The translations under genes and the position numbers were made by a program. Positions 1 through 64,000 of a stretch of DNA of 64,000 nucleotides are shown here, piece by piece (within the stretch, counting starts at the first letter, position 1; each line of letters begins with the position of its first letter). The notes under the pieces were generated by a model. It saw nothing but the letters and a program-made list of their open reading frames with translations. It ran no database searches and had not been told where the DNA came from. Origin of the DNA: Periconia sp. R9002 (Eukaryota > Ascomycota > Dothideomycetes > Pleosporales > Periconiaceae); contig JAMAHW010000086.1 in the NCBI GenBank assembly GCA_023627715.1, positions 124,001-188,000 on the forward strand, read 5' to 3'.

Positions 1-614
1 GAGATCAGGAGCATCAGCGCCGGCACCATGGTTTGGCGCCCATTCCTGTTTGATATTGTGCGGGTTCCATTTCGTATCCGGTGGGTCTGATCCCGGCGTG
101 TAGCTCCAAAGTGGGTAAGTAGAGTTGCTGGGCGCAAACGATTCGTCGTTGTACAAGAACGTCGAACCTCCAAACTGGTATACTTGTGAAGAATTTTGCG
201 GGCCGGAGAACATGTATCCTCTGAAACTATTCGGCACGGGTATATCGTTCCTGGTGATGTTTTTAGGTTCGATGCTGATCTCCATCTGTTCCGGATTTTG
301 TCTCCAATTCCACGTATTCTTCAACGATATAGCCAAGAGATAGGTGTCTACGCCCTGTTAGTGAAGGTCAAGATCGCATACTGGCACGCACTCGTTCTAA
401 GATAGCCATTCTTATCATTGCCGAATTTTTGAACTCCGCTATCAATGTATAGGGTATCATTCTTGATTGTAGACTGCGACCACCATCGCGAACAAAAGTT
501 CTCGATTGGATCCGGTCCAAGCGGTCGGTCTGCGCCGGCGAAAGTCAGAAGGCATGAGAGGAAGACAAGGCGCAGAACAGCTGGCGCCATCCGTAGAATC
601 GTTTTTGTCACCAT
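1..614 (-). CDS. Secreted kelch-repeat-type protein, 5' part only (gene runs off the left edge)
   Basis: Begins with ATG at 614. An N-terminal hydrophobic stretch (MAPAVLRLVFLSCLLTFAGA) looks like a signal peptide. It is followed by FCSRWWSQSTIKNDTLYIDS, which resembles the opening of fungal secreted or membrane proteins with a kelch/beta-propeller ectodomain. Exon 2 runs from about 354 to the window edge after an AG acceptor at 355-356. It encodes more of the same family, including NDIPVPNSFRGYMFSGPQNS, FGGSTFLYND and STYPLWSYTPGSDPP. The donor of the intron (about 357-420) is not resolved: none of the GT sites joins the frames cleanly except one far upstream. The C-terminal part, which often carries a membrane span in this family, lies outside the window. 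Function unknown; a surface or wall protein is likely. Confidence 0.7.
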
Positions 615-2306
615 GTCAAAGCATGGAGTAGTGCCCCCCCAACGCTATGAGCCGTTGAAACCGTCAGCCGATGAATAGCAGAGGCGGAAAAGAGCAGAAA
701 GAATGTTAACTCCGGCTGAGAGATCGGGGGTTGATGGTTATTCATAATGATGGAACCATGAGTAACCAGACCGCGCCAGGGATGGGATCCTAAATAAAAA
801 CTCCGTAAGCCCTGTACTGTACCCTTGCGCATGGCTCGTGAGGAGAGCTATCCTGGAACGGAAGATATTACCCCTTGTCGTTGAGGCTCCATATCAGCGT
901 ATTTCGATGTCTTCCTGCTCGTATTCGTGAACCTTAGCGAAGCCCAGTGAAGTGGATGTCGGTCCGCTCCGATCGGAGGCGTTGAAGTGGAGGAGAATAT
1001 TCAGTAAGTAGTCTGCTATCATCTGTGAATTGAATGTTGCTGATGATTTCCCTTCATGGCGTAAATTGTTCGCTCTTGATACCCCAGCATACAAGTTGAC
1101 GACGATGCCAATTTCTCGGAAACGTTCAACTGCGAATGAGCGCCAAGGGGGAAAAAACAATGCACAACTCGCATTGTGTAGAACGCTAGGTATGCGATGG
1201 TGTAACGTCTCCCTATTTTCCAAAAGACCAATTTCCGCGCATTTCACATGCAGCTGGAGCGTTGATGTGCAGCCTGCAAGGTTGAGTGCCGACAAGATAT
1301 CAAAGTACAAACCATAGCCCTGGCTAGCGTGATGACAGAGCACGCCACATATCCGAATATGGGAACTGATGGGGTGTCGAAACTCCCTACAGCTCGCCAT
1401 TCTACGGCTTACTATCGGACACGGTGCATCAGTCATCAGCTTTTGCTTCAGCCTCGTCCAAATGGGCGGCGACTTATACTAAAGGAGTTATCGCAACTTC
1501 CGATGGGGGCGGGCGCTGAGGGGCCAGGATTTCTACTTAGAGACTCCCTTCTGCCCACTTCTCCTTCATTGTCGATCTGTGGACCTTTGAGAGCCTATAA
1601 ATACCTACTTAAAGAAGGCCCGGACGACGGAGTTGGGGTTGCCAAGCAGAGTGATTGGGCTCAGGGGATTCGATAAGTACGGCCAGGTAAGATAAACGAC
1701 AACGTAAGAAGACAGTATATTGACAGCACACCGTCATCTGATGATTACATCAATATATGATGCATACATCAATAGATAGAGAGGTAGGGGATGAATCAAA
1801 GGCGGCTGAAAGATAGACCTTTGTCGCTGGAAGTTGGAGCTGAAGTCAGACTAGCCGAATTCGGACATAGCTTGCGTAGCACGTGCCTGCGGGTAAGAAC
1901 TGCCTGCAGACGGCTGGCACTTACTTGGATTATGTACAATCAGTCCTCTCCTCCCGAATCGCAACCACACACGACTTTACGCAGAAACGACGTTCCGTTC
2001 CCCCTTACTCACCCTAATCCTCTGCTTGCTATATAATTTCTGTCATCGTCACGCTTGTTTCAAAAGTCAAAATATATCATCTCCGCTGGTCTCGACCGAC
2101 GTCTACCCCGCGATACCCTCATTTCGACCCCGCCAGCAAACGGTCGCTGCTCACTCTTGCCCCCAGCCTTCCCTCATCCCACCGCTCACCAGCCTACGCA
2201 AACGGCCGGTAGAAACATCCCAACTCCCTCTGCAACCAAAAGCAGGTGCTTCGTGGGAGAAGAAGGAAAATCAAACAAGCCTCCGGGCGCCCCTACCCTG
2301 CACGAC
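615..2306. other. Intergenic, no supported gene
   Basis: No convincing gene. A 180-codon ATG ORF on the minus strand (894-1436) has no recognisable motif and overlaps other-strand ORFs, so it is not called. The last 300 bases are pyrimidine-rich and probably form the promoter and 5' UTR of the E2 gene downstream. Confidence 0.5.
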
Positions 2307-2816
2307 ATGGCCTCATCTTCAGCTGCCGCCGGCCTTCTTGCCCGTCAACTCAAGCAAATGCAAAACGATAAGGATATACCAGGCATATCTTGCGGTCTTG
2401 TCGACAACAACGTCTTCGAGTGGGAAGTCATGCTCATGATCAACGACGACACAAAATTCTACGGTGGCGGTTTCTTCCGTGCGCGCTTGACCTTCCCATC
2501 CGAGTATCCGCTCATGCCGCCCAAGATGCGCTTCGAAACGCCCATTTTCCACCCCAACATCTACCCGAGCGGCGAAGTTTGCATATCCATTCTACATCCG
2601 CCAGAGGAGGACAAGTACGGCTACGAGTCCGCGGCCGAGCGCTGGTCACCCGTACAGACCCCCGAGACCATTTTGTTATCAGTCATTTCTATGCTGAGCA
2701 GCCCGAACGATGAATCCCCCGCCAACGTCGAGGCCGCGGCTCTGTGGCGAGACAACACACCCGAGTTCAAGAAGCGCGTGCGGAAGTGTGTGCGGGACAG
2801 TCTGGAGTTTGAGTAG
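2307..2816 (+). CDS. Ubiquitin-conjugating enzyme E2, UBE2G1/Ubc7 class
   Basis: A 169-residue intronless E2. The UBC fold is complete: HPN at about residues 82-84, catalytic Cys92 in GEVCISILH, and the acidic-loop insertion after the active site (PPEEDKYGYESAAERWSP) that marks the UBE2G/Ubc7 group. The C-terminal part (ESPANVEAAALWR...FKKRVRKCVRDS) is closer to the UBE2G1 type than to the UBE2G2/yeast Ubc7 type. It should accept ubiquitin from E1 as a thioester and pass it on with an E3, typically building K48 chains. A longer in-frame ORF opens at 2055. The ATG at 2307 is chosen because the conserved N-terminus (LLARQLKQMQ) begins there and the upstream residues are low-complexity. There is no C-terminal membrane anchor, so it is cytosolic or nuclear. 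Confidence 0.93.
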   Translation: MASSSAAAGLLARQLKQMQNDKDIPGISCGLVDNNVFEWEVMLMINDDTKFYGGGFFRARLTFPSEYPLMPPKMRFETPIFHPNIYPSGEVCISILHPPEEDKYGYESAAERWSPVQTPETILLSVISMLSSPNDESPANVEAAALWRDNTPEFKKRVRKCVRDSLEFE

Positions 2817-4383
2817 ACTTGAATGATGGTGAATGAATAAATGTATGGCTGGATGCCTCCACAAAGGGGTATGAAAACTAGTATGAGTTTTGCATATTAG
2901 CGATCCCGGGTCGCCACGGTTGTTGTTACTAACATATTGACATGGAATCCACAATATTCTTCATACAACCAGACCCCAAAGAGTGAAAGATGATTGTGCC
3001 AATCGCAAACAACGAAAAAAAAATTCAAAATAAGATGTTTACTACGTAATTGTTGCCAACACCTGACTTGCCTTTGTATGAATGCTCTTAGTAAAGCGTT
3101 TACAATGCTAGGGCTAATGTAGCCCTCCCAATAGAGAGTAGTCTACTACATCATGGGGTTCGGCGCACCCTAAGAATAACTAATTTTTAGAAATCAAAAT
3201 CAACATTGTGCGTTCACGGTCTGTAGAAGGCCCAACTAAAGCCCGTAATGTATTATATAATCATAAAAGCCAGGTTAGCCAAAAATGAGAGTGATACCTG
3301 GCTCACTTCCTATTGCCTCGCCATTCATAACACCTTCCACAAAAGTCTCGCCAACTATCTTCCATTCTACATACGAGGAGTGCTTGTTGCACGTACTTTC
3401 CCGGATCGCAAAAGGTGTCTGGGAGCCGAAGGGAATAAATATACTATCACCGACCTGCGTAAACGGGGGCAGGAATTGATATGCTGTGTACCTATACTTT
3501 GTTTGGAGGTCATGGTAAGGGCAATCTGGATGGATGTAAAAGTGATTGATTGAGTGATGGAGCAGTACTATGGAAGATGTGATATATGTACAGAGATACA
3601 CGTGATTGATATCACGTGTGTGTGTATTCACGCAAACATACTTCTATTGCGCCACAGTAAGCAAATTGCTGTCCTATCTCCGAACCCTAAGGTATACTAA
3701 ATAGTGCAGATGTAAACGGCGTGGTTCATCTCAGCGATTTTATTCTCAGGCAAACGCAAGTTGTCCTGAACCGACGAGATCCATAGAGTGTTAGGTTGCT
3801 ATCTGCCGTGCGGGTTCTCCAATATTTTCCGAAGGCATCTGTGTTAGGTCATATTTCTAAACACAACATAGGATCAGCCTAACAAGGCTGTACAGGCAAG
3901 CGGCCGAGTGTTGCCTAATCAGACTAAGGCAGCTGGAGGGACACCAGCTGTGAATCACGGCAAACGCCCAATCACTGGTGGGAATCTATGGGGGAGATAG
4001 ACGAATACAATCTAGTAGATGGCAGAGGGAACAAGCGAAAAGTGGAAGACTAGAAGATTGAAATGCACTTGCCCTATTTCTTCGATGAATGTATGCCTCA
4101 CAGATTTAATGGCTAATCGCGTGGAAAATTCAACAAGTGTTGAGCGATTGATATCGAGCAAGCTGAACGCGTAGTGTTACACAACAGCCTTCAACGACAG
4201 TGCTTACCTCACTAGGCAGGCAGGCATACGAGGCTGAGGAAACTCCGCTGTCTACACGCACTCGCCCACAGGGGAGCAGAGTGCCTCGGCGGCATATCCT
4301 TCTCTTCTTACTCCTACATCCTCTCCGCGATACCCTCTTCCTATCCCATACTCTACCCATGCTGCAGTTGTGCGCGCGGCGGC
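2817..4383. other. Intergenic, no supported gene
   Basis: AT-richer than its neighbours and with no ORF carrying recognisable motifs on either strand. It holds the 3' end of the E2 gene and the upstream region of the PNP-NACHT-ankyrin gene. Confidence 0.5.
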
Positions 4384-7300
4384 ATGGCCTCGAACAACGG
4401 ACAGCCTCCACTCCGTTGCGCCGACTACCACGTCGCGTGGATCTGCGCTGTGGCCGACCTCGAGCTGCTGCCTGCGCGACTGATGCTTGACGAAGAATAC
4501 CCCATCCCGCCGTATAACACGTACTACGACGAGAATACGTACATCTGCGGCAGGATTAACGGCCATGCTGTCGTCATTGCAACCTGTCCGCAGGGTGAGA
4601 CAGGTAATGTTAATGCGGGGCGGCTAACAGGACCGCTATTTAAGACGTTCTCTAACATTAGGGTTGCGGCGCTCGTTGGAATCGGAGGTGGTATCCCTCG
4701 TGCTATTACCCCAGAAGATGCCCTTGACGACGTTCACCTAGGAGACGTGGTGGTGGGATGGCCCGGTGACAGGAAGCCGGCCTGCGTCTATCACGACCGC
4801 GGGAGGGCTAAGACGGGCGGCGAGTTTGAGATGGTGGGAACGATGCAGAACCCGGACTGGCGGCTTACCAGCGCGCTCGGTGTGTTGAACTCCAGGTACA
4901 GAGTTGTTTGTTATCGAGACACCACGTAGCGTGGTATATTGAGACATTCATTACTCATTGTATCACCCCTAGTTGGATTTAGCTGACTTTGTACCCGCGA
5001 TATAGGTGTTCTGGAGTCGGACCACGAACTAGGCCGGACCACGTTTAACGAGCAACTTGCGAGATTGCGGCAACACAAGGCAGAGAAGTTTGCGCACCCG
5101 GGCCTTGAGCACGACCGGCTTTTCAAGGCCACATACTCCCACGTCGGCGACTCCAAGTCGAGGTGCGCGGCGTGCGATAAGAGCGAAGTCGTGCAGCGAC
5201 CTGAGCGCAGTGAAGATAGCAAAGCCGAACTGGTTTTCCACCGAGGGCGCATCGCCACGGGCAACGCAGTTATTCAGGATGCTGAGTTGCGGGATGCGAT
5301 TAGCGCACGATGCGGCGGGGCGCTCTGCATCGAGATGGAGGCCGCGGGCGTCGATGTGAATAGACGCTGCCTAGTCATCCGCGGCATCTCCGACTATGCG
5401 GACTCGCACAAGAGCGACGTGTGGCGATCGCACGCGGCAGGAAAGGCAGCTGCCTTCACCCGGGAGTTACTGCTTAGAATGCAGCCAAGCACGGTAAATC
5501 AGATACAGGGAGCGGTTGAAGGTCAGTGAATCGTGGCTGGACAACAGGCACGAGTCGGTATACTGTGAATGACGCTCTTCTTCACAGTTAACCTATTATT
5601 TATACAATGTAATGACCCTGGTTAGGGACATCTCCGCTCGGACCCTTTACCGAGCCGCAGTCCTTCGTAGATCGAGAGTCACAGCTTGCCCAGACTGATG
5701 TGTACATTCCACGTGAGGATTTCGACTCCACATGCTCTCCCTCTAAGCGCCAAAAGATTGGTACTGTGGACCAGCAAAGCTATACAGTAAGCAGGCCTCA
5801 GATTCCGCACTCAAATAAAGAACGCCGACGATTACTGTTGGAAGAAGAGAGTTGTCTTAAATCGCTTGCATTTCTAGAACAAGAAAATCGATACAATGAC
5901 ATCCACGTTGCAAAGAACACCTGCGAGTGGCTATTTCAAAGTCAACAGTATCGAACTTGGATGGGCAGATTCCAGGGACTTTTTTGGATCAAGGGAAATC
6001 CTGGGGCTGGCAAGTCAGTTTTGATGAAACATGTTTTCAGAAAGATGTCAGAACAAAGCTCCAATCAGCTAGTCATCGCCTTCTTTTTCCACGGTCAAGG
6101 AGCAGAGTTACAAAAAACGCCAGTAGGCCTTTTCCGTGCTCTACTGAACTTCTTACTTGAACATTTTCCGGAGTACCTAACACAGCTAACTGCAAAATTT
6201 GAAGAAAGAGAAAAACGTTATGGATCATACCAAGAAGGTAGATGGCAATGGAAAGAGAAGGAACTGCAAGAGATATTGTTCAATGTTCTTACAGAAGGGA
6301 CACGAGAACAGCCTGTCATCATTTTTGTCGACGCCCTTGACGAGTGCGGTGAAGTCCCAGCAAGGAGCTTGTTGGCGTATTTTAGAGACGTAACAGAACA
6401 GGCAAGACAGAAAGGTGGTCTAGTCAGGATATGCCTTTCTTCCAGGCATTATCCGATTCTTAGCCTTCACTCGGTGTCAACGGTTACTGTCGAGGAGTGG
6501 AACGAGGACGACATCCGATGGTATACGCAGAATCAATTAAAGGATATACAGCCGAAGCTTAAACAAAAGCGAATCGAAGAAGAGATCTTGGCGAAAGCTG
6601 CGGGCGGGTTTCAATGGGTCTCTTTGGTTACTACAAACATTGTTAATAAGACCTTAACAGGCACAAAGGCAGAGACACTACTTCAAGAGCTCACGTGCTG
6701 TCCACAAACTCTAGGCGAACTGTACGCAGCGATCTTGTCCGGCGTCCTAGAAGCTCAGAAAAGTCAGATGGTAAAGGCTTTCTACTGGATCCTATTTGCG
6801 AAGAGACCCTTATCTGCACAAGAACTTCGGGATGCGCTTGCTACCGACAAGGACATGGCCTACACATCTGTTCGCGAGCTTAAAGCCTATGAAGGATGGT
6901 CTGACACACTAGCCGATTTCGAAAATTATGTCAAGCATATTTCCAAGGGCTTGATTTATTTTCAGAGCCGCGAGGTCTGGGAGCAGTACGTACCTGATGA
7001 AGAAGGCTCGGATCGCGAGGCCCAGCTTATCCACCAATCTGTGGCCGATTTTCTGCTGGATGGATTCCTTACCAAAGTTCATCACGATCGAAACATGTTT
7101 TTCTCTCACGCAACCGTTGGCCATTTTCAAATATCAAGATCCTGTCTTAGGTATATGCTATTAAAGGAGGTACTAGAAGAGACCCAACTATCGAGAGGAG
7201 CCTTTTCGTCGAAGTTTCCGCTGGCACCTTACGCCGTGCGATTTCTGTTCGAACACATTCACGAGGTAGAGCGTGGAGGCATTGTCCAGTCCGATTTGCT

Positions 7301-9275
7301 CTCAGTCCTACGGTGGACGCCAAAGTCTGAGCTGCTACAAAAACTTGCGAGGGCATGGAGGATTCTAGATCCTGGTAATGCTCACACGCCTGCAGGGTGG
7401 CCATTTGTGGAAGCGACGCCAATGCATGTCTTAGCGGCATTTGGTTCTAAAAGTGCCATCATTTCTATCATGGATACAACCACCGAGGTGGATGGAAGAG
7501 ACTTTAACGGAAACACTCCACTAATGCTTGCGATCAGAGAGGGACATCAGGATATAGCCTCTACACTGCTAGACTGCTCGCTTAATGATCGCGAAAAAAG
7601 CGGGCAGGTTGATAGCCAATACGGAACGATAGTACGCACAGCGAGTCCACTGTTAGATGTGAACGCAAAAAACAAGGATGACGATACAGTACTTGATATT
7701 GCAGTAGACCAAAGAGCTACAGCAATCATTCTCAAACTTATTGAAGCGGGTGCCGATCTCAAATACATGGAGCGGGAAACTGGTCTTGTTCGCCACACCA
7801 TCAGTAGTGGGAACAGGGCGCTTCTTGCCAAATTGATCGAGAGAAATGTCAATCTGGACGGAGCTGTGTATTTCGCATCGAAAAACTACCCGCTTCAGCA
7901 GGACCATAATCTCGATGTTCTTCGAATTTTACTCGAAGCGGGGGCGAATATGAAGAGGCTACCAGAATTGGACAGAGAGCCGGATTATGAAGATGACGAT
8001 GATGAAGATGACGATGATGAAGATGACGATGATGAAGATGACGATGAAGATGAGGACGACGATGCACTCATATTGGCATCCAGGCGAGGCATGACAGAAT
8101 TAGTCAACTTGCTCCTTTCCCACGGCGCTTCAGCAACTGCTGAAAACGAAATGGGGCAGACTGCATTGCTAGTTGCAACGCAGGATGGACACAAAGAAAC
8201 TGTTCGAGTTTTGCTAGAAAATGCCCCTTTCGTCATCGAAATGAAGGATAGTTTTACCAATTCGGCTCTAGATATAGCGTTTGAAACCGACCTAGATCTA
8301 GCTATACTCTTGATCGAGAAAGGGGAGTTTTCAAATCCAAGTTCCGTTCTACAAAAGTACTTCGTGGCGATGGTAGAGCGGGGAGAGATGGACTTCGTGG
8401 AGGCTATTCTACGAAAGAATACTGTCAATCCAGATCAAGAGCTTAAAGACAGCGGGAACACTCCTCTTTTGTGGGCTGCATCAAAGGGCCACGAGGGGAT
8501 AGTCAAGCTGCTGCTTGAAAACGATAACGTTAATGTCAATGCAAAGAATAGCAAAGGCAACACACCTTTATCACTCGCCGTAGAGAATGGCTACGAGGGG
8601 ATAGTCAAGCTGCTGCTTGAAAACGATAACGTTAATGTCAATGCAAAGAATAGCAAAGGCAACACACCTTTATCACTCGCCGTAGAGAATGGCTACGAGG
8701 CGATAGTCAAGCTGCTGCTCGGGACAGGTAGAGTTAATCTTAACTCTAAGAGCTACTACGGACAGACGCCGCTATGGTATGCGGCATATGAAGGACATGA
8801 GACAGTAGTCAAACTGCTCCTTAGTACAGGCAGAGTTGATCTCAACTCTATAGATAAGGACGGACGGACAGCGCTATGGTGGGCGGCATATCAAGGACAT
8901 GATACAGTAGTCAAACTGCTCCTTAATACAGGTAGAGTTGATCTCAACTCTATAGATGTGGACGGACGGACAGCGCTATGTGGGGCGACATATCAAGGAC
9001 GTGAAACAGTAGTTAAACTGCTTCTTGACACATGCAGAGTCGATGTTAACTCCAAAGACCACCGTGGATGGACGCCGCTGACTTGCGCAGTAGATCAAGG
9101 ACATAAAGCGGTAGTTAAACTACTCCTCGACACGGGCAGAGTCGATGTCGATTCCAAGGACCACTTTGGATGGACGCCGCTGTCTTGGGCAGAACATCAA
9201 GGACATAAAGCGGTAGTTAAACTGCTCCTCGACGCGGGCAGAGTCGATGTCGACCCCAAGGACCATCAACGATAG
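4384..9275 (+). CDS. PNP_UDP-NACHT-ankyrin STAND protein (fungal NLR-like)
   Basis: Exons 4384-4879, 5006-5521 and 5626-9275 join in frame to about 1553 residues. The N-terminal purine/uridine-phosphorylase-like domain shows GIGGGIP (about 99-105), IEMEAAG (about 274-280) and GISDYADSHK (about 292-301). A NACHT NTPase follows: Walker A GNPGAGKS (about 461-468) and Walker B IIFVDALDEC (about 568-577). A winged-helix/linker region leads to ankyrin repeats from about residue 940 to the end. An Asp/Glu-only stretch (about 1123-1150) interrupts the ankyrin array. Fungal proteins of this layout are thought to sense non-self or pathogen signals through the repeats and act through the N-terminal domain; whether this one has nucleoside activity is unknown. 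Intron 1 is an introner-like element. The last ankyrin units are nearly identical, and the array stops abruptly at TAG 9273-9275 with degraded repeat sequence after it, so the gene may once have been longer. Confidence 0.87.
4880..5005 (+). mobile_element. Introner-like element (ILE), intron 1 of the PNP-NACHT-ankyrin gene
   Basis: A 126-nt GT-AG intron. It starts GTGTGTTGAACTCCAG and ends TTTGTACCCGCGATATAG. It aligns without gaps to the 126-nt intron at 11436-11561 of the neighbouring STAND gene: I count 95 of 126 identical bases, with near-perfect match at both ends. The donor at 4880 was chosen because only this join keeps the PNP domain in frame (SALG-VLESDHEL), and the repeat boundary confirms it. 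Unrelated genes sharing a near-identical intron is the hallmark of ILEs. Confidence 0.85.
7985..8062 (+). repeat. GAT/GAC/GAA microsatellite encoding an Asp/Glu run
   Basis: A tandem array of units like GATGACGATGATGAA inside exon 3 of the PNP-NACHT-ankyrin gene gives an uninterrupted acidic run (DDDDEDDDDE type). It splits the ankyrin region in two and is likely to vary in length between strains. Confidence 0.85.
8491..8696 (+). repeat. Two tandem copies of a 102-bp ankyrin unit, apparently identical
   Basis: The bases from about 8491 recur with an offset of 102 (34 codons) from about 8593. I find no difference over a full unit. Both encode an ankyrin repeat beginning EGIVKLLLENDNVNVNAKNS. 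The following units (8697-9270) are also about 99-102 bp and strongly similar. Such recent copies indicate unequal exchange within the ligand-sensing array. Confidence 0.88.
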
Positions 9276-9396
9276 ATGCCGTTATCATGAGCGGCAGGGA
9301 ACAGTCACGAGCCAATGGCAGAGATACTTCGTGCTAGCTATAGTGTTAATCCACATTTCATGGATAATAATGCGCGATAGAAGTACGGGTACATTG

Positions 9397-9464
9397 AAAG
9401 TGTTTTCTTCTTCGCAATTGATTGGTGTAAACAGTCACGGTATGAACACTGATTTTGGATCTCA
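9397..9464. repeat. Dispersed repeat, copy A
   Basis: About 68 bp centred on TTCTTCGCAATTGATTGGTG. It closely matches 63475-63542 at the other end of the window, with about nine differences by eye and one single-base gap. It lies just after the end of the ankyrin gene, in sequence without other features. Identity unknown; probably a fragment of a multicopy element. Confidence 0.7.
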
Positions 9465-9783
9465 AGGTAATGTTCTTGGTCGGGGACGTGCTCACAGGTA
9501 ACTATTAATCACGTAGAAGTACCGGTACATAGTATAGTTATTTGGATATAGACCTTGCACATTCGTCGCATTCGAAAACAATGTATATACATCACGCCAT
9601 CATCTGACAAGTACGAAAATCAGTAGCCAAGAATATGGAAAAAGGAAAAAACTTAACATTCGCTAAATAGAAAAAAAAGTAACAAAATATACTAAAACGC
9701 TGGCAAAAACTCGAAAAATGATCTAATAGCTCGTAGCAAGCTACAAGAAAGCACACCGGAGATACTAGAACCTGCTAGTATAC

Positions 9784-10311
9784 TTAAGGGTGCGACTTCT
9801 TGCACTTGTCGCCGAAGCGGCATTTTCCTTTGAGGAAAAACTCGCAAACCTCCTTCTTCTTCTGCACCCCATCACCCTGTGGGTGCAAGTTGCGGCACTC
9901 GTCGCCGTACTGGCACTTCCCCTTGAGGAAGAACCCGCACACCTTCTTCTCCCTCTTCTCCTGCACTGCAGGGTGGAAATTGCGGCATTCATCCCCGTAC
10001 GAGCAGTTGCCCTTGAGGAAAAATCGGCAGATTTCTGGAGCGTCCTCGTCTGAGGTGGACGAGGTGGTGGCGGTGTCGGAGGCAGCGCGCTGAAGGTTCA
10101 GCGGCACTGTGTAGTTTGCCTCGTAGTTGATCGATGTGTCGATCGTCACGGATCCAGCCGCGAGATATGTTAGGTAGACTTTGCGGTCTGCGTGCCGCTT
10201 GCTCTGGGATGCGGCAGAGAGTTCCTTCTCCATGGCCGTGACGGAGAAGATGTCGGCCCAGGCCTTGGGCTTTACAGGGGTGGTTTGGGTGAGCATGGTC
10301 TTGGATTTCAT
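9784..10311 (-). CDS. Small protein with three tandem CCCH zinc fingers
   Basis: 175 residues, no intron. The C-terminal half carries three near-copies of a C-x7-C-x5-C-x3-H finger: CRFFLKGNCSYGDECRNFH, CGFFLKGKCQYGDECRNLH and CEFFLKGKCRFGDKCKKSH, separated by about 10 lysine-rich residues. The N-terminal half has no recognised domain. Fingers of this type bind RNA, so a role in mRNA metabolism is plausible but unproven. The ATG at 10311 is used because the longer reading frame has only non-ATG starts; a second ATG lies at 10296. A TATATA at 10461-10466 sits about 150 bases upstream on the coding strand. The similarity of the fingers at both DNA and protein level suggests internal duplication. 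Confidence 0.75.
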   Translation of the reverse strand: MKSKTMLTQTTPVKPKAWADIFSVTAMEKELSAASQSKRHADRKVYLTYLAAGSVTIDTSINYEANYTVPLNLQRAASDTATTSSTSDEDAPEICRFFLKGNCSYGDECRNFHPAVQEKREKKVCGFFLKGKCQYGDECRNLHPQGDGVQKKKEVCEFFLKGKCRFGDKCKKSHP

Positions 10312-11154
10312 GTTTTTGTTTTGTTGTTTTTTTAGTAAACTTGGCCTGCAACTTAGATTGGTAGTGAGGAGTGTGGAAAGTTGTTTGAGGGGTTTGGTGT
10401 TTGTGTTGTTTGTGTTTTTGTGGGTGTTCTGATTCACTTAGGGAGGTTGGGATGGGTGGATATATAGGGAGAGGGACGAGGCATTGTGAGGGTTGAACAG
10501 CGTTGAGACGTTGTAAGGATAGGACAAAGACGTGATTATTATAAGGACTAGACAATGTCGAGACGTTGTTTAAGGATAAACATCGCACTGTGTGAGCTAG
10601 TACTTTACAATGGACACTTTACAATGGACATGATATGATCAATGTGTGTGACACCACAGATGTACTATGGAGGATGGTGGAGGTGGTGGGAGATTTGGTC
10701 GGTCTGGTGAGTTCGATGGGGCTGGTAGGTCTTGTTTTGCTGATTTTTCTGCTGCATCTTCCTCAAAGGCGATGATTTGGAATCTCTCGTTGATAAAAGT
10801 AAACGCTCTCGATCCGGGCAATCGGAACTTTGAATGTTATTGAGCTGCCGTAAAATTGGGTCCACTCTTCTTCTAAATCCCATCATCTTATGCTTTTATA
10901 TACTGAAAGTAGTATCTGTACAAGGTCAACAAGTTTCACACACAGCGAGTCCATAAAATCTTAAAGTTTCCTTAGCCAGATGCGGGGTATATAGGTTGTA
11001 GGTGGTGGAGGGCAATCAACAATGCCTCAACAGGTGAAATCAGGTGGGCGAGGGTATATATATGCCCTGCCTGGTGGAGCAAACATAGAGAGGTCATGTG
11101 ACTGGGGTATCAAACCAACCGGGTATCTTGGGAAGCAACACCAAATTCAACCTC
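10312..11154. other. Intergenic between CCCH and DUF7708-NACHT genes
   Basis: Contains the CCCH promoter and the 3' flank of the minus-strand STAND gene. Short direct repeats are visible around 10495-10625, where variants of GTTGAGACGTTG and TTTACAATGGACA each occur twice. No gene is supported. Confidence 0.45.
10461..10466 (-). promoter_or_regulatory. TATA-like element upstream of the CCCH gene
   Basis: TATATA on the minus strand, about 150 bases before the ATG at 10311. Inferred only from position and sequence. Confidence 0.4.
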
Positions 11155-14100
11155 CTACCGCAAACCTTTTAGAATCCCCGTACTCGCCCAAAACGTAGAT
11201 ATGCAGATACCCGCAATAGTGACGGGAACAGACGCGCCCTGTATGTCATCTGGATGCTTTTTTTGCCACCATATCCACAGCCCAAGAGTGACCACAAGAA
11301 TAGCGACATGAATTCCAAACACACGAATCCCCGAAACCACATATCTCGCGTGAATACCCCACAAATAGTCCTCCATCTCACTGGAGTCGTTGATCTTGAA
11401 CTCGGAGTACCTCTTTGGTAATGCGCCCACTATACCTATATCGCGGGTACAAAGTTAGTTAAGTGTAACTAGGGTGGTTACAGCACATATTGAGTGCCTT
11501 AATACGCCTCGCCATATAGTGTCTTGATAACAAACAGATCTATGACTGGAGTTCAACATACGTGTGGCGTCTTCCTCGGGGCAAGCGCAGTCGTGGATCC
11601 CTACGATGTTGGGAAGGGACTTGAGCCAGCAGGGAGTAATGCATGATTTGACTATTTCTTCAAATTCATGTCTCGATATCCAAGGATCCTGTGCGGTAAT
11701 CTTCGGCGGTCGTGGAGAGTAGTTGTAGTCAGGGGAATCGGGCAAATCGATTCCGCGATCTACGATTCGGCCTGGCCGTGTTTTTTGAAGCTAGTAAAAT
11801 TTATAAGTTTCGTACTCTAGAATTAAAGTAGGGTGACTTGCCTTGACGAACTCCCAGTAACTGAGTCTCCAGTACGAAAACCACATTCGAAGTCGTCCTC
11901 TCAATCGGTGATGTACCTGTCTCAGCTTTTGCTGAAATACACGATCGGATCCCAAATCTTCATCTCCGAATTGAGCCCACACGGGTCTGCTGCGCGGCCC
12001 TTCTATCTTGAAGAGGAACCACAATGGCTTTTTCTGCTCGTATCTGTCTCCAGTGTATGTATTGTTGTTGGGTGCAGACGAGATCCTACCGGAAATTTGA
12101 CTGGTTTTAGTGTCTTTGTTAGACTGGGAGGAAGAATTATTATTGCCGGAAGGCGAGGAGATGGTAGTGAGAGAAATGATTCCGCTCGGTGGAATGGAGG
12201 AGTTTTGCGGTTGACCCCCAGATGTCGGCGAAGGCCTTGACTGTGGACTGGTGTACATTTTAGGCGAATAGAGTGAAGCACACAGTAGTGGGCGTCGTGA
12301 TATCGTTGGAGGTTGACGGAAGATATCCACTAGGATATCTTTCTGTGTAGCTTTCAATGTGCGCCAGCGGACTGTTCCGCAAAACTAGCCGGTTTAGCAC
12401 AATAAACATATTGATGTGGATTTTCGAGACTTACACATCGCCAATAAACCCGAGTTTCTCCTTCACAAAGTGGAGGCATGGGTGGTCCCAACGGCCACCA
12501 GTTCCACTCTAATTCCGTGATGTTTTCCAACCAATCCTGAACACTGTTCAAGAAGGATGCTTTTTCGCTCGTGACAAATTGGATATTGTCCCTTTGAATT
12601 GGCAATATATCGTGGAGGAGACCAGGTGGCAGGAGAAACTCTTTGAGACCCCAAATTATGTCTTGAAAAGGCTGATTGGTAACGAGACTGTGTATGACTT
12701 GATCTACCCTCGGGCGTTGTGATATCTCTTGTTCCACTATTTTGTCCTCCTGACCCTCGTATTCATCGTCTCCGCTGCTGCTGCCGTCATCATCCAAATC
12801 TTCTAGGACATCAGGAGGTGGCGGCGAAGGTTCAGAAGGAGGTGAAGGGGGAATCTCGCCTTTTATAAACATTCGTTCCAACTTCGATAAGGTAGATTCG
12901 TCAGATCCTCGAAATCGGGCCATGTCTTCTTTGCTAAGACGATTTTCAGGTGATTCCTGTCTCTCTACAACTCTATTTGCTATCGCCTTCAGTGTATCCT
13001 TTGATCCTAGGAGTGAGATGAGTTCCTGTGTCACCCGAGTTTTCGGTAAGTCCATTAGACCATTCCGGAATACCTTCAGTAGACGTCGGAAGTTATTTAC
13101 GAATCGATTTTTCGGCATTAGATCAAAGGCTTTCTCATACAACGGAATCAGTGCAGTGTTAGTTGCAAGAACAATGACAATCCCATTAATAATCTCGTTG
13201 CGTCGTTGGCTTTGACCTGCATCAGACATCGCGTACCGTGACTCGTCATTATCTTCCATTGACAACACTGATCTAATATCTGCGTTCTTTCCGCTAGGTG
13301 GCTCTGATTGGATGTCTTGACCTTTCGTGTTGATTGTTTGACCGACTTCGTCATGCAGAGAACTCGGGAGCGTGCTAAGAGGTGCATCAAAGCTGGGTCC
13401 TTTGGAAGAGGATTTCGAAAAACTAGCCTCATAAGTGGTAACTGTGAAGTCACCACGTATAGATGGATCGGTGGAATCTTCTGGAAGAGATAATGGTTCA
13501 TTGTCAGGGTTAATCAATACACCACTTTCAGATGTTGGGGTATGATCAATCTCACTTCCAGCGAGCAAGTGTTCACGGTATTCAGAGAACGACTTTTCAG
13601 ATTGATCGCCCAACTCCTTTGTGTCTGCTCGGAAATCCTCTCTCATGAATACAACTTCTTCAGATCTAAAAGCCTCTACTTCGCTAGAAGTTTGAAGATC
13701 TGACAAAATGGGCTTGCTGGAATCAGGTACTTCCTGAACTTTGGATGCCGCACTAGAGAGAGCATACATCTCATTTGTTGTGGTGACACTGGCGGATTGC
13801 GTATCTACTTCAGTCTCGGTTCGTTTAATGATTCCAGTCGTGTCATATTTTAAGAGATACCTGTTTTTCTGTCAGCTCAAACTCTCGTGTTCGAGAGGTC
13901 CGCGCATACTCCTTGACTGTAAAATGAATGAATACGACCGTAGAATCAGGCAGCACCTCGATCAAAGGTTTACATAAATCTAGAATCTGTGGCACAATCT
14001 CGTTCTGAGTATCTGATAATGCGTTGTTGGATTCTGTCGTAAGTCCATGAAGGAGTTCGAACTTCTGCAACGGTCTTTGGGCAAAACAGATTTGATTCAA

Positions 14101-15938
14101 GACTTTTGTGACTTTTTGATAGTTCTTTGGCTCACAAGAGCGACGCATACGGCGAAGGATATTTTCGTACAATTCCACAAGTTCGGAAGGCACGTCTTCG
14201 GTGAGTCCCCTAAGATCCTCACGGCTGCGGGCCGATTTAAAAGAATCTAGAGCTAGCGCTACCCATAAAAACATACCTATCCAACCCGTCAGATATGATT
14301 ACTGGGAAGTTGAGAAGAGCTTACCATCGGACATTTCTACAAGTTCGCGCCTGAGTTTCTGCACTGTCAAATTGTCAGATTGCAAATGCCACCAACGTTC
14401 TGTTAGATCGGAGAGCTTTGTGTCGACAAATTTTGCAATGGTCTGGTCAATGGCATCTCGCTCATCGGTAAGTGATATAGTCGTGAATAAGCTGTGTTTC
14501 TTATGGAGGCAGCGTGATATGGCGGGTACATCCTGGCTAGATACCAGAATTTTGCAAATGAAAGATAAGGAATCTGTTGAAAGCATGGATATGAGATCTT
14601 CCAGAAAAACGGTCTGCTCAATCGAGTCATATTCATCAATCCCATCAATGAAGAGATACGCAGAGCCCACGCCGTGTAATAGCTCGGGTAAAAGGAGGAT
14701 GAGCGTTTTTCGAGGTGCACTTAGATAATAAGATCGATTGTAGGCTTCGTAGACGTAATCGACAAGATCCTGATGCTTCTGTAGGATTTGTACAGCTACG
14801 GATCGAAGAAGAGAAGACAGATTATCTGATGGATTCCCGAGTGGTGAGCAGAAATAGAAGAAGACGTTGGTGTTGACATTACTCTTCCCGTATTGCACAA
14901 GCTTCGAGCAGAGAACCGATTTTCCTGCTCGGAAGATAAGTACACCATCCTACGAAATGCATCTAATAACTCACCTGATCCTGGTTTTCCGTGGAGCCAC
15001 ACGAGTCCATTTTTTGTATCACTCTTCCACCACGACTGAATTTTCCGATGCTGAAGAATCCAGTCACAACTGCCAGGGAGGCAAGTTCGTAAGCGCCTTT
15101 CAAGTTCTTCTTCCGGCTGGGGGATGTCGCCGGAATTAAGCCATGTCAAAACCGTCCGAAACTTCTGAATTCTCCCATCACGTTCTTGATTTTCCCACCG
15201 TTCCCTCCCCTCTCTGCTGCGGGACATAGCTTCAAATATTTCCGCCGCTGTGGTGTGTTTCTTCAAAAGTTTGCTGTGAAACGCTATATTATTTTCTATT
15301 TCATTGATCCGAAAAAGAAAGCCATTCCACATGGAGTTGAACAATCTGGACCATACTTTGGATGGTTAAACATGTTTGGCAGATAGTTGGTAAGCACTCA
15401 CATTTCCTGCGTAACAATTTGTAGGCATGTCTATGAAACTCAAGAATTTCGGCGTAAATTAATGCAAGGATGCTGGGAGAGTCGGGATGTTCATGTCCAA
15501 CCTCTGGTAGCCCAACGATATGGGGTAGCACAACATAAAGATTTTCATACGCTTCTATAAAGAGCTCAAGAGCATTCTCGTTATCAACCGTGACCTGGCA
15601 AAGATTAGTTAGCCCAAAACACCTCTCTACCCGAGGCACAAAGAGCTGTTGATCGCACTCAACGACCGAGGGCTTACCATTAGTGTCAGCTTGATAGGTG
15701 CCCATATGAGGGAAAGAAATGGAGTTTCAGTGCACAGGGCATCGACTGCTTCGGAGTATTGGGCTAACCATTGCAGAAAAGGCAGCAGGCGATCGGCGAC
15801 GGGCGGACCAAGCTGGTCTGCCTCGATTCTAACATCGTCAAGCGTGGTGAACCTGAAGAGGTCATTATCTTCCGGAGTGATGATGGCTTCGAATTCCTCG
15901 TATGCATCTCGAAAGATCAAACTCGCTTGAGCCGACAT
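11155..15938 (-). CDS. DUF7708-NACHT STAND protein with C-terminal membrane region (NLR-like)
   Basis: Nine exons on the minus strand: 15678-15938, 15402-15594, 14975-15355, 14325-14924, 13861-14276, about 12435-13815, 11842-12342, 11562-11790 and 11155-11435, giving roughly 1,400 residues. The N-terminus (MSAQASLIFRDAYEEFEAII onward, through IWAPIKLTLM) is a DUF7708-type helical domain common before fungal NACHTs. The P-loop GKPGSGKS is assembled across the exon 3/4 junction; Walker B is AYLFIDGIDEYD; MFLWVALALDSF follows as usual. After a disordered middle, the C-terminus (about 90 residues) has conserved WGIHARYVVS, a membrane span and HPDDIQGASVPV, matching a two-span tail seen in many fungal proteins. 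The exon 5/6 junction is uncertain: the frame can be kept only with a weak acceptor near 13815. One intron is an ILE and one has a GC donor. Likely a self/non-self or stress sensor; function not shown. Confidence 0.8.
11436..11561 (-). mobile_element. Introner-like element (ILE), last intron of the DUF7708-NACHT gene
   Basis: A 126-nt GT-AG intron on the minus strand, starting GTATGTTGAACTCCAG and ending CTAACTTTGTACCCGCGATATAG in two parts (branch CTAAC, then the 3' end). The exons join in frame (EEDAT-R-IVGALPKR). It is the same length as the intron at 4880-5005 and aligns to it without gaps (95/126 by hand count). Confidence 0.87.
11791..11841 (-). other. GC-AG intron in the DUF7708-NACHT gene
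   Basis: 51 nt. The donor is AAG|GCAAGT and the acceptor TTTACTAG. The flanking exons join in phase 0 (WEFVK-LQKTRPGRI), matching the family layout. No GT donor in reach keeps the frame, so the minor GC donor is the best reading. Confidence 0.75.
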
Positions 15939-16546
15939 GGTCTTTCTCGCCACGGAACCTTCGCGCCGAGTCCGCGCCAAAACGAACGCAATCTGAAGTA
16001 AAGCCGTGATGCACAGTACGCAGGCTCCAGACGAGTTGATGAAGGGTAGGAGTCCCTCACAGCACCGGCGAGACGGAGGCGGGGTTTCTTCAGCCTCGTA
16101 ACTGCAGCCTGGCCACCACGCTCAGCCCATCGTGGATGATTGTCATTGGCTGGATTTTGCGCGCTCGCCTGCGTTAATACCAATGAAATGAACTCAATCC
16201 TCACAGAGTATTGCTACCTTGGGTATCGACACAGGAAGAGGGGAAATACTAGGTAACGTCCTCAGCCAGGACGGACACACAGGCAACTGCTAAAAACATT
16301 CATATACGCAACTGAAGTAAAAGTAAAGTATTTCTAAATAACTCCCCTTTCTATCTTACCCTCCTAAAACTAAACAAACAAACAAATACAAAAGAAGGGG
16401 ACAAGGAAGAACAATAACGACGCAGATTAAAGAAACAAAAAAAAAATCGATACAAGACATCCGCCCCTCTCTATCCTTACCCCTTCCCCTTCTACCCACT
16501 ACTACTGACTATCCCTGCAACTACTACCTACTGCACTATAAACTAC

Positions 16547-16672
16547 CTGTATCGTAGGTATAAAGTTAGTTAAATATAACTAGGGTGGTTACAGCACGTT
16601 ATTAACGTCGCAATACGCTATATCACGTAGTACCTTAATAACAAACAAATTTATACCTGGAGTTCAACACAC
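16547..16672 (-). mobile_element. ILE-like relic 1, outside any recognised gene
   Basis: On the minus strand it reads GTGTGTTGAACTCCAG at the 5' end and ACTAACTTTATACCTACG then ATACAG at the 3' end. Length is exactly 126, as in the two functional ILE introns. GT, branch CTAAC and AG are all kept. Confidence 0.8.
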
Positions 16673-16690
16673 CCCACTATACCTACCTAC

Positions 16691-16820
16691 CTATATCCTA
16701 TTCACAAAGTTAGCTTAACTTAACTAGGGCTTCTATAATAATATATAAGCATCTTAAAATATTACTATACGTAGTGTCTTGATAACGAACGAACGACTTT
16801 ATACCGAGAGTTTGATATAC
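16691..16820 (-). mobile_element. ILE-like relic 2
   Basis: About 130 bp, in the same orientation as relic 1 and only 18 bp away. Minus-strand ends are GTATATCAAACTCTCGG and ...GGATATAG. The middle part is AT-rich and more diverged. GT and AG ends remain. Confidence 0.65.
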
Positions 16821-17136
16821 CGTTAGCCTACTATCCCGTTCAATATGTTGACATTACACCTTCCTACCACACCCCCAACCCAACCTCACTCAATCACACC
16901 AATCCTATCCAACAACCCTCCATCCAATCCTACACCAGACAGCGAACACAGCTACCCACCCCCTCATATCTTATAACCACCATCTTCCTCCTCATTACCA
17001 ATCATCATACTAAGTAAAACATCAAAACCATCTGCTTTTATAGTACCACCTACCGCAGTACCTAAGCGCCATCCATCCATCCCTACCTATGCAAAAAAAA
17101 CCAAAACAATATTATAATTAAGACAAAGACACACAC

Positions 17137-17270
17137 CTACATCGTGGGTATAAAGTTAGCGTAACTCACCTAAGGCTTCTATAATACCTATAAACGTCTT
17201 AAAACATTACTATACAGAGTGTTTTGATGGCGGGCGAACGAACGACCTTGTACCTAGAGTTTAACGCAAC
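17137..17270 (-). mobile_element. ILE-like relic 3
   Basis: About 134 bp in the same orientation. Minus-strand 3' end is CTTTATACCCACGATGTAG and the 5' end GTTGCGTTAAACTCTAGG. Its middle resembles relic 2 more than relic 1. A further fragment with TATATCGTGG and GGTACGAAAGGTAGCTTGAC follows at 17271-17305. Confidence 0.6.
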
Positions 17271-17956
17271 TTATATCGTGGTGGGTACGAAAGGTAGCTT
17301 GACTAAGGAGGGGGGGGGATTCTGTTTACTTTCTGAGGGAGGTTTTGCTTTTGTGCGTAATACTACGAGTATAAAAAGTAAACTGCGGAGGAGGAGAAGA
17401 AGAAGATATAGAACGTGCAACGCTTCCCTACCTACCTACCTACATACTTTCTTTCTACTCTTTCTAATCCACCTACTCCCTAAATTATAATTCTGAATAT
17501 ATCCAACGTCATATACGAAACGAGCAGAGAAAGAAGAAGAAGAAAAAGTTCACACATCTATTTAACAAACACACACCTACATACATACATACGTAGCTAC
17601 CTAGCTAGCTAACTACATAAATAAATAAATAAACATGTAAATAGTGTAGAAAAGAAAACATACATATAAAAAAAAAATCTCGTTTCAGCAAGTAGTTCAA
17701 ATCTCTTTTTAAATAACAAGAAAAAAAAAAGGGAGAGGAGGTCGAAAAGGTAAACAAAAAGGTATACACAGAAAATAGTGAACCCCATCAACGTAGCTCC
17801 AAACCTCAAACCCCATTCATAAATGTCACAAAAGAACAAAACAAAAAAATAGAGGTATACAACTCTCCATCCCCACTCCTCCCTCCCTCTTAACCAATCT
17901 ACCCACCTGACATCAACAAAAACCAAACCCACCCCATCCATCCACCCACCCACCTA

Positions 17957-20900
17957 TCAAGGCATATCCCCATACGTCTTATTCTTCCTCCAGAACCTCG
18001 CCGCGCTCCTCTTACCCCCACTCCCACTCGCCTCCTCCTTCTCCTTGTTGCGCGCCATGGGCGGCGGCGAAGGGGGTCCGGAATTACGCAGAAAATCAGC
18101 AAGGTCGTTGGTGGCGGGACGACCGGACCCTCCGTACCGAGCATCGGCGGCGGCAGATGCATCGCGGGCTTGCAGACGGGGTTTGTTTGCGCGGGGCGCT
18201 GCGGTGGTGGAGGAGAGGAAGGATGGGGAAGGTTGTTGGTGTTGTTGGGGTTGGTGCGAGGAAGACGAGGAAGAGGATGTGAATTTTGCGAGGCGGCTGT
18301 TTTTGGATGATGAAGGTGGGGGAGGGGGTGCTGAGGAGGAGTTGGCGCTACTGGATCGGGTGTTTGCGTTGGCCATGTTGGCTTTTGCGGCGCGGGCCTT
18401 GGCTGCGGCGATGGTTTCTGGGCTGAGGACAAAGGCTTGCGGTTGGCTGGTCGACGGCGGCTCCATGCTGTTGAGGAAGTCCATCATGCTCTCGTCGCGC
18501 TTGGGCGGCGGCCGGTGGCCGTTGTTCTTGGGTAGTGCGGTTAGCAGGTCGTCGTCTTCATCCTCGTCTTCGTCTTCTTCCTCGTCCGAGAAGTCGATGG
18601 CGTAGGGGTCTTTGATCCGGCGGCGTGTTTTGGTGACAACGGGCTCGGAAGGTCCCGAGAGGCTTCCCGAGAGTTTTTGCGGCGTGTTGGAGTAGGCGGG
18701 TTGGACCACCTTCTGCTTGGGCAGCAGATCGGTCCTCGAGTTGGATGTGTGAACGGACTGCTTCGAAGTAGACGACACCTGCGAGCCAAAAGCGGATTCA
18801 ACAGTGCCATTGTCATTCAGCATATTGTCAAACTGGTCCGAATCGACCGTCGTCCGGAAAGGAGCCACTGAGCGCGGGATACGAGGCTGTCCGTTGTTTG
18901 GACCGGGCGGTCCTTGACGGATGAAATCGATCAGATCGTCGTTGCCACTGCGTTGTCCCGCCGGGCTTCGAGGCTCCATGTGCACGCGCGGCTTAGCGGA
19001 GGGGCCATCGGAGAGGATCGAGTTGCTGTGCGAATGTGACGAGCCTTTCCTGGTCGACATTTTCCGTCCTAGTCCACCTATTGAAGAGCTCGAGGTGTTG
19101 CTTGGCTGCGGCTGTTTCGGCTGCATACTATTAAGAGGCACAAACGGCTGCACTGGCCGTTCCTGTCCGGGAGATGGACCTGTGGAACGGATGAAGTTTG
19201 CAAAATCCTGCAGAGACTCGTCTTTAACTCTCGGCTCCCTCGCCAAGCTCTTCTTCATGGCGGGTTTGTTTCCAGAGGACGGAATTGGGCCCTTACTCCT
19301 CGAAGCCGATCTCGTGGGCAGGTGTCCAGATCCAAAGGCGTTCTCTTTGTCGGCAGTGACGCGGGGATAGACAGTGACCGAAGATGAAGGCTTGTGGGAG
19401 GTTTTTGGCGAAGAAGTGGGTTTGTGCGGTTCCTGTCGCTTGTTGTTCGCAGATGATTCCTGAAAATGTCAGCAGTTGAAAGATTGAGAGCCACCACAAG
19501 GGACCTACAGCAATATCCCGCACAGTCTGCGGTGTGAGGGTAAACTTGACCGTCTCATCCCCCTTGACCAGGGAATCAAACTCTCGCTGCCGGTCTTCCT
19601 CGGACATACGAGTGCTCAAGCCCCTTGGACGTCCTTCCAGACTGGTGGTAGAGTTGCGTCCGGTTTGGAGAATCGAGGTTCCAACCGATCTGTTGGTGGA
19701 CGACGAGGCCGAAGAGACACGCTGAAGCGGAGACCTATCCACGGGCGTATTTTCGGCTGTGCCAGACCGGGAGCGAGTCGCAGTGTCGAGAGCATGGGGC
19801 CGTACGGAGCGTTCGGCAACAGGAACAGGAGACTCTCGAGAGCGCCGCGAGGTAGTGTGTCTGCCATTGTTGTTGGGTGAGGGGGTACTACGCTGCTTCG
19901 ATTGATCTAGAACATTGGGCGATTCTTGCACGGACGGCAGTGGTGATCGCTGAACCCGTGGGGGAGGAGTAACGTCACGAGATCGGGGTTGGCTGGTTGG
20001 CGCTTCCACACGCGGCACCTCTCTACGCTGTATGTCCTTGCGGGATACGACAGCTTCTGCCGGCGAAGGCACTGCTTCTGGGGTTGGAGTGTTGCGGACT
20101 TGAATCGATGTAGGCGCGGCGGTTTGACGAGGAAGAACCTCCACAAAACCTCCATGAGATGGATGCTTCTTCCCATACTCCACCGGCGGGGAGGGTGTAG
20201 CAATGGGCATATTGGACGTGTGCGCCACTCCAATCGCATTTGGGCTGCTGATGTCATCATTTTCATTGGCATCATCGAGGAACGTTTTGGGCTCCAAGTT
20301 CGGTGTAGCCAATGGAGTCGCACCAGGAGTTCTTTCCGGCGATTTCAAGCTAGAGCTGCGTGTAGAGAAAGTACGGACGATGCCGGGCGTGCCGGGTTTC
20401 TCAATGGACATACGTTTCGATTCCAACACCTGAGTACGCCCGTCGTAAGCACCTTGCGTGGGAGTATCGTTATCTTCATCGTCCTTATCCAAGTTGGCAG
20501 TCTTAACTGGGGGCATGGAACTCATGCTTGGGCCCATGCCGAATCCCATGCCGGTCGAGGCCGCAAAAGCAACCATGTCGGCATCCGCTTCATGGCCGTC
20601 GTGGTCCATGCCTTCTTGCTCTTCGTCGTGAATGTAAGAATCGTCATCGGAATGAAATCTCTCCATGGGAGTTTCGAAGGGAGTAGTGCCTTCAGCTTCC
20701 TGAACAACCTCACCCTCGATATCTTTCTCATCTTGCTCGGGCGCGGCGAGTTCGGCAGGCATGACAAAGGCAGAAGCCGGTGGAGGAGGCATGGAAGTGG
20801 GACGTCCTGCCGCGAGCCTGTTCCTCGCACTTTCAACAGAGGAGAGCATGATGACACTGTTCGGCCGCCTCGAATTCGCAACCTGCGCTTCTGCCTCGTG

Positions 20901-22034
20901 CGTCTCCTCGTCCTCCTCTTCAAATGTGCGAGCAAGGCCTGGAACCTCGATTTCATTGACATCGTTGTCGCCCAGAGGCAGGGGAATATTAGCGGCGATT
21001 TCCGTCACCGTGGGCTCGTGTTCCGAGATTTCTTGAACACTTTCGTCGAGCGCGCTCTCCATACTTTGTTTTCGTCGATGGAGACTTGTGAAGCTGGAAA
21101 TGGAGCGCACGCCACGAGAGTGGTAGGCTCCGGCGGGCGTTCGCACGCGTTTCCTCCACGTCCTCCAAAGCCTGCCGAGGGCCGAGTTCACGGCCAGTTT
21201 CTCCACATCATGGTCTTCAATGACTACACGCTCCACGGCCGATTCCTCCTCGTCGACGGGTTGCTGGGCGTGCTTCTTCATCTTGGTAGCGACACGGGTG
21301 TAGGCTGCTTGGCCAGAAATGAGCAGTGTTTGTTCGGCGATGTGCTCAATCACCGACGTCAGAAAGATGGCAGACGCCCACGAGACCAGCCCAGCCTCGT
21401 CATCCTCGCTGTCATCCATGCTCAGGCCGCGCTCCTGCTGAACATAACGCTCCTCGTCCTCATCTTCGAGCTCTCCCAAACGTGTATAGACCATGATCCT
21501 TAACCGAGTTCGCTTCCAGACCTTTTCAATGTTCCATTTGGGCGACTCGAGGCCCTCTCGGGAGGGGAATTCGTCCTCATCCTCGCCCGCCAACAACCCC
21601 TCGAGCTCTTCGTCGGCGGTGGCCATGGCATCGCGAGCCAGGCGCGGCTTGAGCACCTCGGTAACGGCTGGACGGATCTGCGTGAGGGAGGGGGAGCGCG
21701 CGGTAGACAAAATGGCGAAGAGGAGGTGGTCGAGGAAGCCGTTCAGCAGGGACAGGGCCTGCTCGGTGAAGAGGGCATTGACGGCGGTGTCTTCGTCGTC
21801 GGAGCCAGGGTCGCCGGCGGCGTCGCGGAACTGGGCATTCTGATCGTGGGTGACAATCTGCGATGCGACCGAGGCGGCAATGTAGGCGGGGGCAGGGCGT
21901 ACGGTGGCAGGCATCTGGAAGGTGGCCGAGCCGGCGAGGGAGGGACGGTCGCTGCTGAAGCTGGGAGCTCTGCTGGAGCGAGGGCTGCTCACATCGCGCT
22001 CGCCGGCGTCGCTGCGGGCGCGGTGGTGCACCAT
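17957..22034 (-). CDS. Large conserved protein with helical N-terminus and disordered C-terminal half, function unknown
   Basis: ATG at 22034. Exons 19509-22034 and 17957-19459 are separated by a 49-nt intron that joins in phase 0 (VRDIA-ESSANNK); total about 1342 residues. Residues about 80-160 form a helical segment (ALFTEQALSLLNGFLDHLLF, then RPAVTEVLKPRLARDAMATA) that looks like a histone-fold or similar helical bundle; this is a guess from pattern only. A second helical region near 215-265 contains SWASAIFLTSVIEHIAEQTL. The rest is Ser/Pro-rich and probably disordered, with an Asp/Glu run (DEEEDEDEDEDD). The C-terminal 430 residues repeat a short motif of the form D-x-x-x-F-[IL]-R-x-x-G-P (LQDFANFIRSTGP, DDLIDFIRQGPPG, DLADFLRNSGPP, plus a weaker MMDFLNSMEPP). 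The protein ends in a basic RFWRKNK stretch. I recognise it as a Pezizomycotina-type protein but cannot name it. Confidence 0.75.
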
Positions 22035-23727
22035 GGTTCAAAGAGGCAGTTTCTTGCCGTCGACAGGCGGTGCGATGCGACGGGGGCAACCTATTGCTGC
22101 GAACCGGCGGAGCAAGCGGGACGCGCGGGGGTCTCGGGATAAAGCCTATGGCAGAAATGCGAGCGGAGGAGGGGAATTAAGTTGTGCCGGGCTCGTGATG
22201 CACGGCGCTATGGGGAAGTTTGTTGCAGACGGAGAAAGCAGAGCTGAGGCAGGTCAATGCCTATGTAGGTAGGTCGGTATGTATGTATTGATGTAGGTAA
22301 GCAGCGCTGAATGGACGGAAACGGACGTGAAGGAGGGAGCGGCGGCGCAGAGCGAATGCCGCGACAGGTGAAGAGATGCAACACGATGCAGTGAGATGGA
22401 GGATAGGCAATGTCCTCAGGTGTGCTATGTGTGTGATGTGTGTGTAGCAGTGTAACGGGCCATTGTCGGCCGGAGTGAAATGAAAGGGTGGGTGAGATGG
22501 TATGTAGGTAGGTAGACAAGGGAAGAAAGGAAAGCGAAGGCGAGGACAATGACTGGCCGAGCGATGCGACGCGAAGAAGTGATGGAATCGGTAGATAGAA
22601 TGGAATAAGGAATAATAAGATGGAGTAGTAGAATAGGATGGTATAGGTGGGATCGATAGGGTGGGATAGGATAGGATAGAATAGAATAGGGTGAAGGCTA
22701 AGGATAGGGGTGTGTCGGAGAGCAAAAGTAGAAGCATGCCGGCGTTGGCTAAGGAGATCGCCGTCCAGGATGCTGGTCCAGACGTCGTGTATCAGATCTA
22801 CAGGTTATGAACAGAAGTTATGTATGTACATGTTTTCCCTTCAGACGTCTGAGTCGTCACTCCAATCGATCTCACCGAAGAAGTTAAACGGCGCAAAAAA
22901 AAGAAAAGAAAAGAAGAAAAGAAAAAAATTAGAAGGTCGCAAATCATGGCGTCAGGAGTGTTTTGGAACGGGTACAACCGAGTCGTTCGCCTATGTAGAA
23001 CCTAAACACGGACCCTGATTTTTTTGCCTCTCGCTTCCTCTCCTCATCTCTCATCAACTTTCCCATCCATCCTCCTTTCCCATCAATTCGTCATTGCTAC
23101 CTTTGAACGAAACGACGGAAAGTAACCACGTGCACTCTCCACTTGAACGACAGAAACACACCATTCCCATCGTCACCCTCCCCTAAATCCAACCTTAGGT
23201 ACTTAGCTAGCACACCCACCAACCACCACGACTCATGCCACCACCCACCACTCCACCACATCCCGTCTCCTCCTTCCGTGATCATCAACCCATCCACTGG
23301 AACCGCCACGTTTATGCACTTGATCGTCCTCCCAAGCTTCAAACTCTACATTTTCTCGCCTAAATGATTTCCCAGGGGCTTTTAATGGCACTGACCAATC
23401 GGTCTGTTTGTTAGCCATTTCGACGCCATCCCACGCGGCGCGCGCGATTCATGTTTCCATCAATGATCAACCTCAAGCATTTGCAAAAACTCTGTCAGAG
23501 GCCTGGTCATGTACGTAGATATTTCAGAGGAACTACCTATCGTCTATCTAAGATATCTATGCAAAAGAAATAGAAAAGAAAAGAACAAAAACGCTTCCAT
23601 ATGCTTATGCCAACACTACGCTGTGCGCTACGTTTACGCTTTTCATGTCATTGCCCAAATCATCATCAATCATCATCCTTCACAACAGCAGGGAATACAA
23701 CGCGTCAAAAAGAAGATGGTTCCTCTC
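22035..23727. other. Intergenic, low-complexity 5' and 3' flanks
   Basis: Begins with the 5' flank of the minus-strand gene (GTAGGTA, GATAGGATAG and GAATAG simple repeats at 22260-22700). An A/G-rich run lies at about 22890-22935. Ends with the 3' flank of the Osh3-type gene. Frame-open segments here are low-complexity, and I see no supported gene. Confidence 0.5.
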
Positions 23728-26700
23728 TTACACCTCCAAAACGTCAACAACACCCTCCCAATCCCCACGCTCCCTGCACTCCCAATACCCTTCCTTTCCA
23801 CTCTTCAATCGCCAAATCTCCTCCCCTTCACCTAGCGCGCCCGCCTCAGCAGTCTCAACCTTCTTGAACCACTTCGGCGTCCACTCCTGCCCGTGCTCCT
23901 CCATGACCTTTCTGCGGCCGCGCTGGCGCTCTTCGAGCCTGGCTTTGAGCCCCTCGGCGCGATCCATGTCGCCTTCCTCGGCGGCGCGCTGGTCGGGTCG
24001 TAGTCGAGAGTCGGTTGGGGGGAGGTGGGAGTCTTCGATGGGGGTAATCTGGTTGAGGGAGGCAGCGAATGTGGTGAAGCCGTAACGGGTGGAGGGCTTA
24101 TCGACGAGCGCACCCGTGGTCCAGATGGGGGGTTGTTTGACCTGCCCGTTGGTTGTGAGGTGCAGTTCTGAGGTCCATTTGCCCTGCGCCCCGACGGGGA
24201 GAGGTGCGCCTGTGTGGTCGAAGACTTGCACCGTGACTTCCTCGCTGCGCCCCGCGAACATGCCGCCGGCCTTGAAAGTGCAGACGGCTTTTGCGCCCGT
24301 GGTTTCGGATACGATGGTCATGGTGCCGGTGGGCTCCACGTACTTCTCTCCGGCCATGACGTTGCGCATAAAAGATGTTGCAATGTTCCACGAGTAGTGC
24401 TCGCCTGCGTCGTGCAGGAAGATGCGCACGCGCCCGTCTGTGTTGATCTCGTACGATTTGCCCCAGAACTTCTGCGTCGGCGCGGGCGACTGGATGAAGG
24501 TCCAGTTTTGGGACTCGGCGTGGCAGGCCATGCGGAGCGGGCGGTGGAAAACCTTTTCGGCGATGAAGCGGAAGCCCTTGTCTTCGCGGACGAGCTCGAA
24601 CGTTTCGCCCAGCAGGGGCGTGTATGGCTTGCGCATTGCGCGGTCTTTGACGCGCATATTACTGAAACTGGAAATGGCAAAAGCTGCCAAGTATACCAGA
24701 CGCTCCCCTGTTTGGCTGGGTGCAGTCACGGCGGCATCGAGAAGCTCACTATACTCGAGCTGTTCGGCCACACGCTGCACAGCGGAAATGGGTTCATTGA
24801 ACGTCACAGGCATAGCTATAGTAGAGAGATCTTTGCCAACGTTTTTGCGTAAAAAGGACATGAGACTGGGTGGAGGCCCATTGGACGGGGCAATAGTGGA
24901 GCGACGTTGAACCGGGTCGTGGGGAAGGGGCTTCAAAGATGTAGGCTTGGTAGGGAAGAGGGACGGTTGGACATCGAGAGACATGCGCTGGTCGAAGAAG
25001 CCTCCGCCTTCATGTTCGGACGAGGATTCCGATCCTCCGTCGGAGACATCTTCACGCACATTGTTCTCTCCGCTGTCCCGGCGAATGGTAAGCAGCTGCG
25101 ATTTTGAAGTATCGCCGTCGACAGCATCGAAGAACTCATCTGCGGACTCGAATGATTCGATACTATTACGGGGAGAAGGAAGTGCAGGTGTCCGTCTTTG
25201 CCGGCTTTCCGCCAAAAGCTCTGAAAATCCCTTTACCACCGAGTCGAGATCTCTCAACAAGGCCATACAATGATCATGAATGGCTTCTTCTTGCGTTTGG
25301 GCTGCCGTACCCAAGCGGCTGTTACGTTTAGGGACCGCCAGAGCTCCGTTACCGGGCAATGGAGGGACAGGAGGAATCGAGCCGGGCGATGCAACAGCTG
25401 TCTGGGCAGACACACTTCTTCTAAACACGCTGGACGGGCTCTGGGCTCCCGAGGAGCTCGCTTTTCGTTTCCAGAACGACTTCTTATCTTTCTCGTCGCC
25501 CGCGGGGAAGTAGTCAGCAGATTCAGCTTCGGAGGGACTGGGCGAGAGGCTGTCCTGAGCCCCCTTGAGACCTAAACCCGTTGCTGCAGATGTGTACTTT
25601 GGATCTGTATCCTGAGCCAACCTCCTCAAAGCATCCCGGGTTCCTGCCACCCGTCCGACTAAAGCTTCAACTCTTGCCCATTCGCTCTCCTCGGCCGCAT
25701 TGACAGTATGCGATCCGCTTCCCGCCTGATTAGAGGGAAGACGTGCGGCTGGCGATGCTGCCGTTCCTGCACTCCGTGAAGCGCGATCGAGAGCATCCTT
25801 CCACATGTTAAAGTCCTTCATGTTGCTAGCCCGGAGCTGCCAGACTTCGGCACCTGAGTCCACAGATATCTCTCTTGTCTCCTCGTTGGCCCCTACGGCG
25901 GCGAGCGAGAGGGGAATGGCGCCGCGAAGGGCAGACGAATGATCATTGCGATAATATGACAGGGTGGAGGATGTGAAATCGAGCGAGAAGAAGCGCCTCG
26001 CGTAGCCTTGATTCCGTTTCCTCCTCTTCTTATGCAACACACCTGTAAGGAAGGATGGACCTAGCGAAGGAGCAGCGTTGGAGGATACGTAGGACGATTT
26101 CGGGCGGTCGTTGAGGGTATGAGATAGAGATTCGGACGATTCCACGGCCATTGGGCCCATTCCAGGACTCGCTTTGCCAAGACTAGTGGTGCTTACTCCT
26201 CCCAAGGCTTGGTTGTAATGTGTGTGGTGACCCGACTTGGGGGCAGCATTGGTGGGATATGTCATGAGAACAAAGGTCGCGGTCTTGGATACCGTCTTGG
26301 AGAAGGTATTGTCAATGACCAGGCCGTACATGCCACCCTCTCCTTCGGGCACGTCATAGGTGCCCATGGACACTTTTTCAGCCTCACATTTGCCAACCCA
26401 ATGGACCTGCTTCAGGCCAATTGCAGAGAGTTTTTCCAGCACAAATGTTTTGTCATTGCGAGAGGTGGAGAGGCCGCGGCCGCGAGAGGTGGGGACTTCA
26501 AGCGCAGGGGTGGACGGGGGGTCGAGGGTTGCGGAGGAGGTGGAGTGCGAGGTGATGCCGTTGGCGGCGCTGGGATGTTTGAAGACGCCGAAGTTGATGG
26601 ATTTCTTATGGGGCTGTATGCTCCAGGAGATGGTGTGTCCGGCAGCTACGTTGACCCAGCGGACAAGGTAGGACTAGAAAGAGTGAATGTTAGCCGTGGT

Positions 26701-26837
26701 GGCATAAAGTGTGGAATGGATGCTGCCTAGCGGGGAAGCTTGAAGCTTGGTTGGTTGAGTGCATTGGTGGGCGGAAGAGGGAAGAATGAGTAGAAACGTG
26801 CCTTGCTATGGACCTCGAGCTGCTCCATGCCCGCCAT
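23728..26837 (-). CDS. Oxysterol-binding protein, Osh3 type (GOLD-PH-ORD)
   Basis: Exon 1 is 26802-26837 (MAGMEQLEVHSK) and exon 2 is 23728-26673, giving about 993 residues. The N-terminal GOLD domain (about 1-150) contains RWVNVAAGHTISWSIQPHKK. A PH domain follows (about 220-315; SFLTGVLHKKRRKRNQGYAR). The C-terminal lipid-transfer domain (ORD) covers about 635-900 with KPYTPLLGETFEL and IATSFMRNVMAGEKYVEPTG. This order defines the Osh3 subfamily, which moves lipid at ER-plasma membrane contacts and senses PI4P. The family signature EQVSHHPP is replaced here by EKVFHRPL, so the second His of the PI4P-binding pair is Arg. No FFAT motif was confirmed by eye. The intron needs a GC donor (listed separately). 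The start was chosen because the first-exon peptide matches the conserved Osh3 beginning and joins in phase. Confidence 0.9.
26674..26801 (-). other. GC-AG intron in the Osh3-type gene
   Basis: 128 nt with donor AAG|GCACGT and acceptor TTTCTAG. It joins HSK to SYLVRWVN in phase 0, the expected GOLD-domain start. No GT donor keeps this frame, so the GC donor is inferred. Confidence 0.65.
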
Positions 26838-28360
26838 GGTGTGGAGAAAGTATTGGGCAGCGATTTGAGGTGTGTAGGTGGGTTATGGATGGTAGATGGG
26901 TGGAATCAATGGTGGTTGAGGCCAGAGGGCGGCAAGCGAGGGGGAGATGCGGCAATGCGACGCGGTGATCGACGACGACGTGTAATGTCCAAGAATGCTG
27001 GATAGATACTAAGCAGACGGCAATGCGACCACGTCGCTCGTCAGCAACAAAAGTCGCCCAGCGCCAGCGACATGTACCAAGGAATATATATAAGGCCAAG
27101 TTGGTGCTGGGAGTGGGTGGCAGGGCTGAATGCTTTTTTTTCCGCAATGGCTGGCTATACGAGGCGTTTTGGCACCACCGTTTTCGCTCTACTAAGAGCA
27201 ATGGGCCAAAGTATAAGCCCCACGATCCGCGGTTGCAAGGGAAATTCGTTGGGAGCCTGAAGGAATCCTTTGGGTAGGCTGTACTGTGCTTGTAATATGA
27301 ATATTGGCGATATTGATACCTATGTACATATATCTAATTTGTATGTATGTCCGGGTTCTCGGGGGGTGGTTGGCTCCGATACGCGAAAGCGCGAGAATGC
27401 GGACGGACGATCAAAGGGTTCTGGGGCTTTCAAAGAAGAAAGACGTAGAAGGTCCGGTGCGCGATTATTGAGCTTCCGAGCCTGCCGCTTTCTTGTATGA
27501 GGATGCTGACGGGCGTGGTCGGCCTTTTATCTAGGTATACACAAATGTGGCTGGCTGCCGGATGAGGCTGGAAAAGACATCCTCGCCTAGGCTTAGACAC
27601 TCTACGCCCAGCTCCAGCCACTCATCCTGCTTCCTTTTCTGCCCTATAGCGGCGGCGTCATCAGTCACGCCGGATGGAATATTATTATTGTAATCAACCA
27701 CCAGATCATGGATGCCGTTTATGCCACATGGCCACAAGCTCATCACCAATCCTTGCTAGACATAGCTACATAGTCAACTAGTTACTCGAAACTTCGACTT
27801 GAAGTGGACATCATGCTCGGCCGAGCAAAGCTGGAAACCATAAACTTGGCTAGCTAACAACTTGACCAGGCGCAATGACATAACAAACCAACTAAACATC
27901 TTCCAACTACCTACTTACATACCTAGGTACTCATATACAGCTACATACCCATGTCCACCGACTAGTACATGCGAAACGACACACAGTAAAGCATAGTTAC
28001 CTATCCTACTTCGGCACGGAACACCAAATACCTTTTCCAGTGCACATTAACACACTAGAAACACGAACCTAATATCTTTGCTCCACCATGGGCCATGTCG
28101 CCATCGAACCAGATCAATCCTTTCCGTCCAACCTATGTGTCTTTAAGCTCTGCACACTGCTCCGCAGATTACCTGTTGCTCCATTAGATTGCATTTCATC
28201 TAATTCTTCCGATCTGCTGCGTGGAGTTGCCCATCGCCCCGGACCAAATTGTATCAGTATGGTCCTGCAGCATCCACAACTCCTACTTCTGTCTTCTATA
28301 AATCCTTCTTTTTTCTGATCGGAACTTCGCTCCCGTGAATGTAAACGACCAAACATCAAG
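26838..28360. other. Divergent promoter region between Osh3-type and GDSL genes
   Basis: The flanking genes are transcribed away from each other. A TATATATA block at about 27081-27092 lies roughly 250 bases upstream of the Osh3 start; being palindromic it could serve either strand. No gene is supported in between. Confidence 0.5.
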
Positions 28361-29566
28361 ATGAAGTCCATTGCTGTCGCTGCTGCGTTATCCGCGAACT
28401 GTCTGGCTTCGCCGACCCCAGGTCCTAAACGGACGGCTTCTTCTTGGAGCGGATGGGCAAACGTGAAGAACTTATTCGTCTTGTAAGGATTCTTCCAATC
28501 ATGGATCAACCAATCCAAAGCACTGAACCACAGTCCCAGCGGAGATTCATACACGCAGACCGGTTTCGACGTAAAAGGCACCCAGCCAAACCAGTACAAC
28601 CCTCTCGGGAACCCAATTTATCCTTATGTACCCCCTCATACACAGCTATGCCACCGCTAACACACTCCGCAGAGGCTGGACATCATCCAAGTACTCCATC
28701 CTACTTCACACTTTAAACACTATGCATCCTAACCCTCTTCTAGCGGACCTAACTGGGTAGGCTTCCTAACTACGACCTATAACGCCAGCTTCGTCAAAAC
28801 CTACAACGTGGCCTACGGCGGCGCGACCGTCGACTCCGCCCTCGTCGCTCCCTACACGCCCACGGTGCTCTCCCTCAAGAACCAAACCCAAGATCTCTTC
28901 CTCCCAACCTACGGCAGTAACCTTTCGGCCAGTGCGCACCCCTGGACAGCAGAAGACTCGCTCTTCGCCTTCTTCATCGGCATCAACGACGTTGGAAATT
29001 CATGGTGGCTCGAGAACTCTGCAGAGCTGTACTCGCAAATCTTCACCGTGTACGATGGATTACTCGAGCAGATCTACGCCACGGGTGCCCGCAACTTTTT
29101 GTTCTTGAACGTGCCGCCAGTCAATCTCGCGCCGTTGACCCTGGAGAACGGCGAGTATGCGATTGAGAACGAGGGCATTGCGATTGGGGTCTGGAATGAG
29201 AAAGTGAAGAACTTGACGGCGGCATTTGGCGCGAAGCATGACGATGCGGAGTTTTTCGTGCACGATACGTGGAAGGTTTTCAGCGATGTGATCGAGGATC
29301 CCAGTACGTATGAACAGACGAAGGGAATTAAAAATGTGACGGGGTACTGCAAGGCCTATGAGAAGTAAGTAATTTTCACCCGTTCTGTTTGTAAATTGTC
29401 TTCGTGGTGCTAACGAGGAATCAAAAGTGGTGCGCCCACTTGGTACACCAAAGACCCAAGTTGCGATTATGCCGTCAACGAATACTTGTGGCTCAATAAC
29501 TTGCATCCTACTTTCCCGGTCCATAACGCGACGGCGGCGTCCATTGCCAAGTTTCTGAGTTCATAG
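28361..29566 (+). CDS. Secreted GDSL/SGNH esterase (CE16-like)
   Basis: ATG at 28361 opens a short signal-peptide-like stretch ([16 protein letters not shown]). Intron 1 (28483-28539) joins to build the GDSL block [10 protein letters not shown] with the nucleophile Ser. The third exon, from about 28744 ([16 protein letters not shown]), carries the middle of the fold with [11 protein letters not shown] and [13 protein letters not shown] (block III). Intron 29365-29427 joins AYE-N-GAPTWY in phase. The catalytic His lies in [12 protein letters not shown]; the residue three before it is Asn rather than Asp. The family deacetylates plant-wall polysaccharides or oligosaccharides outside the cell. 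The junction of exons 2 and 3 (about 28640-28743) is unsolved: the acceptor CTTCTAG at 28743 needs a donor leaving two bases, and I see no normal GT in that phase. So either a non-canonical donor is used or the copy is damaged. Confidence 0.75.
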
Positions 29567-30324
29567 CACTGAGGATTGTTGTGGCTGAGCTAAAGTTGTC
29601 GATGGGAAGACGTTGGATTTCTTTCTGTACAAATTCGTAGAAGATTGCAAGAAATCGCATATAAGTTCTGAGATGAAGAATCACGAATTTCAAAGTGGGT
29701 CTGCCCAAATAGTTTCTGGGGCTATACATAAATCACCGCGTACCCAGTTGATTAGTCATCCCGGGTGAATGCGTTTGCACGTGCACCCGCGACATCCCCC
29801 ACACACTTCCCATCATGCACATATCAATACGAGGCTTCCGCATTCCTTCGCTCCGACTGAACCGTCGCATACACTACGGGACCAAAGAGCCCAACCTCCG
29901 GTAACCCATCGATCCCACAATGGCGGCCCACCAACAGCGGATGAATTAGCGGGTAAAAGGGCGAACCCACACGCCATCGATTGTGCGGCTCGATGACCTG
30001 CAGGTTGCAGCCGCCAGCCCTATCCAAGTACGCGACGAGCTTCAAGCGTCTTGGTGTTGCTCCTCCCCAGGCTATTGCCATGACCCATGGCTAAAATGGT
30101 TAAATTGGTGGGGGTTGTTGATGTGATGCTCTGGTGGCGGGGTAGGAAACTGATAAAGCTTCAGGTACCTCTACAGCTCAACACGGTAGTATTGCTGCCC
30201 TGCTTGTATTCATATACTTGCCTGCGCACGAAAAAGTAACGACCAACCTTTCAAACTACCCATACGCCATCAATTGGAAGAAGAAAGAGTAGAAGAAGAA
30301 ACAGAACACAAACACTCCACCACC
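29567..30324. other. Intergenic between GDSL esterase and GH43 genes
   Basis: Both flanking genes run on the plus strand. The first part is the 3' flank of the esterase gene; 30080-30324 is the likely promoter and 5' UTR of the GH43 gene, ending in a GAA/GAAGA-rich leader just before the ATG. No gene is supported. Confidence 0.45.
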
Positions 30325-31338
30325 ATGGCCGACAAACAACCCATCGTCGAGCACCTCTACACAGCCGACCCCTCCGCCCACGTCTTCAACAACCGCCTCT
30401 ACATCTACCCCTCGCACGACCGCGAGACGGACATCAAAGACAATGACAAAGGCGACCAATACGACATGGCCGACTACCACGTCTTCAGCATGGAAGAAGT
30501 CGGCGGGCCCGTGACCGACCACGGCGTAGTCCTCCAAGCCGACGACATCCCCTGGGTCTCAAAACAACTCTGGGCACCCGACGCAGCCGCCAAAAACGGA
30601 AAATACTACCTCTACTTCCCCGCCCGCGACAAGCACGACATCTTCCGCATCGGCGTAGCCGTCGGCGACTCCCCCGAAGGCCCCTTCAAGCCCGAACCCG
30701 AACCCATCCAGGGCTCCTTCAGCATCGACCCTGCCTCTTTCGTCGACGACGACGGTCAAGCGTACCTCTACTTCGGCGGCCTCTGGGGCGGCCAGCTGCA
30801 ATGCTACGCGGGTTCTAGCTTCGACGCCAGCCAGCTCGGCGCCAACGAGCCTTCCTCCGGTCCTGCCCTCTCCGCAAAAGTAGCAAAGCTCTCCGACGAC
30901 ATGCTCTCCTTCGCCTCCCCAGTCACAGACGTGCAAATCCTCGACGCAGAAACCTCCCAACCCATCGCCGCGACCGACCACGCCCGCCGCTTCTTCGAAG
31001 CCGCCTGGCTCCACAAGTACAACGGGAAATACTACTTCTCGTACTCGACCGGCGACACGCACTACCTGGCCTACGCCATCGGTGACAGTCCCCTCGGCCC
31101 ATTCACGTATGCCGGCCGCATCCTTGAGCCCGTCATTGGATGGACTACGCACCACTCCATTGCGGAGTTCAAGGGCAAGTGGTGGTTGTTCTACCACGAT
31201 GCTACGCTTAGCGGGGGTAGGAATCATTTGCGGTGTGTTAAAATTAGGGAGATTGTGTATGATGAGCAGGGCAAGATTCAGTTGAAGGATCCGCAGCCCA
31301 AGGTCGAGGCGCCGCCTGCGAAGTTGGAGGAGGCGTAG
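30325..31338 (+). CDS. Glycoside hydrolase family 43 (arabinofuranosidase/beta-xylosidase type), no signal peptide
   Basis: 337 residues, no intron. The five-bladed propeller family is recognised by its three acidic residues in usual context: D15 in LYTADPSAHV (base), D135 in FSIDPASFVDDDG (pKa modulator) and E225 in RRFFEAAWLHKY (acid). KNGKYYLYFPARDK and WWLFYHDATLSGGRNHLR are further family segments. GH43 enzymes release arabinose or xylose from hemicellulose side chains or oligomers. There is no signal peptide, so this one probably works inside the cell on imported oligosaccharides. The ATG at 30325 has a good context (CACCATGGCC). The frame is open further upstream but has only non-ATG codons there. 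High GC with C-ending codons suggests strong expression. Confidence 0.9.
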   Translation: MADKQPIVEHLYTADPSAHVFNNRLYIYPSHDRETDIKDNDKGDQYDMADYHVFSMEEVGGPVTDHGVVLQADDIPWVSKQLWAPDAAAKNGKYYLYFPARDKHDIFRIGVAVGDSPEGPFKPEPEPIQGSFSIDPASFVDDDGQAYLYFGGLWGGQLQCYAGSSFDASQLGANEPSSGPALSAKVAKLSDDMLSFASPVTDVQILDAETSQPIAATDHARRFFEAAWLHKYNGKYYFSYSTGDTHYLAYAIGDSPLGPFTYAGRILEPVIGWTTHHSIAEFKGKWWLFYHDATLSGGRNHLRCVKIREIVYDEQGKIQLKDPQPKVEAPPAKLEEA

Positions 31339-32709
31339 ACCAATGTTCCATGTACATACCTGCATAATCATTAATATTAAAAAAATTGTATAAAGAGAGA
31401 AACTTATCAGTCTGGATTTCCTCTTCTCCTTACGTATTTCTAACAAGCAACTTCAATATCGAACTCCTCGCTCACCTCGCCAGCACGAACACAGCTGACA
31501 ATTATTGGGGTACGGTATAGAGTTTGGATATATAAACAGCACTAGTACCAACCAGACTGTACCTCCGCGCCTATACAGGAAAAAAAAACAAATTAGAATA
31601 CCGACAATAAAATCCGGCAGAGATTGAAAAAGCAGGCATTGGGGTTGTTGGAAAGACGTTTAGGGCAGGGTACGGTAGGGTGGGATTTACATTCACGGTG
31701 ATGATATGACACTGGTACGTCTATAAAACGTTTAGATGTTTGGATCCGTGACGATTGATGCAGTACTCGAATACGTGTTATCAGCGGATTGCTCATGAAC
31801 GTTACATAAACAGGATTGATGTAGAAGAAGAAGAAAAAGGATACTAGGCTCATGTCCCGCATCTCCCCCAATACCATGAACCCGACGCACACAAGAGCAC
31901 ACACACAAACACGATAAAACATGAAGGGTTGATTCGTTCGAGCGAGATGCATGTAAAAACCCCATAACCCGTATCCTAAACGCCCCAGCCATCCATAAAA
32001 AGCCCGGCCGCTCCGTTGAAAGAAAAAGTCCGTTTCGCCTTTTGGGGGGTATCTAGTTTTGTCGCGCGGAAAGGAATGCCATGCAATGCATTTGCACCGA
32101 TCCGCTGATCCATCCATGTATATCCATCTTGCCCAAATCCGAGAGAGAAAAGAGTCAGAGAAAGAAAAACATGAAACATAAACCACAGTAGACACCGATT
32201 TCCGACCCATACCCGAGCCCGTTTGCCATGATCCGAAACACCATCCCATACACATCGCTCCCTCCCTTCCAGAACCCGAATTTGAAGTATCCCATCGATG
32301 TCCAACCCACTCGTAAAACCGAACCGAACCAAACCGAACCGTCCGTGATGAGACACATTCCTCGCTCCATCGATAGTCGATAGTAGGAAAAGGCAGAGGA
32401 AAGGAAGAGGCGGGGACGTGGCAAACAAACAAAAAACAGTGGGGAAGGAAATGTGTGTGGTGTAAGGGGGGTTGTGGCTTGGTGGCAATCAAGCAAAGAA
32501 GGAAAAGAAAGAAAGCAAACTGAGACTTACTCTAGAAAAGAGAGATGAGGTGTTTTCCTCTGATGATTGATATGAATCAGCGTTGTTGTCGAATGGATGG
32601 ACGGGAAAAGTCAAAGGTTCGGAAACAGCTGTATCCCGCAGAGAAAGCACGACATTGACGAATTGGTGGAAGTGTCGTTGACAGATAGCACGAGGAGTGT
32701 GCGAGAGAC
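31339..32709. other. Intergenic, convergent 3' ends
   Basis: Lies between two convergent genes. Long minus-strand frames (31593-32492) exist but carry no motif and give low-complexity protein, so they are not called. The TCGATAGTCGATAG and GAACCGAACC short tandem repeats near 32318-32383 are simple sequence. Confidence 0.45.
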
Positions 32710-33774
32710 TTAGGCAGAAGTCTTAGCCCTAGAAGCCCTAGCTTTAGCAGCAGGAGACTTGGAAGGCGACGATTTAGGCGACGGCTTGACGATGGCGCCT
32801 TTGGCGGAAACGCGAGGAGACTTCTTGGGGGTAGCCGTCTTGTTGGTAGGTTCGTCGACGCCGAAGGTGTAAGGCACACCCTCATCCTTGAGTTGAGGAA
32901 GGAACTCAATGGAAGGGACATGCGTCATCAGATCCTCCTCAAGCATCTGCGCCAGCATCTCCACCGTATCCTTGACCTCATCAATCGACTTGTTCTTGCC
33001 AAACTGCTTCGTCTTGGCGAGCTGGACGAGGATCTCGATGGGGGCTTCGAAGGTTTTGGCGTTGCCGGTGGGTTTAATCTCGTCTTCGATTTCCTGCTCG
33101 GTGCGCTCGAGCGCCAGCATGCCAAGGTAGGTGAGGAGCCGCGTGTCCTCGGACTTTTTGAGGTTGACGGTGTACTTGGTGCCCGGGATCTCGCGCTGGA
33201 TCTGGTCGAATTGGTCGAGGATGAGGGAGATCTTGCGCGTCTGCCAGGATTTGGTCGTGTAGGTGGCGCGCTGGTAGTGCTTGCGGCAGAAGAGGGGCCA
33301 GGATTTGATGAGGCGCGTGCAGGTTTTGTTGCGCCCGAAGTGGTCGGAGATCACCTTGCGCGAGAGGTCCTTGGTGTATTGGCCGGTCTGGCATCGCGAC
33401 TGGGGGTCGTTGGCGCATTCGAAGTCGCGCTCGCCGTCGTGGTCGATGTTTGGGGGCGTGGTGATTTGGGGGGACGAAGACAGAGCTGGGGAGGTGATGG
33501 TGGACTCTGCTTTGTATGGGGGGGAGGGGGTGGTCATGGCCTGCGTAGCGTGCTTATGAGGAGTTGAAGGCCCGCCTTGAGTATGGTTGATTGCCGTCCA
33601 CTGCTCTGGAGGAGTGTGGAGCTCTACAGCAGTTGCTGGACGTGGGGAACCAACGCTCTCAAAGTCGTTGGTGTCCGGGGTCATCACGTTAGCAATGCTC
33701 ATCGTAGCCCGGATGGTGTCGTTGGTGGACACCGCACGCTCAGCGGGGGGAGGCGTTTTGCTTGCGCGAGACAT
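32710..33774 (-). CDS. Conserved fungal protein with central Cys/basic core, function unknown
   Basis: 354 residues, no intron. The first 115 residues are Ser/Thr/Pro-rich and disordered. The conserved core (about 120-290) contains DFECANDPQSRCQTGQYTKD, FGRNKTCTRLIKSWPLFCRK and HYQRATYTTKSWQTRKISL, then a long helical part with LKKSEDTRLLTYLGMLALER. Spaced Cys and His residues in the core could bind a metal. The tail is basic with SPK repeats (KPSPKSSPSKSPAAKARASR), like a DNA-binding or chromatin protein tail. The core resembles proteins annotated as ORP1-like in Pezizomycotina; I cannot give a function. The ATG at 33774 is preferred because the longer frame starts only from GTG and a TATA-like TATAAG lies at about 33938-33943 upstream. 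Confidence 0.75.
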   Translation of the reverse strand: MSRASKTPPPAERAVSTNDTIRATMSIANVMTPDTNDFESVGSPRPATAVELHTPPEQWTAINHTQGGPSTPHKHATQAMTTPSPPYKAESTITSPALSSSPQITTPPNIDHDGERDFECANDPQSRCQTGQYTKDLSRKVISDHFGRNKTCTRLIKSWPLFCRKHYQRATYTTKSWQTRKISLILDQFDQIQREIPGTKYTVNLKKSEDTRLLTYLGMLALERTEQEIEDEIKPTGNAKTFEAPIEILVQLAKTKQFGKNKSIDEVKDTVEMLAQMLEEDLMTHVPSIEFLPQLKDEGVPYTFGVDEPTNKTATPKKSPRVSAKGAIVKPSPKSSPSKSPAAKARASRAKTSA

Positions 33775-34991
33775 TGTGCGAATGATTTCGTTGTAGAATC
33801 GAGTAGCAAAGTCAAGCAGTAAAGCGACTTCAGAAGCAGATTGTATGGAGAAAAGTTTGCTTTGTAGAGACGAGGCAGTTGTTGGTGGTGTGGAGTTGAA
33901 ATGGAGGATCTCGAGAAAGGTGGGCGGGGCAGGAGACTTATATGCGCGAGCGACAAACGGACGCTCGGACACGATTGGGCTGCCTAGAGGTGGGTTTCAC
34001 GGGTGAACAACTAACAGAGCGGGCGAGGTGAAGCAGGCAGGGTTTTCCTATTGTGTTTGACCAGTCGTCGTCTGACTTCCTATTGTGATATCCGTGAAGC
34101 CGTGTGCTCAACTGCGCCCGTCTATTGTTCAATTGTACAAGGACAATAGCGCCGCCCAGCTGCGGTTGAGATTTGGGGTTGTGACTGCTATTGTAGGTGG
34201 TATTGGACAATAGATGTGATTCTACGGGATGCTTGTGCTAGAATCGTACCCTGCCCCGACAGGGATTACAATGTCTGAGCTGGCAACGGTTACCTGAATG
34301 CTCTGCACCTGATGAGTGACTGTGTACTCTCAATGCGATCCTCTATTCAATACTTGAAGGGATGCTGGTCTTTTGGGTGCTACTACGGGCCGGGAAGGAC
34401 AGCAATCGTAGAGGCAAATGAATTTGCTGCGCCCATCCCGCCTCAGTCCGTCCTCTGATTAGTTGCCTGTGTTTAAGAGATTGATGATCTATTGAGTCAA
34501 CCATAGGGTCGGTACAAAATCAGCAAGCTTGCAACGTGATCCCGCTCGACGTGCGCGCCAACTTTGGGACCAAGCATGAGCAGGGCTCAGCAGTGAGGCC
34601 CGTCACATACTTGTGCGACAGCAGAACGTCCAAGTTTGGTTAAATCCTGTGACGAAATCCACATGACACCCCTCACAGTGCTAGTGTTTGTGTGAAATAA
34701 TCGTTGACATCCTGGTGATCGACCTGAGTAATGAGTTTGCCTGGTCACATTTCGAAACAGCTGTGCTCCTTTCGCACACCGGAGGCACATTTGAACGGAA
34801 ACCAGAGTAACGACGTGGTCTAGTGTATTCAATGCTAGTTCCAGTCATATGTCAAAGCCAGCGCCACGCAGATATCGAAGATGGTATCCAACCATGCGAT
34901 TATACCAAGACAAGCGGCAACATAAGGCAAAAAATTGCTAAAACGTGGTGATTCTTATGTATGGCGAACTCAAAACCCTCCCGAACAGAAA
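33775..34991. other. Intergenic, no supported gene
   Basis: The left third contains the promoter of the minus-strand gene, including a TATA-like site at about 33938. Short repeats of CTATTG/ACAATAG occur between 34045 and 34205. No gene recognised. Confidence 0.45.
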
Positions 34992-35642
34992 ATGTCATGT
35001 GTTGGTAACCATACACCGTTCGCTCGCAGCATGAGTGTCTTTACTTGCGAGCCGGACAGCTTGATGGCATGCTCGCGCATTGAGCAAACATGCACGCAGA
35101 ATGACCGAAGCTGTATTTTCAACAACCTACAGATTGCCTATCAAAAAATACTCCAATATCATTTCGAATCATTTTCTGATATGAACACATGCAGAAAACC
35201 AATACCAAAGCTCAGTGCTGCCTGCTACTTAACTGCGGAATGTCACAATGCAGTTTTGCAGTGGAGCGGCAGGTACATAAATTCACAGTTCGCCGCTAGT
35301 GAGGTGCTTGGAGCATTTTCAAGTGTTTTTACCCCGATTGATCCGTTGAATGTGAATGTGCGGGGCAAAACGATCAATGAGCATCTCGAGGAAGACGCGA
35401 TGTCGTTGACCGCACAATACATAGAGGTCGTTGATTGGCTGTGTATAGAGAGACAGCTAATCTCTTTTCGGTTAGCTAGCCTTACAGAAACCGGCAGGAT
35501 CTTACACCTAGACACCTTACTTTCCGAGACTCCATTGGTGCCCGTGCCCCACCGACCCTACATTTCCGAAAACATCCACTGTCGATTACACGGCTGCTTG
35601 GAGAAGAGGGATCCTATCGGCATATCAACTTTCTTTATCTAA
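34992..35642 (+). CDS. Unrecognised ORF of 216 residues
   Basis: An ATG at 34992 opens a frame of 216 codons (open upstream to 34935 without ATG). It has twelve Cys, several spaced as TCEPDS, TCTQNDRSC and HCRLHGC. No signal peptide and no known domain. An open frame this long is unlikely by chance at this base composition, so it may be real or a remnant. It lies 0.4 kb upstream of the helicase gene on the same strand and could belong to that gene's 5' end, but I could not find a splice that joins the two. Confidence 0.35.
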   Translation: MSCVGNHTPFARSMSVFTCEPDSLMACSRIEQTCTQNDRSCIFNNLQIAYQKILQYHFESFSDMNTCRKPIPKLSAACYLTAECHNAVLQWSGRYINSQFAASEVLGAFSSVFTPIDPLNVNVRGKTINEHLEEDAMSLTAQYIEVVDWLCIERQLISFRLASLTETGRILHLDTLLSETPLVPVPHRPYISENIHCRLHGCLEKRDPIGISTFFI

Positions 35643-36022
35643 AATATCCATTCGCGGATGCGATAACAGATTCCCCTGACATTCGCGGTTAGCCGCGTTA
35701 TCGACGCTCGTCCGAGGTTATTGCTGCCTACTCAACATTTAGCGACCTTCCTACAGATTATAAATTTTCAAGGTTAGTAGTCACTTCAAGCACAGCTTGT
35801 AATCCCCACTGTCCCTACCTTGCCTTGTGCCAAAATCAATTGCCAAACACGACTTCCGCGGAACTTCGCTACTATTGATATTATCTCAAGAGTATAACTT
35901 GCATACACTCGAACCAATGCACGCCTGCGGTTCATGAGCTGGTCGAAAATTCCAAATCGAGCGAGAATAAAGTCTGGGCTGCAAATACGTCAAGATCAAA
36001 TCGGCACATTCGCGCAAACAAA

Positions 36023-38810
36023 ATGGGTGAGGTGAGTGCCGTGGCACAGGGCGCTGCACATGCGGAGTTCAATGTATATGCACCGTCATTCGTTCCCGAA
36101 GTATACAGGGCGATCAATGAAGAGAGTGGAACGGTGGTTACCACTGATTCGAGACACCGGATTGACTACTCAAGATATTCCCAAAGCTTTGTAGGATCCG
36201 CATTCTTTCCTTTAAGGCAGCCCGTGACAGACCAAAAGTTTGACTGTCACAGTCTGTCGGAGGCTCGCTACCTAGATTATTTCTCAACACAGCTGGATTT
36301 GGAGAAGGCTGCAAGGGTTCGCGAGAACGAGCAACATGCGTTGTATAAGGTACTGCTGCAACGTTACGTGCAGGATGACCAAGAACTGTTCACTATCCAA
36401 GTGCCCGGATTACGAGAAGATAGTCCGCTGATCGAAATGGGAGATACCATACAGCTACGACCGCTTTTTGTTGACGGGTATGGGAGCCTGTCCGACATTT
36501 ATTTACTCTTCAATTACATCCACCCCGCAGTTCGTAACTTTCCCCGCCACTGGACTGGAACGATTTGGAACGCCACGGTGCAATACGTTCACAGAGCTTC
36601 AGAAACCGTTTATTTACGAGCAGAAGGCCTCACCGAAACTTGGATAGGGAACGTATGCTTTGCGCTTTTTGTGAATGTTGTTTTTCCACAAAAAGAAGAA
36701 GCTATTCGAGTAACTCAAGAAGCTTTAACTTACGTCAGTTGTCTATTGAATGCGGACAGTCTTCTCAAAGGACCCACCGAAAAAACTCAAGATAGGGCCC
36801 GAAAGTCAATGACTATCGATGATGTCACCCATGGTGAGAGCAGCTATCAACTTCAGTCTCAGAATGGAGAAGGCAGCCATTCCGATATCTCCCCATACCA
36901 AAGCAGTTGGATACGCAAGATCCTCTTCCCCGATGAGTTTGATGGTCAGTGGCAGAGGGAGCTGCGTAGTCATCCGCTCCGTAATCTTTTCGATTCCCAG
37001 CTCAATTACGAGCAAGTCCAAGCTGTTGATTCTGTATGCAAGAACGACTATGGTACACTTCCGTATTGTACGTATATAATCTGGTTCAGAGTATCATCTC
37101 TAGAGATCACTCGCGTGGTGTTTGAGATGGCCCGAAGCCAATGGGTCATACCTGTTTGAACTTCATTGACATTGAAATTTAGGCATATCTGGCCCGCCAG
37201 GAACCGGAAAGACAAAGACTTTGGTCGAGATAACCATGCAGCTACTCAAAGACCACATAGTAGATCACATCCTCATTTGTGCTCCTTCGGACCAGGCCGC
37301 AGACACGTTAGCTCTTCGCTTGAAAAACTACCTCAGTGCCACACATCTATTCAGACTGAATGGCCCCTCCAGGGATGAGAGCGAGGTACCTAGAGAACTT
37401 CTAGGCACGGATCACGTATACATGGAAAACGGTCTATTCTACCTCCCGCCTTTCCAAAAACTCATGCAATACAACGTCGTCGTCACTTCCTGCAGGGATG
37501 CATCTATCCTCATGCAAGCACGATTGACCAACGCAGACCTTTGGATAATAGAGCGAGGAATGTTGAGTTCGATTCATCCAGAACACCAAATTGCACCTCC
37601 TCCATTGCATTGGGGTGCTTTGCTTGTAGATGAAGCAGCACAAGCTGTAGAACTTGACGTGCTCCCAGCCATTAGCGTGATAAGCCCACCTGCAAATTAT
37701 CCAACGGACAGATTCCAACCGCGTTTCGTCATGGCGGGAGATGAAAAGCAACTCGGTCCACGAACCGCATCTCGCGACCCCAACTTCTCCCGCTCCCTCT
37801 TCGCCCGGCTCCTCGAGAGACCACTTTACAAAAATCACCCACTGTCGCGCGCAAACATGAAGCCTTCGACAGACCCACCAATGTTGACAAAAGCAAAGCT
37901 GCCAATCCTCTACCCACCCTTCGCAAATCTGATCCGCAACTACCGTTCCCACCCGGCCATTCTCAGCGTCCCCAGTTCCCTCTTCTATAACGATACGCTA
38001 ATTCCCGAGAAACCACCCCCATCCTCAACCACAAAACTCTCCTCATGCACCCTCTGGCAAGGCCGCAAATGGCCTGTTCTTTACGTCCCCAACACCAGCG
38101 CCGACGATATCGAACGCGAGGGCGGAGGATGGTACAACTACTCGGAAGCGATGCAAGCCTGCATCATAGCGGAGAAACTCATCACAGAAGCAGACGTCCT
38201 CCAAGACGACATCTGCATCATGTCCCCCTTCGCCGCGCAAGTGCGAGTCCTCCGAACACTGATGCGCTCAGGCGCCTACAGCGGCATTGCTGGTGGGAGC
38301 GAGGGCTACTGGGGCGTCAACATCGGTCCCGTCGAGGCCTTCCAAGGCCTCGAAAAACGCGTAGTCATTCTCTGCACTACGCGATCCCGCCCCTCCTTTG
38401 TCGACGTCGACGTCGCGCGCGGGCTTGGGATCGTCAAGTTCCCGCGCAAGATGAATGTGGCGCTCACGCGGGCGATGGAGGGGCTGGTGGTGATTGGGAG
38501 CCCGGATGTGCTGGGCATGGATGAGGAGTGGAGGCAGTTGCTGGCGTTCTGTGCGAGGAACGGCCTAGTGCAGAAGGGCGGGAGTGGTGTTGATGGGTTG
38601 GGGGAGGAGGGAAGGGTTGGAGTGTTGGAGAGGGCGTTGGTGGCGAAGGAGGGGGTGGGGAGGAGGAGCGGAGGGAGGGTCCTGGGTGGTGCGGTTGGGG
38701 GTAAGGATGACGGGGAATATGAGGCGTGGGTTGAGGAGTTGAGGGAGGCGATCGAGGAGGAGTTCGAGGGAGAAGAGGGGGAGGAAGAAGAAGATGATGA
38801 TGATGAGTAG
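36023..38810 (+). CDS. SF1 RNA helicase of the MOV10/SDE3/SAD-3 type
   Basis: Exons 36023-37067 and 37183-38810 join in frame (GTLPY-C-ISGPPGTGKT), giving 890 residues. Helicase motifs appear in order: I GPPGTGKT (about 352-359), II LLVDEAAQA (DEAA at about 498-501), III GDEKQLGP, IV NYRSHPAI, V VEAFQGLEKRVVI and VI NVALTRA. The DEAA box and the spacing place it with UPF1-like SF1B helicases; the MOV10/SDE3/SAD-3 branch works in RNA silencing and, in Neurospora, in meiotic silencing. The C-terminus is Gly- then Glu/Asp-rich (ends EEEEDDDDE). The ATG at 36023 has a good context (AACAAAATGG). The same frame stays open upstream to a TGA at 35876-35878, and before that is again open for about 60 codons; see findings. 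The role in silencing is inferred from family only. Confidence 0.87.
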
Positions 38811-39845
38811 TAGTAGAATATTCGTATTTGTATCTGTAAAGCAAAGAATTGGATCGTGATAAGTAGGATAGTTGAATGCTTTATGTGAAATCATTGAATA
38901 AAAAAAACCGCACAAACATGCATGGATGCACGCATGCTTGAAAACACGCTAAATAGTAAAACATTGCTACCAACTTAAATATACACCAAAATCACTGGAT
39001 CGCTAGATGGTATTCTGTCCCAAGAAACATCTTACGTAGGTACCAACGGGTGTCATTGAATATCGCGATTCACCACGATAGTACTTTTCGTTAGTTTGAA
39101 ACTTCAAATAGCATATCACGAGCTTCCAAACACCGTTTAGAGGTCTTAGATTGATTTTAGAATAACGAACACGATTGAGGTAGAAGTTTGGTTCCAATGT
39201 TAGCATATTTGATCCAGGTATCCTATTATACCCACACGAGCTGTTGCACTCTTTTCGCCCACTGGGATGTCACTCGATATGTTTCGCATGACGAACGGCT
39301 GCATGCTCCCCCCTTCTATCTGGGAGGATATTGCTTGTCGTAAGTCGAACATCTATGCAGGGGTCCTGAAAGATTGTGTCTGGGATGGGATAGTCAGCCT
39401 CAATCCAGAAGGGGAAAGAAAGGTATGTGTGAGTGAAGGAGAGAGGGGTAGAAAAGGTTTAATACGACCATTAGAAAGTTAGTAAGTAACTAAGCAACAA
39501 TTGCCAAGGATGGGATGGATAGTCTATTCAAAGGAGAGCTAGAGGTTTTTTTAAGGGAAAAACTAAAGAGGGATGATAGGGAGGGGGCAGGTGGCGGTTC
39601 CATTGTCTTATTCTTGGTTTCTCCGTCTGAAATACGTGGGAAGATTCACTACGAGGAAAGACAAGCAGAAAAGCTCCGCTCCTTCCTCCTCATCATGCTC
39701 TCTCCCCCTCGCCAGAACTCATTTGCCCTCTTCATATCCCTCACAATCTTGCACATTAAGCACTCCGTTAAAAGCTTTGCCGCGTCCCTCCAGACCGCCC
39801 CTGCACGCGACTCCTCAAGTATGTCCCTCCCGACTTTCAGCAGTC
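38811..39845. other. Intergenic, no supported gene
   Basis: 3' flank of the helicase gene, AT-rich to about 39260, and the 3' flank of the first small Cys/His gene. ORFs seen here carry no motif. Confidence 0.45.
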
Positions 39846-40286
39846 TCAATCTCTCCATACTATCGGCGGTACAAGGTCAAAGTATGGCGTTTTCTTCCAA
39901 TAGTCGAGGTATAACTCCTCAATCTCTTCAGCACTTTTGCCGCGGTTGTATTCCTGCTCTGCGTAGCAGGTCACGCAGTACGCTGCGAATATGCGCTTGG
40001 TCTGGCGGATGACCTCGTGGCCGGGTTGAGAGCGCACTTCTTCGGGGCAGATGTCGCCTGGTTTGGGCGGGTATTCGGTGTAGTGCGGGCAGAAGAGGAC
40101 TAATGAGGTCGTGTGTTAGTTAGGATTTGATTTCCGGGTTCAGCTAAGGTGCAGCCTGGCTCTCTCTACAAAGTCATTTGTGCGTTTGGTTGTGTTGGGC
40201 GTAGGGTTTTATAAGTAAGTCCCTTTTTCTTCGTCGGATTTCTTCTTTGCAGTTTACGTACATTGTTTATTTTCAACCACACACAT
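39846..40286 (-). CDS. Small Cys/His-rich protein, family member 1
   Basis: Exon 1 is 40262-40286, 25 nt (MCVVENKQ plus one base). Exon 2 is 39846-40099. The 162-nt GT-AG intron is in phase 1. The protein has 92 residues. After the joint Phe the sequence reads LFCPHYTEYPPKPGDIC, then a Cys pair YCVTC, then an acidic/aromatic helical tail with EEIEELYLDYW. It matches three neighbouring genes in exon-1 length, intron phase and order of Cys, His and Pro-Pro. No signal peptide or membrane span. A TGA just upstream in frame fixes the ATG. C-x-H...C...C-x2-C could form a small zinc site. Function unknown. Confidence 0.68.
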
Positions 40287-42042
40287 TTTTGTTCAATAAT
40301 GTGTTTTCCGGGTTTTTTTGTTGCGAGTTGTGCTGATTTGACAGCTTGTTCTGGAGAACTTGTCAACGATATGTAGTCTTCTCAGAAGATCACACGCAGG
40401 AGAGGGCTGACTTGATAAGTGAATAGCTTTTGGGTGTGCCTGCTCATAAATAACTGTCAAGAAAGCTGATTCTTTGATCGTGATATCAATGTAGGCAGCT
40501 TGTTTGCCCTTTTCGATGCGAATAAGGGTTAACGAAGGATTCCCAGGCAGGATTTCTGCTCTTTTGTGGACACCCTGCGATCACACCGTCGCAAAGAAAG
40601 TGCTGAAATTATTGGATGTTGAGAAGAGTGATAGTAACAAAGTACTACCTCAGAGGCGCCACGATAGTGACCTAGAAGGTTGGCGCCCTCCACTGCCTGC
40701 ATAGGCAGTAGCTCCCCTGATTGTCCCTTACACATCGTGACTGAGTCGATACCTTAATGGGAATATAAAGATCATCGGCACAAACAGCCACGTTGCGTAC
40801 AATATTAGCACAATTATGTAGCGCCAAGCCGTCTTTTTCTGTGAAGACAAACACATATAAATCGTGGGGTCATCACGAGGACATATTCACAAGGTAGAAA
40901 GTAACGCATTAAGGACTGGTGTCAATCGCGTGCAATCGAATGAGCGCCGAACACATCAACGCACTCAGAAAAAGGAAGGAGCAAAGGAGGGGTGGCGATT
41001 TCCGTAACCTTTCCAGGTGCAGCTGAATGGGTTCACGGAGCAGTCTTCAGGTAACGATCCGATTCAAGTATTGCCATCACATGAATAGTTTTCACTAGTG
41101 AATGCTACAGTCTGGTTGGAAATTTGCAACAGACACTCGAAGTCCCACTGGGTTGGATCGGTTTTCAAGAACACGGAATTATACATGGTAAGGCAACAAC
41201 CGTTCTATTGGGTCTGCGCGAGCAAAAATCACAAGTTGATGTGGCTACTATCCGTTCGCTGGTATAATGCCACTAGAAATTCGTGCACATGCATGTATGC
41301 GCATTTGAGTAACGACATCAGAGTGTAGTTCATCACACACCCTATCATTTCAGCTCGGACAACGCACCTGGGCAATTTTCATAAACTATCGACAATTCTT
41401 CGGTGTTATGTTGCAACGCGGGAAGCCGCGGTCTATTCCACTCTTGCTCGGGTCACCTTAGTCTCAAAACTACAAGTGAATTCTCAGACCAGCGGTTCGC
41501 CAGGCACATCACTGGTTGTACATATGCTATGGATACGCATCTCAGGTGCACAGCAGACCATTAATTGAATATGGGGTATGAGGTTGAGGATTATTGGCTC
41601 TAGTTCCAACACTGAATCTGAATCGTGGCTTGAATGATAGAGAAAGTAGTCTACTATTTCCCACATGACATTCATCCGTTACAGTAGCCCCGCACATCTA
41701 TAGCAAGTGCAGCCTATTAACGGCTTGGAAAAGCTAGCTTGCGCGATAGAGAGAATAGTGAGTTGTCATGTGTAACACATCGATTTACGTTCTTGAAAGA
41801 GGGTTTCATGGCTCCAAAACTCCGAAATGCGTACCTCCGTACAAATATCAGCTGTGAAAAGGTAGGGTGCTTCACTTCTGAGGGTATCACATTCAACACA
41901 GAAATTATCGGGACAACCATTTATCTACGAAGCTCACACAACCAACAGGTATGTCACCTTCGCCGTGTATTGGTCGAGTTTTTTTGGCTACCTTTTTTAT
42001 GCATTAATGACAAAAAAACTTGTGGCAAATACTGTACAAACC
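40287..42042. other. Intergenic between members 1 and 2 of the small Cys/His family
   Basis: The two flanking genes point away from each other. ORFs at 40504-40704 and 41098-41328 show no family pattern; I looked for the 25-nt Met-Cys exon here on both strands and found none followed by a donor. Confidence 0.4.
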
Positions 42043-42481
42043 ATGTGCAAAAAATGGTACGACTTCTGTACGTGTACCTCACAACAAGAATAGACCCTCG
42101 AAACATGCATTCTCCAGTCTCAAATGACGAAATCCACACAGACAACTAATTTCATAGCATGCTGACCCGCATCAAGTCAACAGTTGCGGGCACTGGCTCC
42201 ACAATAGTGCACCGCCAGCCATTTGCCTAGTCAGCAGACAATGCCCAAGCAACCGCAGAATGGTCCCTCATGTACGCCGCCAGTGGTTTACGAAGTGTCT
42301 AGCCTGTCTCAACATCGACTACTTTCCCTATTGGGCGCCCTATAGAACATGGATTTCAGATACCACAGTTGAGTTCTTTAGCCAGCAAGTGGAGAGGGAA
42401 AATCGGGAGAAGATGGAGAGGTTGATGATGATTCGTAGGCAGCGGAGGGAGGAGAGACGAATGAGGTGGGAGCAAGGTTGA
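42043..42481 (+). CDS. Small Cys/His-rich protein, family member 2
   Basis: Exon 1 is 42043-42067, 25 nt (MCKKWYDF plus one base). Exon 2 is 42177-42481. The 109-nt intron is GT-AG (TTCT|GTACGT ... ATCAAG|TC). The protein has 109 residues. Exon 2 opens NSCGHWLHNSAPPAICLVS, then QCPSN, then the pair KCLAC, and ends in a highly charged helix (Glu/Arg/Met-rich, probably coiled coil). The layout is C-x-H-x7-PP-x2-C, as in members 1, 3 and 4. An alternative acceptor seven bases downstream (CAACAG|TT) would need a different donor; the chosen join gives the F-x-x-C-x-H spacing shared by the other members. Function unknown. Confidence 0.68.
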
Positions 42482-43960
42482 GCACAGCGCGTAGGAAGAC
42501 ACTCGAGGAAGCGCTCGGGACTCTATTTGGCACAAGGATGCTAGGCAATGAAACTGAAAAGTCGGAATTGTGTTCGGGCTTGCGCTTCGATATGGGCAAG
42601 TTATATTCATTGGCGGATATACTCTAGCATATATAGCAATTACCGAGTGAGTCAAGAAAGCAGAATAGCGGTGGAGTCTCAACACTCATGATGTGTCAAA
42701 CGCTAGTGTTCCCCATTTTCTTTTCCTTCCATGTTACTCAAATCATTGGTTTGTGGTAGAGGGTGGATGGGTTTATCGAAAAATCGTGGATCCGCAATAA
42801 CGTTATGACTATTTTACCTTCTCTGTTAAAGTTCAAGCGATTTAGATTATATGCACTCCCATAGATAAGATGTCTTTGTGATCAGCTATATGACATAACT
42901 CATCAGGAGCACATAGATTTTTTGGGGGGGCGATTCTTCAAATTTCTATTCCTTGAATCATTCAACATTCAAGTAAACACTTGGTAAAATACATAGTTTG
43001 ATAGCTAGCTAGATATCTAAAATTAGGTAGCTGAACAGGCCTGCCGTTTGCGTGAGACTCATTTTCTCGTAGGGTATGACTGCGTGATTTACTGTAAGCC
43101 TTAGGCCACTTCCCAGCTACACATGTACTACATTGGATGTAAGTTGGGTAACCTACATGAGGGGCGAAAGCCGATATGAGTGATATGACGGTGGATGAAT
43201 TCAAGCTAGGGCTGCCTTCGTAGGGGTAAAATGGGCGTTGGTTGAAGGGAGGGGTCGACATGTCTGGAACATGTCGGGGATGCTTTTCATTTTTCTGATA
43301 TGAATAAATTGAACATTGAGATTGTATACGGCTGGGTGCGTCTGCGAATTCAAAGAAGAATATATTATCGTATAAAATTTTGATATCTTTTGGTGATCTC
43401 ATCAGTAATAATTCACGAAAATGTCATCCTGGGGACATGTGCACTTGGTGCCTGTGTATGTCAAACCATGCATTGGGTATGGCAAATTGATCATTGGTTA
43501 ATGGATGTCATACAGAATGTGTGCCTGACTCTGGTATGACTGAGTTCAACAACAGTAATCGGTAGGCTGAAGAGGGACGAATCGAATTAGTACGACGGTG
43601 TGGGCTTAATAGCACAAGTGCGGGAGAGGTATAAGATGGTTTTCATGCCCTCTGAGCGTTTATGTTTGCATCATAACCGCAACAAAAGCTTATAGCCTGC
43701 AGATCTAGGAAGCTACATCCAACACAGGCTTTTTGAGAATATTCTTCAGACGCATCAGTAAGTCTCTGCCCCCGGTACCTACGACAGTCTTGTTATGCAT
43801 GTCACCTTCTCTTGTGTTTTATGTACTAGACTCATCGTCCCAACATGGCAACGCACACGTTCGACAAAATCATCTTCAACCAAGAGAATAAGACACCGCT
43901 AATCAGTTTACTCGTCCTGATTACCAGAAAATCGCAAAGGACACACCTCCGTTACCACCC
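42482..43960. other. Intergenic between members 2 and 3
   Basis: A 146-codon minus-strand ORF (42962-43402) includes a Cys pair but lacks the family start and the C-x-H motif, so it is not called. The region 43740-43960 is the promoter side of member 3. Confidence 0.4.
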
Positions 43961-44373
43961 ATGTGCAAATCATTCGAAGATATCTGTACGTATATTCCAG
44001 AGAAAGCGAGCGCTTAGCTCAAGCGATCTCATGCCCATAGCATGCGCAGAAGCAAAAATTGTGAACGTGCCCAAACAAATACTAACACCGTGTATCTACA
44101 GACGCAGGCTGCTGTCACACCTACCACGTCCCTCCTCCAGAGATATGTAATCCATACCAGCTTTGCCCTACCAACGGTGTAGCCACCTGCTATATCCGAC
44201 ATTTCTATCGTTACAGTTGCTCTATTTGCAATGGGGATACGATAGATCTTACGACAGAACAGTTTCAGGTTATAAACATGCCAAAGTCGGAATTTTTAGA
44301 GCGGAACAGGGGGAGCTGGAAGCACCCGTGGTTCATAGAGGCCCTTGAGAGAGCAGGTCGGGGCTCTGTGTAA
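43961..44373 (+). CDS. Small Cys/His-rich protein, family member 3
   Basis: Exon 1 is 43961-43985, 25 nt (MCKSFEDI plus one base). Exon 2 is 44102-44373. The 116-nt intron is GT-AG, phase 1. The protein has 98 residues. Exon 2 opens AGCCHTYHVPPPEICNPYQL, then CPTN, then the pair YSCSICNG, and a tail with KSEFLERNRGSWKHPWFIEA. Exon 1 is nearly the same as in member 4 (MCKNFEDF). The frame is open upstream of the ATG, so a longer start is possible, but the ATG is at the same place as in the other three. Function unknown; no secretion signal. Confidence 0.7.
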
Positions 44374-44895
44374 GCTGCAGGTAGAACAAACTGGGGTTCT
44401 GTGGAAGCTGACGGCGAATAGGGTTTCAGGACAGCGCTCAGGGAAAAAGTCAGGGCATGACTCAGGTCAGCTACAGAGCAGGGCTCAGGTCAGTAAAATA
44501 TACGTATTGCCTGTGAGGTCTAGACCCTTGAGATAGACACATTCAAAGAGCGCCGGGCGTGCTTCAAGGAAGAAAGCATGCAGTCATGTGCATAGAGAGT
44601 AAAGACGCTTGCGCAGGCGATGTGTTTTTCTACAGAATTATTGGAGTATATATATATATTTAAGCATGTTAAATTCTTCCACCATGAATCATACCACATA
44701 TCCGTCTACAAGATCACAGTAAGCTCACCTACTCTTCCCTCCTATCCAAATTTATCTCCGCTGCGCAATGATTAAGTGTAGATGGACATTTCCACAACAT
44801 TTCCTAAATCCATCCATGACCCACTACAACACCCTCTTAGCTAAAAGTACCTAAAACTCGATCCCCAACCCTTCCCCCACAAACTCCTACCCCCA
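44374..44895. other. Intergenic, short tandem repeats
   Basis: At 44350-44490 GGGCTCTGTGTAAGCTGCAG is followed by GGGTTCTGTGGAAGCTGACG, and CAGGGCTCAGGTCAG variants recur. These look like small local duplications at the end of member 3. A TATATATATA run is at 44648-44660. Confidence 0.5.
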
Positions 44896-45305
44896 TCATC
44901 CCCCCCTCGCATCAACCGCATCCCTCGCCGCAGCAATCATCCGATCCCTCGCCATCAAAAAATTCAACTTGTTCTGCCATATAGAATCATACGGCGCGCT
45001 CCCAATATCCGCCTGCACGGGAATGCAGACATAGCACAAACACCAATACCGGTACCGAACGTATGGGACGGGTGTGTGGCTGGTGCGACAGGGGTTCTGC
45101 GGGCCGCAGAAGATGGGGGGCCGCACGTGGGCGATGAAGTGGTTGCAGGATTCGACTGGTGAGGTGTATTAGGGGGGGTTTGTTTGTGTGCGGGGGGGAG
45201 AGTTTTAGGGGAGGAGGAAGGGATGGGGGGTTTGTGCGTGGGGTTTATGGTGTTGCTGGGGAGGGGAAGGGAGGACTGACAGAAGTCTTCAAAGTTCTTG
45301 CACAT
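44896..45305 (-). CDS. Small Cys/His-rich protein, family member 4
   Basis: Exon 1 is 45281-45305, 25 nt (MCKNFEDF plus one base). Exon 2 is 44896-45155. The 125-nt intron is GT-AG (TTCT|GTCAGT ... CACCAG|TC), phase 1. The protein has 94 residues. Exon 2 opens ESCNHFIAHVRPPIFCGPQN, then PC, then CLCYVC, and ends in a helical basic/acidic tail (NFLMARDRMIAAARDAVDAR). It is the closest relative of member 3 in exon 1 and in the H-V-x-P-P segment, and lies tail to tail with it 0.5 kb away. Function unknown. Confidence 0.7.
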
Positions 45306-48300
45306 GGTGATGAGTGGAGGTAGTTTTTTGTGGTGGGATAACTTATATCAGAACATTATCAGTGATATCCAAATCTCAAAATGAAACTTTTCAGTGCAGA
45401 GCTTACCTGTCTTAGACAAGAAAAACTTGTTTGATTCGTGGTGTTAGACTTCTATGTTCTTCCTGTGTATATTGCTTCAACAAATATTGCAAACTCAAGA
45501 TGAAAGATAAAGAGTAGGAGAACAAGAGTTTGAGGACTTGGAAACTCTCCTTTATAGACAGATGATGCGTCCTCGATTTGCCAGATATAAAAAACTTGGT
45601 GAAACCTGACAACTCATACCGACATCCATCACATGAAGCACTGTCTCGAAACGCACCAAACCTCTTCATGCCACGTAATTAGACGTTACACCAGCCAGTG
45701 GCAGAGCAATAGAGTAGGGAGAGCTGAAGGTGTGTTGTCCCCTCAACTCACTCTACTATCTGGATTCAAATATATTTGCGCGTGTCCGTGTTACGGTATA
45801 CCTACGCAGAGCGACGAAAGGTTACGCCACGTAATCTCCCATGTTTCTGGTTTGTCCTTGGGTATGTATGTGCACGTAGGTATAAATAAACAACTAGTGA
45901 GTCATGTGGTGTGCAACGATTGACCCGTGTGCACGTCCCAGCCGCAGATGTCTTTCCAATGTATTGCTATAATTTCTTTTCACAAAATTGGTGAACATGT
46001 GCTACAAGTTACCGAGAATGCATACAGCCTGGTCAAGTACTATTTTGCACCTTCTTTTCTGTGCCGATATCACAAATTATCTCATTGCTCTGCCATGATC
46101 TCGTTCCTGTTTCCATGCAATCAGTAATGATATTCAGGTACCTTGAGTGATCCCAGAACATATTTGTATATCACTTACACGCATCTGTTCCAAACTCCTT
46201 ACGGCGAAGAATAGAGTTTTCAAGCCCAGAATCTTAGGGTGCTCATACAACTAATTGCGTGCACATCCACAGTCTAGATGTTTCTATGACTGGCGATTTA
46301 CATCGAGACGGCGAGCAGACATCCTTTCGCGATGATATACTTATTCTTTCGATCACTCCAGCTAGGTTGGTAAGACGTACAAAGAACCCCGCCAGTAACC
46401 TCTTAATCACAAACTGAACACATACGAAAGACCCAGGGTCAACCAACTACTATGTCGATTTCAATTTTACTCTCTTGCCTAGAATATTTTCCCAGCGTTG
46501 AACGAGTAACGTCCTTACTTCATCAAAAGAAGCACTCATGAAAACCTCCCGGCTCCCAAATTACACATGCTTGTGCACCCAACCTCGAAAGTATGCCCTG
46601 ATGGAAGAAGCATGTGGCCACTGTTGATGTTCTTCTTTTTCTATTTACTCGCTTTGTCTACGGCCTGTGGTTGCCTTTCCCCGTCTGAGCTTCTACCATA
46701 GACCTCCATCTAGATGCTCTCTACACTCCATCTTCAGATCATCGGTATCATTAGGAAGTGCAATAGTAGAGGGTCTCCTTGGATCAAGGAACAGTCTGTG
46801 ATAGACGTTGTCAATACAAACGTGATTAGTAACTTCAGGCTAGCTCCACTTTGGTCGCGGTGCAGATCACGTGATAGAAGATTAGTAAGAAATGCCAAGC
46901 CCGCGTCAGATGGCTTGTTTCATGACCAGAACGCCGCAATCCACCGCGCCTCGTCGTCGACTGATGAGCAACTACTCCTCAGTATACCTTTCTACGTCAC
47001 AAACACCGTGATGGCGTACCCCAGAGCCGAAAGCAGTTGACGAGAGGGCATCACAAAGAGCAACAGGGCAAGCAGGGGTCCGGCGAGGCATTACGTGTGA
47101 GCATCAATCATCGGCGGCCAATGAGAGGAGGGGCATTGTCCTTATCTCTTGGACGGTTTGGGCCCCACAGGCGCGCGAGAATTTGCGGGGAACTAAGGCC
47201 GGGCTAGAAAGGCGTGGTTTTTGCCGACATCGCAACCCATTCGATGTCATTTGTCGCCATGCCAATCTACTTGGCACTGGCAGCGAATACAGCACAAACA
47301 AACACGCAACTCTCGCTGGCATTATTCACGCCGTGGGGTGTAGCATCGGCTAAATGGCAGCAGGAACACGGGAGAAAGCAGTGGGTGGAAGAAGCATGGC
47401 CAGGCCTGCACCGATGCGAACGACGATGCGCGGTGGTTATCTTGAAGCATGCAGGTCCTCGTTGTGCAGCCGCAAGCTACAGAAAGTACGGCAGATTGGG
47501 TTGCGTGCGGTATTAAATCGGCGGCGCGGAGGCGGTATGACTACAGCCATTGCAAAATATACCGCATGTCTGTCCAACTTGATGCAATTGAAAACTCTAC
47601 ACGGCCTAATGATTCATATTTACCTAATGATCGTGGGAAATGGCAGATCTTGTTTGAGGAAGAATCATCGAAGACATGGAACAACGACCGACTAGCTAAA
47701 AATAACGCACACGCAGGCGGAAGACTAAACACGCCGCACCCACTCGGCTAGCCAACCATTGGCAAAAGAAACCACAATATTGGCCAGAAAGAAAGGGGTT
47801 CGATGAGTCGGGAGACCCCAAGGAGGCTGTTCGTCATGGAGGGACAACATGAAGTTTTTAAATGAACGGTATTGTACAAGGCTGTAACTACTGTAACTAG
47901 TTACAATACCTACGGATATCAACTGATGAACTTCGTAAAGAGTGTTTGACCCCTCCAGTCCAGGCCGTCGCTGCTGACTGGATGCTGACTGGATGGCGGG
48001 GCTTATCTTATCGCCACCCTGTGCACAAACAAACATGAACCGCCTCACGACCGTTCACGATACCTGATCTACTAGCAGGCCGACAGTAACAGATTGCAAA
48101 AGTACCGAAATCAAGAATGACCGTTAAATTTAGTAACCTGCGACCGTCTGAGGATTAATAGGTACCGATTAGGGTATTGAAAGGGGCCCCGGCTTGGACA
48201 GAAGCGGCGGCGGCGGCGCACACGCGGCGATGCTTCCCGAGGGCAAAGCGGTCAAAAACGGTAAAAACACACGTCTTCAATAAAATTCACTCATGGACAG

Positions 48301-49564
48301 CCGCGCCCAACCGGCTGTACGGAGGCTATGATCGTATGTACCTACGTAGTCATGTATTGTATGAGCGTTATTTTTCTCTTTTCTGGTTCCTTTGTTTGAC
48401 CCTGGCGTCTTTGTCCTGGACGTGGCTGTGCTTATTGCTTTGTTCAGCTGGTTGCAGGTCTCAGGCAAACCCTATGTGAGGTCTGCATCGGACCAGACCC
48501 CACCCCAAGCGACGGGAGGGGAATACAGCACGTCGGTTCGCTGGGTTTCGGTGAGAATGTATTGGTCCCTCTATTCAATATCCGATCGCTGCATGTGTGA
48601 ATTGTAGTTGATCAATAGTTACTTACACAAATGTCGAAAGAAGAGAAGAATACAGAAAAAAAAGTACCATGGAGTTAGGGCGGAATAGCAACAGGGAGCG
48701 ACTATCGGACTGGTAGAGTATGCAATGCACAGTTCTGTACAGCATAGTACAGCGGACCGAAGAAAAAGATGAATAAAATGGGGGTTTTGGATTTGGGTTT
48801 GGAAAGAATGGGGCTGGACCGTCAAAAATGTATGAGGGATATTCTTCTGCGCCCCCATCCGAGAGTGCGGTTCAACAGAGACAATCATGCAGTTGCATTG
48901 CTTCTTCTCGTATTTTTATCTTTCTTGGGCGCAACTCAATATGTCCAACGCTGCTGCTTCTGCTTACTGGCAGTGTACGTACGCATGTAAAATACAAAGA
49001 AACACGGTCTAACTGATGAAAATAATTTTTTGGAGACTACTGTACTTCATCCCACGGGCAAGCCCAACAGAGCGGGCGGGCGCGGCGACGGGTCTTGGCC
49101 CAGGCCCGTGAATGGCACCAATCTTCCCACCGTAACAGTAAACTAAGAGTAATAGATAGTGGCTATAGAGTGTAGTGCTGGTATCAATGCCCTCTACGCT
49201 ACCTAATTACTTACTCTTGTCTCAGCCCGCCCCGCCACTCGACACAACCCAGGCACACAGGCTCACACTCCCTGCACCATTCCAACCCGACGACGGGTCC
49301 ACGCAACTACTTAAGGATCCACGCCCCAGATCCCCTTATCTTCCCACTCCACTCTTCCCCTTGCAACCAGCTTCCGTGGCTTGTTGCCTCTTGACCATCG
49401 TGCATCTTTTAGTTATAAACACTCAACTCTCTGCCCCTCCTTCTGCCTCTTGATTCTCCTCCTCATCCCCCTCCTCCTCGTACCACTTCCACTCCACGAG
49501 AACCCTTCAAAACCTCAATACCCCATCCCCTTATACCCACATCCACACACATATCACCGCAGTC
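45306..49564. other. Long gene-poor stretch
   Basis: About 4.3 kb without a gene I can support. ORFs of 60-110 codons occur on both strands but none shows motifs, conserved patterns or good exon joins. The segment from about 49180 is C-rich on the plus strand and should be the promoter and 5' UTR of the glutamine synthetase gene. No tRNA or rRNA was recognised by eye. Confidence 0.45.
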
Positions 49565-51260
49565 ATGGTAAGCACTTCTCCATCCTTCTTTTCTCTCCGG
49601 TGCAAATCGGAGAAAAGGAAAAACACCCCTCCAAACCGCGCTCCGAAGGTTGGACAATTGCTCACGCGAGTTCCCCACAGGCTGAATCATCAATTCTCTC
49701 CAATACCGCCAACCTCGAGAAATACCTCAAGCTCCCCCAGAATGGCAAGGTCATTGCCGAGTACGTCTGGATAGACGGCTCCAACGGCGTGCGCTCCAAG
49801 TGCAAGGTGAGCTTTCCTCGACGACCCCAATTTCTCTTCACCGTTCACCCTTCCCCGCCGCGCGGTAACCTCAGGGCGCTCCAATGGCTGGATGCGTCTT
49901 CTGCGCGACATATTCTTTTGTGGGATATGGCTTGCATTTCCTTATCGCCAGGCCGTCCCGATAAGCGTGGGTGGTGTGGTGGTGGTCGTGGTGGGATACG
50001 ATGGCTATACCCTGCCCTGCCGCTAACCGAAGGCTGACGCCGACGCCGATGCAAGGCGCTGGCAGGGGCGGGGGCGGGGATGAAGCCAGGAAAAAGCAAA
50101 ACCCACCATCGTCACTCCACGTCATTATGCAAACAAAAAAAAAAAACTCATGCTAACCACAACCACTCTTCCAGACCCTAAACAAGAAGCCCGAAAAGGT
50201 TGACGATCTTCCTGAATGGAACTTTGACGGCTCCTCGACCGGTCAGGCTCCCGGCCACGACTCCGATGTCTACCTCCGCCCCGTTGCCTTCTACCCCGAC
50301 CCCTTCCGTCTGGGCGACAATGTCCTCGTCATGTGCGAGACGTACAGCTCTGACGGCAAGCCCAACAAGTACAACTTCCGCCACGATGCCGCCATTGTGC
50401 TGAACAAGCACGCCGAGCACGAGTTCTGGTTTGGCCTCGAGCAGGAGTACACCCTTCTCGACTTCCAGGGCTGGCCCTACGGATGGCCCAAGAACGGTTT
50501 CCCTGCTCCCCAGGGCCCCTACTACTGCGGTGTAGGCACGGGCAAGGTCTTCTGCCGTGATATCGTCGAGGCTCACTACAAGGCCTGCATGTACGCCGGC
50601 ATCAACATCTCCGGCACCAACGCCGAGGTCATGCCCGCCCAGTGGGAGTACCAGGTTGGCCCTTGCCAGGGCATTAGCAGTACGTACTAGCTCCGACTTT
50701 TGGCCGATCAGGCAACTTGGTTCCATGCTAATTACATAATAGTGGGTGACGAGCTCTGGATGTCTCGATTCCTCCTTCACCGCGTTGCCGAGGAGTTCGG
50801 CGCCAAGGTCACTTTTGCCCCCAAGCCCATCCCTGGCGACTGGAACGGTGCCGGTCTTCACACCAACGTTTCCACCAAGGAGACCCGTGCCGAGGGTGGC
50901 ATGAAGGCCATCGAGGCCGCCATGGAGAAGCTCGCCGGCCGCCAGAAGGAGCACATGGCCGTCTACGGAGAGGACAACCAGCTCCGCATGACTGGTGCCC
51001 ACGAGACCTCTTCCTACGACAAGTTCTCGTGGGGAGTCGCCAACCGTGGCTCTTCCGTCCGCATTCCCCGCTCCGTCGCCGCCGAGGGCAAGGGATACTT
51101 CGAGGACCGTCGCCCTGCCTCCAACGGTGACCCATACCAGATCACCGGCATCATCTGCGAAACTCTGTACGGAAAGGTCGAGGGTGCCGACGTCGCCGCC
51201 TTCGCCTCCAAGGCTCCCGGCGAGGAGCTCGAGATGGTCGTCCCCGTCGCGAAGCCGTAA
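49565..51260 (+). CDS. glnA: Glutamine synthetase (type II, eukaryotic)
   Basis: Four exons: 49565-49567 (the ATG alone), 49681-49806, 50175-50679 and 50743-51260; 383 residues. ATP-dependent formation of glutamine from glutamate and ammonia in the cytosol, the central step of nitrogen assimilation. Signatures: [20 protein letters not shown], the metal-binding [24 protein letters not shown], the ATP-binding [19 protein letters not shown] and, near the active site, [15 protein letters not shown] and [10 protein letters not shown]. The second intron is long (368 nt) for this genome. Exon 1 holds only the start codon, directly followed by GTAAGC; the next exon ([20 protein letters not shown]) begins the conserved N-terminus in phase 0. 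Strong C-ending codon bias suggests high expression. The symbol follows the Aspergillus name. Confidence 0.96.
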
Positions 51261-52369
51261 ATGTGTCATCACGTCCCTCCTCTTCTAATACCCCCTCCCC
51301 CTCCTCCGACTTTGACAACAACCTCCACCTCCTCCCTTAGACCATGATATCACTTGGATTTGCGCGAACCGGGAATAGATGATTATGCGTTTGGCGTCAT
51401 TTGCTTGTTGTTCTCCACCACCCTCGCAAACTGCCATCTTCGTCTTCCTTCCTCCCTCGACGTCGACCGTTTTTTTTTCTCTTCATACCCCCCCGCAACT
51501 TCGTTTTTTTTGCCTATCTATCTACCTCAGCCACCAACGTACGTCGAGCTCAGTGCGAGCTGTCGTTACTATTGGTTCGCCTCTCTCGCCCCCTCCCCCT
51601 TGACCACCAACCCCCTTTTATGTTATGTAATCTACCCCCCCATCCCCTGACCTCGAAAACAAACGAGGCTCGGAATTTTGATCGATGAAGAAATGGAAAT
51701 GAAATTCAAGGAACAAACAAAACAAAGTTCAAACAAAAAAAAGCTTCTCTTCTCTTTTGCAAGTGTGCCTCTTTTGTGATGTGTGATGTATTCATGACCA
51801 CGGTCAAGGTATTTCTATTAATCTATTTGTAGTGATGAAACAGTGAAAGCTGTTTGAATGAAATCTCTCACATTGTCCGCGAGGTATCACCTTTTTTGTC
51901 CCCTCCTTGATCAGATCACATTCAGATATTTTATGCATAGCACCGCAACGCAGTATTAAAGGCTATCTATCCCTCTACCCATTGATACAAAGAGATTGTG
52001 AAAAAAAATACGCAAGACCGGAGAACAAAACGACCAAATCTTTTTACTTGATGGAATTCCTTGCCTGGGGGTGGGTACTTTACTCTACATTACTTATGTA
52101 GCGTATGGATGTATGTACGAAAATCGATGGATGGGTAGGGGTATTCGGATTGAATTGTTCATTTCCACACCAAAAAAAAAAAACTGACGACGACGAAATC
52201 TCCTGAATCCCAAACTCCTACCTCGATTCAAGAGCAAAGGCTTACCCCAAAAACAATACATCATCAAAACAGAACCCCATTCAAACGACCATGTAAAATT
52301 TTCCCATTTTCACTCCAACCTCAGACTTGAACTCCACATTGCCATGTAAATCCATCATTTTCTCCCTAA
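51261..52369. other. Intergenic, convergent 3' ends
   Basis: Pyrimidine-rich after the glutamine synthetase stop, then AT-rich. No gene is supported. Confidence 0.5.
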
Positions 52370-54568
52370 TCAATCTAACCCACCACCAACCCCCCTCCTC
52401 CGAACCCACTCACACCAAACCCCCAAATCCCCCACCCGATCCAACGCCATCGCGATCCTCTTCTTAACCTCTTTATCCTTCTTCTTCACCACCTCACCCT
52501 CCTCACCCTCACGTTTCCCTTCTTTCCCATCATCCTCGTCGTCGTTGTTGTTGGTAGTATCTACGTCCATGACATCATCATCAGGCGCAGAAGATGACAG
52601 AGGAGGACTGAGCAGGTTCTGCTCGTGGATGAAGATACGCGCGTTGGGGAGGATGTCGAGGACGATTTTGAGAGGGGGGAAGGTATTGTTATTGGTGGCT
52701 TCTGCTGGGGAGGGGGAGGAAGAGGGTATGGGGGAAAGGAACAGGTGTTTGAAGAGTTCCTGCGGGGTCGTTGAGGTGGTGATAGGGGGGTTGTCGTCCG
52801 GGGGTGAGAGAAGGGAGGTGGAGGAGGCGGAAGGTTGAGAGGGTAGGGAGAAGGATGGGGAGAGCGGGTTTGGGATAGTGAGGGTGAGACGGGGAGCGGG
52901 TGGGGCGTAGGAGAGGGAGACGTCGAGTTGTAGCGGCTGCTGTTGATCTTCTTCTTCTTCTTGGCCTTGTTGTGTTTCGGGGGAAGAAACGAAATCCCCT
53001 TGCACCAGCGACGTCACCATCGCGTACTGGCGTAGCGTGGGTAGCAGCTCGACGAGTTGTCGGGGGTGTTGGAAGGGGAGACTCTCGAGGGCGCGCGAGT
53101 ACTCCAGTTTGGGCACGTACAAGGAATTCAGGTGCGGGACCGACGTCTCTTTGCCGGTTTTGCTGTCGATGACGAGTACGCGCCGCGAGTGCTGGATCTC
53201 GATTGTGTTGCCGCCTGCGGAGCTGCTGGAGCCTGGGTCCGGTTCACCGGGACGAATCGCGAGGCCGACGAATGTTGTGGGTTGCAGGTCCTGCGGCGTC
53301 TCGAGGCCTACGGAGTTGACGATTTGGACGTACACTGAGAGGGGCACGATGAGCGGGGGGTTGAAGCGCGCGACGAAGCGGATGTTGGGGAGACGACCGG
53401 GCGCGTTTTCGATATTCAGCGCGTCGTGGTCGCCTGCTGCGCCTGCCGCGGAGTCGAGATACGTGGGTTTGGGGTCCAGCCAGTCGATTGTTGAGGTGTT
53501 GTTGAGAAGCGTGTTGATGACGGCGTCGGGCCCGTCAGGTGCTTTTTCGACTTCGATGGCGTCGGAAATCCACGAGTCGGGGATGCGGATCGGCGTGTAC
53601 ATGGAGGATGGCGAGGATTCGCATTCGATGGTGAGGGAGTAGATTTTGTTGGTTGTGGGGAAAGCGTCTTCGGGGTGTTCATCATCGTGGGTTTCGGACG
53701 TTGTCGTGCTCTTGTCTTTGGTGGAATGTGTGGATTTGGGTTTCTTGCGTATCACATGTCGTCGGTCCATCCAGTACTCTAGGCTCAGTCCAAGGCAGGT
53801 TCCTGCATTTAAACGCGCGCGTCCACTCTTCTTGCACAGAACTTCACGCTCCGCTCTGTATTCCGCGTCTGGCGTATTCGCGCCTATGAGCGCAAGCGCC
53901 ATCTTCTTCTCGTGCTCAAACAACCTCCTCAAACTCTTGTGCATGGCGAAGATCGCCTTGAAGCACGGCACGCCTCCATTCTCCGCGCTCAGCTTGTCCA
54001 TTCGTAGGAGCTTATCCAGGTTCATGGAAAACTGATCGAGCATGAAGTTGATTCTGTTGGCGCCCGGTCGCGGGGTCAAAGACTTGAACAAGATGTTTGA
54101 CCCAGAATCCTTAAATATATGGTCATCATCTGAAGCGAGCTCCAACTTCACGCTCGTCACATCGCCGTTCAAGATGGAGATGTCGCACATGGCCTCGTTG
54201 CCAATCACCAGGGTCAGGACAGTGGTCCCGTCGCGTTCCACGGATCGCTCGAAGTCTATTCCGTCTTTCCTACAGAGTGCGATGATACCTTCTTCGCTAA
54301 CACGACCTGGTCGGCCCTTGAGCATGTTGACAATGCTTTCTAGCCGCCGCCGCCGTTCGTCCTCGTCGCCGCGTCCTAGCTGGCTTAGCCCCAATTGACT
54401 CATGCCCATCCCGCTCATGGATATCCCCATTCCGATTCCACCATCGTTGAGCATATTAAGGACCGCGGGTGAATCGAAGGCCATGGGTGGGACGCTGCGG
54501 GGCGCCGGGGAGGACATCGCCATTAGGTGCTTCTGAGGGGTATTAGTCGAAGGCGTCGGCGTTGCCAT
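52370..54568 (-). CDS. MED1: Mediator of RNA polymerase II transcription subunit 1 (fungal Med1)
   Basis: 732 residues, no intron seen. The N-terminal part has a Met/Gly/Ser-rich leader, then the Med1 core: ERRRRLESIVNMLKGRPGRV, EGIIALCRKDGIDFERSVE, TTVLTLVIGNEAMCDISILN and VTSVKLELASDDD. The middle contains NFMLDQFSMNLDKLLRMDKL and the conserved LGLSLEYWMDRRHV. The C-terminal third is Pro/Ser- and acid-rich (DNDDEDDGKEG, then a lysine-rich segment), and is probably disordered. Med1 sits in the middle module of Mediator and relays activator signals to polymerase II. The ATG at 54568 is used because the longer frame begins with TTG at 54595. Confidence 0.9.
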   Translation of the reverse strand: MATPTPSTNTPQKHLMAMSSPAPRSVPPMAFDSPAVLNMLNDGGIGMGISMSGMGMSQLGLSQLGRGDEDERRRRLESIVNMLKGRPGRVSEEGIIALCRKDGIDFERSVERDGTTVLTLVIGNEAMCDISILNGDVTSVKLELASDDDHIFKDSGSNILFKSLTPRPGANRINFMLDQFSMNLDKLLRMDKLSAENGGVPCFKAIFAMHKSLRRLFEHEKKMALALIGANTPDAEYRAEREVLCKKSGRARLNAGTCLGLSLEYWMDRRHVIRKKPKSTHSTKDKSTTTSETHDDEHPEDAFPTTNKIYSLTIECESSPSSMYTPIRIPDSWISDAIEVEKAPDGPDAVINTLLNNTSTIDWLDPKPTYLDSAAGAAGDHDALNIENAPGRLPNIRFVARFNPPLIVPLSVYVQIVNSVGLETPQDLQPTTFVGLAIRPGEPDPGSSSSAGGNTIEIQHSRRVLVIDSKTGKETSVPHLNSLYVPKLEYSRALESLPFQHPRQLVELLPTLRQYAMVTSLVQGDFVSSPETQQGQEEEEDQQQPLQLDVSLSYAPPAPRLTLTIPNPLSPSFSLPSQPSASSTSLLSPPDDNPPITTSTTPQELFKHLFLSPIPSSSPSPAEATNNNTFPPLKIVLDILPNARIFIHEQNLLSPPLSSSAPDDDVMDVDTTNNNDDEDDGKEGKREGEEGEVVKKKDKEVKKRIAMALDRVGDLGVWCEWVRRRGVGGGLD

Positions 54569-54899
54569 CTTTGCGACGATGCGTCCTGAGTACAACCAAA
54601 GTAAGAGAGCTCGGTATGAATGGCTAAGGCTACCGCGAGGAGTTGGGTGACATTCTTGCTGAAAGTTGAAGGTTGAGAAGACGCGGAATGCGCTTGAAGC
54701 TCACGCGAGTCAGGTAAGGCTTGGCATTTGCGGAGTTCGGTGGTGTCGAGATGGAAGCAACAAAAGCACTGTCGCTCGCGACATGGGCCAAAGTGTGAAA
54801 GGTAAAGTCTTTTCTGCAGTTTCTGCTAAAAAATATTATATGGCAGTAGGGGTATCAAATGTCCGACGACCTTCCTCCGTCCTAGACTCAGTTTTCAAC

Positions 54900-55478
54900 C
54901 TAGTCCAACTCGACAAAATCCGAATCCTCCATAAGAATCTCCCGCATGTCTTCCTTGGGTTTTGTAGTTCTCAATGTCCTATTTGCAACCTTCTTGGGCT
55001 GCTGCCTTGGTCCTTTTCTCTTGCTTGTTCCCAATTCGCTCGTGGTATCCTCGTCTGGTGTCAAAACACCGCTTGTCGTTGCCGCTCTAGCACTTGCGAC
55101 CGTGTATTCTATTTCGCGAAGCCGCTTCCGTGGTCTTTTGTTCGCTTCTTGATCTCGTTGCGCCTTTTCGCTGGCTTCTTGCTCCCAGCGCTTTCGAATC
55201 TCGTCTTCAACCTTGTTTTCCATGCTGTGGAACGAGGCGTGGTGCGCACAGCCGTCGCATTCGTAGCTTGATGAGCTCTAGTAAAAGATTTTAGCCTATG
55301 AATCTGTAACCAAGATTGTCCTCTTTGGATGCATGGGATTCCGGTGTACCTTAAGAGGGTGTAGCATGAATCGAAGACAGGGACATTTAGGTGACAGCAG
55401 GGACTGGCGGTAGTTACATTGACCACGGGGAGGAACATAATTCATCTGATTCCAAACATTTGGGGGACCGCTCGTCAT
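54900..55478 (-). CDS. Conserved small Cys/His-containing protein, function unknown
   Basis: Exons 55350-55478 and 54900-55277 are joined over a 72-nt intron in phase 0 (RFMLHPLK-SSSSYECDG); 168 residues. The N-terminus MTSGPPNVWNQMNYV is followed by PKCPCLRFMLHPLK, and the second exon opens with YECDGCAHHASFHSMENK. Together these give Cys-x-Cys and Cys-x2-Cys-x-His-His, likely one metal site. A charged helix follows (DEIRKRWEQEASEKAQRDQE) and then a basic nuclear-type stretch (NKRPRKRLRE, SKRKGPRQQPKK). I recognise this as a widespread Pezizomycotina protein with no assigned role. The high conservation of the joint region supports the intron. Confidence 0.78.
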
Positions 55479-56454
55479 TCTGGTAGGAGTTGCACACGAA
55501 AAGAAAGTCAGCGTGCAAGTTGTTGTCGATCAACCGCATAGGAAGTTCATCGCGAATGAAGAACATTGGAGTGACCTTATCGATAGGGAGCGCGATAGCG
55601 TAACGCGGGGACAACCCGAGAACACGTGACCAAACATTTGTAAACCCCGCTTGCACATTTCTCTTATGCAGTCTGAAAGATGTAGAATCATAACAGGCCC
55701 GATTACTATTTACCTATTCGGCCCCGCCTTTTGTGATAGGTGACACCACCGGAATCAGCTCATGTTCACATATTTCCACAGAAAGCAATTGGTGTAAGGC
55801 GCGTACAATTTGATGCAGGAATTGCTCGGTGTGGATTCTATTTTATACGTCTTCTTTCACAGCGTATAAAATATCATTCCGAGGTAGATGGGTTGGCATA
55901 CGGAACACGTTACGTCCATTGCGACCTCGGGAGGACGTTACCTATCGCGGCGCCGTCATCCCACCTTAAGCAGATGCAAGATATTCCGCGCGAAACGGCC
56001 CCAATCATAGATGGCACCGCTTACCCTTGCCATTTGCTGAAAGCAGGCACTTCCTAATCATGATATCTATACTAGGCAGGTCTGTTGTAGAGAGTCCGTC
56101 CCGTAGAGTAATCGTACTGAGTGACGTGCTCTACTCCGGGTGTATGGAACTGATATTAGGTGAGCATGAGGTGCAGAATCTTGCGAGCTAACGTGCCCTC
56201 GCAACTTGCATCGGAGCGATTGGCGGTCCCCGCACTTCCTTCCTGTGGTGGAGTAGCTTGATAGAGTAGAACAAGCTAGGATACGGCCCAACCTGGCCAT
56301 AGGTGGAGATTCTGCACGTTTATAAACCGGAATCCCCCTCTCCGAATGTCAATAACTCCTCCAGCTCTTTCACATATTATCTTGACAGAATTATTTGGCA
56401 GACTGACACACTTCTTTGTTTTGCAAATCCCAAACTCATCCTTACAGAGATATA
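55479..56454. other. Intergenic, divergent promoters
   Basis: Lies between the minus-strand small protein and the plus-strand GFA gene. No ORF with motifs. Confidence 0.5.
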
Positions 56455-57020
56455 ATGGCCCTAGCCGGAGGTTGCATGTGCGGTGGTGTCCGTTACACCA
56501 TTGAGGGAGAGCCCATATCCAAGGTATGTCGACAGTGACCGTAATCTCGCAGCATCGAGTGACAATGGTGTAGGCACTCTGCCACTGTAAAGACTGCCAG
56601 AAGATCACCGGCTCGACCTATAGCACCAATGGAGTCTACCCAGACAAAGGCTTCAAGGTCACCCAAGGCCAGGCCAAAACTCACTCAGTCAAAGGCAGCT
56701 CGGGCAATACCATCACTTCCCACTTCTGGTACGTTGTGAATAAAAATGTGGCACTTGATTCCATTGCTGAGAGTCTACCAGCCCCGACTGTGGATCCAAC
56801 ATGTGGCGGGATGGAGGCGCATTCCCCGGGCTTGTGATTATCAAGGTATGCTGTTCATACATCTTCGGTCTCAACGTCCGGACTAATTGCGACGTAGCTC
56901 GGCACTCTGGACGACTCCAGTGCTCTCGCTGACTTGAAGCCCGTCAATGAACTTTATGTTCCCAGGCGTGTGCCATGGATCGCACCTATTGAAGGAGCCC
57001 AGCAGAAGGACGCGATGTAG
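56455..57020 (+). CDS. GFA/CENP-V family protein (glutathione-dependent formaldehyde-activating-type fold)
   Basis: Four exons: 56455-56523, 56574-56728, 56782-56845 and 56898-57020; 136 residues. The Cys pattern of the family is complete: GGCMCGGVRYT, ALCHCKDCQKITGS and FCPDCGSNMWRD, binding two zinc ions in the fold. It ends with KPVNELYVPRRVPWIAPIEG, the usual C-terminal segment. Fungal genomes have many such proteins; some react with glutathione adducts, but the substrate of this one is not known. All three introns are GT-AG (50, 53 and 52 nt), and each join restores the conserved Cys spacing. The small size matches single-domain GFA proteins. It converges on the Tfb5 gene with 106 bp between stops. 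Confidence 0.9.
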
Positions 57021-57126
57021 AGTGGTGACGGTCTGGTTCGCATCGAGTGTGCGTGGGTTCGTCGGGGGATCGTAGCTTGGCATGGAAGCAGACACAGAAC
57101 GCGAGGGCAAAAGCTATGGTTTGAAT

Positions 57127-57464
57127 TCAATTTTCTTTTCCGCTCTCGATTTCTTCCGTGGGGTCCTTGAGGCGCTCCTTCATCATCTGCGTTTGGTCAG
57201 CTGTGAGCTTTGGCAATTGCAATCCGTTGGAAGAGGTACCTGAGCGAGCCTGTTCTTCAAAGCCTGGATCTTAGCCTCCTTAACAAGCAGATGCTCTTCG
57301 TCGAGATCTTCAATAATGAAGTCATTGTTGTTTTTGTTGTCGATATCGATAAGCATAGCTTTGATGGACGCGTCACACTTGACCATGACACCTGCGTGGC
57401 TCGTCAGCTATGGCCAAGGAGAACAGTATCAATAAACCGTCTTACCTCGCACTGCCTTGACCAT
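57127..57464 (-). CDS. TFB5: TFIIH subunit Tfb5 (GTF2H5/TTDA homologue)
   Basis: Three exons: 57446-57464, 57240-57391 and 57127-57186; 76 residues. The sequence starts MVKAVRG-VMVKCDASIKAM and continues with NDFIIEDLDEEHLLVKEAKI and ALKNRLAQ, the full Tfb5 fold, then a charged tail. Tfb5 stabilises the core of TFIIH for transcription and nucleotide-excision repair. Exon 1 has 19 nt only; intron 1 is 54 nt and intron 2 is 53 nt. The third exon begins at ACGCAG|ATG; the nearer acceptor would make an intron of about 30 nt, too short. Divergent from the membrane-protein gene at 57914. Confidence 0.9.
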
Positions 57465-57913
57465 GTTGAAATATGAATTGGAAAGGGTCGGGTGAGGTTT
57501 ATGAATAGATGGAGGTGTGGGCGATCGTTTGGTTAGGAATCCGTCAGGGTGCTCAAACTTACACTTGATGGGGATCGATTCTGGCTCTAACCGTCTTAGG
57601 GCAAGCGTGCTATCAGATAAGCTTCCGCCGGCCTCCGCGAACACCACCACCACACCGGAGGCTCTCACCTATTAAAAGATGAATAAGACCACCTACCATG
57701 TAACAATCGCTGTGAAAAAGAGGTCTTCCGTCAGCTTCTGTTCTTCCTCCTCCACACCATGATCATCATCCGTCCTCCTTGATTCCTCTCCGGATGTCGC
57801 TACTGCGCTAATCCTGTCGAATACGGGGTTCATGAGTATTGTACTACCGTCGATAGCAAATTGAATGGCTCCAATACTGCTCGTCACATTGAGGCACACG
57901 TCTTTCTGTGACA

Positions 57914-58711
57914 ATGGTTGCTGAACCCGTTCCACTGAGTGTGAATGGGCGCACTAAAGCGCCGAGCACCGGCCTCCTGCTTGTTTTGCTTCTTCTACCC
58001 ACCTTTTCCATAGCCGAAGGCGTCGTTGACTACTCTTCGAGTGTCTCTGGGCTTACATCTCGCGTGGAAATGTCGACGACACTGTTGACCACAACATCTC
58101 CTACCCAGAATCCCACCGACTCGTCCTTCCCCACCAAGACGGGTAGCCCATCCTCCGACCTCATTTCCGGTTTCTCCCATTCTGATTCTGACTCTGATCC
58201 ACAATCTCGAGATGACGGCGTAATAAACTACTACTTCCTCTTTATCGCTTTGGTTGGCGTCGGGCTTGCAGTCGCCCTCTATTGCTACCAGAAACGTCGC
58301 CGGCAGCGGAAGGAACGGACTCGAGTTGGAGCGCAAAATGCTCTAGCCCAGGACATGGAAGGATGGGTGAATACCCGAAGGTGGTTCAATGGAGCTTGGA
58401 GGCAGAATCAAACAGCAGCCTCTGCCAGAAGAGAAGAAGGGCTTAATGAGCAAGGCGAGGCCCCCCCTCCGTACCAGCCCCAGAGCGATACCACCGTTCC
58501 TCAGCAGCAAGATGGTGTGAATGCTGTGGTAATACCGCTTAGGGCGGTTTTGAGACATGGCCATGAGCGAGGAGGACTTCCAGAGTATAGGGAAGCGGAC
58601 AACGCTCAGAACATATCCGCCAACCAAGATGGTACTGGCACGCTCGAACCGCAAGCAAACAACGTGAATATGCCACCTGAATCCTCAGCAGAACCCCCTA
58701 GAATATCTTAA
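57914..58711 (+). CDS. Single-pass membrane protein with PPPY motif, function unknown
   Basis: 265 residues, no intron. A hydrophobic segment near residues 20-35 (STGLLLVLLLLPTFSIAEG) looks like a signal peptide. A Ser/Thr-rich short ectodomain follows, then one membrane span (YYFLFIALVGVGLAVALYCY) and a basic stop-transfer KRRRQRKERTR. The cytosolic tail contains MEGWVNTRRWFNGAWRQNQ and a PPPYQP motif, the ligand type for WW domains such as those of Rsp5 ubiquitin ligases, plus RGGLPEYREAD. The layout is that of many fungal plasma-membrane adaptor or sensor proteins. ATG 57914 is chosen over a GTG two codons earlier. Confidence 0.78.
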   Translation: MVAEPVPLSVNGRTKAPSTGLLLVLLLLPTFSIAEGVVDYSSSVSGLTSRVEMSTTLLTTTSPTQNPTDSSFPTKTGSPSSDLISGFSHSDSDSDPQSRDDGVINYYFLFIALVGVGLAVALYCYQKRRRQRKERTRVGAQNALAQDMEGWVNTRRWFNGAWRQNQTAASARREEGLNEQGEAPPPYQPQSDTTVPQQQDGVNAVVIPLRAVLRHGHERGGLPEYREADNAQNISANQDGTGTLEPQANNVNMPPESSAEPPRIS

Positions 58712-59175
58712 GCACGACAGAACTCTGCGTCTTGAACCTACGTCGACAAATTGTGCAGATAGCACAGTGTTCTTCGTCTTTGCTTTGTACGAGAGCACCA
58801 CCTTGTTCTGTTGGTGTTATCTCTCTTCAATATCGGTTGTAATCACCAGCATGGGATATTTTTTTGGTGCTGGATTTTGGTGTCCGAGTGGATATATGCA
58901 GCAAGCGATGGACAGACGGCTTTGGCTTCTCTCAATTCGCGTAAACCTATCTGAATGCCAGGAGCCAGACGATGTTATTGGATAATGATTGGGCTACGAA
59001 ATGTCGACTTTCTCTCTTCCTTCGATGAAATATAATCCGTTATTGGCGACCTTTCCTTATGTAGACTCCACCAGAACACGGGACCACGGACATCAATATT
59101 GTCGAATATATTATGCTCTCATAATGTACAGTATCCACGGGATAAAGACAATCAATTATATTCTCCTGAAAGGTT
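58712..59175. other. Intergenic, convergent 3' ends
   Basis: No gene is supported. AT-rich with short ORFs only. Confidence 0.5.
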
Positions 59176-61386
59176 CTACAAAGGTTCTAGCAGGACTACC
59201 TGAGCATCGAAGTCGGAGGCGCTAGAAAATTCGAGTGTCGACCCCCGAATTGATACTGGCATGGCTGTGAGCGCGCCCGTTATCTGCCAGTCATTATGAT
59301 TATCATTGGGACTTGGAAGATCTAGACGAACATTCTCAGGTGAAACTTGAAAGCAATGCAAAACGACAAGAATTTGCGTATCTGTCGCCCTCACAAGACC
59401 TTGCCATCCAGTTGGGTGCCGCCAACTAGGACCAAGTTCGTCGGTGCGATAGCGGCTCACCCCGTCTCTGATCACCGGCACAACTTGTTTATACAAATCT
59501 ACTGCTTTCTTCACGAACGCCATTTGCTCGTCTCCCAAGCCCATCATATTCCCAGACAAGCACATACGACCAAGAAATGTAGCCGCAAGCGTATATCCGA
59601 GTCGTTTGATGGAATCGTCATGGTTCAAAACGGCCCAGATGAGTGATTGCCTAGGGAGCACCAGACGATGCAGTGCGGCGGAGATAATTGGTATTTCGAG
59701 CGTCTCGTGAGCGTCTGTGGAACTCGCCATGGAACTTCTCTGGAGCAAGGAAGCTTCCATACGTGATCCGCCCGCAGAAACTAGCTCTGTTACTAGATCT
59801 GGCAACGCTGTTTTAATGCGAGAGAAAAGAGCATGTGTGCCCTCGCCATGGCGTCGTAGACCTTCACCTAGGCTATCTTGATGGTCGACGCCTATACCGA
59901 GCGTCTCGCTGTAATCGATCTTGAGGTATCCAAAACCGGCTTCGGCGAGGAGTCCAATCACACATTCATCAATGTACTTATGAACCCAGGGGTCGTGTAG
60001 ATCCCATGCACGGCGTAACTCGAGCGTGAGCGGTTGCCCGTCTCGGTGGAGAAGGTGATCAAGTTCCTGGAAAGCAAGAGAATCTCGAGCAACATGTTCT
60101 GGCTCCATCCACAACCCAGGGATAAGGCCCTTTTCTCGAATTGCCGCCGCTGTTCCTGCAAGGCCTCGTGGGAATCGGGTCGGATTCGCTTTCCAGTCGC
60201 CCATCGTCGTTGCCCAGTGAGCTTTTTCGGAATCCGGCATATACCAACCAGCATCGATGACCAAATACTGAACTCCAAGTGCAACCAAACGATCAGCAAC
60301 CTCGAGTATCTTATCCTCCCGCGGTGCCCCCCAACTTGTGCCCCAATCATTATACCCAACCGGCAGATCATGCTCAATAGGAGGCTGAGCCTCAACCGCG
60401 GGAACATCCACACTCAAAAGCGCATCACAAGCATCGTCCACCGTTCCCTTTACACACGTTACCCACGCCGGTGCCGCTTCAAACTTCTCCCCCGGCCCTA
60501 CACTCTTCACCCAATGTCCAAACTCGCGATCCGCATAGCCCCCCGTAAGCACCACATCATCATACCGCCTCGCAACCTCCATCTGCCAGCTCGTCGAACA
60601 CGCCACGCGCGCACCCCACACGACACCCATCTCCGTATCTTCCACCAGTGCAGTCGGAAACCACCCGCGTACCGGCATAGACCCGACCTGTCCGAACCGC
60701 TCCGATAATTTGATCCCGCCCGCATACGCGCGCTCCAAGTGCAACCCCTCGATCGAATCGCTAACCATCCTCCCTTCAGCCGACCACGCAGCGCGAAACC
60801 GATGCACCGTCAACCTCCCCGGCGCATCGTCGCCAGCGAACGGCGTGATCCCGCTAATCGCAAACGACGTCAACAGCTCAAGCTTCACCACCTTCTCAGA
60901 CTCGTTGACAAACCTCGTCTCGCTCTTCAACACCATTCTTCCTCCCTCACCAAGACTCAATCGATGCTCAATCCTCAACCCCCGCTCCACATCCTTCAAC
61001 ACCGTAACCACCGCTCCCTCCTCCCCCTCGCGATCCTGCCGTTCTAACTCAAACCCCTCATTCGACGTCGCCCACAGCGTCGTCCTACCCGGTCCAAATT
61101 GTCCCGGCTGATCGTCGCCAACGAGTTTCACGTGCACGAGGGGCTCGACGACAATGGCGGGTTTATTCGCCGCGGCAGCGTTGTTGCGCGTCCAGGATTC
61201 GTTGGCGATTGTCGTGCGGTTGGGGATGAGCTGTGTGGAGAGCGAAGTGGGGTACAGGTGGAGGGAGACTTTGGTTCGGTTCGGGTTCGTGATGTAGTGG
61301 GCTGTTATTGCGTCTTTGGAGGAGAGAGAAGTTGGGGTGAAAATGTGTTGGGAGAGGGTCGTGAGGGGGTGGTTGGGATGGGACAT
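59176..61386 (-). CDS. Alpha-galactosidase, glycoside hydrolase family 36
   Basis: 736 codons, no intron, no signal peptide, so probably intracellular. The N-terminal beta-sandwich (about 1-330) precedes a (beta/alpha)8 barrel. Catalytic nucleophile D491 in FGYLKIDYSE and acid/base D558 in SSTDAHE are both present. Further GH36 blocks are PVGYNDWGTSWG, LVIDAGWYMP, GLWMEPEHV and RAWDLHDPWVH. The enzyme removes terminal alpha-1,6-galactose from melibiose, raffinose-type sugars or galactomannan oligomers. Length (about 735) is usual for fungal and bacterial GH36. The ATG at 61386 is the first in frame and opens the conserved domain about 20 residues in. Confidence 0.92.
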   Translation of the reverse strand: MSHPNHPLTTLSQHIFTPTSLSSKDAITAHYITNPNRTKVSLHLYPTSLSTQLIPNRTTIANESWTRNNAAAANKPAIVVEPLVHVKLVGDDQPGQFGPGRTTLWATSNEGFELERQDREGEEGAVVTVLKDVERGLRIEHRLSLGEGGRMVLKSETRFVNESEKVVKLELLTSFAISGITPFAGDDAPGRLTVHRFRAAWSAEGRMVSDSIEGLHLERAYAGGIKLSERFGQVGSMPVRGWFPTALVEDTEMGVVWGARVACSTSWQMEVARRYDDVVLTGGYADREFGHWVKSVGPGEKFEAAPAWVTCVKGTVDDACDALLSVDVPAVEAQPPIEHDLPVGYNDWGTSWGAPREDKILEVADRLVALGVQYLVIDAGWYMPDSEKAHWATTMGDWKANPTRFPRGLAGTAAAIREKGLIPGLWMEPEHVARDSLAFQELDHLLHRDGQPLTLELRRAWDLHDPWVHKYIDECVIGLLAEAGFGYLKIDYSETLGIGVDHQDSLGEGLRRHGEGTHALFSRIKTALPDLVTELVSAGGSRMEASLLQRSSMASSTDAHETLEIPIISAALHRLVLPRQSLIWAVLNHDDSIKRLGYTLAATFLGRMCLSGNMMGLGDEQMAFVKKAVDLYKQVVPVIRDGVSRYRTDELGPSWRHPTGWQGLVRATDTQILVVLHCFQVSPENVRLDLPSPNDNHNDWQITGALTAMPVSIRGSTLEFSSASDFDAQVVLLEPL

Positions 61387-62240
61387 TGTTTATGTCTTTG
61401 CATTAGACAAGTTAAGAAATAGTCTTCTTCTTTCCACCCTTTTCTTTCCTGGGATATGAGTGTCAGATTTTTCCTATTCCTCTTTATATGTGTGTGTGCG
61501 GGGCGTGTATATTATACCAAACTCCTCTCTCAAATTTCACCCAAAATCTACAACGCACATACACCACATACACCACCTTTATATACATACACGCCATACT
61601 TCCTACAGTACATACACCTGCATGGCATGACGTGGTTAACCCCACATTAACCTCCTCCCACTAAGCTTTTCAGTAACACACAACATATAAATGTACGTAC
61701 TAGGTATGTATGTAGACCCTTGGCGTAGGAGGATCGCGGATGCTTAAGCGAACGGGCCAATCATGTTTGTATGTTTTAGTCGAGGAGGGATGGGCTAATA
61801 TTAGAGGGACGGAAGAGATGGGAACGTTGTGTGAGTGTTGGTTATGTATGTGGTCCGAGGTTCTTTTTGGTTCTTGTTGCAGTTGTTTTGGTTGGATGAA
61901 TAGAATCTACATCGCTGTGGAAGGATTCAGTGATTGATAAGTGCATAGTAAAATGGAGATTTCGATAAAATCAAGCATTTTGGAGCTGGCCATGTAAACT
62001 GTAAGAGGAAATGGGGATAAGAATCCAGTGTTTAAGCGTCAATAAAGGGTGAACACACTGTATATCTAAATATCTAAACAAAAGTCTTAGGGGCAACAGG
62101 TGTATCTCGGTTGCTCAGTACTGCTGGCAAAGAAATAAACCTGCTACGAGAGACAAGAGCGGTTTAACGAGGAAGTAGCTACGTAAAATCTCCCCTCTGT
62201 CCCCATAGGACCCCGGCGAATCGGATAAAGTTGTGAATAG
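61387..62240. other. Intergenic, no supported gene
   Basis: Promoter side of the alpha-galactosidase gene. CATACAC/TATATACA microsatellite-like sequence is found at 61555-61610. The rest shows no gene. Confidence 0.5.
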
Positions 62241-63176
62241 CTAGGAGAGCTCAATCTCTTCTACAACCCAACTCTCAATTTTGTCACCAGGTCGACTTGA
62301 TTCTATAAAATCCCGGGAAGGCGGAAATTGATGCCACTGTGGTATGATTGCTGGACACGAATGCCAATATGTACCATCTGGTTGTGGACGGAGGATGATG
62401 GGTAGCTGGCAGCCAAGCACGATCCAAACTTCGTCTCCTACCCTGAAATCGCATTTCGGGGCTATACCGAGTTTCCTTGACCCTGTACGTACAGCTTTTG
62501 TTTTCGCAAAAGCATATAACAGCAACGTAACAATATTGGTGTGACTTGGTTCTATCCGGCTGGCAATTTCTGGATTGAGATGTCCGTTCTTGAGAATTGA
62601 CATGTCGGATATATCTTCCACTATGCTCTCTATATAGACCAGGCCCTCTTCCGGCGACTTGGAAAACCAGGGCGATGACACTGCCTTGAAGAATTTCCGC
62701 ATGAGCTCAAAAAAACTGTCGTCATTTAAAACACTACGGAGACTTGATTTCCAAATGTCCCCAACGGTTATAGCAGAAGAATGCAGACCGGGTGTGAGGC
62801 ACTCATATATATGATCAATCTTCATACCGAGAAGCTTGAGCCGGCTACTAGTCATGCATATACTGGCAGAAGGTTGATGGAGGTCCCAGATACATTCGTT
62901 GAGAATGAGAGCAACCGTTCTTTCATACTCTGGGGATAATAATTGCGGAGGGATCCAAGTCGGAAAAATTCTGATGTTGGCTCCCGCGGATATATACTTA
63001 TCCGTTTAATATGCTGAGACCAGAAATTCGACGTTTCTATTGCGCTTCAAATGATACTTGATCGCGTCAAACATGACTTCCACTCGATTTTTCGAGTAAT
63101 CCACCAGAATCGCGCCTTCCTCATAATCTTTTGCTAGGTGCATGAGCGCGTACAGGTAATCGCATTCCCTTGTCAT
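62241..63176 (-). pseudogene. C-terminal relic of a HET-domain-type protein
   Basis: The minus strand from 63176 reads MTRECDYLYALMHLAKDYEE and GAILVDYSKNRVEVMFDAIK, resembling the part of fungal HET (heterokaryon incompatibility) proteins after the HET domain (KIYALLGLA...VDY). A stop (TAA, about 63008) then interrupts the frame, unless a short intron removes it. The frame continues with FPTWIPPQLLSPEYERTVAL and an intact 62241-62855 stretch ending in KCDFRVGDEVWIVLGCQLPI and ILRPQPDGTYWHSC, the usual HET C-terminal beta part. The HET domain itself is missing: upstream there is AT-rich degraded DNA (63236-63480). Most likely a truncated, no longer functional gene, possibly cut by transposon insertion and RIP; a diverged functional gene with an unusual N-terminus is less likely. 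Confidence 0.65.
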
Positions 63177-63235
63177 TTTCCCTTGTGAAAATGAACTCAG
63201 AATGTCAAGCAGTATATAGTCACAGCCAGACCGAG

Positions 63236-63480
63236 CTCTTCATCTAATACTAATAAACTTTACCTATTAGATTTAACGCGCTAGGTTTTAAGATTTATAA
63301 TAAGAATATATAAGTTAAGAATATACTCTAACTATTATTAGACGAAGAGAATATTATAGTCTTACTAACCTAAGCTAACTTTAGGCTACCTTAGATATTC
63401 TTAGGCATATTATACTATAGTATACTAGAGATATAGTTATATACCTATAACGCGTTATAAAGTTAAAGTGTCTTAAAGTG
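63236..63480. repeat. AT-rich, RIP-like degraded sequence
   Basis: About 245 bp, strikingly AT-rich, with many TATA, CTAA and TTAG steps and few G or C runs, unlike the flanking sequence. This is what repeat-induced point mutation leaves in old transposon copies. No frame is open. It abuts the HET relic on one side and the dispersed repeat copy B on the other. Confidence 0.65.
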
Positions 63481-63542
63481 TCTTCTTCTTCGCAATTGAT
63501 TGGTGAAATCAGTCACGGTATCAACACTGGTTTGAAATCTCA
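63475..63542. repeat. Dispersed repeat, copy B
   Basis: Matches 9397-9464 in the same orientation, sharing TTCTTCGCAATTGATTGGTG and CAGTCACGGTAT. The match begins right at the end of the AT-rich stretch. Confidence 0.7.
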
Positions 63543-63789
63543 TACTTCTTTTAGATGCCTTCTAATATGTTGCGGGCAAAAGGTAAGCTAATTATTAGAT
63601 TCGTTCTCGCGCACTCAAAATAGCGTTATCTTTTCTAGCTACGGCCACTTCTAGGTTAGCTAAACTTACGGATAGACAGCTAAGTTTTATGTAGACATTG
63701 GGTTATACACTTACTAGCGGTCTTTACGCCTTAAATAGACAGGCTAAACCAATCCTCATCAATTGTGAGACGTCAACTAGCGTGAGAAA

Positions 63790-63797
63790 ATGTATAT
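63790..63797 (+). promoter_or_regulatory. TATA box of the right-edge gene
   Basis: GTATATAAG about 100 bases before the ATG at 63894, followed by a C/A-rich leader. Position and sequence fit a core promoter. Confidence 0.55.
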
Positions 63798-63893
63798 AAG
63801 CCCTTAACCACTTCGCTCATCCAAAGCATCATTGATACAAGTGACAACCCCTTCGATTACTAACTGATACTTGATTAACCGGCGCTATTCAAA

Positions 63894-64000
63894 ATGGTAA
63901 GAGAAACGTCCGCTTGTAAAGCCATACCAGGTATACCTAACTGGCTCCAGCCTGCTTAATCTACCGCTACTAACGCACCTGAAGGACGCGCTCAGCCATG
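63894..64000 (+). CDS. Start of an unidentified gene cut by the window end
   Basis: An ATG at 63894-63896 (context CAAAATGG) is followed at once by a donor GTAAGAG. A perfect TACTAAC branch site lies at 63968-63974 and an acceptor GAAG at 63983-63984. If spliced, exon 1 is the start codon only and exon 2 begins GAC GCG CTC AGC. A TATA box lies upstream. Only five further codons are visible, so the product cannot be named. Confidence 0.5.

Follow-up and report, generated by a model that had tools for sequence, protein, structure and literature searches.

Four predicted two-exon genes, here called A to D in coordinate order, lie in the window (the whole 64-kb stretch of DNA that was analysed), each with a first exon of 25 nt followed by a phase-1 intron. 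Gene A, on the reverse strand, has exon 1 at 40262..40286 (MCVVENKQ plus 1 nt), an intron of 162 nt at 40100..40261 (GTACGT...CTAAC...TAG) and exon 2 at 39846..40099, which completes a protein of 92 aa; its 3' end is uncertain, another reading frame being still open downstream. On the forward strand, gene B comprises exon 1 at 42043..42067 (MCKKWYDF plus 1 nt), a 109-nt intron at 42068..42176 (GTACGT...CTAAT...AAG) and exon 2 at 42177..42481, completing 109 aa, while gene C comprises exon 1 at 43961..43985 (MCKSFEDI plus 1 nt), a 116-nt intron at 43986..44101 (GTACGT...CTAAC...CAG) and exon 2 at 44102..44373, completing 98 aa. Gene D returns to the reverse strand, with exon 1 at 45281..45305 (MCKNFEDF plus 1 nt), a 125-nt intron at 45156..45280 (GTCAGT...CTAAT...CAG) and exon 2 at 44896..45155, completing 94 aa. 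The models agree with an initial annotation of the locus in position, exon 1 length, intron phase and protein length (92-109 aa), but the order in which it gave the N-termini was reversed, since the gene at 39846-40286 begins with MCVVENKQ and that at 44896-45305 with MCKNFEDF.

The donor hexamer is GTACGT in A, B and C and GTCAGT in D, and every intron holds a branch-type CTAAY whose A lies 13-27 nt upstream of the intron end. Codon 9, which is aromatic, is split by the intron in all four genes. In A, B and C the intron contains stop codons in the frame of exon 1; the 125-nt intron of D has none, but would shift the frame if retained. The AAG acceptor of gene B is a less usual one, supported by the homology of B to D. 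Because a second in-frame ATG stands at 42007, 12 codons upstream, B has more than one possible start; in A, C and D no in-frame ATG lies between the start and the upstream stop.

A strict gene grammar including the branch point, written post hoc after A-D had been seen, finds exactly four start sites in the window, those of A-D, compared with a single start, and none with a 25-nt exon 1, across 60 random windows. Dropping the branch point adds starts at 40299 (+) and 55658 (-), and over a set of genomic loci the strict grammar yielded one spurious model (L044). The 25-nt Met-Cys exon alone is nothing special genome-wide, ATGTGY-N18-TGTNNG occurring at 249 places versus 233 in the reversed control. 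The lack of a protein database match would suit open frames that arose by chance or the relics of dead genes; against that origin stand the random-window control, the splice signals, four reading frames without interruption and the codon-position conservation described below, and it is very improbable.

On sequence evidence, B, C and D are certainly homologous two-exon genes. Searched against the whole 43-Mb genome, D matches exon 2 of B (E=0.0015) and of C (E=0.0075), and exon 2 of D is matched in turn by the B query (E=0.0031) and the C query (E=0.0102). Shuffle z-scores on exon 2 only reach 11.9 for B-D, 10.5 for C-D and 5.9 for B-C. Over the first 52-53 codons, identities at codon positions 1/2/3 are 0.60/0.49/0.38 for B-D, 0.60/0.58/0.42 for C-D and 0.46/0.50/0.37 for B-C; positions 1 and 2 are thus better kept than position 3, which indicates that the three genes are under constraint at the protein level. 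No similarity was found among their introns (z -0.6 to 0.1), and the largest intron z over the six pairs of the cluster is 2.1, between A and D. Exon 1 is 0.68-0.76 identical among B, C and D versus 0.30-0.34 in intron bases 11-60, and within 38800-49300 (10.5 kb) no direct repeat of 25 nt or longer was reported other than exon 1 with its flanks.

The initial annotation had placed all four genes in one diverged family, which holds for B, C and D but is not supported by sequence for A. The shuffle z of A against the other three is 1.1-1.7 overall and 1.1-1.6 on exon 2 only, a B-C-D profile lists A 16th at E=1.6, and A as a query, full or short, finds no family member besides itself in the genome. 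The identities between A and D at codon positions 1/2/3 (0.40/0.36/0.49) are without coding pattern, and exon 1 of A shares little with the others beyond ATGTG. A lies 1.8 kb from B, with the same 25-nt exon, phase and ligand spacing and the donor hexamer of B and C; it probably joins B-D by gene architecture only, not by the sequence tests.

A candidate fifth member, gene E, is an intronless gene on contig C22. Its MC...C-x-H...C-x2-C module runs on into a charged helix, which is followed by KKRKR and a long acidic tail. Chosen by eye among matches to an exon-2 pattern and then confirmed by grammar, it was retrieved without a start codon in the pattern and still has a Met-Cys start at the same distance. 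Its score with A was reached by 20 of 3000 shuffles and that with C by 6 of 3000, and the corresponding counts for B and D are 778 and 1652 of 3000. As a query against the genome, full or short, E finds no family member besides itself. A profile of A, B and E gives D at 0.014 and C at 0.13, with B itself in the profile and an unrelated frame ranked higher than D (0.0069); a profile of A, C and E, with C itself in it, gives B at 0.15 and D at 0.51. Neither A nor E is thus tied significantly to B-D, and E is judged a probable but unproven member. The initial annotation had described a local family with a constant exon. Because E, a putative member carrying a like module, is intronless and lies elsewhere, neither property is proven as a family rule; probably the family extends beyond the cluster and the intron is not shared by all members.

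A family of B, C and D only, with A and E unrelated and their zinc-knuckle-like pattern arrived at by convergence, would account for the low exon-2 z of A and for its codon-position identities with D. It also fits the profile results, in that gene E is absent from the list of the B-C-D profile at E<=5, A reaches no significant score there (E=1.6), and none of B, C and D is listed at E<=5 by a profile of A and E. However, A has the 25-nt exon, phase, donor and ligand spacing of the cluster in the immediate neighbourhood of B, and no 25-nt grammar model arose in the 60 random windows, so that this narrower family is unlikely, with a modest share of the probability.

The 25-nt-exon pattern with GTANGT occurs at 39 places genome-wide versus 25 in the control; two had a stop within exon 1 and were set aside, and among the 37 examined only A, B and C fit. 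With GTNNG, no further member appeared among the 100 listed of 249 places, 20 of the 100 having been dropped by eye for an exon-1 stop. Two exon-2 patterns gave 33 places versus 20 in the control and 17 versus 28, and the places examined (33 of 33 and 7 of 17) held one member, E. One locus, L093, has CGH and CPDC without an upstream Met-Cys exon and appears by eye to be a different kind of zinc finger. Two weak matches were rejected, one on C101 (D query, E=0.105) with one stop and one on C18 (E=0.12) antisense to a 270-aa frame. A 23-residue match to the D query at C5:216063 (E=0.21) is possibly a relic.

Invariant in the A-D alignment are M1, C2, C12, H14, P22, C25, C49, C52 and one Lys of the tail. 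In the N-terminal ~50 residues, the order of Cys and His is Cys2, C-x-H, a Cys, an extra Cys in B, C and D, and C-x2-C. Short modules with C-x-H and C-x2-C ligand pairs are familiar from RING, treble-clef and zinc-ribbon knuckles, and unannotated fungal proteins starting MC...[FY]-x-C-x-H...C-x2-C may have a similar start and ligand order. The ligand pairs of A-D and E are like those of the known knuckles, but no Pfam family reaches its curated cut-off for any of the five, in line with the earlier remark that no named domain fits; the best sub-threshold models are DUF5595 (E=0.059, A), YunG (0.072, C) and the Rtf2 RING (0.073, E). Cysteine richness alone is no proof of zinc. Two AlphaFold models built on exon 2 by itself (mean pLDDT 52.6 and 53.3) are confident solely in D, for the C-terminal helix that starts near residue 57 of the fragment, and too poor in the Cys/His core to place C-x-H relative to C-x2-C.

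A PDB search found no relative with the A-D profile, and MORC2 alone, at E=0.14, with E. Run against a protein database, the four-protein alignment shared words with 32 candidates, of which none reached E<=10, and with D as the only query no candidate had three five-residue words in common. No unannotated fungal protein of the Met-Cys kind mentioned above was returned by these searches with the family. As the search is limited to relatives sharing exact five-residue words with the query, distant relatives may exist in other fungi. As a positive control, the neighbouring oxysterol-binding protein matched 1405 proteins, the top one among the 120 listed being from Periconia macrospinosa (93%); these matches show that the database covers two Periconia species. 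Searches of prokaryote contigs with E (57 pattern matches) and of viral contigs with the family alignment (124 matches) confirmed none, the latter being insensitive to spliced genes because its one peptide pattern spans the intron. No description of the cluster's family was found in a library of open-access papers.

Being small, cysteine-rich, diverged and clustered, A-D could be effector-like, exported by an unconventional pathway and directed against a plant or a competing microbe, their divergence reflecting an arms race. The Y/F/WxC candidates of powdery mildew, as an excerpt of PMC2886064 describes them, likewise keep a phase-1 intron structure despite divergence; as far as that text goes, they share with A-D the short, lineage-specific, highly diverged and structure-defined character and, close to the N-terminus, an aromatic residue in the vicinity of a Cys. 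By the same excerpt, in 51 of the 54 genes the intron is 45-76 nt long and begins 218-329 nt after the start, and signal peptides are present, whereas the intron of A-D follows nt 25 and measures 109-162 nt. Further, A-D lack Y/F/W-x-C, having Leu, Asn, Ala and Glu, respectively, two residues before Cys12, unlike E, which has W-Y-C. Kyte-Doolittle hydropathy over the first 44 residues of A-D revealed no signal-peptide-like stretch (highest 15-residue mean 0.28-0.51), as the initial annotation had held. This, the charged helical tail, and the KKRKR stretch and long acidic tail of the probable relative E make the effector reading rather unlikely; the helix, KKRKR stretch and acidic tail of E weakly favour nuclear or cytosolic over secreted action.

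The Met-Cys start might itself be functional, removal of Met exposing an N-terminal Cys as a redox- or oxygen-labile putative degron in short-lived regulators. Met-Cys occurs in four of four genes and in E, where it was not required for retrieval, no stretch of B, C and D is better conserved than exon 1, and the plant Cys/Arg N-degron branch targets Met-Cys N-termini (excerpt of PMC11773813). However, Cys2 could equally be a metal ligand, the sequences are few, Met-Cys is partly how A-D were noticed, and exon 1 of A has little but ATGTG in common with the others; the degron reading is improbable.

The explanation we prefer, at about even chances, is a rapidly diverging duplicated family encoding intracellular, probably zinc-binding (putative) modules that end in a charged helical tail. 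A small gene family would have been produced in a Periconia-like fungus through local duplication accompanied by inversion, and would have diverged fast under protein-level constraint. The N-terminal ~50 residues may form a small zinc-bound knuckle (putative), leaving residues outside the metal ligands free to vary, and the charged C-terminal helix of the presumably intracellular product may dock on a protein or nucleic-acid partner. A broader and doubtful proposal takes A-D and E as what can be seen of a large, unnamed superfamily in fungi, made up of intracellular zinc modules with a Met-Cys start, in which only ligands and gene structure are left and the N-terminal Cys is functional, as metal ligand or redox/oxygen-labile degron. 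Fungal families that are clustered and fast-diverging and have no signal peptide are easily overlooked by gene predictors and secretion-based effector screens. If expressed, the present genes would be a compact case of membership traced by gene structure after similarity has nearly been lost, and a ready system for testing the importance of the invariant Met-Cys start.

Four small Cys/His-rich genes, each with a first exon of 25 nt followed by a phase-1 intron, lie between a UPF1-like helicase frame (37176-38810; AAA_11/AAA_12) on one side and a glutamine synthetase (50691-51257; Gln-synt_C match, with an earlier exon recognized by eye) on the other. Genes A (39846-40286, minus strand), B (42043-42481, plus), C (43961-44373, plus) and D (44896-45305, minus) encode, once spliced after these 25 nt, 92, 109, 98 and 94 residues, respectively. 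The donor hexamer is GTACGT in A, B and C and GTCAGT in D, the acceptors are TAG, AAG, CAG and CAG in the order A to D, and all four introns contain a CTAAY site with its A 13-27 nt from the intron end. The AAG acceptor of B, though unusual, is supported by the homology of B to D. An in-frame ATG lies 12 codons upstream of the B start (42007); none was found between start and upstream stop in A, C or D. The 3' end of A is not firmly placed, because past its stop another frame remains open for about 70 codons, to which A could be joined by any of several weak second introns. This 69-codon frame (39649-39858, minus; MERLRLLKVGRDILEESRAGAVWRDAAKLL...) overlaps the stop of A; either A may carry a second intron and a longer helical tail, or the frame may be a separate small gene or due to chance.

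The contig measures 190,173 bases in a genome of 42.9 Mb, and its bases 124001-188000 form the window; the contig ends 2.2 kb further on, in very AT-rich, repeat-like sequence (L080, G000:C86:188001-190173). An oxysterol-binding protein frame (23728-26673, minus) shares 93% identity with a Periconia macrospinosa protein and 85% with a P. digitata protein, which places the host in the Pleosporales, near Periconia. By eye, translations of 4216-9275 (plus) resemble a nucleoside-phosphorylase-like, NACHT and ankyrin-repeat protein, and a frame at 9784-10437 (minus) carries three CCCH-type repeats (C-x7-C-x5-C-x3-H).

B, C and D are homologous two-exon genes under protein constraint. As a whole-genome query, D recovered B (E = 0.0015) and C (0.0075), followed by matches on contigs C101 (0.105) and C5 (0.21), while D was itself recovered by C (E = 0.0102) and B (0.0031). 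Shuffling exon 2 alone gave z scores of 11.9 (B-D), 10.5 (C-D) and 5.9 (B-C). Further, a gene-blind repeat search of 38800-49300 reported one direct repeat of at least 25 nt, namely exon 1 of B and C plus flanks; of the three inverted pairs that it also reported, two correspond to exon 1, in B-D and in C-D. In each of the comparisons B-D, C-D and B-C, conservation over the initial 52-53 codons is higher at positions 1 and 2 than at position 3, and residues that are identical (M and W excluded) use differing codons in 10 of 18 (B-D), 11 of 20 (C-D) and 8 of 15 (B-C) cases. Pairwise comparison detected no intron similarity among the three. A short frame on contig C5 (L045 1492-1689; G000:C5 ~216063) contains IVCIPSSSCGTSFTPVPYIRRR and resembles the middle of D; its E value of 0.21 genome-wide becomes 0.00015 among 4413 ORFs, a set including this locus because D had found it, and the frame is possibly a family relic or a chance match.

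Gene A showed no significant similarity to B, C or D (shuffle z 1.1-1.6 for exon 2 and 1.3-1.7 for the whole protein). A-D identity by codon position was 0.40/0.36/0.49, the profile E value for A was 1.6, and A as a genome query matched itself only. The initial annotation had placed all four genes in one family; genome E values, shuffle z and codon pattern bear this out for B, C and D, and A, which enters through architecture and position only, is probably the fourth member.

The four-gene observation itself proved correct. A gene grammar was used as a chance control (ATG-TGY, exon 1 of 12-60 nt, GT, an intron of ~44-260 nt containing a CTRAY-type site, AG, and a protein of 50 aa or more that fits MC-x(4,14)-C-x-[HC]-x(5,25)-C-x(5,40)-C-x2-C). 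It found four start sites in the window, each with a 25-nt solution (B additionally with 29 and 31), whereas 60 first-order Markov windows together yielded a single start and no 25-nt solution; as the grammar was written after the four genes had been seen, this chance figure is a guide. The genome queries, shuffles, repeat search and codon comparison are independent of it. A looser grammar added two starts in the window. One model from the strict grammar in the extracted loci (L044) was spurious. The pattern ATGTGY-N18-TGTNNG is not enriched genome-wide (249 vs 233), and no further 25-nt-exon member was found among the places examined, including 100 of the 249 GTNNG places.

A candidate relative, gene E, was reached on contig C22 by an exon-2-like pattern search in which the start codon played no part. 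It is a single-exon gene of 249 aa (C22 103082-103831, minus; start at position 1539 of L121, G000:C22:102293-105493). It begins with MCFRVFTDWYCGH and has an N-terminal module like that of A-D; after this start come three additional C, C-x2-C, a long charged segment resembling a helix, the KKRKR stretch and a strongly acidic tail. Gene E showed resemblance to A and to C, for which 20 and 6 of 3000 shuffles, respectively, reached the score; with B (778/3000) and D (1652/3000) there was no resemblance. At E ≤ 5, gene E was not listed by a B-D profile, nor were B, C and D by an A-E profile, and mixed profiles gave weak matches only. From these sequence comparisons, gene E is a probable, not proven, family member. 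Since it has a single exon, the 25-nt exon is not a proven family rule: the description of the family as local with a constant first exon applies to the cluster, and would fail beyond it if gene E is kin.

No Pfam model reached its cut-off, in line with the earlier statement that no named domain fits, and a PDB profile search with A-D returned nothing. No related database protein was found in searches requiring shared five-residue words, a dependence by which they argue against near annotated relatives, not distant ones. Similar unannotated fungal proteins of the form MC...C-x-H...C-x2-C may exist elsewhere. A minus-strand frame on contig C24 (L093, G000:C24 ~270256-270275), which has FLRCGHFF...CPDCQRPI and then continues into a helix-like stretch, resembles by eye another zinc finger. 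Searches of an open-access paper library turned up no description of the family. The powdery mildew Y/F/WxC candidates (PMC2886064) differ from A-D in their signal peptide, in their motif, and in where the intron lies and how long it is.

The absence of a secretion signal in A-D, as initially annotated, is upheld by hydropathy. Exon 1, including Met-Cys, is the best-conserved stretch of B-D, which suggests that the N-terminus matters, as a ligand or in another role. Cys2, C-x-H, C and C-x2-C would together form a metal-bound knuckle, and the charged helix would contact a partner. In the AlphaFold model of D, this helix, starting near residue 57 of the exon-2 fragment, is the sole confident part; a second model (C first; mean pLDDT 53.3, 0 residues >70) is not evidence. 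The cluster offers a good small-scale example of a fast-diverging fungal family rather than a new category.
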